Origin: Paramacrobiotus metropolitanus | Lineage: Eukaryota > Tardigrada > Eutardigrada > Parachela > Macrobiotidae | Length of the DNA stretch: 64,000 bases | NCBI RefSeq assembly: GCF_019649055.1 | Contig: NW_026570233.1 | Coordinates: 1,775,723 to 1,839,722, forward strand | Reading direction: 5' to 3' | In this document: piece after piece, positions 1-64,000 of the stretch | Numbering within the stretch: position 1 is the stretch's first letter | How the letters are laid out: each line of letters opens with the position of its first letter | Position numbers and translations under genes: made by a program | Notes under the pieces: model-generated | Seen by the model: only the letters and a program-made list of their open reading frames with translations | Databases searched by the model: none | What the model was told of the DNA's origin: nothing

Positions 1-1382
1 TTCGCTCACTGTTAAAGAAAAACTTAGACCTTTTCATATTTTGAAAAACTTCGCAATAATCATGATTAAAGGCCGAATGAGAATTTGTTTGAGAAAGCTT
101 ACCGGCGCCTTTACAGTTCTCACATATGCAATGATAGTCTACGCTTTCTGGGCACGTATCTGTTAGATGATTTTTCGTACAGTAACCACACACAGAATCA
201 TTGTTACAATTTGCTGCAGTGTGGTAGTATTGGCAACATTTAGCGCACTGAGATGCATGGAAGTTGTCGCTAACAGGACATGAATACCAGCCAAAAAGTA
301 CGCACTTTTTAGCCATTAGCACATCTCGCACTGCTGAATCTGCTTCAATGACAATTGCACAGGTTAAACGACCCTCACGATTACTTTTCAATCTTTTCAC
401 TATTTTCACGCTGCTTTCATTAAACTGATTTTTTTAGCACAATTCATTCAGAAATTTATCGTCAGAAACTTTAATAGTGTCAGAGCGGCATCCGCTCTCT
501 ATAGAATCGTTCGATAGAATATTTCATTAGAATTGTATGCTTTGCCGATAGCCTAGTGGTGCCTCTCTCGGCCTTAGAGTATGGAGGTTGTGGGTTCGAT
601 TCCCTCAATCGGCAGATTTTTGCGAAAATACCCAATGCTTTAGACTGTTTAACCAGAAGCGCTTCACCTTTCGCTACGTCATCAGAGCTTTTGAATTCGA
701 TTACAATGGACTTACCGGATGCGGGTCGAGTTCCGGTTATGTTGGCATTTTCTGCTCCATTAGGAATGGCGGTTGTAAGGGCCTTGCTGAAATCGGTAAT
801 TTCTTTAGTGGTTGTGCGAGAGAAGTCGGTATTGGGGTGACCTTTCGGCCTAATAATGAGGACACTTTTCCGGTGGGATGGCGCCGAGAAGGACGAAGTT
901 GCCTTTGCGTAGGTTCGTTGCGGCATGGAGACGTCGTCAGCTTTCGCTTGTTCATAGAGGCTGGCTAATCTGTCCAAAGATTCGTTATTGGATATCTTTA
1001 ATTTCGCCATATTACGATCAAGTTCTTCGACATTGGTTTGGTGTACGGTATCCATCTGCTCCACAAGGGAACGCAAAGTTTCTTTTGCACTCTGCAGGTC
1101 CGCATCTGTTCTCTCACGTATTTCCCGCTCAACTTTCAAACTTTCCTTGAGTTTGACATTTTCAGTTTCGAGAATAGTCACTCGTCCGGCGAGAGATGAC
1201 AGCTCCTTGCATGATTCCCGAATAATAGGAAGCAAGAGGTCAAACACGTCTCGGTTGTTCGGTGAGGGTTTGTAGGTCGACGAGTTAACATAGCCATCCA
1301 TCTTGGCGACCAAATCAGTTAACGTGGAGGTCATTGTGGCCGGCGCAATACGGGCCGGTTTTGCACTGGAGTAACAAGGCAT
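1..1382 (-). pseudogene. LINE ORF1 (gag-like, coiled coil plus zinc knuckles), interrupted
   Basis: The reading frame starts at an ATG at 1382 and encodes a heptad-rich segment (about 1120-1230) followed by an RRM-like stretch. It is interrupted by a tRNA-like insert at about 466-616. After the insert the frame resumes and hits an in-frame TAA next to a run of seven A (about 430-440). It then continues through a CX2CX4HX4C knuckle (CAKCCQYYHTAANC, about 225-265), a CX2CX3HX4C knuckle (CGYCTKNHLTDTC) and a third Cys/His cluster near 60-120. ORF1 proteins of this kind coat element RNA and act as chaperones (family knowledge). The insert and the stop make this copy dead. It is partial at the left edge. 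Confidence 0.7.
466..616 (+). repeat. tRNA-like short retroposon inside LINE ORF1
   Basis: Bases 544-614 form a tRNA-like unit: acceptor halves GCCGAT and ATCGGC, a D-arm/A-box-like AGCCTAGTGG and a canonical B-box GGTTCGATTCC. The anticodon arm is poor and the T stem has a mismatch, so a working tRNA is unlikely. The insert also carries about 78 bases on the 5' side of the tRNA unit, including a perfect seven-pair hairpin AGAGCGG-CAT-CCGCTCT at about 482-498. It interrupts the LINE ORF1 reading frame. The best reading is a tRNA-derived SINE or tRNA pseudogene. Confidence 0.6.
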
Positions 1383-1446
1383 GATAACAATTAATAAGTT
1401 GGAGCGGATAAAAACTGCAGTTAAAAGAACTTTTGAACAACAATTA

Positions 1447-2932
1447 ATCAATAACGACGTAATCGATTATCACGGCGGTATCATGCGGCGACGGCTCCTC
1501 TGGTGTAAATGCCGGTGCATACTCAATGTAGATATTTGGTGTCTGGGAAGCAGTTGCAAACGGAGTCCGGTACTGTGTCACCGAGGGCGGACTGGCTGGT
1601 GGCGCTACCGAGCTTAGCAGAGTCAGACCAGCGTACCCGTCAAAGATGACCGCAGATGTATTGCATCCAATTCATACTTGGACGCATTCCTAAAATACGG
1701 ACAAATTAAATCAGAGTACGTTTGGAGCTGCTGTAACTGCATCTCCACAATCGTGACGCTTGTTTTACGTTTCGAACAATTGGTCGGCGGCTTCTCCTGT
1801 GGCGTGTTACTGTTACGCTTCTGATCGCAATTCTAATTACTTTTACAATGAAAGTCATCTTAAATTTAGCCACACTCGGTGTAGCTAAATGGATAAGCCT
1901 TCGGGTTTTGAAAGATAGCCTACATCGAGCGCGGTTTGGACTTAGATGGGTGACCACTGAGTTCATGCTGCGAGTGCACGGCCCGTCAGGCCTGTGTGCG
2001 AAGTGGTTAGTCAGCACCAGCGCTGACCGTACGGAGTGGCGTGTACGTTTCTTCGATGCCTGTGGTTAATACGGATTCTACTTGGATCAACTCACCACTT
2101 CGAATCGGAATTGTACGCCAACGGTGTGCTGGACCCGGTGGACGTACGAAGGCCCTCTGACTGAACTTTGATACGGATGCGATTTGGAGGATACTGATCT
2201 TGTTGTTCCGTGGCTTTGTGCCTTGTGCATGGCGCTTTATGCCCGTTTAAGCTACGGCAATTCTGTGACGTGTTACATCTGTAGTGTACGTATTACTGTT
2301 CTTTAACGGAGTGTGGTGACTTGACTAGCCATAGCATATTTGATGTTCTTCGTGAATAAGGATATGTGATAATGCCGAAATGTACCCGGCTTGGCTACTC
2401 AATAAACAATCAATCAATCAATCAAATGCAGAACTGAGAGAACAAAGTTACGGCTTCCGTGATCCTTGTTATTGGTTTGCCAACTTTATAAAAGGTAAAG
2501 TAAAAGTGACCAATAGTTCAAAAATTCTGACGCATACGTTTTTTATTTGTATTCCGTTTGTTGTTTAAACCAACTCCTAGTTTGAGAAAATTACCTGAAA
2601 TTTAAATAAAACCCGTAACCAGGGTTGTTATTGCTGTTGGCACACGAACCGCAAGATTCTTCTAGTTGCAACTGCACGCTACATGTCGCGTTCGGTCGTG
2701 ATATGAACCTCAACGTGCCGCCTTCACCGGCAAAGTATGGGCAGGGCACGGTGATGGTCCCGCCGCAATATTCACCGAGGTTGTCTGCAAAAGTGTTTAC
2801 CTGGTAATCCAAAACTAAGCATTTTGCAAGAACAAGGTTTTAGCACTCACAAGTAGGATAGACAGTTCCGGCAGAAAATGCAAAATCAAACTGAACAACA
2901 AGTACAGCTACTGCGGTAATCAACTTGATCAT
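1447..2932 (-). pseudogene. CUB-like secreted protein gene, disrupted
   Basis: Exon 1 (2851-2932) starts at ATG 2932 and encodes a signal peptide, with donor GTGAG in phase 1. Exon 2 (2595-2784) has acceptor TTTTGCAG and encodes the first half of a CUB-like domain with the YCGGTITVPCP core. Exon 3 (1447-1689), after an intron of about 0.9 kb, encodes the second half. It has homology to the third exon of the neighbouring gene in PPSVTQY and IEYAPAF, but the reading frame shifts near 1620-1630. The exon then runs straight into the non-LTR element at about 1447, so its donor and the Cys-rich last exon are missing from the window. Exon 1 is 82 bases and phase 1, like the next gene, so this is a sibling copy. 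Calling it a pseudogene rests on the frameshift and the insertion; a sequencing indel could explain the first but not the second. Confidence 0.75.
1850..2427 (+). mobile_element. Probable SINE/LINE tail with (CAAT)n end, in a CUB-gene intron
   Basis: This lies in the long intron of the disrupted CUB-like gene. Near 1880-1905 there is an A-box-like stretch (TAGCTAAATGG). Near 1938-1960 the string GACTTAGATGGGTGACCAC resembles the box C region of 5S rRNA. The 3' end reads AATAAACAATCAATC with a short CAAT tandem (2401-2427), typical of the tail of a LINE-mobilised retroposon. Limits on the left are uncertain, and the 5S similarity is from memory of the family and not aligned. Confidence 0.4.
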
Positions 2933-3977
2933 TTTCCTCCCGCGAAGTGGGTGCCCTGACCACCGTAAAAAGCCAAACTTCCGTCCAGTTGCAGAGAAAT
3001 TAAGCTTTAATAGAGGCTTGTCGGCTGCTGTTTATCTGTCGTTAGGAATAGTTGTTATCAGAACTAACGGAAGTGAACAATAAGACTTTTATCGACTTCG
3101 CTTCATGAGCACAAAGGTTCCTCATAATTATCAGTTTTCTGTAATTGCTCGCCAATTGTTACACAACACTGGTCAATTGTGAACGCAAATACAAGCATTC
3201 GCCGACTGGATGGCCTCGACGTCATCGAAAACTTTTGCGGGCTGAATGACTCAGGATTTATGGAAGAAGCCGGTTGAAGTCCACACCTTCGTTTGATTAA
3301 GTTCATCTCTTTACAGGACTCAAAATTAGTTTGGCGGAATTAAACACAGAGTACATTAAACACCTGGAGGAAAGCTGCGGTCTTACGAAGGATAATACAT
3401 ATAAAAGACAGGCAGTAGGATATACCTGTTTTTCATACTGTGTTTAAGGTAATTTCAGTTTCAGTTTTCGACAGCGAACTGCTAACGACACCGGTACACT
3501 TTTCTGCAATCTTAGTCAAGCTACATATACAAGGCACATCAAATCAAAGTCATATCAAGGTATGTAAAAGCACATCATTATTCTAAAATAACGCATTGTC
3601 ATGGCTTGAAACCAGTTCATTACTAAAACCATCAACAAACCGATTTGCAAATAAATATGAAAAGACATTTTTACACTCTGATTTATTTACTTTGGCGCTT
3701 CAGCCGGTAGTTATAGCAAATTTCCAATGGTCCTTTTTGAAGCACTGTTTTGGCCCTTTTATTTGGCTGCAAGAAAAAATCATTCGTTTAAGTGTTATAG
3801 CGTTTATCTGGAAATATTTGAAAACACATCGGCTGTTTCTTCAGTTTAGGTTATTGCACAAAAAAAGAAAAAGACAAAGAAACCACGTTTGCCAACATGG
3901 CTTAATTCCTTTAAAAGTAAATTCAACGTAAATTTTTAAGTCTCGCAATTTTTTCGCCATCTGCGACTGATCACGCG
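2933..3977. other. Intergenic, no gene recognised
   Basis: This is the spacer between the disrupted CUB-like gene and the three-module CUB-like gene. Short open frames at 3103-3306 and 3596-3931 lack coding character. A TATA-like ACATATAAAAG lies near 3397-3407 on the plus strand, but I see no convincing gene behind it. Confidence 0.4.
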
Positions 3978-6900
3978 TTAAAATTTTACACTGGCTGTAA
4001 GCGACTTACTGCAGAAGCGCGCGTTTGCAGGATTCATTCCCTCTGTCGGAATATAAGAATATGGGCAGTTGATGCGGTCTTCGTTACCGTTTGAATCACA
4101 GAGCAAGTTTAGCGTAAGGGCCCCTTCCAGAGTTGGACAATACCCAGAATATCCGGTACGGTTTCGCTCTGTGTGCCAAATTGAATGAGTTAAATCTCCA
4201 AAGGGATACCGACTCTGGAGTCTGTACAATATAGCCACGCACTACACATGGGCGCCCTTAGCAATTTCTGATGCGGATTATATTGATGTGTTCTTTGATA
4301 AGCAGTTCAGTACAGTAACTGCTTTGTTAGACTTTAGCGCAACGAGAAATTACTGATAACTCGTATTCTGTTACTTCGATGAGTTCGACACTATTGTATA
4401 CGTACAACATGCATAACAGTTGTTAACTTCACTTACTGGAGTAAACGGCATAATCAAGATAAATATCTCCGAGTGGCTCGAAAGCCAGTACCACGGATGG
4501 TTGTTTTTCATACGGCGATAAATACTGCGCGATCGATAAGTCCGAGGAAGAAGATTGTGCTATCTGTTTTTCCCGTCGCAGGTCAGGTTCTCCCGGATAT
4601 TGCTTAAGGATCGACACCGATCTGCCTCGTCTATGAATGTGATCGTTGAAAACTACTGACAGCGATATTTAATGCGTTCCGTATGTGATTACTTGATGTT
4701 GAAATAAAAAGCGAATGTGTCGTTATTATCAGTGCCACAGTTGCTTGGCAGACTGATGTTCACGCTAAAGGCGACATTGCGCCGCGTAACGGTTAGGTTC
4801 CCCACGCGTCCACGCTGGTAATACAACGCATCGGGACACGGAATAGTCAATGTATTTTGCTTCCAATTCAATGCCACTAGGAATAACCAACTTGAGCAAG
4901 AAAATTAAAGAAGCTGAATAATGTTTGTTCTTACGCCTTTGATACGTCACTCTTGAATCTACAAATATTCGAAGATAAGTTGTGATCTTAAAAGTAGAAA
5001 CAATTTTGGATTACCGTCTTTAACGCACTGACTGTCCTCCGCTGGATTCAGTCCGAGGGAATCTTCGTAGTTTCTAGGGCAGTAAATACGGGTAGTTTGT
5101 TGCTCGCATAGCAAACTATTGTGGATAAAACCACGGAGAGCGCCACAGTAGGTACTTTGGGATCCTGGTTGGTCCGTTCCTGTTTACAAGAAAATAACTT
5201 CTAACGGTGAGTTTAGAAAAAAAATGGTTTTCGTAAGCATTCAAAATCTGTATGCCCCGTTTGACTAAAGTCACTAAACAGTCTAAACTATATGTGCAAA
5301 CTATTAGAACTAAAACTCATAAAACAGTAGTTGAAAACGTACCAAGCAAAACAGTAAAATCGATCAGAATATCGCGCTTGGAATCACATTCTGTATCATC
5401 GCTTTTTCTGCGGTACAGTAGATGGATGCGAGGTTGCCGGTCGTAGCTCGTGATGTACTGTGAGACCGAAGGGACGAATGATGTGACATTTTGCTGTTTT
5501 AGTGTTTTACCCAGAGTGCGATTGTTGCCGAATCCTTCGTAAATTTCGAGCGCATGAGACCGGGAACCGTTTCCCCCGGTGACAATTTGTCTGGAACAAA
5601 AGCTTAACAATCAGTCAAGAAATTAGCTGATATATGACAAAATCATCCATCTTAAATGCATTTTACCGGATATTTAGATAGATCGCAAAACTGTGGAACA
5701 TCGAGTTCGTGCAGTTATCCTGTAACTGCACCGTGACCTCGCAACTTTTCCTCGGAGTACCGCGGAATGCAAGCGATCCGGAAACAGGTTTGGCTTCGGT
5801 TGGACAAGGAAAGGTAATGACGTCATTGCAACGTTGTTCTACGTTTACTAAAACGATAAAAAAAGGTGTCAGGGAAAAGAGGGACAACTCTGTCTAGTGC
5901 TACAGCTCAACTTGTGGGATTGGTTGTGCTGAAAGGAGATGGCGGTGCCGGCAACGATGCTACAAAACACTCAGATATCCAAAGGAACAAAATTATCCAA
6001 AGGAACAGACAATTCTTACTGCATTGCAAACTTCTGTTCTGAGCCGGCTTGTATGTGTAACTGTTAGCGTCAAATTCGTAGCTTCTAGGGCAGTTAATGC
6101 GATTGTCAGTAGAGTCACAAATCAGTCGCCGGCTAACATAAACCTGAAGTGCGCTGCATAATACGGCTGTCTGATATTGTCCCGCCAAGCCTGTAATCAG
6201 TAAGTTGCTTTCTTTGGTCTGTAATCAGTAATTATTGAACCATTGTTGCCTAATGTACTTTCGGTAACAACGTAATCAATGGTAATGTTGGTATCAATGC
6301 TGTCGTCGACTTCCGACAACGTAAATGCCGGCATGTATTCGATGAATATTGATGGCGCCTGTCCAACATTCGCTAGGGGTGTTTTATACTGCGTCACGGA
6401 TGGCGGGTTGGCTGTGGAGCTTAGAGACTTGGAAGGAAGCAGCGTCATTACCGGTTTGCCGGATGCAACACTTCGCAAATGAATCGCGTCCATTTGGTAC
6501 TTCGTTGCGTTTCTGTGAAGGAGCAACCGGTACACTGGTAATAATTTTAAAAAAACAGGTACCTATTTTACCGCCGCCTACAAAAACGTGCCCAAGCAAA
6601 TTACTGTCACGTGGTAAGTTTTTTATTATAATCACATATAATTGTAATTAGATAGTACAGATACAATAAGTGTAAGTAATTGGCAGCAGATTAAGTATTT
6701 ACGATGAAGAAAATACAACGTATAACAGGCTAGCAGGTACTACGTACAGCTGAAAACTCGATATGAAACGGCATCGACTCACCTGAAATTCAGGTAAAAT
6801 CCATATTTCGGCAAGATATTTGAATAGGGGTCATTAGCACATGGAATGCAAGGATCCGTTAGTCTCAGTTCTACTCTGCATGGTTTCCGTGGTCGCGAAA

Positions 6901-7136
6901 TAAATTTCAGTGTTCCACCTTCTCCGGTTGCATATGGGCACGGCACAGTAATGGTTCGGCCGCAGAATTCCGCAAGGTCATCTGAAAGTCGTTAACACTG
7001 TAGTACGCTGTGTATGACAATAATCCTGATCTATCTTAAAAGAATATCACTCACAATGTGGATAATTTATGGCTGTGGAAAATCCCTTAGAAGTCTGACT
7101 TAGTAGAATAAGTAGTGTGCTCGCTATTTTAATCAT
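3978..7136 (-). CDS. Secreted protein with three CUB-like modules (10 exons)
   Basis: The model joins 7055-7136, 6783-6981, 6259-6512, 6020-6190, 5667-5847, 5343-5590, 5015-5179, 4693-4876, 4437-4630 and 3978-4168, giving about 622 aa. Exon 1 encodes a signal peptide (MIKIASTLLILLS). Each module is three exons: a first CUB half (a Cys-Gly start in module 1, then a PCP core, ending in a YLNIR-like strand), a second CUB half (LEIYEG, QY, IDF/IDYVV strands) and a Cys-rich linker (LxC...RINCPxxY...QC). All junctions keep the phase pattern 1, 2, 1. No signal exon precedes modules 2 and 3, and the linker ends in a phase-1 donor (TGCA then GTAAG), so the modules should be spliced together. CUB domains bind proteins or sugars outside the cell (family knowledge); the ligand is unknown. 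The last acceptor could also lie at 4195/4196, adding nine residues. Confidence 0.72.
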
Positions 7137-7276
7137 TTTGTGTGTCCGAGTGGTGGTGGCAATGGCGCTTGTGTATCGGAACATGGAAAATACTGAATTA
7201 CAGGTAGCCTAGTTTAACCAGTAAAGCCACCGCGTGTACGCTTTCGCATATTGCAGAACCGCACTTTATAACCGAT

Positions 7277-7284
7277 TTTATATA
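7277..7284 (-). promoter_or_regulatory. TATA box of the three-module CUB-like gene
   Basis: The minus strand reads TATATAAA about 140 bases upstream of the ATG at 7136, implying a 5' UTR of roughly 110 bases. A second TATAAAG lies just downstream of it. Position and consensus only. Confidence 0.45.
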
Positions 7285-8240
7285 CCGGTACTGTAACTCT
7301 TCATAGCGTTGACTCGTGTCTCAGTAAGTGTTAGTGCAATAACTTCGCGCGATAACTTTAGGCGGGTTGTGATTTAAAAGCGAAACTGAATTTGTTATGG
7401 TTGCTTAACTACACGAGGTGCCTGTATGAAGTGGCCCCGTCTACATACGCGTTTGTAAAGCCACTTCGAGAGGTGGATTTCCTGCACCGCAAGTATCTTC
7501 GGTTCGAAGTTGAGACTTAACCTGATCGCTTTCACATAAGGTATCGAGGTTACAAAGGAACAGCGTACTTGTTAACAAAACGGAGCTCTTGTTATCGGCT
7601 GCGTCTTATCTTTGCAAAAATGGAGTAGGACGCCATTCATTAGAGATTATTAGAGCCTTTGTCCCATTGAGGAACAATTCTACTGTGGGACCAGAGTGCT
7701 TAAATAGCTACTGTAGTACGTAACTCAAATCAGTCCGCGTAAAATATAAAACCTCCTACCTGATGAAATGGAGAAAACCGGTTTCTCGGGAAAACTGTTA
7801 TGAGCTGCTAATACTGGTAATAATTCAGGCGTGTAGACTCAGACTAGATTGTAGAATAACAGGTCGAATAAAATGAATGGGATATAGGGCAATTACAGTA
7901 TGTTGTCATTAAAGCCATAATTCATATTTAGCGTTTCTACCAAACCCGTTAGCAAATACTTACTGAGATTAATATGCCGGTACATGCCAGTTTATCTTCC
8001 AAATAAGTCGTGATTGGGAAACGAAATATGCATTTATTAGGTGACATCACTTCGAACTTTTTGCAATGCCGCGAAAACATCAATGAACTTTAATGGAAAT
8101 ATCACAAACACTTTTACAGTTAAACGCTAAGACGTTCTAGAAATAATTTTGATTTTTCAGAATAAATTGTCGAGCCTCTCAACTGCCAGCCGCCAAAAAC
8201 AATCCGAATAGTGTCACTGCCTCACAATTTCAGAAACGGT
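7285..8240. other. Intergenic, no gene recognised
   Basis: This AT-rich spacer lies between two CUB-like genes. No open frame with splice signals or family similarity was seen. Confidence 0.4.
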
Positions 8241-9758
8241 TCACGGTGTTTTCTGCATTCTATAAAATGAACTGAGGTACGTTAAGAACGACTGATAAGT
8301 ACTGATGCACGCTTTTGATGCACCGGTGCGGAAAACTAAATCGGTGGATTCCGATGTCCCAGGGTCGACGCTGGATATGGTCAAATTACCACGCGTGCAG
8401 TCCACTATGATCGGGTCGTAATTAGATGCCCGCTTCTCTCTGGTCATCCCTGTCTTCATCAAGATCCAGGTATGGAGGTCGTTGAGGATGAGACGGCAGC
8501 TGAGTGTGTTATCTCCTTCGAAAACCGTTATTAGCGAGTCCACTAAATCCACATCCGCCTCGGGCATGTTGATGCTGCCGCGGCGACACGTGACGATGAA
8601 GGGGGTTACCAGGTACCAGGGGATATCCACCGGTGGGCGCGCCGTCGTATTGGACTGCCACCAGTTCCACCAATCCTGTGTCGTATGCACCCAGGGATAT
8701 TCCGTTGTAGGTGGCCAAACTGTTGTTGTTGCTGTTATTGGTCTAAGTGTAGTAAGGATCTTGCACTGGGCGGTATCCGTTGGGTTTAGACCTAGAGACT
8801 GGGTGTAGTTGGTTGGGCAGTTGATGCGGCTTACGTTCTGCGGACAGTACAGATTGTCGTGGATGAAGCCGTTGAGTGCATGGCAGTATGTATTGAAAGG
8901 AGTGGATGTGCCTGTAAAATCGAAGTCGTTAAATTTTTGTATTATTATCAAATGGAGGAAGGTATGGATCGGAAGTACCGTGAATGAGGGTGTAGTCGAT
9001 CACGATATTGTAACCGGTTAGTGTGGCGGTGGTGCCGTTAGATCTATCATATACCAGATGGATGCGTGGCGCGCTACTATAGCGCGTCAGATACTGTGCC
9101 AGCGAGTTCCACGGATAATAAATTAGCTGATTCGTAAATAGTTTGCCCAGTGTCCGGCTGTTCCCAAACGTTTCCTCGATTTTGAAAACATGACCGGTTA
9201 ACGTGGAGATCGTCCTAAAGTAGTGATGATAGAAAGGTGCTCGTGTTATTGTCTAGGATGGTGTTCGGATTATTATTCATTATTGTCTACAACGAGGTAG
9301 CAAAAATATTGGTTATGGTAAACGGTGATATACCTCAGGTTAAGATATAAAGCAAAACCGTCGAAAAATGTGTTGTCACAGTTCTTCTCTAGTGCTAGTG
9401 TGACCTCGCAGGTACGCCTTGGTAAACTGGCGAATTGAATGGTGCCCGCCCGACCTATTCTGTCTGTTGGACAAGGAATGGTAATCACTTGGCCGCATCG
9501 CTCTTCAATGTCCACTGCCAAAACATTCATCAGACTAAATTAGACAATATTAGCCGTTTTTTGGACAATTTTTGCTTACCTAATGGATAAGTATATTCCC
9601 GAGATTGTGGCACTAAAAAAAATAGTAAAATTCGCAGTAATTGCAAATAGTTTTGAAAACACCTTGTTCTTACAGACTTCATCCTTTATTTGAGAACTGT
9701 CGATATCTTCGGCGCTAGCCAGAGATAATACGAAGAGACAAAACAAATACGTCCGCAT
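8241..9758 (-). CDS. Secreted CUB-like protein with long C-terminal region (4 exons)
   Basis: Exons 9674-9758, 9334-9514, 8979-9214 and 8241-8911 join in frame to 390 aa. The introns (159, 119 and 67 bases) all start GT and end AG. Residues 1-18 form a signal peptide (MRTYLFCLFVLSLASA). Residues 29-167 are one CUB-like module (EERCGQVITIPCP, ALYLNLR, QYLTRYSS, IVIDYTLI). The last exon begins with the family linker (CHALNGF...RINCPTNY). It then has a Thr/Trp/Pro-rich spacer and two further Cys segments (CRRGSINMP, DCTRGNLTIS) that look like partial repeats of the first CUB half. The exon sizes and phases of the module match the neighbouring gene (exon 2 is 181 bases, like exon 5 there), so both come from one duplicated unit. 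Function is inferred only as secreted binding protein. Confidence 0.8.
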
Positions 9759-9834
9759 TTTCAATGCATAGACTATACTAACCTACCAACAGGTTTCGCG
9801 AGCCTCAGAGAATGCTGCAGTGCCTAATCCACGA

Positions 9835-9842
9835 ATTATATA
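9835..9842 (-). promoter_or_regulatory. TATA box of the single-module CUB-like gene
   Basis: The minus strand reads TATATAAT about 80 bases upstream of the ATG at 9758, a suitable distance for a start site near 9810. Inferred from position. Confidence 0.4.
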
Positions 9843-10906
9843 CTCTGCACAGATATATTTAAAAACTGTAAAAATTGACAATGAAGTTTATCTGATTTGA
9901 TAAGCGAGTGCGACAATTCTCTTTTGATAAATGACTGCTCGCAGAAATGAAACAATTTTATCGCGTTAATTGTTGTTGTTGACCATTGTGTGTCTGATAC
10001 AAAGTACAATGAAACAATTGTTCACTACCAGTGTCTACATGCGTTTGTCTGAAGCTCAACAAGATGCACGAACTTTTACAGCACTGTTTGACATAAAGAC
10101 AATGCGAAAAGGACCAAAAGCGATGTGATGATACAAAAACAGTGCAAAAGACAAGTGTTTTACCGTTGAACGAAATAGAAATTTGATGCGACAATGCAGC
10201 TGTTATGCTAACCGGTGGAACAGTTAAATGGCTCATGATCAACGTTTTGGCGGGCTACTGTTGTTGCCTTTATTAAAGATACCAGTCAGATTTGGCAACA
10301 GTTGCTGGAGTTCAGTTGCTGGATGCATACTGTCGCTTCTGTAATGCTACTAAAGCAGCAAAGTAGCCATTTTAAAAAATACAGTCACCGAATTAACCAT
10401 TATTTAAATTATATAATTTCAAAGGTATCAAACCCGTAAATTTTGACGGTGCTTCGTGCGCACCAGAGGAACACACAGAGTATTTTTATATGAATGCCGT
10501 GTTTCCTTGCTATGATACCGAATAACTGCTTCAGTGAAGTGCAGTAACTTAGAAAATCTAACGTGGCTTCCGTCATGAAAAATGTAGCACGGCAAGTACA
10601 GGAAAATGTTAAGTTTTATATTTTGATATGTAGTTGACGAGTACGAGTAAAAAGGCGCAGAGACTTGACTCTTTATGGCTCGGTAAAATTAATAGCCGCA
10701 GAAATCATAAATTATTAATACCACTACGGCCTGCTATGTACAGAGTAAACTGTAATGATTGTATCACATATTGCATGAAAACTAGAATAAAATAAACAAA
10801 AACCTTTAAGCCCAATCCATTGGAATCTGAAAAATTGTGACATACCCTATCGCAACATAGTCATTACCCAAAAAGACTCGAACAGTTTTTTGGACAAAAT
10901 GACTGC
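9843..10906. other. Intergenic, one weak exon candidate
   Basis: There is no gene I can defend. A plus-strand exon candidate at 10425-10525 follows TTTCAAAG and reads through CAPEEHTEYFY to a TAA; it has coding-like residues but no visible partner exon. Confidence 0.3.
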
Positions 10907-11221
10907 TTACTGCCGCCCAACATAACAGTAACCACTGAAACCTTCGACTAACGGGCATTCTTCGGACGGAATACAAGCCAGCTTCTTGACGTTGTTGCTG
11001 TCATTATCCGGGCTCTGGTCATTGTTTCCTGTCCAAGTGGATTGGTTGGAGTCCAGCACTGGACAATCGTCATCTGTGTTGCATGCCTAAAGATGGATCA
11101 GAAGTGAAGATTTGCAGAGATCTAATGTTATCTAAAGATATGCTTCTGTAATCTGTACCCAGTATCTGGCCACTTCTTCTCCGAGATCCATGTAGCAGTA
11201 ACAGCGGGCGCCGGTGCATGT
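10907..11221 (-). CDS. Cys-rich secreted-type peptide, two 3' exons
   Basis: Exon 11159-11221 (acceptor TTTCGTAG, 21 codons, phase 0) encodes TCTGARCYCYMDLGEEV. Exon 10907-11086 (acceptor CTTTAG, phase 0) encodes ACNTDDDCPVL, an Asn/Asp-rich loop, then ACIPSEECPL and GYCYVG before TAA. The two exons carry nine cysteines, spaced like small disulfide-rich extracellular peptides. The intron is 72 bases with donor GTACAG. No signal-peptide exon could be placed upstream (11222-11600), so the gene is partial as modelled. I do not recognise the family. Confidence 0.45.
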
Positions 11222-12456
11222 CTACGAAAAAAAGCGTTCACGAAACCAGCCGAACGACTGCATTGCCAAAGATCAAGAATAAATAAAACACCAGCTATGA
11301 TTTGGCTATTGCCACTCTGCTGGACTAAAGGGAAGTTGTGCGTTTGAAAAGAAGGTACTGCAGTATACATGTACTGCAGTGCTCAACCTCAGTTACAGAA
11401 CGAGATGTCTGTAAGAGGTGGCCACGTCCACATAATGTGTATTCGAAGCCCCTCCCATGAGTACGGCCCCGGCGACGCAATATGTCGGCGGGCTGATGAA
11501 TCCCAACAGAATAATAGGTGTAAGTGTATAAGTATATTTGTGTCCAGAATAAATTCGATATCAAATAAATAACTAGACATCGTTTATTTATTTATTATTT
11601 GGTTCTTTTTTTTAAATGGTGATTTCATACAGAATAGTGGGTATTTATAAAGCGAGCCATTTTCGAAACAACCTAGGCTGAGTGGCTGAATAAATTAATC
11701 GAAATGGGCCATTGTATTTCTTTGCTGCGACAAATACATCAGAAAAGACAAGCCTCAAGAGGTACATAATTTTCAATTTATAGACTCGGGGGTCGTGCTA
11801 AAACTGTGTATTAAACTGCTTCGCATAGACTAAGAGAAGCACTCTACGCATTCGAGCAAATGAGTATTTCGTAGTGCTTTTAAAATGAAGTTTAAAGTGC
11901 TGAACGTACCAATCCCGAATCCGTGCATTGGATATTATCAAAGCATGGATCTCCGTGATGTGCAGCTGTAAACAAATGAAACAACTCAAATCAAACGACC
12001 TCCTTTATACAGGCATCTGTACGAGTATAATCTCAGTCCGTCGGGAACAATTATTACCTTTTAGACCTGTGGACAGAATCAACAGCATAGATATCGTTCT
12101 CAGCATTTTTCGCTACAAAATGAAAGTAACAAGGCGAAAACAATTTCAGATTTTTTGACATAAACTGGGGAAATCACAAACTGGTAACAATTTATTTATT
12201 TGTAGTAACTGGTAAGTGAACTTTTCTGACACTGTTCAGCAGTGCAGCTGACGACTGTTCTGCAAGTTGGATGGTTAACAAAGTGCATAAGCATTCTGAA
12301 GAATTGTAAATCAAAGCCGGCCGGCATTTCTGTTTGCTGATGTGGCTCATGCGTTCGTTGATCTGCCGGTTATCACCAGAAGAGAGAAGCCGGCTTTTCG
12401 TAACCGCAAAACTTTCACTCGCTTTGGTAGCCTGTTTAATTATCTTCTGATCAAAA
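11222..12456. other. No gene recognised
   Basis: Only short open frames without splice context. A pyrimidine-rich microsatellite-like tract follows at about 12496-12514. Confidence 0.35.
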
Positions 12457-12642
12457 TTAATGCCAATGCAGCTTCTTAATTTTTGTCAATAATTTCTCTC
12501 TCTTTCTCTCTATCAGTAATCTAATGTCTATAATTTTCCCGCAGGCCTTCGTGACTTTCTCCTTATCTGTCTTGCAGAGATTTTTTCCAAAACTACGATA
12601 TGTTGGTTCTTCATTTAGCTCATCTTTCCATGTATTCAACAT
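12457..12642 (-). CDS. Possible death-domain-like exon
   Basis: A 61-codon frame follows acceptor TTTTATAG directly and ends at TAA. It begins MLNTWKDELNEEPTYRSFGK and continues with an amphipathic Lys/Glu-rich segment. The W-K...P-T-Y-R...L pattern recalls the last helices of death domains (family knowledge, not aligned). The C-terminal part overlaps a GA-rich tract, which may inflate its helix-like look. No other exon was found, so it could equally be a chance frame. Confidence 0.3.
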   Translation of the reverse strand: MLNTWKDELNEEPTYRSFGKNLCKTDKEKVTKACGKIIDIRLLIERKREKLLTKIKKLHWH

Positions 12643-13330
12643 CTATAAAACAAAGATCGCGTTGTGCAGGTCGGACATATGTAGCCGGCAGGAAGGTTGA
12701 TAAAAATTTTCTTTACATACAAAAAGAGATTTTGCTAAATAATCTCTTAAAGGCATGCATGTACCTTAAGATATTCTGATTCCCTATTCGCTAATTCATC
12801 CTGGCTGTATTAATATTGGCGTCGTTTGATGGACATAAAAAAGTTTTAATGACAATTCTACTCAGATATAAGGAAAAAACACGATGATAACATTTATGGG
12901 TTAAAAATACGAATGTTCCCCATTTTTTTTCCAAGTTTTTAATCGCACTTCATTAATCCTGAAGAAGTATGAGAAATCTTGACCAAATCGAATCACTTGC
13001 AAGAAAAACACCACAACATAAAACACCGCCGAACACAAAAATCGAAACAAAAAAATTATCACCATCTGTAGCCAGGTCAGACTGTCAATCAAACGTCCAT
13101 TCTGCACAGAAACCACGCGCAGCAAAAAAAGCCGCAGTTGCGTAAATCAAATTACAAAAACAAAAAAGACCTCAACACAAAAGAAAACTGATAAAATTTT
13201 TTGCCATCTAGTACGTTCGCGTGTCAGCTTCATTCGTCCAGTCCAGGATATTGTGCCCACTCTGTTTCGGTCCTCCAACCGTTGGTTAGACAAGCGATCA
13301 TCATCGTATAGCGGCAAGCGGTGTGCATTG
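12643..13330. other. Downstream flank of the abLIM-like gene
   Basis: AT-rich sequence with no supported exon. It probably includes the 3' UTR of the abLIM-like gene, whose stop is at 13331. Confidence 0.35.
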
Positions 13331-16300
13331 TCAAAATAATTTAACGCGCTTTTTCAGCTCGTTGCGCTTCCACTCGGGAAGCCGGTAGAATTCCTCGTGC
13401 GACATGCGGAAAATGTTCAAAAAATCTTCCGTCGCCAGGTGCAACTAAAAACAGCACTTTTTAAAAAACAATTAACGGAAGAACGTACTCTTATTTGTTG
13501 TTATGGTGCTCTGTAATTGCATAGCGGGTGTTATTTTGCGAACAAAAAACAACAAATACAAATGGGCCTCCAGAATATTTCGCGCCTTTATAACGCCTTG
13601 CATTTGGTTTTTTTATTTTATCTTACTCGATTCGATTATTGTGAAAATTCGTATGAAAACATGGCTTTGAATTCCCTTCAACGAATTTTCTTAAAAGCGA
13701 ATCTACAACATTGGCCTTTTTCGTGCAGTACAAAATCTTAATGCGCATTGTTATTGCGGCATGATTTGTACAATATTCTTCCGGTAAATCTGCTTCTCTT
13801 TAAGTTTCTTTTATTTCTTTTTGCTGCAATATATACCTCTAAATGACCGCGATCCACATCGTCCGGAAGACGTCGGTTCGTTACCAGCAACTTATGGACC
13901 TACAGGAAAATCCTTATAATATTGGAGCTATCTTAAAAATAATGTTTTTCTTATACCGGATAAATAGTACGGTCCTTCCTAACAACCGGTACGACTTTAT
14001 CCAGCGGCTCCAAGAAATCCGCCTGGAAGTAGGGCTCGACGATCTTACTGCGCACCAGCATCATATCGGCGGCACCGCGGTGCCGGTCAAAAATGTAATC
14101 CGGCACTACAACCGCCCACAGTCGGCAGATCATTAGGCAAGATATTTGTGTAACACGATCATTAGCAAACCTTACACGTTGTGCTGGCAAATTCGCCGCT
14201 CTGTGATTTATGCATATCATCGCTGATGAATGTGCCGTTATCCTGTGAACATAATTATCACATCAGACATGTGTTGCAACAACCGCCAGAGTTACATTTG
14301 TGGTGATTAGTCTGGGATTGTTCCATGCACTCGTATGTAATACAGTATGTTAAGTAATCTGTCTAATGAGACAGAATTGCTACGTACGAAGATTAGCTCC
14401 GGTATGCCAGGACTCATCCGGCCAACCTGCGGTAACGTTGATGATTTCGGCGTCGTCGCCGTGGAGAGCCCGTAGCCCGGACGCGGAACTGCAACATCGA
14501 ACCGTAAAATGCAAAGAATGGCATTCATACTTCAAATTTTTTAAATAAAAATACTTTAATGATGAAGTGTCGCGGCTCTTTATTTTTAGTGTGATGATGT
14601 TGCCTAATTCAGAATTAGTGCTTCAATAAATCAGGCCAGCTAATGTTGGCAAAATACATAGTTCTTCACCAGAACTGGAAATATTCTGGAATCTTGAAAT
14701 TAAACGAAAGAATGTCAGTCTGATGACAGGATGTGACATGTATTTCGTGACTTTTTTCTTGTCGAAGGTATTAATGCGCATATTGAGAGATGAACCGCGG
14801 CGAGAGCAATTAATTTTGACAGCGTTTCACATGTATCTAGCTTGTGCTACTTTACACAAAACAAGTAACTGGCAGCAGATTATTAATGTTGCGGCCACGG
14901 TAACTATTAAACTAAATATAAAACAGTTACTGCATAATGCATATGCATCGAACGATCAAGAAAAGGCAATGTGTAGCTTACTGCTGTAGCTGGGCAGCGT
15001 GCTGGCACCCGACGACGCTGAGCGCCACTTCATCTGCGGCGGCGGCGTGAAGTCCCATTCCTCCCACGGTCGCGGTCTGTCATCCAGGCGTGACGGCGCT
15101 GCAACACCCCGTCATTATCACATACACGCCTTTGCGCTGACATTCATTAATGCACTTATCGATCAGAAAAAAACCCAAATCAAAGGTCACCCACCACAGT
15201 AGGTCCAGGAAAGCTACCCTTTGCATAAACGTAAACATTTCTCTGCCACAAAACGTCAACTATGCCGGTAGAAATTAAAAAAGACACTATTCGTGAATTC
15301 GGCGGAGTTTTTGATACTTTTGTGCAAAACGTTTCTGCGTTGTATTTCGGTGTTCGAAATGCAGGACAATCAAGCGTACGTTTGCTATGCGCGCAAAATC
15401 CAGGTCCATTACAATAACAAATGAATATGTATACAAGTAGTATTACTATGAATTTGTACATAGCAGTTTGCATACAATTACGTACTCGTATATTAATTTT
15501 AGGATGGGGTATTTTTATTTATGGGAACGTACAAGCGAATGCCGGCGAACCATAACGCGGCGGTTGCTGCGGCTCCCGGTTAGCACTCGCTGTTCGCGAC
15601 GCATTGCGCGGATCCAGGCCCCGTCGAAACCGTTCGTGCTTGATGCGCGACCGCTCCTCAATATTATGCAGAAAGACACGCCCGATCCCCGAGGAGATCT
15701 TCTTGAGCTCCTCCGCCTCCTTCCGGATCCGCCCCTCCTCTTTAACCAGTTCCGCCGTCTTTCCCGGATCCAGCAGAATATTCTCATCCACGTCCTCCTC
15801 CCCCGTGTCGCTCTTACTGGTCCTGGAGGAGCCCTCACTAATGCGCCGCCGCCGATCCGGATCGGCGTACACGTAAGGCGGTGCCGGGAAATCATCGCGC
15901 TCAATCTTGGGCGGCTCCGTCGCCGGGGTGGGCCGAGCGTCCGGGTAGGTGGAGAGGGCGATAGGCTCCTCGTTGTTCATGTGCGGCGATCGTCGGCCCG
16001 AGGGGCTGCTGTAAGCTACGTTCTCGCGGGACTGTGTGATGCAGGCGTCCCGCAGGATGTCCATGCCGCGGCGCCGTGTAGGAATGCGGATCTTTACACC
16101 CTGGCCCTCTGTGATTATGGAAGCGAGTTTAGTTTATAGGTTTCTTAGAAAGGGTGATGTGTGTACCGGGTCGGTGGTAGTCCGGGACTTTGGTAGGGTG
16201 GGGCTGGTGCGGTGCCAGCATGTAGGTGGGCTCATGATCCGGCGGAAGGTACGCCTGGGTGTACACTTTCCCGGCTTCCGCCCAGTCGAGAGGCGAAGGG

Positions 16301-17207
16301 CTTTGCGGCCTTGACGAGCGCTACAATTCCAAGCGTTAAAATCTGATGTTCTAAAAACACTCTTTCTCTTTAAGGATATAAGAAACAAGTGACCATAACC
16401 TTGGTTTTGCACGCTTGACTGAAGAAAATATGCTGCTACAATTGGAAAAAATAGTGCTAAAATAAAAAATCGATAAGAAAAACCGAAATGCTTAATTTGA
16501 TCAAAGTTATGCAGATAATTATAAAACGACGAGAATTGTAACTGACGGCGAAGTAACCATCAGTTCATAGATAATTAACCGGCACTGACAGCCCCTTTGA
16601 AAAATTTCCAACAAAACTTTAAGTACACTATACAAGCAGAAAAATAAATGCAGCACACTATCAGGCTCCATCAAATGTAAAGCAACTAAAATAAATTTAT
16701 CGGAAACTAGATGTAACTAACTTAAAGTTACCATGCCGGAAAAGCAAGTTGTGTAGTGAAAATAACTGTAAACGTAAATTACCTCGGTGCTGGCAAGCGA
16801 ATTAATAGGCGCCGGGATATTAAGTGGCGGCTGCGTTGAAAATAGAAAGACCAAACCGTCATGCACATGCAGAATTGTTAGTACAGAAAGCGCGTGCGGA
16901 AGAAATGACAGCAGCGGCGTTTAAACACCCGCGCGTCAACATGCTCAACAACAAACAACAGCCACTCAAGTCAACACAGGCGTGGAAGCGCGTGCAGCTA
17001 GGTAATTGCCAGCGTCATTACCGGAATGTGTGGGGAGTGGCGGCCGGAGGAGGAGAGGTGCTGGTGCATGCCCAGCGACTGCGACTGGGAGTGCTCGTCG
17101 GTGGCCGAGATGGTCACGCGGCCCGACATCTCCGGCGCGGTGGACGCCTCCTGGCTGCCGGCCTGCTCGGGGTCATTGTCGGCGGCCGATGTGTCTTCTT
17201 CTACCAT
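13331..17207 (-). CDS. abLIM/dematin-family actin-binding protein with villin headpiece
   Basis: Nine exons join in frame: 17022-17207, 16167-16320, 15533-16108, 14982-15098, 14388-14488, 14176-14242, 13957-14105, 13837-13899 and 13331-13444, giving about 508 aa. The last 37 residues are a villin headpiece (HLATEDFLNIFRMSHEEFYR, then PEWKRNELKK, ending KLF), an F-actin binding fold. It is preceded by LLVTNRRLPDDVDR, the conserved lead-in of abLIM/Unc-115 proteins. Residues 114-305 carry the family's charged helical stretch and LDPRNASRTASANREP. The model starts at ATG 17207, just inside an exon with a good acceptor (TTGTTACAG), so 5' UTR or further coding exons lie upstream. No LIM-domain exons were seen between 17.2 and 25.6 kb, so this may be a dematin-like short form or LIM exons may be farther away. 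It likely links membrane or signalling sites to actin (family knowledge). The 14388 donor (GTACGT) was preferred over a weaker GTTGG site. Confidence 0.88.
15180..15473 (-). CDS. Small secreted Cys peptide nested in an abLIM-like intron
   Basis: A 97-codon ATG-to-TGA frame lies wholly inside the 15099-15532 intron on the same strand. It opens with a signal peptide (MYKFIVILLVYIFICYC after an earlier ATG). It then has FCAHSKRTLDCPAF and AETFCTK, which follow the pattern of the Cys-rich linker exon of the CUB-like genes (LxC...INCPxxY...FC). There is no intron, so it might be a retrocopy or a chance frame. The rest of the protein is not recognised. Evidence is the signal peptide plus the linker-like pattern only. 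Confidence 0.35.
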   Translation of the reverse strand: MQTAMYKFIVILLVYIFICYCNGPGFCAHSKRTLDCPAFRTPKYNAETFCTKVSKTPPNSRIVSFLISTGIVDVLWQRNVYVYAKGSFPGPTVVGDL

Positions 17208-18849
17208 TTTGAAGCTCAGCTTCCTGTAACAATATTTCAGATTGCACCTTCAAGATTTTAATATCCCTTTATCAACTAATCTTATTTTCAGTCATTTGTT
17301 TAATTTTGATTCCAGCTTATTTAAGAATTTTCTGGTCTTTTGAAAATCTAGAAGCATCTATACAATAAAAACGTCCTTATTTGTATGTGCAGTAAAGATA
17401 TGTATCGCATCGCCACCATTATTTTTGCGTCGTTCTAAATATTTTTATTTTTTTGTCCACGGTTTACATGTTCATACAGATATGTATATACGAGTATATA
17501 TTATACTGTATATATATAGTATATAAAATTTGTGACCTGAAAAATCAAAGGTACTAACTAGCCTTTGATTTGCTACCGTTTATAAAATGCGCAAAAGTTG
17601 GCCGGTGAAGTTTTTTTCCAAAATGATATCAAATATATATTTTACACCAATAGCTTGAAATTTCAAACAAAGTTTTGGTAATGATTTTCTTCTTGCGACT
17701 GACGCAATACTTTTAGGGGTATTGCCAGTCGCACTATACGTATTGAACATTCGTAAAGCAGCTGATTCCACACTACTTCCAAATAAATTTCCACACGATG
17801 AATAGAGCAGAAATGACCTAAAAAATTTGTCAGTAATATGCCAAAAACGTGCTCAAGCGGCAAGCGATGAAAACGCACTACTGCCAACATTTCCGCCGCT
17901 TTTCCATTTAACCGGACCCGGCATTCTACAAATATTCAATAGCTCTGAGATCCTGATGGATACTACAGGAGACAGGACAAAATTTGACAACAGTCTTGAT
18001 GAAAGGATTGAAATTCCCACAAGTAGATATGTACTATACACTATATACAAGGACGGTTATATATGGAGATATTCTTGAAAGAAAATCGCCAATAAATGCG
18101 CGTACAAAGTTGGCAAAGATGGATTTGTCCGCGAGTGACCCTGATAAATCAATCACCAGTTGGAATAACCCACTTAGCCAAATCTGGCCCCCGACCATAT
18201 GCACCAGCACAATTTGCCGAATGGGAGATGAATTGTCAGGATTGTCCAGTAAGAAATATTCACCAGATTTCTGTTAGCCACGAAATCAATGAATTTCCAT
18301 TTTCATTGATCTAGGACAATTTGCCTTCGATTTATAAAACCGTTAGCTATCTTTACGGACACCTTTACTATTCTAGGCTAACGGTTGTCAAATTAAAAAA
18401 AATTACGTTCGAAACCGTTTTTTTCAAGAAAAAAAACGATTATTTTTACTTTATCATTTAATTTATTTGCCTCGAATATGGTGCACGAAATCAGGCCAAA
18501 ACGATACATGACTACCATACAATTACAAATCGCAAAATTATATAAGTTAATCAATGTAGATATATACAAAATTTTCTTGACAGTTCGCACATGGAAAATT
18601 ATGAAAGAAATTAGGCCAAATTGACCAGCAGGATATTCCGTGCTGCGATGGCGCTATTCGGTATTGCTTAACCGTGCCATTTAAAACATTTTTGCCTCTG
18701 ATTCTAAGTTCTTTAAAAAGTCCTTTACTAAGGATGATTCCAGAGTTATTGGTAAATCATTAAATTCTTGTCCATAATAATACGTTGTCATTTCATCCAG
18801 CTCAATCCACTAAATGCCGCAGTCAAACCCGATAACCCCGGCTCAATAA
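17208..18849. other. Gene-poor flank upstream of the abLIM-like gene
   Basis: AT-rich sequence with a TA-rich microsatellite at about 17476-17527. The short frames have no splice context. It may contain 5' UTR exons of the abLIM-like gene that I cannot place. Confidence 0.35.
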
Positions 18850-19340
18850 GTATTGTGTTATATTGCGCAATCTTCAACAGTCATACAGCGAAATCCCCTG
18901 TGGTCCTTTTCTCTTCCTCCTCCCTGGATGCGCCGTGGCATCCCCGGTGGAGCCCAACACAAATCCCCAATGCAATATTATCCCCCAGCCCCGGTCTGCA
19001 CCGCGCGCGTCCAGTCAGCAGGAAAAAACGCCGCGCCAATCAGGCTGTTTGTTTAATGTCCTATTGGCTAATCGTAGCGGATGCGCCGCGCACGATGCAG
19101 TCAAGCGGACAAATAAGCGGCTTATCTGCCGCCAATTATATTGCTGCCTGGTCAGCGGTGGATAAGACGTTTAAACTTGGCCGCAGGATTAGACACCCGC
19201 ACCGAGAGAGAGAAAGACTGAGGAAGACGCGGAAAAAAGAGAAAAAAAATACAAGCTAAAGCGATTACCCCGGGAAATGACAGATCTCGTGAGCTAAATG
19301 GATATGGCCGGGCATTATCAGGCCGGGCAATGTCAGAATG
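18850..19340. promoter_or_regulatory. GC-rich motif cluster, candidate enhancer or promoter
   Basis: This is a GC-rich island inside AT-rich sequence. It holds several CCAAT/ATTGG boxes (CCAATCAGG, CTATTGGCTAAT, GCCAATT) and GATA sites (CTTATCTG, GGATAAG) within 150 bases. A plus-strand open frame runs across it but has no coding character. The regulatory role is inferred from motif density and its place 5' of the abLIM-like gene. Confidence 0.35.
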
Positions 19341-21169
19341 ACTGTAATAATCCCAGACGAATTTCTCGCGCAATACCAACGTTGCATTTGGGCGCTGTAT
19401 AAAACTGCTATATTCTTTTTAAATTCGGGATACGTATCCTAATTCTTTTAGCGACGAAACTCTTTATTTTTATTGTCACTTGAATAAAAGACTACTGTTA
19501 TTTTTAACTTAATACACAGGAAATTAAGTTGTTCATGCAGTGAATAATTTGTGCTCAGTTAAATATCCGTAAATAATGAAAAATATTTCTGCAACATATT
19601 AGATTAATCTTTCTTTACAAAAAGTGTTGGAATTGTAATATAAAAATTGTTTAAAGGAATATGAAACTTTTGTCGGTATACCTTATACGTAACGGAAATT
19701 AACGAAGTTGATTCTTTAATCAATTTAATAAGAGCTCTTTTTTTTTGGAGAGCCTACTTGTATAACAAATGTAGCAAGTGTAATGCGTTCATTATATTGT
19801 TGGATTCGGCGTAAGAGTGCCGATTTAACGAGCTTCTTGAAACGGCCAAGAGGAACCTTGATCGAACGCTTTATTGCGGTTATAAAAGCAATCGATCAGG
19901 TGCGAATGTGCCGCAAATTGTGACGAACGCGCGCATAGACATTACCGCACACAACTACTTCCGGTCGCTGTTCAGACCATTAAGCGGAATATTAAATACC
20001 CGACCACCGCAATCTGCTCGGACTGGCTACAGTTGTTTCCATCGCAAACATTACGCAACCGATTGATCCTGAGAAAAGCGCCGAATAAATACAAAACAAA
20101 TCGAATAAATGAGCAAAATCATCAGTTCAACACCTGAGTGGATCAAGGAGATTTTTTCAAAGATTCTATCGTTAATATTTATCCCAGTAATGAACATTAA
20201 AACCCTCATCTAAAATACCGTGATAATAAATACGCAACAAAATTCACTGCACTGAGAATTTACAAAAACATATTTTTATCTATTCGCGCGCTTCGATTAT
20301 CGATAGTTTACAATTATAAACGGAAAAAATACCGGAATTTCGATTAGCGTGTTGATTAAAAATTGGGAATCCATATGGACGTAACTCGATACTTGCTTAA
20401 AAATGCTGCCGTTGACCTACAGAGGCATGTTACGCGACAGTCGTCCCAGTTTCGTAAAAAAACCTCATTAAAGTATTGAATTTCGTGTTATTGTTATTAG
20501 AAAAAGTGAAATTCAATCGATGAACGATATATAAACGCGCGCACACACACCGCCCGGCATATTTCCACAACATTTAACAGCTAATCTCCTCCGCAACCCA
20601 ACAGACGGAAACGTGCAGACAAACATATGAACCATTTTGCTCCGATAAATGAACCGGTCTAAAATTAGCCGCCACCGGACGGGTGCAACATCCTCCCAAA
20701 AATCGGCAAATATGTCCATCAGCCAATCATCCGTTTTAATTTATTATTGTGCCTCTCTAATGCAGTTTGCCGGATGTTAAACTTAATGATTCCGTTTAAC
20801 GAAAACCACTCTCTTTTCCCAAAAAATGGAAGTCGCTTTTTCCATCACTTTATGCATTAACAATATGCTGCCAGTTTCGTTGTTTAATATTTGCTAAGTT
20901 AATTTTCTGTTGTTTTCTCTCAGTTTACGGTAAAACATTCCAATATTTCAAAACATTTTTTGAGATTCCCAAATGAAGAAAATCATTGTATATATTATTT
21001 TTTGAGAAGACCCGTTTTTAATAACCAACAGAATTTTATTCATACAACTTGTTTCCGTTTTTTTGAAAAAATAATTATGTATCGGCGGCCTAAGAAGTAA
21101 GTCAATATTTTCCTAATTGATTGATTTATTTTTCTCTCGTTTGTTAACAGTGTTTGCTCAAGCGATTAG
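19341..21169. other. Gene-poor AT-rich flank
   Basis: No supported exon, RNA gene or repeat was seen. Confidence 0.35.
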
Positions 21170-21500
21170 TTGTCGGAGTGATTCCACTTGAGAAAGTTTT
21201 TTCTGCTTTATACTCGGCCGCATAAGCAGTGAGAGTGTGGTTAGCCTTGAGGTGAGCCCAAACAGCGCATTCACACGCATTATCTGTCAATCATGAGAGC
21301 CCTCGGCTCACTCGCTAATTTCTCCACAGGTTATCGCCGATTATTACACACACTGCACACAAAGGCCGAGCCGGACTGATAAGATAGGCGCTTGACAAGT
21401 CACTCATTCCTCTATTGGCCTGGTTTTAAAATGGGCTTGAAATCGCTAACCGATAAATTATGGAATTTTCGGAAATAGACACTGTTAATAGTGACAGCGT
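21170..21500. promoter_or_regulatory. Homeodomain/GATA motif cluster, candidate enhancer
   Basis: A compact stretch contains ATTATCTGTCAATCATG (GATA next to a Pbx/Meis-like TGTCAATCA), CTGATAAGATAGG (paired GATA) and a CTATTGGCC box. The density stands out from its AT-rich surroundings. Function is inferred. Confidence 0.3.
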
Positions 21501-22739
21501 CTGGTTGTTACAGGCTGTTATAAAAATCCCCGATCGCTAAAAAAATATTTGTTACCTGAGTCCAGTCAAAATATTTTCTTAGTTAAAACATTTTCACACT
21601 AGCAAAATGTCGCATAAACGTTATTGAAGATTAAAGCGAAGGGCCTAAGCGCCAACAAAATTAATACACATATTAAAAAAAACTACTGTCAACTGTCGCG
21701 ATAATAATATATGCATTATGTTTTAAGAAAATTAATACCGGCTAAAACATTTTACTGGGTTGAGCGCAGTCCCGCATTTTTTTGACAGCTAATTCATTCG
21801 CCAAGTTTTGAGTACCCTAATTTACACTCATAAATTCTGCCCGCAAATATTCCCCGTCGACACTAACGGCGCCGGGATCTTCCGGGTGTGTACGGCCGCA
21901 AATAAATCAACATTTAAGTAGCACCTAGCAAATTGTAAGGTTAAACGAACCGTTTAGCAGAAGGCGTGGTAGTCGTTAAGGTGGATAATGGTAAGGTAGC
22001 GGCGTGTGTGTGGCGGTAAGCAGGGGCAGCGGTAGCAGAAGCAAGCAGCGATGGCGAACCGGTTCCCAGCACACTGGCCATCAATCCGCCAACGATGACG
22101 TAACCATTCCCGACGGCCGCTGATCAGTATTGGCAAACAAAGAAAATTGATCTTAAGCTACCCCGCGATTGTCCAGACTAAAGATTCTGCAGCGTGTGTT
22201 GTTTTTGAGAAGATCCGCAAGTTGATTAAGTTCAGTAGGGCAAATTTATCTCGTTCACTTTCACTGCAGTGGCATGGCACACGACAGATGCTGGTGTGTG
22301 CAAATGGTAACGCGGTGTGCTGCGCTCGGAAAGAGATACCGAGCAGACTAGACTGGTCGGGGCTTCAAAACCGCATACAAACGCACTCATACAAATTCAT
22401 AACGCGTATGTACACGCATAATGCCGGCTATCAAATCCGGCTGCGCACTACTGATACGCGCCGCATCACATTCGGTAGACTGCAGTAGTCATATGCACAC
22501 TCGAACGGACAGCGGAATAACAAGCAACAACAAACCAGCTGATAGAGGCACGGCAGAGCAGCGAGTTGCTGCTGCCTTGTAAAATGCAATTAAACATAGA
22601 TTTGTCCTTGTCAATTAGACAGTTCTGTCTCTCAAACTAACAGACAAAACACGACACGGACACTCTGCCGGATAAAAGGCCCCCCTATCCCCTTACTCTT
22701 ATCCAATAAAAAACAACACCGGACTAGTTTAAAAGTCAT
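21501..22739. other. Gene-poor flank
   Basis: No supported gene. The short open frames on either strand lack splice context. Confidence 0.3.
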
Positions 22740-24210
22740 CCCAAACAGCGCTCGAAACGGGAGAGAGAAGGAGTTTGTATCCATTTAGCCCGCTGCAGTC
22801 TGGCTGCTGGTTGGGATACAGACGGCGAGCGGGGGTTAAGATGCAAGAGAGAGAGGGAGAGAGGGAATTAATCGATCGCCGCTGCCTCTCTTTCTCTCTG
22901 CTCATTCTCTGGGGCGACATAGACGCACACCAGAGGAGAAAGCAGCAGTGTACGCGGAAAAAGGGAATGGCTGAGTGTTTGATCATGTGGACAACAGCCG
23001 GAGGGGGATGCGGAGCCGGGCCCGGGCTTAATAGAAATGGATCGTGTTCATGGGAACATGAGCAGAATATTGGGCATCGAGTGGCCCCGGCTGTATGCTG
23101 TAACTGGCTGCCAGCGCTGATTATTCAAAGGCTGAAATATGACAGCATCTGGACAGAGTAGTACGGCACACAAACCGGCATTCTGCCAAAATATTGTACC
23201 ACGCCGATCAATGTTCAACAAAGATTTAATTTCCATACATTCAGTTGTCTGTGTATTCTGCTCAAGCACGTGCATCTTTGTACACAGGGATTGTAATTGT
23301 AATAAATTCGCGTAAAATCTCGGTTTTCAGCGAAAAGGTCATCTGGCTGGATATATCAGAAAAATTTAATTTAGGGGATTTAGTCGTACAAAAAATTAAA
23401 AAAAAAATTGAAGATAATCGCTGTGCTGAATTACGTATTGCGTAGGGTTTTAGTTCTTAAAAAATTCCGAGAGTACAATCAAATTTTTGGTTGGCTGGCG
23501 CGTTTGATTAGTTTTCCTTTCGTATGTCCCATCTCGCAAGCGATTGTGACGTGTTTTTTATACCACGATTATTCTTGCCTTCACCCCGCATTACACTCCC
23601 CGCTCCTGCTCATGTGACGGTGGCCCGGGATCGATCAAGTGAAAGACCTCCTAATGATGTCATACATCTTCCCTTTTGGCTGCCAGGGCCACCTCTAAGA
23701 GCGGGCGCGCCGCGTTATTGCCGCGCGGGCCGCGATAAAGCCTGTCAAAATGACTATAGCCCACCATTAGCGCTGTTACGCAACGATCTGGTAATCGCTG
23801 GGCCGTGTGCTGGCCGTGCACCCGAGCGGAAAGGGTGGGATACAGGGCGAGACAGAAGGAGAGAGTTATAAGGCATCCATCGATCGATGCAGGGGCTCCG
23901 TGGGCCAAATATGTTGCCAAATCCAAAACGGTGCAACTAGCAACACAGCTGAGCCGCGTATTGTAAAGAGGCCATCGGCATGACAAGCGGCCGAATTACC
24001 CCAGTGTTATTGATGGCGGAAGTGCGGGTTATGCAACTCCCAACAGGAAGTCGTCAAATCCAGACAAGCCGGAGAGGGAAACTATGGGATGGTCGATATT
24101 GATGTGTGTACGATAGCTGCTGTGTAATATTTGTGCGCATGCGGCGGACCGAAACGTCGTTGGCAGCCGGCGCGATACGAGGCCGTTGAAGTGCCGCCTT
24201 AAAAGAGGCT
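22740..24210. promoter_or_regulatory. GAGA-rich and GC-rich region, candidate promoter/enhancer
   Basis: GAGAG tracts lie at about 22757-22772 and 22844-22865, with a CTCTCTTTCTCTC tract at about 22886-22900. Blocks of unusually high GC content occur at 22770-23120 and 23580-24200, between AT-rich flanks. No open frame here has splice context. It may hold an upstream promoter of the abLIM-like gene on the minus strand; this is inference from composition. Confidence 0.3.
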
Positions 24211-24268
24211 GTTTATAAACAGTCGCTGTAATTGTGTCTTATATTCGTAATGTAACCCATGTGTACAG

Positions 24269-24404
24269 CGAAGGTACTTGTGATAATGATACCGTTGACG
24301 GGGATTGTCAATGCCAGAATTTGCTGATTTCTTGTCCACACAAGAAAGAAATGTTTTGTGATACGTTGAAAGTAGAACACCAAGGACCAGTTAACAATGA
24401 ATGT
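24269..24404 (+). CDS. Cys-rich exon of an unknown gene
   Basis: Acceptor GTGTACAG precedes the exon and donor GTAAGA follows it. Between them lies an open frame with EGTCDNDTVDGDCQC, LLISCPHKKEMFCDTLK and a final NNEC. Six cysteines in about 45 residues suggest a disulfide-rich extracellular module. No signal-peptide or downstream exon could be matched, so direction and coding status rest on the splice sites and Cys pattern alone. Confidence 0.4.
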
Positions 24405-25593
24405 GTAAGACTTCGACACAAAAAAATCTCTTCCAATCCACTTGTATTCATGGAGCATATTCTGTGTTGTCATGCAAAGTAAACTTCACAAAAAAACAAG
24501 CGATGTTAACGTATATGTGTATAAAAACGATCATTCTAACCATTCACCATCAACAACACACAGCACCTTTACAAGTTAAAATAAGCTAAAAAAATTTTTG
24601 TTGCTTATTTGGTTTGGAAAATGCTAGGCCGGTCCATGCGGGATTTCTTTCTTTCACATCTGCCTGAGGTGTACTGGGCTGAGAAATTCTGGTTGCATCG
24701 CATTCGCAGGAATTATTCTAAACAACTGTTACCTGGTTCATTGGTGGCGTAAAATTATTAGCACCAGACCAATCATTGTTCCTGTCGTAAGCCAGAAGTA
24801 TGTACGTTATATACAGTCCCAGTATCTGTCGGCAATAAAACGACAGAGGTCGTCAGAATGCACCTAGTATAAAGGCCACGTTACCTTACCGATACCACGG
24901 TCTGTCGATTTAAAAGGAAGCATGAACCCAGAGTAAGGACAGTGGGATTATTCTGCATGTTGTTCAGCTGGAGCATATAACGATCTCTTTGCTCTGGGAA
25001 ATCTTCCCGTTGTAGGATGTGGTTGAACGTTGCGTGAAACTCACTAACCTAGCAGGTAACCAAAAGCTGCGTCAACATACCTGTCAACGTTTTTTCATTT
25101 GAAGGTATTGCAGCAAAATAATGGATGCAGCATTTATTCAAGTTCAGGTTGGACGAGAAAATGATTTTAAATGCATTACCATCCTCGAGCCTGTGGAAGC
25201 TAAACAGTCAAAACTATATACAGTACAGTAACACAGGGCGTTGCCCGATGTATCTGTACGTACATAACACTGAAAAGATATAATTTGTTGCAGCAACTAA
25301 TTTGTTGCTGCTTTAGTTAAAGGTCTCTTTTGAACAATTGTCTGACCGAATACAGAAACCCTAACGGAAACTATGTATGGATTCCGTGTGTTTTTCGATT
25401 TAGAAGTTTTAGCTTTAGGCTTCCTGAACTTCCAAAGGTGCTTAGAGAGAGGGTTATACAGCAGAGGAGGCTTACTTATATTGTGAAGGAGGCTCTAAAA
25501 TTTTCTAAGCATTTAAGCTAACGCTATTGCGTAACTTCGTTTACAACAAGAGGCTTCTAATACGGACGAAGTTACTACTTACTAATACTGCAT
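24405..25593. other. No gene recognised
   Basis: Mixed-composition sequence downstream of both the Cys-rich exon and the receptor gene. No supported exon. Confidence 0.3.
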
Positions 25594-26728
25594 TTACACG
25601 ATATTAAGGGACAGAGAAATCCCCTGGACTGCTCGCACTAGGCGTCGGCTGCATTGAATTTTTGAACTGTAGCACCAAGGAAGGCATATAATTATGGTAG
25701 GGGAGGCTTCGGATGTGAAAAACGCGGTATATGCAATAAAATAATGCTAATAAAATATACGACTGAGCAGTATAACGGGCGATCACTACCAGTGACTACC
25801 TATAACAGCTTTCTAGAGGATTACTAACTTGGTCGCTCAAGAAAACGTAGCAGCTGGTTCGTATTATAACCTGCACGATGCACGCAGCTCCAGCGGCCAC
25901 CATTGGAAAATCACCCCCTCTGATGTATGTTGCGGTATTGTATACCCATCCAACGATATCATACACATAAGCAACCATCAGCACCAATCCTGTCACTTTA
26001 TCTAGATCCAGCACAATAAGACCAATTGTCCGAAATTTAGATAGGCATTTGTCAACATTTTCCGGCTTTGTCGCACTGGACAGCTCCCGTGCAATTTTCC
26101 TGATGCAGAGGGCGCACATGACCGCAACCGCTGCCAGGTACGTCAACGCCGTGAGAATTCCCCACGTGGAGAATTCCCCAGCGATTTCCAGACAAACCAA
26201 ACAAATGTATGTTGATCGGTTGTTAAAGCCGAACAGTGTCGATAATTCTGTTGCTATCTGGCCACCGATGCTGCTCTGTTGGGTTTCCGAATACACGAAC
26301 ACAAACTGCTGAACGACGATTAAGGTCAATAAGCCCGCTGTAATGATGAGAACCAAACGCTGCGACTGCTTGTCCAGATGCGGTTCTAGTAAAAAAAGAC
26401 TTCGCTTAACCAAGGTGGTCACTTGTCCGAAACGTTGCGTGATGACGACGTTCAGAAGTGGTATATTGATGAACGCTAAGGACATACAGGCGGCGTTCAG
26501 TAATTCCGGTGGTGTGCCATCTTGATGGCGAAATTTATACGCGGTGGTGAGAAACGCTAAAAGGATGTTGCTAGGCCATAAAATCGCAGCCCAAACAATA
26601 AAAAGTATCTTTGATGTCTGAAACGAATTTCCTGAGATATGTCCTGGATAGCATGCTGTAATGTGCAGAATCGACTCCAAAGAATGAAGTGCCTTCCATA
26701 AATGGTTGCTTTTCTGTCCTACGGTCAT
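25594..26728 (-). CDS. Gustatory-receptor-like seven-helix membrane protein
   Basis: The main exon is 25800-26728 from ATG 26728. A short last exon at 25594-25666 is reached by a 133-base intron (donor GTAGTC, acceptor GCTACAG); the spliced product is 333 aa. The frame also reaches a TAG if the intron is retained. Hydrophobic segments recur (FIVWAAILWPSNILLAFL, LVLIITAGLLTLIVVQQFVF, LTALTYLAAVAVMCALCI, VTGLVLMVAYVYDIVGWV, VAAGAACIVQVIIRTSCYVF). There are long cytoplasmic-type loops and no GPCR class A motifs such as CWxP or NPxxY. This layout suits the invertebrate gustatory receptor-like superfamily, ligand-gated cation channels of chemosensation (family knowledge). The assignment is by overall pattern only. 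The upstream flank is shared head to head with a GPCR gene at 28.3 kb. Confidence 0.6.
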
Positions 26729-28252
26729 CTTCGTGCGCTACTCTGTGAATTGATTTCCACTGATGTACACAACTTCATTCACAACTATTCATTAAAGTGC
26801 GAAAATTGGAAAGCACAAGCGTTTCAGTCCTCTATTCCGTTTGAGCACGCTATTCCCACAAGCAAATCATGTTGACATCGCAGAATATTTTTTCCGGCGT
26901 CAGCGTTAAACTTTCTGCCTGGTTTGAAAACGGTTATTGAACCATAGCCATTTCTTTTGAAGATAGCGATCCGTTTGCCCTTACATAGTTTGTTTTGTGG
27001 TCTCGATAATGGTAGCAGTAATCACGTGGTCGGATCACTCTGAAGGTCATCGTTTCTCAAAAGGAAGCTCAAAAATATTTCCATCAGCGCAGTAGTAATA
27101 AGGAAAATAGGTAGCATCCAATTAGTGACGCAGCTGCCGCTGGCTATTTGTTCTGCAAAAGTATTTTTCGGAGACGCAAATTTTACTATAAACCAAAGAC
27201 AGGAGCCAGGAAACGGAATAAACTACAAAATGATTTATTAACTTTACAACTGAATGGAAACAAACGCTTTCGATCGCTCTGCAGATTTTTAGAGCAAACG
27301 TCCGCGCTTATTGCCCTCTTCACGAAGATACAACTCTTAGCGTTCATGTTGTAAGACGATCGCTTGCCGAACTTTAGAAATATGCGTCATAATTACTGAA
27401 TCTTGCATCGGGCAACCTAATTAATTTTGCGAACCACGTTCAGTGATCAGAAAACGTAAAGAGCTATTCTCACACCGTTGTTAAAATACAGATACACTAA
27501 CGATTTACCGCTGCGAAAAATACTATCGATTTTATCATCTAGTAGCGCTGACGGAGGTAACTTAATTATTGAATTATAATTACTCCGCCGGTGACCGCAA
27601 AACATTAAATAGCATTCGTAACGTTAGTAGCTTTTTTTAGTAGTTTTAGCCTGCATCTCGAATATGCTGTATTTGGCTTCTCCCAAGTCTTACACTACCC
27701 ACAATAACAGCTAAAGACGCCGTAAAGCCGCTAGTTTTGTGGAACAGCATTAATTTTTACATTATAAATGCCCTTCGTTTTATGCTCCGTAAGCCGCCAA
27801 CGCTCATTTATCAAACAAAATTTGTTTTCGTCGCACTGTACACTGTCTTGATCACGACGTGTTAATTGATTCGACACGGGTATTTCACAGATATAACGCA
27901 ATTATGACGCGGATGTGATCGAAGCACGACCTGTTTACCGCATTCTCTACATTTATTCGAAAGCAATTTACTAATGAATCAAAGAAACTTTTTCGGACAT
28001 CCAGAATAAAAGCTTCCGCTGTCGATCATTTCAACATTGCGTACTGCAAGATCACCGCACTACAATTATGACAGGAAAACAATTACGGCGCATTCGGACC
28101 AATCATCCTCGGGTTTCTCTGAGAGCAAATTCTTGGTAATATGGAAATATTTACCGCGGGGGTGCAATTGATCCTGTTTCACCGGTCACACCACCAACCG
28201 GAAAGGCAGCTACCTTGCTATAAAGTCAGAAAGTAAAATGCGCCGTTTCGAG
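26729..28252. other. Divergent intergenic region
   Basis: This is the spacer between the gustatory-receptor-like gene (leftward) and the GPCR gene (rightward). It probably holds both promoters. No other gene was seen; a plus-strand frame at 27148-27354 looks non-coding. Confidence 0.4.
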
Positions 28253-28260
28253 TATAAAAG
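28253..28260 (+). promoter_or_regulatory. TATA box of the two-exon GPCR gene
   Basis: TATAAAAG lies 77 bases upstream of the ATG at 28330, leaving room for a start site near 28280. Confidence 0.5.
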
Positions 28261-28329
28261 CAGTTGCTCTTTCATTTCTGTTCGGTTTCCACCAACCGAT
28301 CGCAACATTTTTTCGTCAACATTGCTATC

Positions 28330-29401
28330 ATGGCAAACAACAGTTCATTCCGGATTCTCAACGCATCGCTTCCCGCCTGCAACTCCTTAATTAATCTCCA
28401 CAAATGGGACCCTGCTACTATCATGACATTGTCCATAAATGTGCTAATATTCGCGACCAATGCCTTTGTCTTGGTCGTGTACATTGCTAACTTTCGCCTG
28501 TGCCGGAATTTTCATATTTATGTTGTCTCCTTGCTGTTCTCCAACTTTCTTTTCGCTGCAGTTTTCGGACCAACGGATGCCTTCTTTCATTTATCCGACA
28601 TCTGGTGTCTGGGTCGGGATTTGTGTAATCTGCACTTATACGCCACATGGACACTACCGACCGTTCCGATTTTTGTTCACACAGCTATCGCCATTAACCG
28701 CTTCGCTGCTATCACCTTTCCGGTGCAATACCGTCTCCTGCACACTACCCGCGTCGCCCTAGTGATTAACGCTATTTGCTGGATTGCAGCGCATGCCGTG
28801 GCTTTCCCCGTTGTTATCGTGGACGCGCTAGTTTATCGCGAGCCGGAAACCAAGGCTGGATGCCACATTAATTTCCCCAAGTCAATACCCCAGCAGGCGT
28901 ATTTGTACATGGCACAGGCGGTCAATTTGGTCACTTTGCTCGTAATGCTCGGCTTGTTTCCCGTCGTTGTGGTTGTTCGGCGGAGACGTTTAAAAAAACT
29001 GAGGACAATGCGTTCGTCCAGGATTCAACCTACCGGTAATCAAACGTTGCTATTAATGCTGATACGAGTATATTGCCACTTAAATAATTCACGGTTTGTA
29101 ATCATAATTTTCAGATGAAAATATACAGCCAGCCGATCATACGCCCCCTCTAAGCAAAAGCACATGTACAGCAGCCGAACAATCGGAAAAATATGGTTTC
29201 AGATTACTAGCTCTACTGACCGTCAGCATCTTTGTGTGCTGGGCTGTCGCCGTTGTGCTGTATCCATTCTTTGCTTTCATACAAAACGCCAAAGTTGTAT
29301 TTTTCTGGCTGCGCATGCTGTACGAAGTGCAACCGATACTGGATCCAATTATTTTCGCGCTAGCACTACCTGAATTGCGCCAAGCACTGTTTAGAAGATG
29401 A
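28330..29401 (+). CDS. Rhodopsin-type GPCR, orphan (2 exons)
   Basis: Exons 28330-29035 and 29115-29401 join through a 79-base intron (donor GGTAATC, acceptor TTTTCAG) to 330 aa. The N-terminus carries Asn-linked glycosylation sites (NNSS, NAS). Seven hydrophobic segments are present. TM3 ends AIAINRFAAITFP, so the usual DRY is NRF. TM6 holds FVCWAVAVV, a CWxP variant. TM7 ends LDPIIFALALPELR, a DPxxF variant of NPxxY. Cys residues before TM3 and in the second loop can pair. Class A receptors signal through G proteins at the plasma membrane; the ligand is unknown. I chose ATG 28330 because upstream frame extension has no ATG and the TATA box sits just upstream. The intron was confirmed by TM6/TM7 continuing in frame. 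Confidence 0.85.
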
Positions 29402-29568
29402 TAATCGGCTCGTACGTTACATCGTATTTCTTTACCTTCCAAGTTTTCACGGTATGAACAAACTTTGGACATCACAGAAACCTTCTCATTCAACTTTTGG
29501 TTCCAAAGTTTTTTCTTTGTTTGATGAATAGCTCGGTCTAGACAGTAGCCATTCCTTCCCGTGTAAGT

Positions 29569-30134
29569 ATGGATTTAATTCATTACCCATCAAATTCAAG
29601 ACATTCAGCTACCGTTTGCAAAGTAAATTTTTTTCTCTCTGTGGATTTCTATTTCGGCCTACCATTATGGTCTAGGAGCAGTGTGTACGTACTTCTTCGT
29701 ACGTTCATCGCCATATTAGGGGGCATCCATAAATTACGTATGCAGAAAACCACGATTTTTTCACCCCTCCCTCCCCCTTCGTAGCGGTCCGTCACGTTTG
29801 CTTGACCTCCCCTGGTTCGCTCAATCGTAACACATGGAGCTGACCACCCCCTCCCCCCTGAGTTCGCCGGGGCCGTCACAGCTTGTCACGTTTTTTGGAC
29901 CCGTCCCTCCCTGGTTCGCTGCGTACGTAATTTATGGATCCCCCCTTATACTTCTTAATACAAGAATTATACTACCATTGTTTGTTGTTTATTTTGACAT
30001 CTGTATGCTATGGTGTGGCTGTTTTACGACTATATGCCTGCTTCTTGAGACAAACCACACCGAAGAAGTTTCCTTCGCATCGGAAAGTTTCACTAACAGC
30101 GCGTCAGGAGATGGTGCAACGTGCAATCCTTTGA
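29569..30134 (+). pseudogene. Membrane receptor remnant split by a short transposon
   Basis: The left part ends in RSSVYVLLRTFIAIL at about 29718. The right part starts at 29946 with FLIQELYYHCLLFILTSVCY and continues to a TGA at 30132-30134. If the 227-base element between them and one TTA are ignored, the frame is continuous across the site. The hydrophobic segment followed by a basic loop resembles TM5 plus loop 3 of a seven-helix receptor. No intact start or further helices are visible, so I treat it as a decayed receptor copy. It sits beside two intact receptor genes. Confidence 0.35.
29719..29945. mobile_element. Short inverted-repeat transposon (MITE), TTA target duplication
   Basis: The left end GGGGGCATCCATAAATTACG and the right end (reverse complement GGGGGGATCCATAAATTACG) form terminal inverted repeats of about 27 bases. 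TTA flanks both sides. The interior is C-rich and non-coding. A 3-base TTA duplication is typical of PIF/Harbinger-group elements (family knowledge), but the superfamily is not proven. Confidence 0.75.
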
Positions 30135-30462
30135 TCACCAAGATACAGGATGCTTTTACAGATTTATTTGAAAAAGTTTACTCAGCTAGCAAGCAAAACT
30201 AAAATTGTGCCCGGCACTTATGAATGCCGTCAAGTTTCGTTGTCTTTCGGCGGGCAACAGCAAATAACTGCCCAATATTCAAAGGTCACGACTTAAAAAT
30301 TCCTCAACTTTGTACGTACAACACATCTATAAATTAATGTGTTTCATGTTGGCTGACACACTGGTTTCGAAGCGCTAATTATGGTCGATGCGTTATCTCA
30401 TTAAGATCAATCATTATTATACGTTAAGATCATCGTTATACAGTACTTCAAGAACATGCGGT
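30135..30462. other. Intergenic
   Basis: No supported gene; this is the 3' flank of the kinase gene that reads toward it. Confidence 0.4.
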
Positions 30463-31669
30463 TCACTCTTGCTCGTAGCACAGATAGCCATGCCGGTCAC
30501 TGAGTAACTGGACTGCAGTTCTGCGATTTTCCATGGTAAACTGCAGGCAGGATTTCATAAAATTAATCACCAGTATGTCCGCCGTCGTGTTTCCCAAATC
30601 TGGTATCTTTGGTCGTGCTTGGTGCTCTGCAACTTGATACATTATTTGCTGACGCTGGGTAAAAGTCTGCTCGCCGTACGATCCTTCCCAGTCCTCCATT
30701 GCACCAATCGGTTCTTTCCATTTCCGTATTATTGGATGCGCTCCTGTGCATAACTGTATAGCTACACAACCCACACTCCAAATATCGGTTTTATCAGATA
30801 TCGTTACCGCTGATGCACAGTCATTTCCGAGCATTGCCGCACACAGCATCAACTCGGGAGCAGCATATCGCGCCGTAAAATCCACACTCTGTACTCTGCC
30901 TTGCCGCTCCCCGTTCATTGCCGAACCTTCGAAGTCGACGATCACAAGAGAGTGTCGTTTGCGCTGTCTCAGAAGAATGTTTTCCGGTTTGATGTCGCAG
31001 TGAATTATTCCGAAAGAGTGGATGTAGCAGAGACCAGCTAATAGATCCCGAAGAAATTTTTGAATGATAGCATGTGGAGTAAACAGGGTGGCTTTTGTTT
31101 GTTGATTCGGATCAGCTAGTCTTCTTTGCACCCACTGGCTCAGATCTCCACCTGTATTACAATCAAGCGGAAGGTTTATTCAGTTGTAGCATATTTATGT
31201 ACGGTATCGTAAACTTTCACTGACTTCGCGGTGAAAGGATGACCAAATCTGCGCAGCACAAATTTGATCATCCTTAGTTAGAATAAGGAAATCATTTGCA
31301 TTGGTTCAGTTCGTGTAACCCAGGTAGATGCTGGATAGTTACAGCCGTTAAATTACCTGTATGGTATTCAGTTGAAATACGGTAGAGAATCAGGCTGTTA
31401 ACAGCAACCTGCCGCATTGCCAATCCAAAATATTTCGTCATATTTGAGTGACTAAGATTCCTTAGTGTCTCGATTTTCTCTCGAACCACGGCATCAAAAT
31501 CGTTTTTATTATTTTCGTATTGCAGTTCTTTCAGTAGGAAGTCTACATCGCCGAGATATGCACGGTAGAACTTGGCTTTCGTCTGCGCCGATAAATTATC
31601 CAATCTAATCGGGTTTGGGAAGGTTAAGGAATAATGTGGGATTAGTTGTTCCCATTGGGGCAGCTCCAT
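30463..31669 (-). CDS. Protein kinase, MAP3K-like, with DFE in place of DFG
   Basis: Exons 31357-31669 and 30463-31151 join through a 205-base intron (donor GTAATT, acceptor TTACAG) to 333 aa from ATG 31669. The N-lobe has FLLKEL (beta-3 lysine) and REKIETLRNLSHSNMTKYFG (helix C and beta-4). The C-lobe has the catalytic loop HCDIKPENILL, then VIVDFEGSA where DFG is normal, TARYAAPELM (APE) and SDKTDIWSVGC. HCD keeps the catalytic Asp and DFE keeps the magnesium-binding Asp, so activity is possible but not certain. The domain fills almost the whole protein, with no regulatory region. It resembles STE/MAP3K-type kinases by eye. A related half-kinase gene lies head to head at 32.05 kb. Confidence 0.85.
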
Positions 31670-32052
31670 TACTTGTACATACAGCAGTCTGTGCGCTATA
31701 ATAAAACCTTTCGATCAAGAAAATCATACAATTATTTACCTAACGTTGTAAGAGTGAAGTCGATTACCTTGCTGTATTGCATTTCAAAGGGGAATATGTG
31801 CAGTAGAAGTTCCGATTTGCTCATTGTCATACCTCAATCTCTGTGCGCTTATCTTGTCAGCCGATAACGCCATCCTTATCAGGAACCACGTAGGTTTTAT
31901 CCGGCCTTGGTACTCGCAAATTTAAGTGCGAACGCATGCGTCGTTAATTGTTAGGAAGGTTCTTTAATTGTATCGCTGTCGTCACATCGTCACAACAGAG
32001 AACAACATTGGTACAATTACAGTTTACAAGTATAATTTATTAATTTTGCCAT
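31670..32052. other. Divergent promoter region between two kinase-like genes
   Basis: A 383-base spacer between head-to-head kinase-like genes, probably carrying both promoters. No clear TATA box was seen. Confidence 0.4.
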
Positions 32053-33991
32053 ATGGCTTTAGACAGCGACGAGCCTCATGGTTACTCCAGACGACGGTCA
32101 GGATCTTTTTGCAATAACACCATCCTTACGAGAAAAAATCAAGTTTCAGTGGAAGAACTCATTCGCTGCCCTTCCCTGTTTCCGAACGTTACCGGCTTGG
32201 AGCGATCTCAAGCAAACTCCAAATCTTTGTCAACAATTGAACGACTGTGGATTGCTGATGCGATACTGCAGCAGTTAAGTCATTTACGCTTAAACAACAC
32301 ATGTGCCTTAGATTTCCGTCCTGACCAGGTGCACATTACCCGCAAAAGAGTACGTTTCCGAAAGCAGAATCCTCTTTTGTTCGCCGAAGAATACATAAAA
32401 TGTCATCGCGACGAAGCGTTTCGCGTCCTGTTGTACAGCGCTCCAGAATGCATTCGCGGTGATATTGCAAGCAGCCATTACAGTGACAGTTATAGTGCCG
32501 CTTGCCTTTGCTTGTATGTGCTCAGCGGAAGAGATCCAGAATATTACCAACGGAAGTCTATGGAAGGCAAGATATCGATAAACCATGGGAAGAACGCATA
32601 CGCTGCCATTTCGGTAATGGTTGGTAAGGAGCAATACACTCCAGAATTTGCGCTCTTGTGTCGGAATAACTCAGAGTTGGAATCATTCTTCTATGAAGCT
32701 TTTCACCAGTTTCGTGGAAGATCAACGGTAGCACAGTTACGGAGACGGTTGTTTCTAGCCTGTAAAGCGGTGCTGTATGAAATAAAAGAAACGGACGCAG
32801 CAAACTCTGACATACATGGATATAGCAGTTTAGCCCTTGTTAATCCTGTGTTAATGTGGTCGTCACACCGGGTAAAGCTGCACCGACGCAATGAGGAAAG
32901 GAAAAATATCATGAAGGAAAAGATCTCCAGACACAATGCAATCCGCGAACGGGAGCGAAAGCGTTTTCATCAGCTAATACACGATTCAAACAACGAAACG
33001 GAATCCCAAAGAAAGCTCCGGCAAGAGAAAATGCGTATGGAGCAGACACGCGCTGAAACCCACTTCGACCACGGGCGCAAACAGTGCGAATGGGTGCTGA
33101 ATAGTATAGCTTGGAGTATGTCACGAATTGACCAGGAAATGATGGGCATCGTTCAACAGTTGCGCCAACCAGTTACAGAGCGCGAAAAGAAGGTAGAGTT
33201 CGTTAACAGAATGAATTTGGACATTTACCAGGACAACTCGATCTTGCTAGTCAGAATAAAAGAAACCGAGAAAAGTGTACTTCGAATGCTACTGGGAAAA
33301 GGTCAGCAACCGACAATGTCCGTTGCCAGCAAAGTACGGGAACTTGCTTTACAGAAGGAATGGGAGAAAGCCGAAAACCATTCTTATACTTCTGAATACA
33401 AAACGGCTTTGGATAACCCTTATGCCAGTTTCACTTTGAAGGCAATTGAATTTCAGAAGTGGTCCGCAGAAAATATTCTGAAGATGTTGGCGCTTCTGAT
33501 ATGCAAAGGTATTCCTAAAGATTTGGTTGTTATCAGCGATGAAAAAATCGATCAGCCATTAGTGTCGCTGGCATTGCTGGGAATCGACAGTACTCTGGTT
33601 GTGATTCTGACCAAGGAATTTGATGAGCTGCCAGAAAACAGGAGCAAGAGCCACAACATTGACTGAGAATGTAACAGATCTCAACAAAGTTCAAGATTTA
33701 TCCATGCACAAGATTATTCGCGATTTCCGTCTTGGAGAGCCAATCACCAATCTTGACGACATTGAATCAGTTGTCTGCAGAAGAAAAGCAGCCGGCATTA
33801 GGCCTTTTCAAGTTCTGGTGGGCAAAGTGGGAAAACGGTTCGCTGTTGCAGAACGTCATGACTACAGCACTGAAGCTATCTTCCGCTTCATTTACATCTA
33901 TGCGGTTGTATACAAGAAAGATGTTGGTGGATTTATGAAATACGCTAGTTTATCGGAAATCAATAGACCAATCAAACGCTTAAACGGCTGA
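32053..33991 (+). CDS. Half-kinase (C-lobe only) protein with coiled coil, frameshifted
   Basis: ATG 32053 opens a 537-codon frame ending at TGA 33664-33666. Residues about 60-240 resemble a kinase C-lobe: ERLWIADAILQQLSHL (helix E), LDFRPDQVHIT where HRDxKxxN is expected, LYSAPECIRG (APE) and SDSYSAACLCLYVLSG. The N-lobe and the catalytic residues are absent, so it should be inactive. Residues about 275-340 are rich in Lys, Glu and Arg, coiled-coil-like (RNEERKNIMKEKISRHNAIR). Near 33620-33660 coding character moves to another frame that continues to 33991 (DFRLGEPITNLDDIESV, SLSEINRPIKR). A one-base indel explains this best; a 33509-33641 intron is possible on paper but would remove well-formed coding sequence. 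It may be a young pseudogene or carry an assembly error. Confidence 0.65.
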
Positions 33992-34730
33992 TGGAAAGTT
34001 TGTGGCGACAACTAGATCTCTTATTCTGTTAGGAGTGTTGCGCGGTGTCCCAGAGCGATCGAGTTGTCCAATGGTCAGGCCCGGCAGCTGCCGGTGATTA
34101 TATTGTGTTTCCTAATGATTCTTGTGCGTACAGTATTACTGGGTGTTGAGACAAAATCAGAAGTGCTACAAAAAGACAACTGAACACAACTAAAGTGGGC
34201 ATGTGGAAGTTCTTGGCTATGCGACACTCATAAAATGATAAACATTGACATAGTGTTCGCACTTCTCTACGTGTTACTTTTATGCCTGCATTGGTGCATA
34301 AGAGAAATACAGTATAATGTAGACGGGATACAATAATCCTGCACGTTTCTAACGTACAAAAACCCAATTGGTAGAAACTGCATACGACTACAGTCGTGAA
34401 CCGCAACGTTCCGCTTCTTGCAGTAGGCTAACAATTAAGAGGTCGCGCACGCTTTATTGGCTGTTACAGCGGTTCCGCCAATTTGTTATGTACATGCGTG
34501 GAACATGTAAACATGGGCATTGTTAAATGTCACACCATAATATTATAGGCAGCTGACACAACAAGAAAGCACTAATTTTGATAAAGCGAATGCCGGAACA
34601 AAATGTCAGATGGGTAAATAAGTTGGACCGTAAACGGCAATCTATTGCCATTATAAGAGCAAGTGCGCGACGACCGCAATGGCCGTGGTTTGCTGGTTGG
34701 CGAGCTTAAAATTATTGACTTGTGTTGGTA
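33992..34730. other. Intergenic; right part duplicated at 39.5-40.1 kb
   Basis: No gene. From about 34440 the sequence matches 39480-40150 in patches (for example ACAAGGTCACT and GACCTGGCA), marking the 3' flank of a duplicated gene. Confidence 0.45.
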
Positions 34731-35156
34731 TTACCCGACAAGGTCACTAAAGACCTGGCAAGATATTTCTCCTTTGCAGGCCCGATTGCACTTGCCGCAG
34801 CATTCTTTTACAGCCCGCTCCGCACTCGGTTCTTTCTTTTTCCCGTCGCCGACGGCGCACAGATAAGTGCCTCCTTCGTTCACACAGCGCGTGGACTGTC
34901 GGCAATTGTGGGTGCAGTCCTTACAAGGTTGGAAGCTGGGTTCTCCGTGGCAACGGCATCCGCGGAAATCTCTGCAGAGAAGGATGAAAATTATTACGCA
35001 GGCTCGTGTCCCATGAACTAATAATTACTTGCATATATGCCGGCGCTAACCGTTCATTTGTAAAAAAGCGCATACGTACTTGGTTCGGGCCGACGCGAAC
35101 TCAATGATCATGCCGATGACAATAACGACGGCAATGAATACCATTGGTGCCTTCAT
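34731..35156 (-). CDS. Secreted 12-Cys peptide (2 exons), intact copy
   Basis: Exons 35080-35156 and 34731-34971 (donor GTACGTATG, acceptor TTCTCTGCAG, phase 2) join to 105 aa. Residues 1-23 form a signal peptide (MKAPMVFIAVVIVIGMIIEF). The mature part is basic and has twelve cysteines: GCRCHGEPSFQPCKDC, HNCRQSTRCVNEGGTYLC, then ECCGKCNRACKG and SCQVF before TAA. It should be exported and disulfide-bonded. I do not recognise the fold; protease inhibitor, antimicrobial or matrix roles are all open. The paralog at 41 kb shares about two-thirds of residues by eye. TATAAATA lies about 135 bases upstream. Confidence 0.8.
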
Positions 35157-35289
35157 CTTAAAAATTGCCGCTTATTCCCTACACCTTTTCGAAAATATTT
35201 TGAAACTCGAGAAAGGAGGTATAATAAAACACTCACATAAACTTCTATCGAATATCGAAGCATGAATTGGAGCCGCAATTCAGGCCCAG

Positions 35290-35297
35290 TATAAATA
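35290..35297 (-). promoter_or_regulatory. TATA-like box of the intact 12-Cys gene
   Basis: TATAAATA (TATTTATA on the gene strand) lies about 135 bases upstream of ATG 35156. The same box and its flank recur at 44180, supporting a promoter role. Confidence 0.4.
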
Positions 35298-35690
35298 GTA
35301 GATCTCTAATAGCTACCCAGGGTATGCGCTTAGTTTGCTAACTTTGCTTAGGGGCATTATGAAATGGTGATACAATCATCGTTGCAGTCTGAGTACAGCG
35401 ACATCCACATTAACTATCAATAGGTGTCACTTTACTGAGACCATAATTATTAGTAATTAATGTCGCTTAAAAATTCCTAATAACGGGTTTAGGTGAATAT
35501 TAGCATTAAAAACACAATAGCAGATCCGTAAACACGACAATTCCATTAGTTAAAAAATCTCTTAGTCATCCGCTTGCCGTTGGTTATTGTTTTCGTAGAT
35601 ATCCACCGAGGCAGGAAATACTTGATACATGATTAGTTATGATTATTCTGCGGCAGACACGAAAGGAACGATCCCCAACGCCAAAAGTGA

Positions 35691-35811
35691 ACCATGTTAC
35701 TACGGTATTACGACTATTGCAAAACGACCCTCGTACGCCGAAGAAACGACGGTGAGTTGCTTCGTTGAAGCGACACTCGGGGTTTCTTCGCTTCCACTGT
35801 AGTAACATGGT
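35691..35811. repeat. 121-base hairpin-forming sequence
   Basis: Perfect 13-base arms ACCATGTTACTAC and GTAGTAACATGGT enclose nested pairings (CGAAGAAAC with GTTTCTTCG; GAG...TTGCTTC with GAAGCG...CTC). It could be a foldback MITE remnant or a structured RNA. Confidence 0.5.
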
Positions 35812-36256
35812 GGTTGAAACAAACCGTAATGCGACCGTCGTAATTGGCATCGGTAGCGTAGCGTTGTGGTAACTATGGTGGTGCTACGGTAGGGATATAC
35901 TACGGTTGTTTTACAGTGGTAAGCCTTATTCGTAATTTATTATAGGTAATTACTCGTACAACTTGAAACCAAATCAAATGCCAACACTGCAGTTATATTT
36001 GAACTTTAATAATTATTATATCATCTGCAAATCGTTAAATCAACAACAATTTATATACGTAAATTATCTATATTGAAAACAAAATATATATATTTTCATT
36101 AACACATTTCCACAAGGCAGTTCAAAGGTGTACAGTAAATCCGCCAGAAAAAAACGGTGTATAACAGAGGCAGCCATAAGTCGGCTGTCCGTGATGATCT
36201 CAGCGAGGGAGGGCGGTCAGATGAAGATCCTGTCTGTTGAGGAAATTCCGAAAAAT

Positions 36257-36326
36257 GGCGATGGAGCGGAATCGAACCGCTGGCTACCGAGTGTGATCCA
36301 CGTAGCACAGCTACTGTGCCATCGCC
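36257..36326 (-). repeat. tRNA-like element
   Basis: The minus strand has an eight-pair acceptor-like stem (GGCGATGG with CCATCGCC), a five-pair D-like hairpin (CACAG-TAG-CTGTG) and a perfect T arm AGCGG-TTCGATT-CCGCT. The middle arm has only four pairs (CTAC with GTAG) and a 14-base loop, so no normal anticodon arm forms. The length of 70 bases and the internal B-box suit a tRNA-derived SINE or tRNA pseudogene. Confidence 0.5.
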
Positions 36327-37190
36327 GTTGTTGGCGAAGATCAAGATATTTGTGCTTGAGCTTGAGCCAACCAGGTAGGCGGCGGATGGGCGGCTGCTGT
36401 GTGTACAGAGGATTCTCCTCTTACAGGTGATAGTTTCTGAAGCTCTACAGATATAAAATAATATAAATAATTATAATATAAAAATAATATAAAAACAGGA
36501 ATGACATTTCTGGACTGCTTAATCTATCTGCATCCACGCGTTCTGGATCCAAGGAAGGATACCTCCTGCTCCAGGAAATCAAACGCATTTCCAACCCAAC
36601 CAAGCAAATGACGGCAATTCATCTGTTTCTGAGTTGAAAAGTTCTGCAAAAATTTTCACATTAGCATTGCAGGGCGACATGAAGCACAAAACGCTAAGTA
36701 TGATAATATTATTCTATGCGTTTCTATGTACCACCTGCTTTGCTATAATATCTAAAGCGTTAAATAAGATTATTTCTTTTGCTCCAGTGAAAAGAAATTT
36801 ACGCGCATATTTGATTGGGTTGAACATTAGAATTCAACCTTCATTCAACATTCATTCATCACATTAGAAATGAAGTTTAAATTATGAGACAATACATAAT
36901 TATATTAAATTCTTCAAAATTTTAAAATACTTCACAAACTTTTTAAAAATGTTAAACTTAGCCGTTAGTGTCTTTTATCATTAATTTAATGGGCTGATTT
37001 ATTCTTACCTTTTTGGAATCCTCAGCAGCCACCAGTATACAGCAAACAGCACGCTAAATAGGTATTTCGAACATGCGAACTCAGGTTTCAAACCGTGCTT
37101 TTCGAATCGAAAAGGTTGCGATTGCTTACTTGATCCGGATCCCGGTCGAATGAAGGCAAGAGAGAATAGAGGTCAGCGTGTTCCGCTTTT

Positions 37191-37214
37191 CTCTCTCTCT
37201 CTCTCTCTCTCTCT
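37191..37214. repeat. CT microsatellite
   Basis: Twelve CT units in a row. Confidence 0.9.
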
Positions 37215-38526
37215 AAGAATTTACTGCGTCTTTGCCGCCAACAAGGATACGCAGGTGACTGCCGACTGGACACTGCTTAGTTTCCCACCCTGTAAGCCAG
37301 TGACGGTCGTTCTACCATCGGTTCACACAGCGGTCGCCAAGGCCAGTGTATTATTCAATTGTAATTTACTACCGCCGTTATTAACGAGTGATTTCCTATC
37401 CATCGTTCTACCATCGTAAATTTTCCATCGATCGGTTTACCGTTGTATTTTGACCACAGCCGCAGAAACAAGTGTAAAACTTCTACTGTAATATGGTGGA
37501 CTATTGTATAACGATGGTCATCACCATCGTTTTTCAATTTAAGTTTTGGCGTTGGGGAGCTTTTATTCCTCAAAATGTCCACAAATTCAGCTACTTGCTG
37601 GCTCCTTGCTTACAGCAAACTTCTCCACCAGTGTGAGACCTAAGCAGAAGAGGGTACTTGATTTTACTCTTATGTACCGCTTAAACCTTTGGAAGCATGG
37701 AGTACAAGATCCCAAAGATGCGGTATACTTGAAGGCTGAAGCCAATGATAGTCGCGATTCTGCGGTATCGAAACGCCACAATAAAATTAATGAATCGCAA
37801 GGCAGCTGTCACAAATACGTACTACGTAGCTTCGTTTTCTCTGCTGAAAAACGAAAGATTTTGTACGCAGAGGTACTCCGCTTCATCCAGGCTCCCGTTG
37901 TGTTGTTTGTAGTAGACTCTGTACAGCAGTCCGTGTTTAAGTCACTGGCCAGAGGGTCATAACGCTCGTGGAACTGGAGGAGCCAATGGGGTAACGGCGC
38001 GGAGCCTTGCCAGTGTCCCAGCTTAGTTTTCGCAAAGCACAGTCGTGGGGATCACAGATTTCACTGCCGGGTATATGTTTCGTTCTTTACTTGCTTGAGT
38101 ACCTTGACATTTCAACGTTAAGATGCCGATGTTGGCGAAAGAAGTGCTCTCCAGTCTCCACAGTCCGGACATGTAACTGGCTGTGTCATTGGTTGGGATC
38201 GTGTAATCGGAGTTGCACTAGTAGAAGAAGATGAGGCGTCAATCTAAATAACTAAATAACTCAACCAGGAAAAACATAGCGATAAAACTATATAGAAGCG
38301 GAATTTACGTCAATAGCGGTCATGGGCGCTGGGCACTGCGGGACAACTGCCACGTCAGCTCGGTGGATATCTTTCCAGCTCGTCCCGCAGCCACCTTCCA
38401 CACTGGATGAAAAGAAATTTACCATCCAGAAAGCTAAAAGTATTCACCAGATAAAAATTTGTACAAGTCAAAACGGTGCAGTAACTAATACTATCATATT
38501 GACATGGTTCTATGGTTGCTGGCTGG

Positions 38527-39198
38527 GCAGGGGATAAAAGGTGGCAGTGGCACCTGCCAGTCTGCCACTGGCAACTGCCACCGGCAGTCGCAGTTGCCAC
38601 TACGCATTCTGGCAAGCGATAAAACGTGGCAATTGCCAAAAATTCAGAATCAGCTAGAGACGATTCTGCCATTCAACGATAAGTTCTTTAGGGAGAATCT
38701 ACGTATTTTCACGGTGTGACTCTACTATAGAACTTATCTATGGACACCTCAGCCGGTGTCTTGGGCCTGCGCCTTTCAGTGCAACGATCCTGCAAGCTGT
38801 TCAGCATTCCTAACTGTCACAGAATACGGCATCGCGACATTCCGCCGAGGAAAACATTCAAAACAACTACCTGTAAGCGCAGGATAATTGGTCGCAGATT
38901 GGCATTTCGCCGCCACGTTATTTCGCCGCGCGACGTGCGAGATGGCCTAATATACCAAGATCAAATTGTTTGTACTCGTACACCGCCGCAGCGCTGACTT
39001 TAGGCCAGCGCTGCGACGCTGTGCCAGTACAAAAGCTCCCAAGTTTCGCACACGTTCACTGGACTACGGCCGAGAACAGAACCTCAAACCGAAGAATCGT
39101 AGCCACGTTTTATCGCTTGCCAGAATGCGTAGTGGCAACTGCCACTGATAGTGGCAGTTGCCAGTGGCTGGTGCCACTGCCACCTTTTATCCCCTGCC
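38527..39198. mobile_element. Foldback element with ~100-base inverted arms
   Basis: The left arm 38527-38630 and right arm 39102-39197 are inverted copies, both running from GCAGGGGATAAAAGG to the GATAAAACGTGGC end. The arms contain internal palindromic GGCAACTGCC and GGCAGTTGCC units. TGCTGGCTGG is repeated at 38517-38526 and 39199-39208 as a probable 10-base target duplication. The centre is non-coding. It is non-autonomous; the superfamily is unknown. Confidence 0.8.
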
Positions 39199-39208
39199 TG
39201 CTGGCTGG

Positions 39209-40153
39209 CAGTTTTCGTGAGCATTTTTGTAGTAGAAAGTCTAAGCAATTAATTTTGGCATTTTGAGTTGGGTCTGCTAGAATGAAGTGATGCGGCTGAT
39301 GCCGCCTATAGTCTGCCGTCTGCGTAACGATAATTCGTGCATGAGAGCTGGTGTCACGTGGCGTAGAACAGAAATAAAGACGCTTCATAAACGGGCGCAG
39401 TTCGTGCGTATAGATACGTCAGGTGTCAGATGCTAACTCCAGGCGCGAAATGCAGTGCTGCGACTGTTTTGGTAAGTTGAAACCGAAAGCGTGCAGCATG
39501 TTTTATTGGTTGTTACAGTCGGCTGCCATCTTTATCCATACCTGCCTACAGTAAGCATTTGATTGGGCATTGTTCTTGTTAGAATTGGAAATGTGTTACG
39601 TGTGCGTAATCAATAACTGATCTATGAGTGTACTATCTTCATAGCTGATCAGTGAGTGTAACGTCCACTCAGTACACCTATCCCTAATGATGATCAGACT
39701 TCTGGGTGAAGTGCTGACTAATGTGTGAGAGTTATGTTACCAACTGTGGTATATAAGCGAGTGTTGTACAGAACATCTATGAACATCTTGTGGACATCAC
39801 TGAATGAACAACTGCGGAAGTATCTGAGTTGGTTCGTTAGTACAGTTAGTACGGTAGTCAGTTATCACCTTCCTACAGACCATTATTTAATGTTCAAGAG
39901 TTCTGTTCCGCACCCGATAAATTAGTGGTAAAACAGGAATGCGCTAATTTGTAATCAATTGAGCCATCGCGACACAAGCAGTTTGATGATAAAAAAAGAC
40001 CGTGAAAGGTACCTGGCTGCGGTACGTAACTAAAATCAAAGTGCGCAACGATCGCAATGGTCGTTGTTTAATGGCTGGCTACCTTGAGAAAAGCGATTTT
40101 TGTTGGTATTAACCAACAAGGTCACTGAAGACCTGGCAGGCTAATTAACCTTT
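39209..40153. other. 3' flank of the second 12-Cys gene copy
   Basis: No gene. The part from about 39480 is the duplicated counterpart of 34440-34730. Confidence 0.45.
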
Positions 40154-40159
40154 GGCACC

Positions 40160-40927
40160 GCGAAATTTCGCCGCGGACAACTAGTCGCAGGACTTTTGGT
40201 CGCAGACATTTAACCGCAAGTCCACCTCGCCGCGCGACGCTTCGTCGCAGGACATTTCGTCGGTAGGACTTTACGCCGCAAGACTTCCGTCGAATGGCTG
40301 TTTCGACGCAAGGAAATTTCGTCGTAAGGATATCTCGACGAAGCGACATTTCGCCAATCAGATACTGTAAATGATAACTATCTAAAAGAGTCAGAAAATG
40401 AAAAACTAAAAACGAAACCAAACGAGTAGCCTCAGAAACCTTAGAAACTAAGAAACCCAGGAAACCTAAGTAATCTAAAAAACCTAAGAAGCCTAAAAAA
40501 ACCTAAGAAACCTAAGCAACCCAAGAAACCTAAGAAACCTAAGCAACCTAAGAAACCTAAGAAATCTAAGAAATCGAAAAAACCCAAGAAACCTAAGAAA
40601 TCTAAGAAGCCTAAAAAATCTAGGAAAGTACCACAAACCAAAAACAAGAACAAGCCAAAAAAACTGAAAAACTAGCGAGAATTAAGCGCGGTACATTATT
40701 TTGCGGCGATTAGTCGCATCGTTCGAAAAGTCCATAGACGAATTGTCCGCGACCAGACGTCTTGCGTCGAAATGTCGCAAAGGTAAAATGTCTCAAAGTA
40801 TAATGTCCCAAACCGAAGTGTCCCAGCGTCCGAATGTCCGACGGCGAAATGTCTTCGCGGCGAAAAGTCGCGCGTCGAGTTTGAGTGCGGCGAAATGTCA
40901 CACTCCCAGTTGTCCGGGTGCGTTCAC
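40160..40927. mobile_element. Foldback element with GACATTTCGCCG-type arms and CCTAAGAAA core
   Basis: Both arms are built from short repeats of the type ACATTTCGCCG/GTCGCAGGAC in opposite orientations (40160-40370 and 40690-40927). The core (about 40440-40640) is a minisatellite of CCTAAGAAA-like units. GGCACC flanks both ends (40154-40159 and 40928-40933), a likely target duplication. It sits in the last codons of the second 12-Cys gene. Open frames in the core (KPKKPK-type) are low-complexity reads of the satellite. Confidence 0.7.
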
Positions 40928-41329
40928 GGCACCCTTTGCCGGCCTTGTCGCATTTGCCGCAGCAGTCTTTCATACTCCTCTCTTCTGGTGGATTTTTCTT
41001 TGTCGATTCGCTGACGGCGCAAATATAAGTACCTTCTTCGTTCACACAGCGCGTCTGTTGTCGACAATTGCGTGTGCAGCTCCTGCAAGGCACGAAGCTG
41101 GGTTCTCCGGGGCAACGGCATCCTCGGAAATCTCTGCGGAAAACATGAAGGATGGTATATAGGCACAATTTGCAGTAATTATCAGTTATATATTTGCTTA
41201 TTAATTATGCCAGCTATCTGTACGTGGCGAATTTGTGAAAGCGCGTACGTACTTGAATCTGGTTGACACGAGCTCACTCATGATGCTGACGACAACAAGG
41301 ACAGCAATAAATACCACTGATAGCCTCAT
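40928..41329 (-). pseudogene. Secreted 12-Cys peptide gene, second copy, disrupted
   Basis: Exon 1 (41253-41329) encodes a signal peptide (MRLSVVFIAVLVVVSIMSE) with donor GTACGT. Exon 2 starts at 41133 after acceptor TTTCCGCAG and encodes GCRCPGEPSFVPCRSC, NCRQQTRCVNEEGTYIC and DCCGKCDKAGKGC. From about 40928 the frame runs into the foldback element and stays open to 40710, replacing the native C-terminus with about 70 residues of element sequence. The upstream TATA region is also displaced by a 2.76 kb insertion. Splice sites and reading frame up to the element are intact, so a chimeric protein is possible, but normal expression is doubtful. Confidence 0.7.
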
Positions 41330-41415
41330 CTTAAAAACTGCTGCAGATTTTGAAAACTTGAAATTTAAAGAAGATGTGTATAATGGAACACTCGCATCAA
41401 ATTCTGGCGGCCCAG

Positions 41416-41690
41416 ACTCAAACTCTGACTGTGACTCTGATTCTGACTACTCAAAGTCTGACTCTGACCGCTCAAAGTCTGACTCTGACTACTAAAAGTC
41501 TGACCCTGATTCTGAAGGTTTCTTAGGTTTTCTTAGGGTTTTTCTTAGGTTTCTTAGGGTTTTTCCTAGGTTTTCTTAGGTTTCTTTGGTTTCTTATGTC
41601 TCTTAGGTTTCTGAGGTTTTCTTAGGTTTGGACAGTCAGAGTCAGACTTTGAGCGGTCAGAGTCAGAGTCAGAGTCAGAGCTCGAGCGTG
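41416..41690. repeat. Foldback module with (GACTCT) arms and TTTCTTAGG core
   Basis: The left arm is tandem GACTCTGACT-type units with CTCAAAGT spacers (41416-41492). The right arm is the inverse (GGTCAGAGTCAGAGT, about 41635-41687). Between them are TTTCTTAGG repeats (41516-41632), the reverse complement of the core of the element at 40160. Confidence 0.75.
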
Positions 41691-42589
41691 GGCCAATTCT
41701 GGCGAGTCATCACTATATATTCTTTATAATAAAATATTATAATAATCGCGGAAGCCTTAACAAAATTCCCACTCTGTCGAGTTCGCCAGCCCGATTCACT
41801 GAACCAAAATCCCATGTCTACATGTCATTCGATAGCCCTTAGTGAGCAGATTAGCCATCGCAAGTCAGTTTTCAGAGAAAAACAAACATTTGAAAGAAAA
41901 CTTTGAAAAATATCAACATATAAAGCCTATTTGAAAAGTCAAGAATCCACCACTGCAAAACCGGCCATTCAACCACTGTCTCGACTGCCAGCTCTGCTGG
42001 GACTGGGGGAAACTTCGATGTTCTTGAATCATGATACGTATTATTCCGTAGTCTTGAATGAATTTTTAAATTTTTCATGGCTCCCAAGAACAAGGAAGAT
42101 TTCAGAAGGAAGACCTAACAAAGTCTTCGAGTATTCAAAACTGCTTCTCATGTAGCTGTCGTTTGCAGTGGTCTGACCAGATTGAAGTTGCAATCATCCA
42201 CGGGCGGCTGCCATTGACGATTCTCGCCAGGATGGCGCCCCGTGGCGGTTGAAAGCCGTACGCCCACGCTACGCCCAGAAGTCATCGTAGGCCCATAACA
42301 ACACGTGCTTTTCCTGGCATTGTTTAAACAGCGCGAGTTCGCACATTATTCTGCTTACTAATGCGTCAATCACGTGAAAACTAATAGAACACTACGCTCT
42401 ACCAATTGGGCGACACATGCTTGATAAAAAAGTGTAATGTGCCCCGTAAATTGTGCGGCGATGCCGATGGCCGTGGTATTACAGAACGCCTCACGTGCGA
42501 CCGTTTTCGTATGTTACATGGCGCATGCGCATTTCCCCTTTTGGCGCACTGCGAAATTCCTGTAGTTAGTGACGTCAAAATGACACACT

Positions 42590-42635
42590 GCCAGTTGCAG
42601 TCCCGGCAGGATTCTCGCCGGGACTGCAGACTGGC
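42590..42635. repeat. Imperfect palindrome
   Basis: Arms GCCAGTTGCAGTCCCGGC and GCCGGGACTGCAGACTGGC (one-base bulge) surround AGGATTCTC. Confidence 0.7.
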
Positions 42636-42743
42636 GAATTGTCACTGATTAAATCAGTGATTTCCCTTCGGCTTTGAGAGCAAAAATTTTTTACCACAAC
42701 TAACGAGTACTGAGTACTTTTAATTTGCTTTTCAGTGGAAAAT

Positions 42744-42800
42744 AATGTAATGCCGGGGTCGGCTTTCTCGGACCGAGAAAGCCGACCCCGGCATTACATT
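42744..42800. repeat. Perfect 57-base palindrome
   Basis: Two 28-base arms (starting AATGTAATGCCGGGGTCGG) pair without mismatch around a single central A. Confidence 0.9.
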
Positions 42801-43034
42801 TTTAGTTAAAATAAGAGCAAGCTTCCAGGCTCCAGCTGCACATCCCACATGAGCTTGGTTAGCTAACTCTACGTCACAGTTAATGTGTATTAACTTCAAC
42901 GAGAGCTATAGCTAAGAATTTTATTTTAACGATAACTTAGCGGTGGGGAGGCGCGAATTGCAGTAATCCAAGGTGGAATACTCCGTAATTGAGAACACCA
43001 GAGATTTTTACGGAACCTGGAGTAAATTCTTCAG

Positions 43035-43126
43035 TTTGTCAAAGAAGGCGGAGCCGAGGTCCGGCGCGAGCGGCGAGCGGAGCTCGCGGAGCAGCAAGCG
43101 GGGCATCTACACTTCCTGCTACTCAA
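43035..43126 (+). CDS. Exon-like GC-rich stretch, unknown gene
   Basis: Acceptor ATTCTTCAG and donor GTAATG frame a GC-rich block inside AT-rich sequence. One frame reads KKAEPRSGASGERSSRSSKR then GIYTSCYS, resembling a basic cytoplasmic loop. It may belong with the membrane-segment exon at 44694. All three frames are open, so coding is uncertain. Confidence 0.25.
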
Positions 43127-44179
43127 GTAATGAAATAAATACAGCAATATTTTTAAACGGCTATTTATTTTATTACTTACCTTGGCACTTTGACTACAGA
43201 TACAAGCAACAGAAAACCAGTACCCGGTAGATAATCGGAAGATTTTTTAATAATGGGATTGTCAAATGGGAATGCTTAACCGGAGTGTTTGATCCAGTGT
43301 GTAGTTTTAGGCTACAAAGTCAGCAACTTAGCGGTACACTGATTCACTGAAATTTATAAACATCGCGGCTTAGCGCGCGATGGTAAAAATGAGAGGATAG
43401 CATGAGCTGTATTGAAATTACTTACAGAGCTACTATTTGCAACAGAGTGAAAAAAATCAAAAAATTATGACTATTTACTGTAATGGTACGGAGGATTAGT
43501 TCTGAAGCTGAAGTGACGGCCGGCCCTTTTTCGGGAAAACTTAATAGCAGTCATTTTTGCACGGAATTATTTATCGCTTATTTATTCCGCGAAATTTGCT
43601 CTGGGTGTTTTATAATATACAACGAATGTATTCGTTTCGTAATGCTGATTTAGCTGGCAAAATTGGTATTTACTATCAACACTTGGCGCAAAACAGCTAA
43701 AACTTTTAAATGATTTCATTACTTACTTTATCGGAAGAAAGTAACTTGAAATTAACGGCACTGCCTTTGTCGATCACTGTCTTTTAACAAAATCCCCCAA
43801 TTGCAAATCGAAGATACCAAGCTTTAACGTTTATTTTCAGTTTTCGGTTACAAATGTATTAAAAAATAATGCTGTTGGAGATTGATTGACTACTTAGTGA
43901 AAATCGTATGATAGAAAAATTAGTAAGGAATGGATGGGATATGGAGTAAGCGGAAACTGGCACTTTCTTCAGTACACCATGCAATGCAATCAGAATCAAA
44001 AGGCAACATTAAAGTTATATACACTCTACAGTCTACAGTAGTTTTCGCTTAAGTCTTGATAGTCGTTAATTTAAGAAATCTGTTGTGACCGCATGCACCA
44101 TACATTTTCCGCGCAATTTGCGCGGGTTCTACTAGTACTGAATAACGACGCATGATTTTGTGAAGTACTGCCTGTCCAC

Positions 44180-44187
44180 TATAAATA
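44180..44187. promoter_or_regulatory. Displaced TATA region of the second 12-Cys gene
   Basis: TATAAATA and the following 230 bases match the upstream region of the intact copy (35290 onward) but lie 2.85 kb from the disrupted gene. Confidence 0.5.
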
Positions 44188-44633
44188 GTAAGAAGTAGAG
44201 CTTACTGGCTGTCCAGGGTGGGTGCTTACTTTGCCTTGGGGCATTGTTAAATGGCTACACAATCACCGTTGCACTGTCTCAGTAAAAAACATTAATATTA
44301 ATATTACTTGGAAATTCCTGAAGCGGGTTTTATCTGATGATATTAGCATCAGAAACACAACAGAAATCTGAAAACACGACAATTAGCCGAGAAATCTTTT
44401 AATAACAATTGGCCACCGGCTATTTTTGTCTACAGTTAATAACTGTTAATACAGTACAGTTAATCACTGTCACAAAAAAATTATTGAGGCAGAAAATATT
44501 TCATTTATGTAAAAATATAATTTATTACAAAACTACAAGTACAATTCAAAGATGTAGCTACCGTCACAATTCTTTGATGACAGAACGAAATGGCAGTCTT
44601 GAAAAACTGTTCAATTATGTACCTTGTATGCTC

Positions 44634-44673
44634 TGCACACTTGGTCAGCAGCGTGCTGCTGACCAAGTGTGCA
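44634..44673. repeat. 40-base palindrome
   Basis: Arms TGCACACTTGGTCAGCAG and CTGCTGACCAAGTGTGCA enclose CGTG. It lies just upstream of an exon-like acceptor. Confidence 0.9.
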
Positions 44674-44693
44674 CTGCGAAAGAAGTTTTGCAG

Positions 44694-44946
44694 TCCCTGG
44701 CACCCTGCAGCTGCCGGTGTGCCTGCTCCGTGGTTCCCAACAACGCCTGGACCGCTCCAGACGCATCGACGTGTGCATCGATTCATCGACGCGCGCTGGC
44801 TGTATCTGCTGGTCTTACTGCTCTTCAACATCATCTACTCGGTTTACGACCTCACCATCAGCGCCGTGCCGGAAGCGGGCGACACCGATGCTGGCGGAAG
44901 TGCATGTAGCCCCCGCCCTGGTGCGCATCCAAGCGGCACGTGTTAG
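44694..44946 (+). CDS. C-terminal exon with one membrane helix, unknown (ion-channel-like?)
   Basis: The exon follows acceptor AGTTTTGCAG and ends at TAG 44944-44946. It encodes a basic stretch, RRVHRFIDARWLYLLVLLLF, NIIYSVYDL and a Gly/Ser/Pro tail. A single helix after a basic segment near the C-terminus recalls TM4 of Cys-loop ligand-gated channels (family knowledge), but I cannot show the rest of such a gene. The GC content is well above the flanks. It could be a fragment of a dispersed pseudogene. Confidence 0.35.
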
Positions 44947-45463
44947 TAATTTTTTTTTGTGTTACGACTGCAAATACGTCATGTGATCGATGGCGATATC
45001 TAGGCGGTTAGCAGTATTACGGCATATTGTATTAATACCGCTGCGCAATTGCATGCAAAATACATTTGGGCATTTCCATTTAGAAAATAATAAAGCTTTG
45101 TACAGCTCTGTACTGTACATGTGCAAACATTTTGCAGATGGAAAACCGGGGCGCGCGAGAGTAAAAGCTGAAATGCACTGCCTTAATTACTGTAAATAAT
45201 TGCTAAATAAAATGACAGGCTGTTGATAAAAATATGTAAAATCTAATCGTAGTCGTTGCGATTGGACTTTTATGTTAGCATTGGATTTATTGAAATAGAA
45301 TCATAAAATAAGTTGAATTCCGAAAAGAAGATTATCCTTCATGATAATTACTGTAATCATATTGCTTCCCGTTGTATGCCATAGATCAAAGGTCACTCGT
45401 AATTCGTAAAACCTGTAATCAATTACAAATGCTGATTTGGCAGAAAATTACACTGAAACGAGC
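44947..45463. other. Intergenic
   Basis: AT-rich, no supported gene; 3' flank of the GPCR gene. Confidence 0.4.
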
Positions 45464-46522
45464 TTAGCGAAACGTCGGTGTTAATTTCAACCGGCGCATA
45501 CAAAAGCCACGCAAATCATCCATGGCAGCGATAAACAGCAGCGGATCGATGGCCGAGTGCAGCATCTTGAGGATATTAGCGGTGCGGTACAAGTTCTGAT
45601 CGTTGACGAGACTAGGCATCAGGTAATACGCGTTCATCGGCGTCCAGCATACCACGACGCTGCTGGTTAGGACGATAAGGATGCGTACGCTGTGCTGCGA
45701 ACGGCGTGTGCGGCTGTTCATTCCGTTGCCGCCCGTGACGGCGCCCCCACCGCGTCGTGTTGATTCCGTGGCCGATGGGGAATTGCTGTCCGCTGTCGGC
45801 TGCGCCGCTGGCTGTTTAGCGCGTACCCGCTGCATGCGCCGGCGCCGGCACAAAATCAGCGGACAACTGGCCACGATCAACACTTCCGGGGTTACCATGA
45901 ACAGCACATTGAACGCGGCATTCCACTGCCGCAGACCCGGGATCGCCTGGTTGAGGTTGCACCACTGGTTGAGTAATACGGAGCGCGGATAACCGGCGTC
46001 GATAGCCACGGCCGGCACAATGAAGAGGAGGATGGCGGTGTACGTGCCGACGCAGATGGCCAGCGCCAGTTGCCGCGTGTGCCGGCGCCGATAGGAGTGC
46101 GGCTGCAGAATGGCCCACAGCCGGTTGAAGCACATGAGGGCGTGGCACACCGCCATGAAGGCGACGGTGGCGGTCCTTAACGTCAGCTGGAAGCCGCAGA
46201 GCAGGGAGGCCTGCTGGTTGGTGATGATGTCTTTGATGGCCACTACCAGCGGGTTCTGCAGCACGGCGCTGAGGAAGTTACTTCCGGCCAGGCTGATCAG
46301 GTAGACGCTGAAGCCGCTGCGTAACTGCGGCTCGACGACGTACATGGCCAACAAAAATCCGTTGAAAAGCACGGATACAGTGCAAATCACTAACGTGGCG
46401 ATCTGGGCGCTGTTGAGATGAGCCAGGCTATTATAACTAGGGACTGACAGGTTGCTGTTATAACTAGGAATACGGACTGACAGATTGGAAATCGTCCAAC
46501 TGAGCGTGCGGTTTACGTCCAT
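45464..46522 (-). CDS. Rhodopsin-type GPCR, orphan, single exon
   Basis: ATG 46522 to a stop at 45464 gives 352 aa without introns. The N-terminus has several Asn-linked sites (NRT, NLS) and a short internal repeat (PSYNSNLSVPSYNSL). Seven helices are clear. TM3 ends MCFNRLWAILQP (NRL for DRY). Cys residues before TM3 (LLCGF) and in loop 2 (QWCNLNQ) can pair. Loop 3 is long, Arg/Ser/Gly-rich. TM6 has VVVCWTPMNAYYL (canonical CWxP) and TM7 has SAIDPLLFIAAM (DPxxF). It resembles the 28.3 kb receptor in its NR(F/L) and DPxxF variants, so both may belong to one expanded orphan family. The ligand is unknown. Confidence 0.9.
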   Translation of the reverse strand: MDVNRTLSWTISNLSVRIPSYNSNLSVPSYNSLAHLNSAQIATLVICTVSVLFNGFLLAMYVVEPQLRSGFSVYLISLAGSNFLSAVLQNPLVVAIKDIITNQQASLLCGFQLTLRTATVAFMAVCHALMCFNRLWAILQPHSYRRRHTRQLALAICVGTYTAILLFIVPAVAIDAGYPRSVLLNQWCNLNQAIPGLRQWNAAFNVLFMVTPEVLIVASCPLILCRRRRMQRVRAKQPAAQPTADSNSPSATESTRRGGGAVTGGNGMNSRTRRSQHSVRILIVLTSSVVVCWTPMNAYYLMPSLVNDQNLYRTANILKMLHSAIDPLLFIAAMDDLRGFCMRRLKLTPTFR

Positions 46523-47995
46523 GCCGCACCGGGCGCATTTAGCGGGGGGGAAGAAATTATACCGAGATGGATAAAATCTTAAAAGGTTTAAACCGCATGG
46601 TAAAAGCTTCGTTTAATATGGTCTGTCAGCAACAGGAATGCCATCGTCGAAGTAAGGCACGGCCAAGAATAAAGGTCACTCAGGAAGCCGGTAATGAAGT
46701 TTCTTTCCGCTCATATGTAGTACAGCCTGTTTACGTTTTACAGCGATGGATGTACGGCACAGTATATTACACATATGTAATATCATTCTACTCCGTATGT
46801 TACGTCCTTTCCTCTAAATATCCGGTGGTCGTAAGACTCCCGTTATGAAAGGCGAAAATGAAGTTAGGAATGAAATGTGGAGCAACCTTTAAGCACAGTA
46901 ACTGAATACCTACGCTCATATGCTAGCGCGTCATCCACAATTAAGCACTGTAAGATTGGATTGCGATGCTTGCATCACTGGGAAAACGATCTTGTTAATT
47001 AGGGAACATTGTCCCGTGACTGCGCAGTACGCACCGGTGCTGAGACGGGAACGCAGCGTTTCCAATTAGCGAGCAAAATCAATCGTATGCTTGTAAGTCA
47101 CTGGTTCTGGTAAGTAATCTCCAAAATAATTATTTAGTATTTACTTATTCGAGGTGGAAAATGCTGATTTGTAGTTTCCTTCGATCCCAGCTTCCTGCTT
47201 CCCGCTGAAGCGTAGTTCGCCCGTAAATTGATCTGCTGCTTTTGCCATTTCCACCCGACTGCTTTTGCCATTTCCACCCAAATTCTGCGCTCTAAAGTTG
47301 AATTCCCGAACAAATTCTGCGGATCACTGTGGTTGTCGTTTCCTAGCATCCGCCCGGTTTTCTAACAAGACTTATCTGGTTGTTTCAAATGTGTGTGCAG
47401 ACAGGGAAAAACCTATTCATCCACGCACAATAAGCCATCTACGATATATCTACCATATCCCGATGCAACGACATATCCTGCTGGACAACTCTTAGGTGTT
47501 TCCGCTTTTACGATTTTTTTTTGCATTTACAACGGAAGACTATACAATTTAAGGACAGCGTACTGTATCTACAGAAAAGGTGGAAAACGTTTTATACATT
47601 CTGCGATAGTATAATATAATTCTAAGGATATCGGCACAGCAGTAGTTACAGCCTCTGGTACGAATTAAACCGCATTCAACAGTAATTAACTGAATTCTTT
47701 TCTCGACCGGTTCGCAATTAAGGGTTTTACCATGGCGTCTATGGCAATAGACTATATCGAGTAGGGCTTAAGTATGACTTTGTTCCCATGCATATGCATA
47801 TGCACGTGTGGGTGATATGATTTTATAAGACCTTCAGGTAAAAATTCGATTGAAAATAAAAGCAGCCAGGAACCGTCACGAAACGTTTGTTTGCAATGTA
47901 CGAGTATCTGTTCATGTAAACAGTAAAGCCACCAATTGCGCAAAAAAAGCAACAAAAAAATTCAATTTTAAATTCGGTTTTCGCCATTAAGTGTA
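46523..47995. other. Intergenic, no gene recognised
   Basis: Short frames only, AT-rich; includes the promoter side of the GPCR gene. Confidence 0.35.
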
Positions 47996-48289
47996 TCAAA
48001 GTCGATCCGACACTACGACATGTCCAGACGCCGCGGATGCTGCTGTTTCTTCTACTTGTGGTTTATTCCGAAACCATACACGTGTGGCCGAGAACCTTGT
48101 GGTATTCGTAGACGGTTCTGTTGCGTCCGGCAGAGTTCGGTACTGGGCCTGGTAGCCGTTGGGGATGTGCGCCGGAGTGTACGGCTCCGCGGCGTAATAT
48201 GCCGGATGTCCACTGTGGCCGCTAATTACAGGAGGCGACACAATATGCGGAATGCCGTATCTATGCCGTTGTATGCGAAAAGAAACCAT
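47996..48289 (-). CDS. Hypothetical Pro/Tyr/Thr-rich exon
   Basis: An open frame of up to 97 codons reads GIPHIVSPPVISGHSGHPAY, AAEPYTPAHIPNGYQAQY and on to a stop at 47996. It is GC-rich against an AT-rich flank and preceded by AACGGCATAG, a possible acceptor. It has the look of a disordered tail. No partner exon is visible, and I do not recognise it. Confidence 0.3.
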   Translation of the reverse strand: MVSFRIQRHRYGIPHIVSPPVISGHSGHPAYYAAEPYTPAHIPNGYQAQYRTLPDATEPSTNTTRFSATRVWFRNKPQVEETAASAASGHVVVSDRL

Positions 48290-48530
48290 CTGAGTATGAT
48301 TCGAAATGTTTCTGATTTAAATACTGAACTTTATACACGTACCCCAAACGACAGCACTGAATCCAGTCCACTCTATACGTCGCTGTATTAGCGTTCATCT
48401 TCTTGGATATTCCGGTCATTACGTGGCCATGTGCGCACGTGACAATAAAGTTGAAGTTTGAGTCGTAATATTCTCCAAATTGGTCGTGCGTCGATACATA
48501 ATCTTACAGAAAAAACCAAATCTAATAATG

Positions 48531-48902
48531 TTACGATAATTTATAGTTTGAATATTTGAGGGTTTCTGTACAGCACGATGCGTAATCGATATAGTAGCCT
48601 TTCGGGGTTGTGCAACACTTCATAGAACAGCTGTCATCGGCCACCGGGCGCCATGTAAAGAAGTTATTATCGTCATCCCAAAGACCTGTAAAGTTACCGG
48701 CTAAACGTGTATGCTTAAGGGTATTGGTTTGGTTATCGTAAAACAAACTTACAAACTTTTTACCTGTGACAAAACTGTTGACGCTTATGCTGGAATTCTT
48801 GGGGTCGTAACAAAAGAAGTTGAACGTGAAATTTCTGTAGACACAACTACAAACACACGGATTTGGTAAACTTCTTAATCGTCTGTGACATAGGATTGGC
48901 AT
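48531..48902 (-). CDS. Hypothetical Cys-rich secreted-type exon
   Basis: The frame ends at a stop at 48531 and includes two possible acceptors near its start (GTTTGTAG, GTCTACAG). It encodes FTFNFFCYDPKNSSISV, LAGNFTGLWDDDNNF, FTWRPVADDSCSMKCC and IDYASCCT. Four sequons and paired cysteines suggest an extracellular domain. The N-terminal 20 residues of the open frame do not look like a signal peptide and may be intron. Family unknown. Confidence 0.4.
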   Translation of the reverse strand: MPILCHRRLRSLPNPCVCSCVYRNFTFNFFCYDPKNSSISVNSFVTGKKFVSLFYDNQTNTLKHTRLAGNFTGLWDDDNNFFTWRPVADDSCSMKCCTTPKGYYIDYASCCTETLKYSNYKLS

Positions 48903-51736
48903 TCACGGTTAAAGTGTTTGTATTTAACCGCGCCACGTGATTTTTTTCTAGTGCTGCCTATACTTGGGATAATATGGATACAATCCTTTGGATGGGGGCT
49001 TGTAAGGAAACATAAACTTGCACCACAACTCCTCTATTCTCTAAGCATCGACACAATTCAAACAAACAATTAAATGCTACAGATACCGGCTGTAAAACAA
49101 GCGATCACAAGAATTGCCGTACCTCAAAGTCGAAAATCAAGTCTCTACAATGATCACATCAAAATAATATCCTATAAACGATCGGACAAAATGCTTCAGA
49201 ATATGATACTTACTGTATTCCTGAAAAATAAAAAAACTTTAGTGAAAACAAACAAAACCGAAAAGCAAAGCCCACGATGGAAAACAGGGCACATGTCATT
49301 TATTACAGCCAGAATCAACTTGCCAACTGCCGCCTCTCCATCGAGGCACTCCACAAGCCATTGTCGATGTGGAAATCGCGGGCCGCCATGATTATGAAAA
49401 GTGTAAATAATCGTGTCTCCCTGAAAAATTTTCTCGTTGTAAAATGTAGGCAGCTCAAAGATTTCGCAAAAATCGCTCGTTTATTACAACATTTCTTAGG
49501 ATTACCGTTCCATAAACCACGTAGCTACCGTGATACCGGTAAGTTGCAAAAACAGCCACAAAAATTGGTCCAAGTATTACCAGAATTAACCGAAAATTAT
49601 AAAAGTTTTGCATTTTATGTTTGTAAATTAAAGCTAACAATGTATGTATCAAAGGAGCGGATAACTAGCGGCTTATTAATTTCTGCTTTTCGCGTAGTGA
49701 ATCATGCGCATAAGCTTACATCTATATTCACAATACGGTTAACTATCGCGTTCAGTACAAATTATTCGTGTTCAGTGTCGCTGTCACTCAGGAATTCCAC
49801 GTCTTTGTGCTGAGTACTGCCTGGTGTAACAGCGGCGTTTGTACGTAAAGTCGAAAACGTGATACAATGGCTTTTGCAAAGCGAGGTCCGCAGCATCCCA
49901 CTCACTATCGTTTAAGACGGTGTGAAAATGTCGTTCGAGAGAGGCAGCGTGAGCTATGAATTGACCGAAATTGACCCAGCTTGTAGCACAGCGCAAATCC
50001 TACTCAAAGTTATCGAAAGTGTACGGACGTACCTGTACAGTAATTTATAAACACTGAGAGCAGGCTGTTTGTATATAACATGCTCATTAAGCGTAATGCA
50101 TTGGGCAAAGTCGGTACGGTTTCCTGTTTCATTATGAATAAAAGATTGTAATGACTGACAGGTATTGACGGTTGACTAATCGTTGCTAAATCCGTGTACG
50201 TGTCGACCAACTACAGAATATATCGTATTAACTATACTCGTAGTATAGCAAAGTACGTACAAAAGCACTTCTACTACTTATTCATAATGCGCACAGCAGT
50301 ACAAATGATTTCTAAACTGCCAATGTATCCTTATTAAGTAATGCAATTAAGTGCTCTCAGAAGCATGCTAAACAATAATTTATTCAAAAATTATTAAAAA
50401 TGTAGGACATAGCCGGCATTGAGCTTATTGGATGTGATACCGCACGCTAAATTTGCTGCTTTTGGACAAGTTCCATGCGTGCATTTATAGCGAACTCCAC
50501 TAAGAAGTTTTGTTTTTGTAATTCAAAGTTTTGATCTTTATACTGGAAATTTAGAAATGTCGAAAACCCATTTTGTAGTGCATAAATGCCTAAACCGTAA
50601 ATACATTTAATGCAATTAGGCTTAACGTAGGTAGTGCATATACAAACGCTGAGCTCGATTCACAGCTCGATTTTTGCTGAAATGATAAATTCTTCGAGGC
50701 AAAATTGAAAATTACCCACGCGTGGGTTAAAGTGGTAGCAGGGAAATTGCCGGGCTAAAGATGTTGATGGTTTGTGCTTTTGTGGTGAAGCTTTTGTGGT
50801 GAACATAATATCCAGTAGTCGCTAATTACAAACAACTAATTCAGTTTAAGGTCAGCGAAAACCACAAAGTTGATGGCATTTAGATATAACTTTTAATACC
50901 CGTATTCAAAACAAGAGAGTTGACTGGTGCCAGCCGTAACAGGTGAGATTGACCGTTTCCGGCCCTTCCATCTTCGCTTTTGTCATCCAACCGGCATCTA
51001 ACATTACAATTTTCCAGGGAGCATATTGCCAGCTTAATCTTGGGCTCAAGTGAACTACAAGTCTACAACAGAACCGCCTACGTAAATGACCCTCAGCACA
51101 AAACAATTATCATAATAAATAAACCAAGAAATCGTCGATTTCTATCAAGTCAGAAAGCACTTTTAACAGCAAACGCCGGTTCGTTATCACTTTCTATTTG
51201 GGTTGTCATTCTTTATAATTGGCTGCTTATGATGACTCTTGACTCGAACTACATACGTAATTAACTTGTTCGCTTATTCAACAGACAACTCGTGACAACA
51301 GTAATCTTTAATGCGCCATTAATACCGATAAAATGCGACGCTTCTGGTGCCAGCTACCTTATCGGAACAATTAAATTTCCGCGGAAGCAATGGAACGTGC
51401 ATGCAAAATTAGAAATGATATCATTCTCTTGCTGTCTGTTCGATTTGTTAAGCCTGCTTCCCGTAGAATCTGCATCCTGTTCAGTGCCGATACAGTTATC
51501 CGGCACCGGTTTATCACACTTCTCGTCACTTTTCGTTTAATCAGAATCTTATCAGAAACTAAAGGAAGAAAATACGTCGCTTCTACTTGGCATTTGGAAA
51601 TGCCAAAAATGCACACCAAAATATTTTCACTTATCAGTTTAACAGTTTATAGTTTATACTGAGCTTTAAGTAAATTGTAACTCGAAACAACTGCCAGCTT
51701 ATTGAAAAAGTAGTTTCGAATAGCAGATTTTCTAGA
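48903..51736. other. Intergenic, no gene recognised
   Basis: A long plus-strand frame at 49277-49813 lacks coding character. A minus-strand frame ending at 50906 contains LDAGWMTKAKMEGPETVNL and could be a last exon, but nothing supports it further. Confidence 0.3.
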
Positions 51737-51941
51737 ATGCTTAGATATTTCAGGATACTTTGCATCTTTCTGTTTGGCACCTTTTTGTCGCTCGTTTTTG
51801 GCACTACAGTTTCTGAAAAAAATGCTGCACCATGTAGGTACTTAAAATTTGATGTTATTGAGATCGTGGCTTGAGAACTATTTTACTTCGCAGTGGCTCG
51901 ACAACCCTGGCAGGTTCCGGCTAACCAACATTATACTCAAG
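51737..51941 (+). CDS. Secreted peptide gene, first two exons only
   Basis: Exon 1 (51737-51833) starts at ATG and encodes a clear signal peptide (MLRYFRILCIFLFGTFLSLV, then FG) with phase-1 donor GTAGGT. Exon 2 (51894-51941, acceptor TTACTTCGCAG) encodes LARQPWQVPANQHYTQ and ends in phase-1 donor GTAAATC. No third exon is visible before the candidate LTR at 51990, so the 3' part may have been displaced or lost when the right-hand block arrived. Short Gln/Pro-rich product, function unknown. Confidence 0.5.
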
Positions 51942-51989
51942 GTAAATCGAACCCGGACTGCGTAAAATATAACACATGAAGCTTGGTAC

Positions 51990-52437
51990 TGTGACAGGCA
52001 AGCGCAGAGAGCTCACAGGTGACTTTATTGTACAAATAAAGTGGAGCAAATGCCGCGTGAATGCGGGGAAAAACACAACAAAGGCCAGTGTCTGGCAGAA
52101 ATCAGCAAGTCAAGTTGCTGCGAGCTAGTTCTAGCGCGTAATGAAATGTAGAGAAAGAAATGTGCTGGCGGCAACGGCGTCACGCTGTCCAGACACATGG
52201 AATGTGAGTGCGCAGACTGGACTCGTATCCAACGCGAGCGAATATACGCTGAGTCATACAGCGAGAGAGAGCGAGAGAGCAAGTATGCTCAGTGAGTGCG
52301 CCCGCGGTGTATCCGCATAGGCGGAGAGTGCAGTGCAGCCACTCACGTACGTACAAGAGAGGGCGAATCAGCATGTGTGCAGTGATACGCATACGCAAAG
52401 TGGCGTATCTATCACGCAGGCTGTCGTGCCTCTAACA
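51990..52437 (-). mobile_element. Candidate LTR (448 bases), orientation probably minus
   Basis: The block begins TG and ends CA on either strand. Read on the minus strand it has GTATATTC as a TATA candidate near 52243 and AATAAAG near 52030, in the right order for U3-R-U5. A GA-rich tract lies near 52260-52282. It sits at the left edge of the TG-rich block. No polypurine tract is evident and no second LTR is in the window, so this stays tentative. On the plus strand TGGGCGGGAATCC just beyond the right edge could pass for a primer site, which would reverse the orientation. Confidence 0.3.
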
Positions 52438-53244
52438 TGCCTCTGGGCGGGAATCCGAGCTCCTGCGAGGATGCTCAGACTCGTACCGCACCAGCGTCGC
52501 ACCTCTCCGGTCGACCCATGTGGGGTCGCCGGTACGCGTCCTCTTCCGGCGGGAGTCCGGTGTCTGTTGACCGTCCCATCCTTCACTTCCAGATCCATGA
52601 GAGGCAAGCAACTCACGGCCGCAAATCTGGAAGCCGCTCGGGGTTCGTTGTTGGACCGGTATTGCTTCTGTTGGCCTGGCATCTTGCTTCTGTTGGCTCG
52701 CGGAGAAAGTAAAAGAAAAGTAATGACAGTTAAGCAGCGCGAAGTAAAAAAAAGTAATAAAGTTTTAATCACAATTCCAGTGAGCAAAAAGTAAATGCAA
52801 AACAGATCTGGTTAGAGATTCTAAGTAAAATACAATTCCGTTTGTTAGAAAATGTACAAAAATACTAAAAAAAGATCTGTCCGGGGGGCTTATTCCGACT
52901 AGGATGACGTCCACGGGTCTTGAGTTTCCACGGGGTCTCCTGTCTAAATGCAGTCCGGTGTGTCAGGTCCGGGGCGTCGGTTCCCGGGTTACCCAACGTA
53001 ACCGGTAAGTTCTTCCGAGGTCGGGTAAGCACGGCTGACACTTACGTCCGACTCGTATTCGTCCGTTCCGGAGGGAGAGGCACTGTCGCTGTTGCGAATG
53101 CCGAGGCATCCTCTCTAATTAGGGGGAATAGACCAAGGTCATCGGACCAAGGTCGGCCTGCCGGTAAGTTAACCGGCGGCAAGGGAGTTCGGCTAAGTCC
53201 CGAATTCCAGAAAGTCAGGTCGGACAAAACCGTACTTGTGTCAT
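52438..53244. other. Transition into the TG-rich block
   Basis: No gene supported. Composition shifts around 52870 to a T/G-rich, A-poor plus strand. Confidence 0.35.
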
Positions 53245-53426
53245 GCGACTTCTGTGGTCGCCAAGTGGTAATGCCGATGGAATGTGGTCGGTTAAAACCG
53301 TTAAATCTGCTACCACGAGCCTGGGTGTGACTTCCGATACGAACTGGCTCGAAGGTCCGGTCGGAATTTCTTGTTCCTCCATCCAACGGTGGTTTATCTG
53401 ACCTTCTGCCGGTTGAGGATGGATAT

Positions 53427-54179
53427 CCGACCTGAGGTCGGTTATAATGTTATCCGACCTGAGGTCGGTGATAACGCACCTCCATGGTCGAGCTCGGTAA
53501 CTCGTGTTATTTAGGCCCATGTGGGGCCAAACAAGTCCCGTTAGGTCGAATTCGTCCATTCCGAGGTCGTTTCCAGTTCCGATCTTCAGTTTAGTCGTCT
53601 TTCACCGACCTGTTATCGGTGACTCCTGATGTCCGACCTGAGGTCGGGTATGATGTTATCCAACCCGTGGTCGGTGGTAATGTTATACGACCTGAGGTCG
53701 GTTACCACGTGACTGGTCCGTTCAAAGGTCGTATCTCGGCTGATCCGCTGGTGTTCCAAGCGAATCGAGCGATCCGGCGTTCCTAACCGACTTCTGTGGT
53801 CGGTTGGACCGGTTCTCCGACCCGAGGTCGGTGATAATGTTATCCGACTGGAGGTCGGTTACTCCAAGTCCCAGGTCGATTAAGGTCGATTCCTTCTGTC
53901 CGGAAGTCGTTTTCCGTGAACATCCTGGATGGCGTCTCCATCCACCGACCTGTTGTCGGTTACTTCTCATGTCCGACCCGAGGTCGGTTAGAACGTTATC
54001 CGACCTGAGGTCGGTGATTCCGTAATTCCGTGTTCAACCGAGGTGAGTTACGGTATAGAGGCTCAAAAGTGGAGCCGTACAAGTCTGTTTCGGTGGAATC
54101 ATCCTCATAACCGACCTGTTGCCGGTTTCCATTTTATCCGACCTGAGGTTGGACGTAATGTTATCCAACCCAAGGTCGG
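53427..54179. repeat. Eleven CCGACCTGAGGTCGG-type palindromes in modules
   Basis: Copies start at 53427, 53454, 53633, 53660, 53687, 53817, 53844, 53973, 54000, 54138 and 54165. They come in groups of two or three with starts 26-27 bases apart, and groups start 154-206 bases apart. A second hairpin type, ACCGACCTGTTNTCGGT, precedes three of the groups (53603, 53943, 54109). Confidence 0.8.
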
Positions 54180-55231
54180 TGATTCTTCTTCCAAGTCGGT
54201 TGCGTCCGTCAAGAGGTCGTCTGGGCACTCCTCCGATCTCTGCGAAGTTTGTTTGAAGCGATGGTCTCTTTCATGCCTCTAACATGCCCTGGTTCGGGTC
54301 GGTGGTTTTGCCTCTGGACGGGTCCGAGTTCCGTCAAGTTCGGCAGTTCCATGGCGTCTGTTGGCCATTCAGCATGCAATCCAGGTCGCTTGTGGCATCA
54401 AGGGACTTCTGTGGTCCCAATCCACAAGACAGACTCTTTGGTTTCAGACCGGCGTACAATTCTCGCGCCTTGGCAGCGTTGTGCCTCGGGCCCCGACTTA
54501 TGTCAGACTGCCCGTTCCCATCCCCATGCAACATGCGAACTGAGGTTAAGTCAGATCACTTCACTTCCCTGGTTTGGAGTTCCTTCGTTCGGTTCCGCGA
54601 ACCTGTGACGCCTTGCCACTTCAGTTATGGAAAGACATCACAGGTCCGTAGGGATCTGTATGGGGGTGCAGGCCGTGTGTTCTAACACGGTTTGCCTAGG
54701 ATGTTCCATTTGAGACATGGGGAAGCAGGTCGCGGCGGAGTCGTTGGTACGTCAGTAGTCAAATCACCGTCGCTGTTCCTCTTCAGGTAATGGCAGCACG
54801 GTCAAGCCGCGCGTAGTCGTGGTCACCGGTGAATCGGTTGGTTTATCCGATATCCTCCGGGGGAGACTGCGGTTGGACTCCAGGTACAGGTTCCTGGTTG
54901 AAAGCCTGTAGGTCCGGGTTCAAACGGAGAATCCGTCCAGACTAAAATCGTAGTCGGGTGTCGCGGTTTGCGGTCGCCATTACCGACTTCTGTGGTCAGT
55001 AAAGGCTACGATAAAGCCATCCCGTTTGTAATTTCCGTGTGCTTCCGTCAGGCCGACGTCGGTTAGTCGACATCTCAAAGGTCGGCTACCGTTGAAAAAA
55101 TCGACTTCTGTGGTCGGTTCTAGGTAGCGGGTCTTAGTTGACACTGTCCGGTCCGAGTGACTCCGTGTTGTTTGCGGACTTGTTATCCTTTCGGCCATCC
55201 GATTTCGGAGTTAACCGTGGGTGCCTTGGCA

Positions 55232-55276
55232 AGCATGGTCCTGAACACACCGCAGTGCTGTGTTCCGGGCCATGCT
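55232..55276. repeat. Long hairpin, copy 1
   Basis: Arms AGCATGGTCCTGAACACA and TGTGTTCCGGGCCATGCT pair with two imperfect positions. The flanks GGTGCC and AGCGGAATCCTC recur around copy 2. Confidence 0.6.
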
Positions 55277-55822
55277 AGCGGAATCCTCGCTGGTTCGTAC
55301 TCCGGAGTCCGGTTGCCGGAGTGTTGATGTCGTAGATCGTAATTAACCAACACGGTCTGCGTTGGGTGCCCTTTTATACCAGGTGTTCTTCGGATGTAAG
55401 GTTGAAACTTCACCGACTTCTGTGGTCGGCTAAGTTATCCGAGTCGTGATTAGAGAAGGTCCAAGTTCTACCTTAAAATTGGCTGACTTCCGTGGTCAAC
55501 GAAGGTAGTGGATCGTGGTTCTGTGACACGGTCTGCGTCACTTCCTTTAGTTACCTCGGGAATGGTCAACTTCTGTGGTTGACTGAGGTAACGGGGCACG
55601 GTTAAGGTCGCGGTTTGCGAAGTTAGGTCTCTGGGCGGGAGTCCGGTTCTTCGTTCCTGCCTTCGGTTAATCCAAAGCGTCGTGTCATAACAGGTCGGAT
55701 TTGACTTCTGTGGTCAATTCCGAACCATGTGACATTGCGGGCCGATGAGGATACCACTGTCTGCGGTGATGGAAGTTACTGGTCGGTTACCCGGTCCCAA
55801 AGTCGGCCACGGGTGCCAGGCG

Positions 55823-55864
55823 AACATGGTGTCGAGAACGTAACAACGTTTTCGACACCATGTT
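55823..55864. repeat. Long hairpin, copy 2
   Basis: Arms AACATGGTGTCGAGAACGT and ACGTTTTCGACACCATGTT pair with one mismatch around AACA. It lies 590 bases from copy 1, in the same flanking context. Confidence 0.6.
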
Positions 55865-56377
55865 AGCGTAATCCTCTCGGTCTGTTCTCCAGAGTCGGTT
55901 AGCCGGAGTAATCTTCTTCGGTAGCAGAACGTGGTTCACGATATGCTATGTTAGCAAGCCGGGGCGTCTGTTGGCTCCGGTGTAGCAGATATGGTTCCGA
56001 TCTGGTTCGCGATCTGCTAATGCCATGCTGGGGAACTGAGGTCGGTTGCCCAGTTCATTCCAGGGGATTCCTTGGAGGACGTAACGGTACGGTGAAAGAA
56101 CCGAAATACCCAGGTCTGACCACACGTTTCCGGGTCCGACCAAAGAATCCGGCCAACTTATGTGGTTGGCGCTTCTGGCGTATTCGTGGTTCACGTCTGC
56201 TTTAGGGTCCATAAAAGAAAAGTATCCGTTCCATGTTTTCCATGTCGTTTCTCGACGTGGCTGTTTCTCAGCCGGGCAGGTTCTCCGCTAGGTCGGTTCT
56301 CGACTTCGCTGTTTCTCAGCTCGATGTCCCTTCCTTACTGTTGAAGTGGGACCACAGGTTCCTTATGTGGGAACCTG

Positions 56378-58794
56378 TTATCCCAGGGGGACTGAGATCG
56401 GCGGGTCTCCGCCGAAGTAATCTTCGTCGTCATCGTCAGATTTAGGTGGTGGTCGACCAAGGCGCCGGAAGACGTCAGGCTTACATGTTGCTGGTGGTTG
56501 CCCATCTGGTTGTGGGGTGCCTTCCTGGCCAGGTTGTTCCGCCCGCGCCTTCTTAGCTTTCTGGACCTTCCTACGGAGCTTATGCGCGTTAGGTACTGCG
56601 CCGGGTGCCAAGTCGTCCGACATCCCTTCTCCATATGGTCTAGAGGTGAATCCACTAGGTAACGCTTTTTCTTCGCGGTACCACTTCACGAATTCGGCCG
56701 CATCGTCGTCTGGATCTTTGAAGTCCTTGCGGAAGGCGTATCTGGCCGCGTGCCGTTCCTGTATGTAAAGGAGGTCGCGTAACCAAACTGCCAAGATGAT
56801 ACTTCGCATGGGTGAACCAAGTTGTACGACGATCGTATCCAGTTCTGGTGGGATATGTGCCGTGCGACGTGCTCCCCACAGCGTGTAGTGGCAAAAGTAG
56901 TTGCCTAACCTTGCTGCGAAGACGTACCGCAAAATGGTTGCATTTCGATCTTCTGGTCCCGGTTCTTCCTCCGGCAAGTACTGCAGTAGGTCCAGGGCCG
57001 CTCGAGCCGCTGCGATGATGAAGGCCGGGTGGGCGTCGGTGATGACGAATTGAGCCACGCTTTCCAGTTGATCGCGTGAGTACTCCTGAGGTCCGAGCTG
57101 ACTTAGACTCGTCCTCTCCGGTGTGGACAAAGGTACGTCCAACAGTGCCGGATCATGCACCGAAGGCAAAGCGTTTGCTCGATTGATCGGGTGTTCCACG
57201 TTGGGGTGGTCGTTCATGTTGAACTCGCCCATCCAGTTATTCAATTGGAATCTGGTCTGGAATCCGGATCGGATGAGGAACTGACGCAGGTTTTCTACCA
57301 TCCGCCAAATGTGTGGTCGGTGTCGTTCCTCATATCCCAAGGTATTCATGATGTAGTTCGTCCGTTCGGTCGGATGTGGCATGACGACCTCAACTCCCTG
57401 TCGTCGGGCGTTGTCATAACGAGGGTCGTCCTGGCTTGGAACTTGCACTGTTGGCATCAAAGCCATCTGGTTTGCCACATCAACATCCATTTCTTCAGGT
57501 TTATCTGCCGGTTCCGCCATGTGGGCTTCCGGTTCTGGTTGCTGTTCAGGTGGGACAAAGTTCCGTTTCGACTTACTGGTTGAGTCGACGACCAGTCCCA
57601 TACTCGTCTTCTCCGGACTTGACCGTTTACCAGGTGAAGGTCGGGTTGCTTCACTATTGCCGTGTCCGGCAGAGGCTCGTCGTTCCTCGATTCTGTGTCG
57701 AGCGTCGTGTCCGAGCCTATGTCGAAGGTCGTGTCCGGCTAATGGTTTAGCAGGTCGGCGCTGCTGTTGAGTCGACGACGCGGCAACTGGTTGTGCCGGG
57801 GTTCCAGGTTGAGGAATCTGCTGGGGGACGGATGGCTGGGTTTGTGTAACCACTGGAACGACCTTCTGTGGGATCGTTGCCATCTGCTCCACCGTTGCGG
57901 GGTAAAGAGTGACCATTTTCATGGTTCCGTCGTCCTGTCGCATCATCATTTGGATTGATGCGGACTGAAGAGGTCGGTGGATGTCTCCGACTATCACTTC
58001 TCTCACGTCATGAAGCACCTGTTCCGACTCTGAGCGGCCTTGTGTGGGCTGCTGTAGGTGAACAGTGATTTGTGGTTCATGCTTCGTTGGTGGTGGATGG
58101 ACCTTCATGGTGGCAATTCTTTCGTTGACTGCCTTAAGTTTCGCACGGTCCTCCTCCTGGCGCCGCAGGTCTTGTTGCTGACGGTATTCCAGAAGCCGAT
58201 GAGTCAAAGTCGGTGGCACTGTGTTAGTCCATCCAGGGTCGGAAGCGCGGTTGCGTTGGATTTCCGACAAGTGATCCTGTTCGTAGGCCCGTAACTGGTT
58301 AATTAGACGTTCGCTGCGGGCTAAACGTCGGTATGCGCTGATGTTCCCAGCGACGACGTTTATGTACAACGCCGCTGCTTGCATCGCGTCACGACGTCCG
58401 ACTTGTGGGGTATGTTCATCCGAGAAAGAAATGATGCAGTCCGCGCATGGGAGTCTGTTGCCCTGCGGAGTTGAGTTCTCTCTGCAATGTCGGCAGTCCG
58501 CCGTGTACGCCTCCGTTCGCGGCTGTTAAAAGAAAAATTAGACGATCCGTTTCTCGGATTCGTTAGCCTATACGTGTTACGTCCTATGATTACAACGGTC
58601 GGGCCGGGTCGGTTCTCGAGCTGGTCCAAGGCACTATGTGGTGCCTAATGAGGTAGGTCGGGACATTCTGTTGTGTCCGAGGGAGGTCGGTGATCACAAG
58701 TACTTGTGTGGTACTCATGAAAGAGGTCGATTCTACGACTCTTCCGACGTATTCCATGTCTCCTCATCCGTTAGTCGATTCCACCCGGTTCACC
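56378..58794 (-). CDS. Large unknown protein, C4 zinc-finger-like N-terminus, acidic C-terminus
   Basis: The main exon runs from 58522 (acceptor TTTTCTTTTAACAG, phase 0) to TAA at 56378-56380, about 714 codons. It starts with DCRHCRENSTPQGNRLPCADC, a CX2C-X11-CX2C zinc-binding pattern. It continues with a helical region (RLINQLRAYEQDHLSEIQ), a Gln/Pro-rich linker, a folded-looking part (about 57350-56700; WRMVENLRQFLIRSGFQTRF, NYFCHYTLWGARR) and an acidic tail (KSDDDDEDYFGG). An upstream donor at 58793 (CTCCAG then GTGAAC, also phase 0) joins it to the frame of the next block, defining a 271-base intron. It could be a structural (gag-like) protein of a large element or a host gene. I recognise no family. 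Confidence 0.5.
58523..58793 (-). other. Putative intron with stem-loops of the same type
   Basis: Bounded by GTGAAC and a pyrimidine-rich TTTTAACAG in matching phase. It contains AGGCAC-TATGTG-GTGCCT (58629) and AGTAC-TTGTGTG-GTACT (58699), the same hairpin style as the array to the left. Confidence 0.45.
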
Positions 58795-59952
58795 TGGAGA
58801 GAGTCGGTTGGCTCATTCTGTTGCTCCGAGGTCGGTGGATGCTTCGGTAAGTGTCCGTGTCGGTGTGTTGATGGCTTAAGGGCTTCGTATCGTTCTCCTT
58901 CCCGAGTCTGGTTGATGCCAAATCTCTTTTGGAAGAATCCCTTGCTCAGGACGAAGTCCAAGTCGTCACCAACATGTACTTCTCGCCTCCTTTCGTTCTG
59001 TTGACGGGCTTGTACTTCGGGTCGACCAGCTGGGGTTTTTAGCTTCCCATTCAAATTCGAACCTAGCTACCAGCTGATGTAGAACTTCGCCGCGGGTCAG
59101 TCCTTCCGGGTGCCACGACATTTCCATACACGCTTCGATGGCATGTACCCAACCTTCATAAGTGGTCGGCGCCGGATCTCGTTTCTCCGGTGGGAATTCG
59201 TAATACATCCGCTTGCTGCTGGTGTATGTCCGTATGATTTTACTTTCGTTGTACCCAAGGTTACAGTACCGGTATACGTTGCTCTGGCTTAGTTGCCTCC
59301 AACCTCCACCGATGTCACCGATCTTATGGTGCCTGAGGAGCTGGAATGCGATCTTCGGTGTCGCAAACTTCGGTCCACAGGTCGCCAGGGCCTTCAAGGC
59401 CGCGAAAGTGTACATCCATCCCGGATCGTATTCCGAGACGCGTGGGGGTAGAGTATGAGCACGTTTAATGGCCACCGTCGGGTGTTTGACGTTTACCTTC
59501 GGTAGGCTAGGAATCTGTAACGGTAGGACTTCCTGGGTATCCTCGTTCCATTCCTGGAGGAGTTGATTCGGGTCGGAATCTGGTGTTAACCGTACTTGTT
59601 GACGGTAGTTCTGAGGAACGTAGACGTCACCACTATCTTCATCCATCGGCTCGTCAGCTTCGTTGCCGTCGTTGGCCGGTGGTTCGTTCTGATTGTCAGA
59701 AATCTCCGGTTCACCCTGCTGTTGTGGTGCCGAAGCTGGTGGAGGTTGATCGTCATCGTCGTTATCGTCATCCTCCGACCCTTCTGGTGTTTGATAGGTG
59801 TCGTCATCGTCCTCATCTTCTTCTTCTTCATCTTCGTCTTCTTCCTCAGAGGGCGTTTTCTCCTTGGTCTTCACCGACTTCTTCCTTGATTTCAGCGGTT
59901 TAGGTTGACTCTTCCGTAGAGTCTTACCTTCCGGAGCCGGTGAAGTTTCCAT
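58794..59952 (-). CDS. Unknown acidic protein segment, one internal frameshift
   Basis: From 59952 the frame encodes a Lys-rich start (SQPKPLKSRKKSVKTKEK), a long Glu/Asp run (about 59780-59860), a Pro/Gln region and a folded-looking part (WMYTFAALKALATCGPKFAT, WRQLSQSNVYRYCNLGYNE). Near 59040, at a run of five A and four C, coding character moves one base to the frame that reads TPAGRPEVQARQQNE and FVLSKGFFQKRFGINQTREG down to the 58793 donor. A homopolymer indel is the simplest cause. ATG 59952 overlaps another open frame (60151 to 59924), so the true start is unclear. Function unknown. Confidence 0.45.
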
Positions 59953-60734
59953 AGGTGAGGTCGGTGGAAGAGATTTGCGTGTCTTTCACCGCAAAACGTC
60001 CGGTTGTAGTCCGACCTGGCTTAGTTGCACTTGCCCTTGCTGGTGCCGAGGCGGTGTTGACATATGTTACCGGTTCGAACGGTGCCCGAGGTCGGTTGGT
60101 TGGTAGTCGTTTCTGTGACGACATACCCGACGCTCGTGCAATGTTCAACATATCCGCCGCCTCGCCAGATGGTTGTTCATCCGACTCACTGTACTCCTCG
60201 ACGACCGTTTCAGTACCTTCGGGAGAAGGACTGTAGGTTGATATAGGATATCCGGAGTTTGAAATCGCGTCGTTGCTGCTCCGGTATGAACCGAGGTACT
60301 GTGTACCGAAGTGGTAAATCGCGTTCCGCGTTGGTCGTATGGAGGGAAAACTCTGCCACCATCGTTGCGATGACAGGTCCTAAGAGGCCCATTATGACGT
60401 CAATATTGCCCTGGCTGTTCTCGTACATAACGTTGTATATACGGGCGATATGTAGTAAGGAGGATCCGCGAGGGTTTCTTGCGTATCCGATGCACCTGAC
60501 GATTCTCGTTGGCGGGTCGTCTAGTGCTCTGGCGGCGGCGCTCTTGAGCTTTTGGATAATGTCCGGTGCGATTAACTCGGCGGTCCGTCCCCATTGTCGG
60601 TGGACCGCTACGGCTAATCCGAAGTCCAAGGCCCATGCCACTATAGCCATCATAAGTTTCTGTGTGAGCCAAGGTGAGGTCCGACCTACGATCCTTAAGT
60701 TGGTCGAGAGGTCGCGCACCAATGACTGGTACAC
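59924..60734 (-). CDS. Unknown protein segment, helical, frameshifted
   Basis: The frame 60734-60210 encodes a helix-rich part (YQSLVRDLSTNLRIV, LTQKLMMAIVAWALDFGLAV, VRCIGYARNPRGSS, NIDVIMGLLGPVIATMV). At about 60225-60250 coding character moves to another frame (SPSPEGTETVVEEYSESDEQ, RAPFEPVTYVNTASAPARA) that continues to 59924. The first open codon is GTG, so the start is artificial and the frame likely joins the block to the right. No family recognised. Confidence 0.45.
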
Positions 60735-60744
60735 ATCTCTGCCT

Positions 60745-62060
60745 TCATTTCGGGCATTCTGACGCGAAATCCGACTGGTCGGTCGCCAGGTTGAGCGTCG
60801 GGTAGCCGCTGACGTACGTCATCAGGGGCTGGCCATTCAGAAGCGTCAGTGTCTTCTTCGTGACTCCATTCTTCATTACGATCGCCTTTGAATCCTTCGT
60901 ATGGATCGGCTTCTCCATGGTCGGAGATCTCGTCGTCAGGTTCCGACGGTTTCTCCGATTCGTCGTCCGAATCTTTCTTGGACGTAGCAGGTTTCGGTTG
61001 CTTGAGTGGTGGCTTAGGCGTCGGCTTAGACCTTTCGTGTGGTCTTTCGGCCTCTGTTTGGTCACCGCTGTACCTGCTCTGGCGATCAGTTCTCGCATCC
61101 GCTGTTTGGCTGCGTCGTAGTCAAATTCCTCCTTGGCGTTCCCCTTTTTGTCCGGCTTCTGTGGGCCAGCGTCTGAGGTATCAAGGTCTTCGGAGGACTT
61201 ATGCCGTTTGGCCGGGTTAGGTTTCGGCGTCTTAATTGAAAGGTCCGACCTCGGTTTAGTCGGTTCCTTCGGAGGTTGTTTGGTCACCTCCTTTTCAGCT
61301 TCCTTTCTGGCTTCTTTCTTAGCCTTCTTCTTTTCCCTCCGTGACAACTTAGCCGAGTTAGCCGAGTTGATCACCTTTGAATCCAGTAATTCGTCCTGGA
61401 TCTGCACGGAAGGTTCCCTTACTGGTTGAGGGTTCTTCATCTTGACCACCAATTGACGTGTTGTCGTGGAGGTCGACTTCGGGTCCGGTGCGAAGAGTTT
61501 CGGTCGGGTCGTGGCGGCCTGTTGTTGTGCCGCAGGTCGGACCTTCTCCGCACGGAATCGTTCTCCCATTCTTTTCATGACCTCAGCCATCCTTTGTGTA
61601 AGGCGTTCATGTTCCTTACGGACCGCGTCGGTGTTTCCAACGAGGTTAGCACGGCGTGACTTCAATGAGTTCCAGAGTTCTTTGTCCTCTGGGAACGCAG
61701 TGTCCACACTCGCATCCTGTTCCGACCTGGTCAGGTCCTGAACGTGTTTCAAGGCTGGGTCATCGTGGTATTCTCGCGAGAAATCGTCAGCCGGTTGCTG
61801 CTTCTTTTGCTTCTCTTACCCGGAGCTGTTGCCGGCTCATCTGTCCGAGATTCGTCAATGACCAACTTGGCTGGTTCCGAAAGTCGATTCATTCTGTGAT
61901 TCAGGTCCGACCTCCTTTGGAGACGTCGTATCCATCTCCTCCGGGGTTTGCTTTGGTTTAGTTGGAGTATTCCGGGCGTGAACCTACGTGGCTGTTCCTT
62001 CGGAGGTTGACTCATCGTTGCCGGTTGAGACGCTGCCCGGTTCGGTGAGATCTGTTTCAC
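60745..62060 (-). CDS. Unknown Lys/Pro/Glu-rich segment with several frameshifts
   Basis: The most protein-like reading changes frame repeatedly. TPTKPKQTPEEMDTTSPKEV (about 61950-61890) is in one frame, EPAKLVIDESRTDEPATAPG in a second, and LKHVQDLTRSEQDASVDTAF onward in a third. From about 61030 SKPTPKPPLKQPKPATSKK and EWSHEEDTDASEWPAPDD follow in yet another. An in-frame TAG also precedes the first piece. A GTAAGAG donor near 61816 with a CCAG acceptor 66 bases on could be a genuine small intron. The rest looks like indels. Disordered, charged composition; function unknown. Confidence 0.4.
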
Positions 62061-62500
62061 CGAGACCTACTCCTTCTCGGCGTTGATTCTGCCGGTCGAG
62101 ATCCATATGACGACCTGGAGCTTGTTTGTGCATCCATCAGCAGAGTCTCTTGCCAGGTTAAGTCGTCGTCATAGGTCGGGTCATCTTCGATCTGAGCACC
62201 CTTTCTGTAGTTGTGGTCAGATTCGTCGCTACTGTCGGACATGATGCACCGAATCTTCTCGGTAACCTGTTGACCGGGTTGAGGGGGCATCTCCAACGTG
62301 TAGGCTGCAGGGTTGATGCGAGGGTGCCGGAGTAGTTGGGCTGGCTTAATAATGGCCGCGTCCAACGGAAGCTGTCGTAGTGCCTGTCTTCCGCACCTCA
62401 CAAACATCAGTCGGCGTAGAGCCTTGTCCCTGTCCTGGATTAGCGCGTATATCCGCTGACCGAGTGCTTGTTGCTCGTCAGTGGATAGCTTTAACCTCAA
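62057..62500 (-). CDS. Unknown helical plus acidic segment
   Basis: The frame reads LRLKLSTDEQQALGQRIYAL, LRRLMFVRCGRQALRQLPLD, then acidic MSDSSDESDHNYRKG and DDPTYDDDLTWQETLL. It starts at TTG where the previous frame stops, so it continues that protein after a one-base shift and is not a separate gene. Near 62080-62090 coding character moves again (GVGLGETDLTEPGSVSTG). Confidence 0.45.
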   Translation of the reverse strand: MRLKLSTDEQQALGQRIYALIQDRDKALRRLMFVRCGRQALRQLPLDAAIIKPAQLLRHPRINPAAYTLEMPPQPGQQVTEKIRCIMSDSSDESDHNYRKGAQIEDDPTYDDDLTWQETLLMDAQTSSRSSYGSRPAESTPRRSRSR

Positions 62501-63977
62501 TCCTCTGTTAGGTGGGCTTCGTTGAGAATCCGTTCCAGGTCATAGTTCTTGGCCTGTCGGACTAACTTCTTATGGACTCCAGACGTAAACACTGACTTTG
62601 TTACCGAGGTCGGTTTCTGTGACTGACCCGGTTGTGTTTCATCCGCTGGAGTCTTTTTCAAAATTTCCAACAATTGTTCCTTTGTTCGGACTGGTGGAGG
62701 TGAGAATAGACGTCTCCTCGGACCTTTGTCGTCTGCTATGGGCTCTTTATGTGAGAGTCCCGGCAGAGTTGTTGGTCGAGTGAGTCGGGCAGCTGGCTTT
62801 GGTTGGCCGTCCTGCGGTGTTGTTGGTGTTTCGGAAGTATCCATATCCACCTGTTCGAATGCACCGACCTCGAGTTCGTTCCCGAGTGGCGGTACTTCAT
62901 CCATTGGTTCATCTTGTTGAACCTCCAATGGTTTGACAGGTTGGACCGGTGGCTTAAGTGTCGCCTTAATCTTCTTCGCGGGAGTTTTCAGCTTGCGTTC
63001 CGCTTCCTGTTGTTTGCGTTTGTAGAAGTCTTCCGCGAAGCTGTCAATTTTGACTTTGAGAATCCGTAACCGATCCTGATTCTTGACGGTCCGTTGCGTC
63101 TCAGGTCGGAGAATGAATCGGACCTCCTTGGTATTGTTCTCCAAGTGGCCTAGGTTGATGTCAATCTGGCGGTACTGCGGAGTCTGCGGGTCGGTTGAGT
63201 CCCGTAATTGGTAAAGTTCACCAATCAATCTGTCCGCGGTCTGCAGAGTCAACTGGATTTCGTCATCCGGTATGGATTGTGGAACCGCGAAAGGGTCCGT
63301 CGGGTTACGTGTCGACTGGATTTGTGTGATCCGAGCTCGACGATCCGTTGCTGCAGTTCGCAGCGATGCTTCAGAGGTTTCCTTTCGTTGGTCACGGTCC
63401 CGTTCTTCAATGTAATCTCGGACTCGCGTCTCCAACCAGGAAGAGGTCCTTATTATATGGCCTCTTATGCCGGGAGTCTTCGGCGCGTCTGGATGGTGGA
63501 GTTGGCGGAGGAACTTTACGTTAGTGCCCCAGCCAAAATATCACGGTCCAAGTCTTGTGCTAACCGGCTGTTGGAATCACAAAAGATTCGACGGGCTCTC
63601 ATTTCTGTGATGAGTTCCATCGTCTGATTCACCAGGTTAACCAAATGAGGTGGTGCGCTTGTTGGCATCGTTCCTGGGTCCGGTATTGCTGACATTATTC
63701 TAGCTTCGGTAACCGGGGACATAGGTCGGTCGCTAATGTCCGCTGGCTTAGGCTGAACCGTTCCTACTGTTGAGGTCGGTGGGGCCGGTCCTGCTGTAGA
63801 GGTCGGCTGAGTCGAGCTAGTCGAGGTCGGTGCTGACTGCTGACCTTGAAGCGCGGCGATTTCCGCCGTTAGTTCGCGGACTCGTTGTTGCGAGGACGTC
63901 AGTCGGTCTTCAGCGGCCTTCTTGTCGGCTGCTTGGGCTGGATCACTGTCATCCATGCCGGCGAGTCGCACTGTCAT
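62497..63977 (-). CDS. Unknown coiled-coil/Pro-rich protein, two exons, start of the chain
   Basis: ATG 63977 opens exon 63520-63977 (MDDSDPAQAADKKAAEDRLT, RVRELTAEIAALQGQQ, then a Ser/Thr/Pro linker and a helical end NQTMELITEMRARRIF). A 71-base intron (63449-63519; donor GTAAAG, acceptor ATAATAAG, phase 2) joins it in frame to 62497-63448. That exon reads ETRVRDYIEERDRDQRKETS, QTADRLIGELYQLRD, KVKIDSFAEDFYKRKQQEAE and a long Pro/Glu region. The frame is open upstream of 63977 to the window edge, so the N-terminus may extend further. Coiled-coil and disordered composition; no enzyme motif. Likely the 5' part of one long gene that continues leftward. Confidence 0.55.
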
Positions 63978-64000
63978 GTTGACAACGATTTCTTCCGCGC

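Follow-up and report, generated by a model that had tools for sequence, protein, structure and literature searches.

Recurrent sense-strand hairpins with family-specific loops in giant Ty3/Gypsy retrotransposons of Paramacrobiotus metropolitanus: candidate sites for packaging by Gag

In a 64,000-nucleotide stretch of the Paramacrobiotus metropolitanus genome (contig NW_026570233.1; hereafter the window), a giant Ty3/Gypsy LTR retrotransposon carries a short hairpin many times on its sense strand, in coding as well as non-coding sequence, with a constant loop held by paired stems of unrelated sequence. Four Gypsy families of this genome have such hairpins with different loops, and the hairpins are absent from six other Gypsy loci sampled; that related families use different loops is the unexpected part of the result. 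Selection acting on the sense-strand hairpin is well supported. We propose, at slightly less than even confidence, that the hairpins may be dispersed sites, read at the loop and bound by the element's own Gag, which would package the 20-31 kb RNA by a family-specific code. The initial annotation had suggested that they serve a large element in protein binding or packaging, and this is the role that fits the candidate sites best.

The element and its hairpins

The element extends from about 51990 rightwards, with the minus strand of the window as its sense strand; the contig stops at the window end, truncating this copy.

51990..52437, minus strand: 3′ LTR, about 448 bp, limits approximate; direct-repeat copies on other contigs
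52438..64000, minus strand: internal part of the giant Ty3/Gypsy LTR retrotransposon; copies elsewhere in the genome
56378..58525, minus strand: 715-codon accessory ORF, bearing the hairpins at 57686, 57858 and 58033

The sequence at 51990-52437 is repeated in direct orientation, about 20-31 kb apart, on six contigs (C163, C42, C3, C23, C33, and C242), giving direct LTRs at both ends; the window copy shows one LTR. The coding evidence for Ty3/Gypsy comes from copies other than the window's: the pol order RVT_1, RT_RNaseH, Integrase_H2C2, rve in the related copy L040, a gag CCHC knuckle in L039, and an aspartic protease motif, DTGAE, read in a translation only. Accessory ORFs differ from copy to copy; in the C42 copy, the ORF matching the 715-codon one comes immediately after pol, and the ORFs of 58966-64000 are absent. 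The 715-codon ORF and several further ORFs of the element had no Pfam match above the cut-off, no relatives of the ORF part at 57000-58525 were found among phage records, and none of the RT in the viral contigs searched.

On the sense strand, the loop of the window element's family (winfam) reads CACANAA, and it recurs in the 5′ region, the pol part, the accessory ORFs and the 3′ region, over stems of about 5 bp. The hairpins of the window copy are as follows (arm-loop-arm, sense strand).

53245..53261, minus strand: GCGAC-CACAGAA-GTCGC
53785..53805, minus strand: AACCGAC-CACAGAA-GTCGGTT, 7 bp
54402..54418, minus strand: GGGAC-CACAGAA-GTCCC
54982..55000, minus strand: ACTGAC-CACAGAA-GTCGGT, a single sense-strand U.G pair
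55102..55116, minus strand: CGAC-CACAGAA-GTCG, 4 bp in the window copy
55413..55429, minus strand: CCGAC-CACAGAA-GTCGG
55482..55500, minus strand: GTTGAC-CACGGAA-GTCAGC, variant loop and one U.G pair
55565..55583, minus strand: GTCAAC-CACAGAA-GTTGAC
55701..55717, minus strand: TTGAC-CACAGAA-GTCAA
56152..56170, minus strand: GCCAAC-CACATAA-GTTGGC
56354..56378, minus strand: ACAGGTTCC-CACATAA-GGAACCTGT, 9 bp
57686..57702, minus strand: CTCGA-CACAGAA-TCGAG, within the 715-codon ORF
57858..57877, minus strand: bulged ACGA(T)CC-CACAGAA-GGTCGT, within the 715-codon ORF; seen by eye, 2/5 pairs by strict count
58033..58053, minus strand: AGCAGCC-CACACAA-GGCCGCT, 6/7 pairs, within the 715-codon ORF
58629..58646, minus strand: AGGCAC-CACATA-GTGCCT; CACATAA loop at the corresponding site of the C42 copy
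58699..58715, minus strand: AGTAC-CACACAA-GTACT
60106..60122, minus strand: GTCGT-CACAGAA-ACGAC, within an ORF
61152..61169, minus strand: CTGGC-C-CACAGAA-GCCGG, 8-base loop, one wobble, within an ORF; seen by eye, 2/5 pairs by strict count
62607..62629, minus strand: GGGTCAGT-CACAGAA-ACCGACCT, one A.C mismatch and an outer G.U, within an ORF
62743..62757, minus strand: CTCT-CACATAA-AGAG, within an ORF
63318..63332, minus strand: GGAT-CACACAA-ATCC, within an ORF
63598..63614, minus strand: CTCAT-CACAGAA-ATGAG, within an ORF

The stem pairs named in the initial annotation, from GCGAC/GTCGC to AGTAC/GTACT and including ACAGGTTCC/GGAACCTGT, lie where it placed them. The hairpin family it described is real but larger: CACANAA hairpins with four or more pairs number 26, more than twice its eleven members, and further loops of this kind, in the same orientation, lie within ORFs as far as 63609 and in another copy's 5′ half. 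The two outlying relatives that it gave are hairpins as well, but with other loops than those assigned to them (on the plus strand, the six-base TATGTG at 58629-58646, and TTGTGTG at 58699). The G-U pair that it expected on the minus strand at 54980 is a sense U.G at the fourth pair, found in 24 of the 26 copies retaining the loop there. Other copies vary the stems: the 53245 hairpin has GTGAC/GTCAC in L023 and GCAAC/GTTGC in L036, whose loop is CACAAAA, and the 55565 hairpin has GTCGAC/GTCGAC in L016 and L028. The 63598..63614 hairpin, folded in isolation, has another structure as its minimum-energy fold.

Loop and stem statistics

When the 36 CACANAA occurrences of winfam were taken without selection for pairing, 16 had five of five flanking pairs and 26 had at least four; 20000 permutations of the flanks gave a mean of 1.2 full stems and a maximum of 7, so that none reached the observed number. 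On the antisense strand the motif occurs twice, both times unpaired. In the 3′ region of the window copy, 9 of the 11 sense occurrences have at least four contiguous flanking pairs, and the opposite strand has no occurrence; in the window, CTTCTGTGG is found 10 times against 0.31 expected (maximum 3 in 100 shuffles). An unbiased scan for loop words ranks CACAGAA first in winfam (corrected P ~1e-11; best of 100 shuffles 0.001), and the same scan of the window's 50 kb of host sequence gave no recurrent loop word. Standard pairs fill 76.7% of cells versus 46.0% when shuffled, and the covariation score is 0.715 versus 0.230; none of 500 shuffles reached the observed score, and slid structures score far lower. 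Across true orthologous copies, with columns holding one sequence only kept apart, covariation is small but present. The tests bear out the earlier proposal of a hairpin under selection on the strand that carries the reading frames.

Several other readings were rejected. A tandem satellite, or the single monomer that had been named as the alternative, is excluded: no array was reported at 53245-56378, the spacing in the window runs from about 70 bases to more than 1 kb, the stems are unrelated (nine distinct full stems with CACAGAA alone), and the loops within ORFs occupy all three reading phases. The peptides at these phases differ, against a protein-level repeat; the orientation is fixed and the stems have no common sequence, against a site in double-stranded DNA. 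In 50000-64000 nothing exceeded the Rfam threshold; the search, carried to E 5, gave four matches, each far under the gathering score. TTNTGTG occurs just twice on the winfam sense strand, so that pairing of the loop with its own complement in cis is unlikely. Descent of the hairpins from a dispersed or tandem repeat is refuted as a full account, and we consider it scarcely tenable. The CCGAC/GTCGG stem does recur, the same region is rich in CCGAC-CTGAG-GTCGG palindromes, and copies of the CCGAC form may have arisen by duplication, but the distinct CACAGAA stems and the three phases speak against it here too.

Related families carry other loops

Hairpins are also found in three Gypsy families of this genome that are related to winfam, with the loops CAC[AG]NAG (C68), CAATA (C50), and a Y-A-H-C tetraloop (C51), a family specificity not visible from the window alone. 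Full stems were counted at 8 of 31 CAATA in C50 (0.45 when permuted), at 9 of 37 distinct rows in C68 (1.19), and at 17 of 662 in C51 (0.8), with 0 of 20000 permutations as high in each case; the motif classes of C68 and C51, and a wider NACRNAA class, were defined after viewing hairpins in the same loci. The blind scan ranks CAATA first in C50 (corrected P ~1e-11; best of 100 shuffles 0.008), AACAGA first and ACAAA second in C68, and TGAACCG first and CAAC second in C51. Full stems on the sense and antisense strands number 16 and 0 in winfam, 9 and 0 in C68, 8 and 0 in C50, and 17 and 0 in C51, where the antisense motif itself occurs 2, 3, 2, and 283 times, respectively. The matrix of motifs by families is almost diagonal: a motif forms stems in the family it belongs to and barely in the others.

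CAATA, fixed in advance, was tested in a further copy, C58, where 4 of 6 occurrences have full stems, one of them altered on both sides; between C50 and C58, paired CAATA is retained and unpaired CAATA is lost. Between winfam and C68, pairing hardly raises retention of the loop word (paired versus unpaired, 5/7 versus 3/7 forward and 6/12 versus 5/11 in reverse). At loop position 7, A is replaced by G in C68 in 5 of the 7 winfam-C68 counterparts that retain loop and pairing there. CTCAT-CACAGAG-ATGAG stands at the position matching the 63598 site, and the counterpart of the 61152 hairpin has the loop CACAAAG with 4/5 pairs.

Six less related Gypsy loci (L047-L052, 9 kb each and possibly not wholly element), hand-picked among the 150 RNase H matches listed, have no such hairpins; a stretch of 4.6 kb is 89% alike in L049 and L051, so these are not six independent families. 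L055 (C41) was excluded, having nothing in common with the element pieces compared. The sequence examined comprises less than 300 kb of this genome.

Candidate readers of the loop

Many stem-loops alike in the loop and free in stem sequence, their full stems confined to the sense (packaged) strand, are what a dispersed packaging signal would present; a localised retroviral signal would lie in the 5′ leader only, and these hairpins lie in the 5′ region, the ORFs and the 3′ region. We word our proposal in terms of the genomic RNA, in which a protein would read the loop and require a stem of any sequence. Its likeliest reader would be the element's own Gag, which contains a single CCHC zinc knuckle besides an RGG-rich region; the sites, weak one by one but cooperative and present in tens, would mark, gather and package the 20-31 kb RNA. 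If loop and reader change together in each family, as they may, several giant Gypsy families in one genome could distinguish their own RNA. The stronger form of this proposal, an RNA identity code of coexisting families in which a family's RNA, its coding sequence included, bears that family's loop word at tens of places, its own Gag reads it, and families diverge as word and reader switch together, is possible but clearly short of an even chance. A CCHC knuckle is present in all four families, but the Gag knuckles compared among them do not follow the loops: 9 of 14 knuckle residues are common to winfam and C68, and likewise to C50 and C51, and only winfam and C68 have similar loops.

This mismatch leaves room for another protein of the element, such as the coiled-coil ORF1 product or that of the 715-codon ORF, reading the loop for export, translation control or RNA coating rather than for packaging. 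A family-specific loop requires a reader that varies by family, for which any element protein qualifies, and the element has several extra ORFs without a Pfam match; the accessory ORFs are variable, however, the C42 copy lacking those of 58966-64000, whereas the knuckle is found in all four families, and we regard this reading as unlikely. Host RNA-binding proteins commonly target hairpin loops over variable stems, and one might be recruited for export or stability, or serve in silencing by the host. A fixed host protein would favour one loop, so the four loops in four families of one genome count against it, as does the lack of a recurrent loop in the 50 kb of host sequence; we think a host reader improbable.

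The active molecule bears on a further alternative, in which the hairpins would work at the stage of single-stranded cDNA, for example when strands are transferred, the element integrates or reverse transcription restarts. Restriction to one orientation suits single-stranded cDNA equally with RNA, and among near-complete stems G.U is no commoner than A.C (3 versus 6 in winfam, 4 versus 9 in C68, 2 versus 2 in C50, and 24 versus 27 in C51), so that RNA is not favoured over single-stranded DNA by this count; we know of no reverse transcriptase needing tens of internal hairpins. We infer that RNA is the active molecule and give the cDNA reading little credence. Arms could also be matched by mutation without selection, through template switching or palindrome correction in reverse transcription: such processes restore quasi-palindrome pairing, template switching is frequent in reverse-transcribing elements, and the winfam-C68 comparison, where paired loops are not clearly better retained, would agree. 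The C50-C58 comparison does not, and a mutational origin leaves unexplained the single loop word per family, the one-strand restriction and the absence from the other sampled Gypsy loci; we hold it to be very improbable.

The candidate sites described here bear on how an LTR retrotransposon distinguishes its own RNA from that of close relatives. They are numerous, readable from sequence alone, and differ between families in one genome; if their proposed reading by Gag is true, they would impose an RNA-level constraint within the coding sequence of a transposable element.

Comparison with known systems

Among the titles and abstract openings listed from the open-licence literature, we found no report of recurrent loop-coded hairpins along an LTR retrotransposon. 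The giant Gypsy-like elements Burro and Ogre resemble the window element in their Gypsy pol, length (16 to >30 kb) and accessory ORFs; their ORF organisation differs, and the excerpts of their description at hand mention no recurrent loop-coded hairpins (PMC6431247). Ty1 and Ty3 belong to the same class of element, Ty3 to the same superfamily. Their Gag recognises the genomic RNA for encapsidation, at sites that are imprecisely defined and to which scattered ones may contribute; for Ty3, packaging reportedly relies on UTRs or POL sequences (PMC4974528). Unlike for the window element, no recurrent loop is mentioned in the excerpted account, and the mapped cis signals lie near the ends, most internal sequence being dispensable in cis, which is a point against the packaging reading (PMC4974528).

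Multiple capsid-binding RNA sites with a common motif are spread across the enterovirus-E genome (PMC7793301), and hepatitis B virus has multiple capsid-binding sites with -RGAG- in the loops of stem-loops (PMC7612645). These are other classes of virus, with binding data, whereas the sites here are known from their recurrence. A further likeness is to satellite tobacco necrosis virus, where about 30 short stem-loops genome-wide carry a loop motif AXXA (e.g., ACAA) in loops of 4-6 bases, and assembly shows a preference for the loop whatever the sequence of the stem (PMC3593212). That virus is a small plant satellite whose coat protein is a beta-barrel, unlike a 20-31 kb reverse-transcribing element with a CCHC Gag, whose candidate loops vary among families in one genome; shared by both are dispersed stem-loops with a common loop and a free stem.

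The host element and its features

The window forms the end of contig C13 (genome of 170 Mb in 533 contigs), and from about 51990 rightwards it contains, in minus orientation, a giant Ty3/Gypsy LTR retrotransposon (here the window family). The 3.9 kb adjoining its terminal repeat occurs, whole or in part, in at least about 40 further places, mostly at 70-99% identity (a lower bound, among the best candidates scored); 38 places were taken for comparison. Pieces fetched from contigs C163 (L039, the 5′ part) and C42 (L040, pol) contain gag, with one CCHC knuckle, and pol genes, with reverse transcriptase (RT), RNase H and integrase arranged as in Gypsy elements. The C42 copy has the counterpart of a 715-codon ORF immediately after pol; since the pol of the window copy lies beyond the contig end, we infer that the additional ORFs of this copy stand between pol and the 715-codon ORF. 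The element's first ORF (L039:2446-2900) contains repeated TEVG peptides, which seem to derive from GGTCGG-rich palindromes in the DNA. The contig end falls inside the element, and several more copies are found within about 8 kb of the end of their contig (C30, C97, C386, C112, and C179), as expected for long repeats in assemblies.

Features of the element (sense is the minus strand of the window)
51990-52437, minus: stretch of about 448 bp, directly repeated, with the second copy roughly 20-31 kb off on six contigs
The 3 kb that separate the last ORF (56378-58525) from the 3′ LTR, minus: region in which the hairpins were first noted
53427-54151: about ten palindromes, several spaced 27 bases, with loops CTGAG, CCGAG or similar and a constant stem (CCGAC/GTCGG), so that ordinary duplication is likely
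55347-55365, 55523-55541, and L039:8711, sense: hairpins found in the loop-word scan, with a second loop word, GCAGACCGT (sense; three exact occurrences, three differing perfect 5-bp stems)
56244-56320: cluster of short hairpins, loop TTTCT or GTTCT (sense AGAAA, AGAAC), differing stems
58966-64000: several overlapping ORFs upstream of the 715-codon ORF

A constant loop over differing stems

The initial annotation had described hairpins that keep the loop TTCTGTG or TTATGTG (sense CACANAA) while their stems change on both sides, and all the stems it named are present in the sequence. Perfect hairpins (stem of at least 5, loop of 3-9, nested ones counted separately) number 65 in 52900-56377, against 22.2 in 20 shuffles (maximum 37); this excess is by itself not telling, since 56378-64000 (74 vs. 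46.3) and 40000-51990 (142 vs. 92.9) also exceed their own shuffles. The telling feature is the loop. When every loop word of 3 to 9 bases was ranked by its number of distinct perfect 5-bp stems, with no loop named, CACAGAA came first in the window family (nine distinct stems; corrected P about 1e-11, against 0.001 in the best of 100 dinucleotide shuffles) and CACATAA second, and the same scan applied to 50 kb of the window's host sequence gave no recurrent loop word.

Three copies of the element supplied 26 kb of sequence (the window part, L039, and the initial 4518 bases of L040, of which the leading 0.4 kb repeats the end of L039 and contains no CACANAA), in which sense CACANAA occurs 36 times. 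With all 36 included regardless of their flanks, all five flanking pairs are Watson-Crick in 16 and at least four in 26; redistributing the right flanks among the rows gave a mean of 1.2 full stems (maximum 7 in 20000 rounds). The 13 rows from L039 and L040 alone have four full stems, a level reached in 8 of 20000 permutations. The pairing also held up in a covariation test (standard pairs 76.7% vs. 46.0%; covariation score 0.715 vs. 0.230, a level that none of 500 shuffles reached), and slid structures, scored with the pair counter, gave 0.08 to 0.21. The 5′ half is looser: N-A-C-R-N-A-A words whose first base is not C, a class defined after L039 was inspected, have full stems in 9 of 105 cases (0.28 permuted). 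When ten 33-base stretches were folded as RNA, the minimum-energy structure of nine included the hairpin with its 7-base loop, and the stretch at 63609 took another fold; z-scores ran from -4.06 to -0.51, and many shuffles did as well as the last of these (at 54413).

Related families carry other loops

Related loci were selected by RT similarity. In C68 (L045 and L046; RT about 90% identical), CAC[AG]NAG has full stems in 9 of 37 cases vs. 1.19 permuted, and in C51 (L041 and L042; RT 78%) a Y-A-H-C tetraloop in 17 of 662 vs. 0.8, values flattered by both classes having been defined after their hairpins were seen. In C50 (L043 and L044; RT about 87% over most of its length), CAATA has 8 of 31 vs. 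0.45. Blind scans ranked CAATA first in C50; in C68 they put AACAGA (0.0013) first and ACAAA (0.0051) second (best of 100 shuffles 0.0056), and in C51 TGAACCG (0.0006) first and CAAC (0.0021) second (best of 100 shuffles 0.020); CAAC is thus clear of its shuffles and ACAAA barely so. Full stems, tabulated by motif and family, fall nearly all on the diagonal.

Full stems of each motif outside its own family
CACANAA: C68 0/3; C50 0/3; C51 0/12
CAATA: window family 0/16; C68 0/11; C51 0/14
YAHC: window family 3/908; C68 0/696; C50 4/697
CAC[AG]NAG: window family 0/11; C50 1/2; C51 0/8

In six more Gypsy loci (L047-L052, of which two belong to one family and only L052 is nucleotide-similar to the hairpin-bearing families), no loop word recurs over the 9 kb upstream of RNase H, where the four motifs give 0-1 full stems. 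A covariance model built from the 36 CACANAA rows and searched over 15 sequence sources (E up to 1) matched, outside the window family, six places in C68, two in C51 and one in host sequence (13027, plus strand, 15.5 bits, in the window), with no match in L043, L044 or L047-L052.

The CAATA motif was fixed before contig C58 was read (L053, 4.5 kb, 78% identical to C50), where four of six CAATA have full stems and one more has four of five pairs. Among the eight C50 occurrences matchable in C58, the word is kept in three with five pairs and in one with three pairs plus G.U, and lost in all four with one or two pairs; one stem is altered on both sides. In L054 (contig C38, 2.3 kb, 69% identical to C68), one of eight CAC[AG]NAG has a full stem and two have four of five pairs, and no CACANAA occurs. 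From the window family to C68, the seventh loop base changes from A to G in five of the seven counterparts that keep loop and pairing in C68, so one loop letter has changed at several sites of the element. Pairing does not clearly improve retention of the loop word in this comparison (kept in 5/7 paired vs. 3/7 unpaired; in reverse, 6/12 vs. 5/11). Copies of the 3′ region within the window family show few compensatory pairs (at 55577, GTCAAC/GTTGAC and GTCGAC/GTCGAC; at 53256, GCGAC/GTCGC, GTGAC/GTCAC, and GCAAC/GTTGC), and single unpaired changes are also present at many hairpins.

Nature and possible reader of the hairpins

A repeat at the protein level is rejected, since the loops fall in all three reading phases (of ten CACANAA inside window ORFs, the first base is in phase 0 in one, phase 1 in six and phase 2 in three); in 56378-64000, pooling ORFs and short intervening gaps, 4 of 12 CACANAA have full stems vs. 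0.14% of all positions. A satellite is rejected because the stems (CTCAT, GTCGT, CTCGA, GAGCT, GGGAC, GTAC, and others) share nothing. Full stems are confined to one strand (sense/antisense 16/0 in the window family; 9/0, 8/0 and 17/0 in the others), which a double-stranded site or a directionless structure would not give. This restriction suits single-stranded cDNA as well as RNA, and wobble pairs fail to separate the two, since G.U is no commoner than A.C in near-complete stems. Computation shows that the hairpins form a family, on which strand they lie and that their loops are family-specific.

A constant loop over free stems is a frequent way in which RNA-binding proteins read hairpins. 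Gag of the element combines an RGG-rich stretch with a CCHC knuckle whose sequence varies by family (CNFCKFNNHAQARC in the window family, CRHCMFNNHDGARC in C68, CGHCLWGNHNQASC in C50, and CNHCLWGNHPTEGC in C51). The knuckles form two pairs, window family/C68 and C50/C51, with 9 of 14 residues shared within each; the loops are similar in the first pair but not in the second, so the loop code does not follow from the knuckles alone. The Gag and nucleocapsid pieces of the window family are 64-71% identical to those of C68 and 33-52% to those of C50 and C51. As to reader and role, we infer, as the first-ranked reading and with a confidence just short of even, that Gag would bind the dispersed hairpins as packaging signals of the element RNA; that another protein of the element reads them ranks second.

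Dispersed packaging signals are already known in RNA viruses; in the open-licence literature searched, as far as its accessible text goes, none turned up for an LTR retrotransposon, and neither did any code of loops varying from family to family within a single genome. The nearest worked example in the text consulted is satellite tobacco necrosis virus, in which about 30 stem-loops sharing an AXXA loop, their stem sequence being immaterial, are thought to drive the coat protein's compaction and packaging of the genome (PMC3593212).
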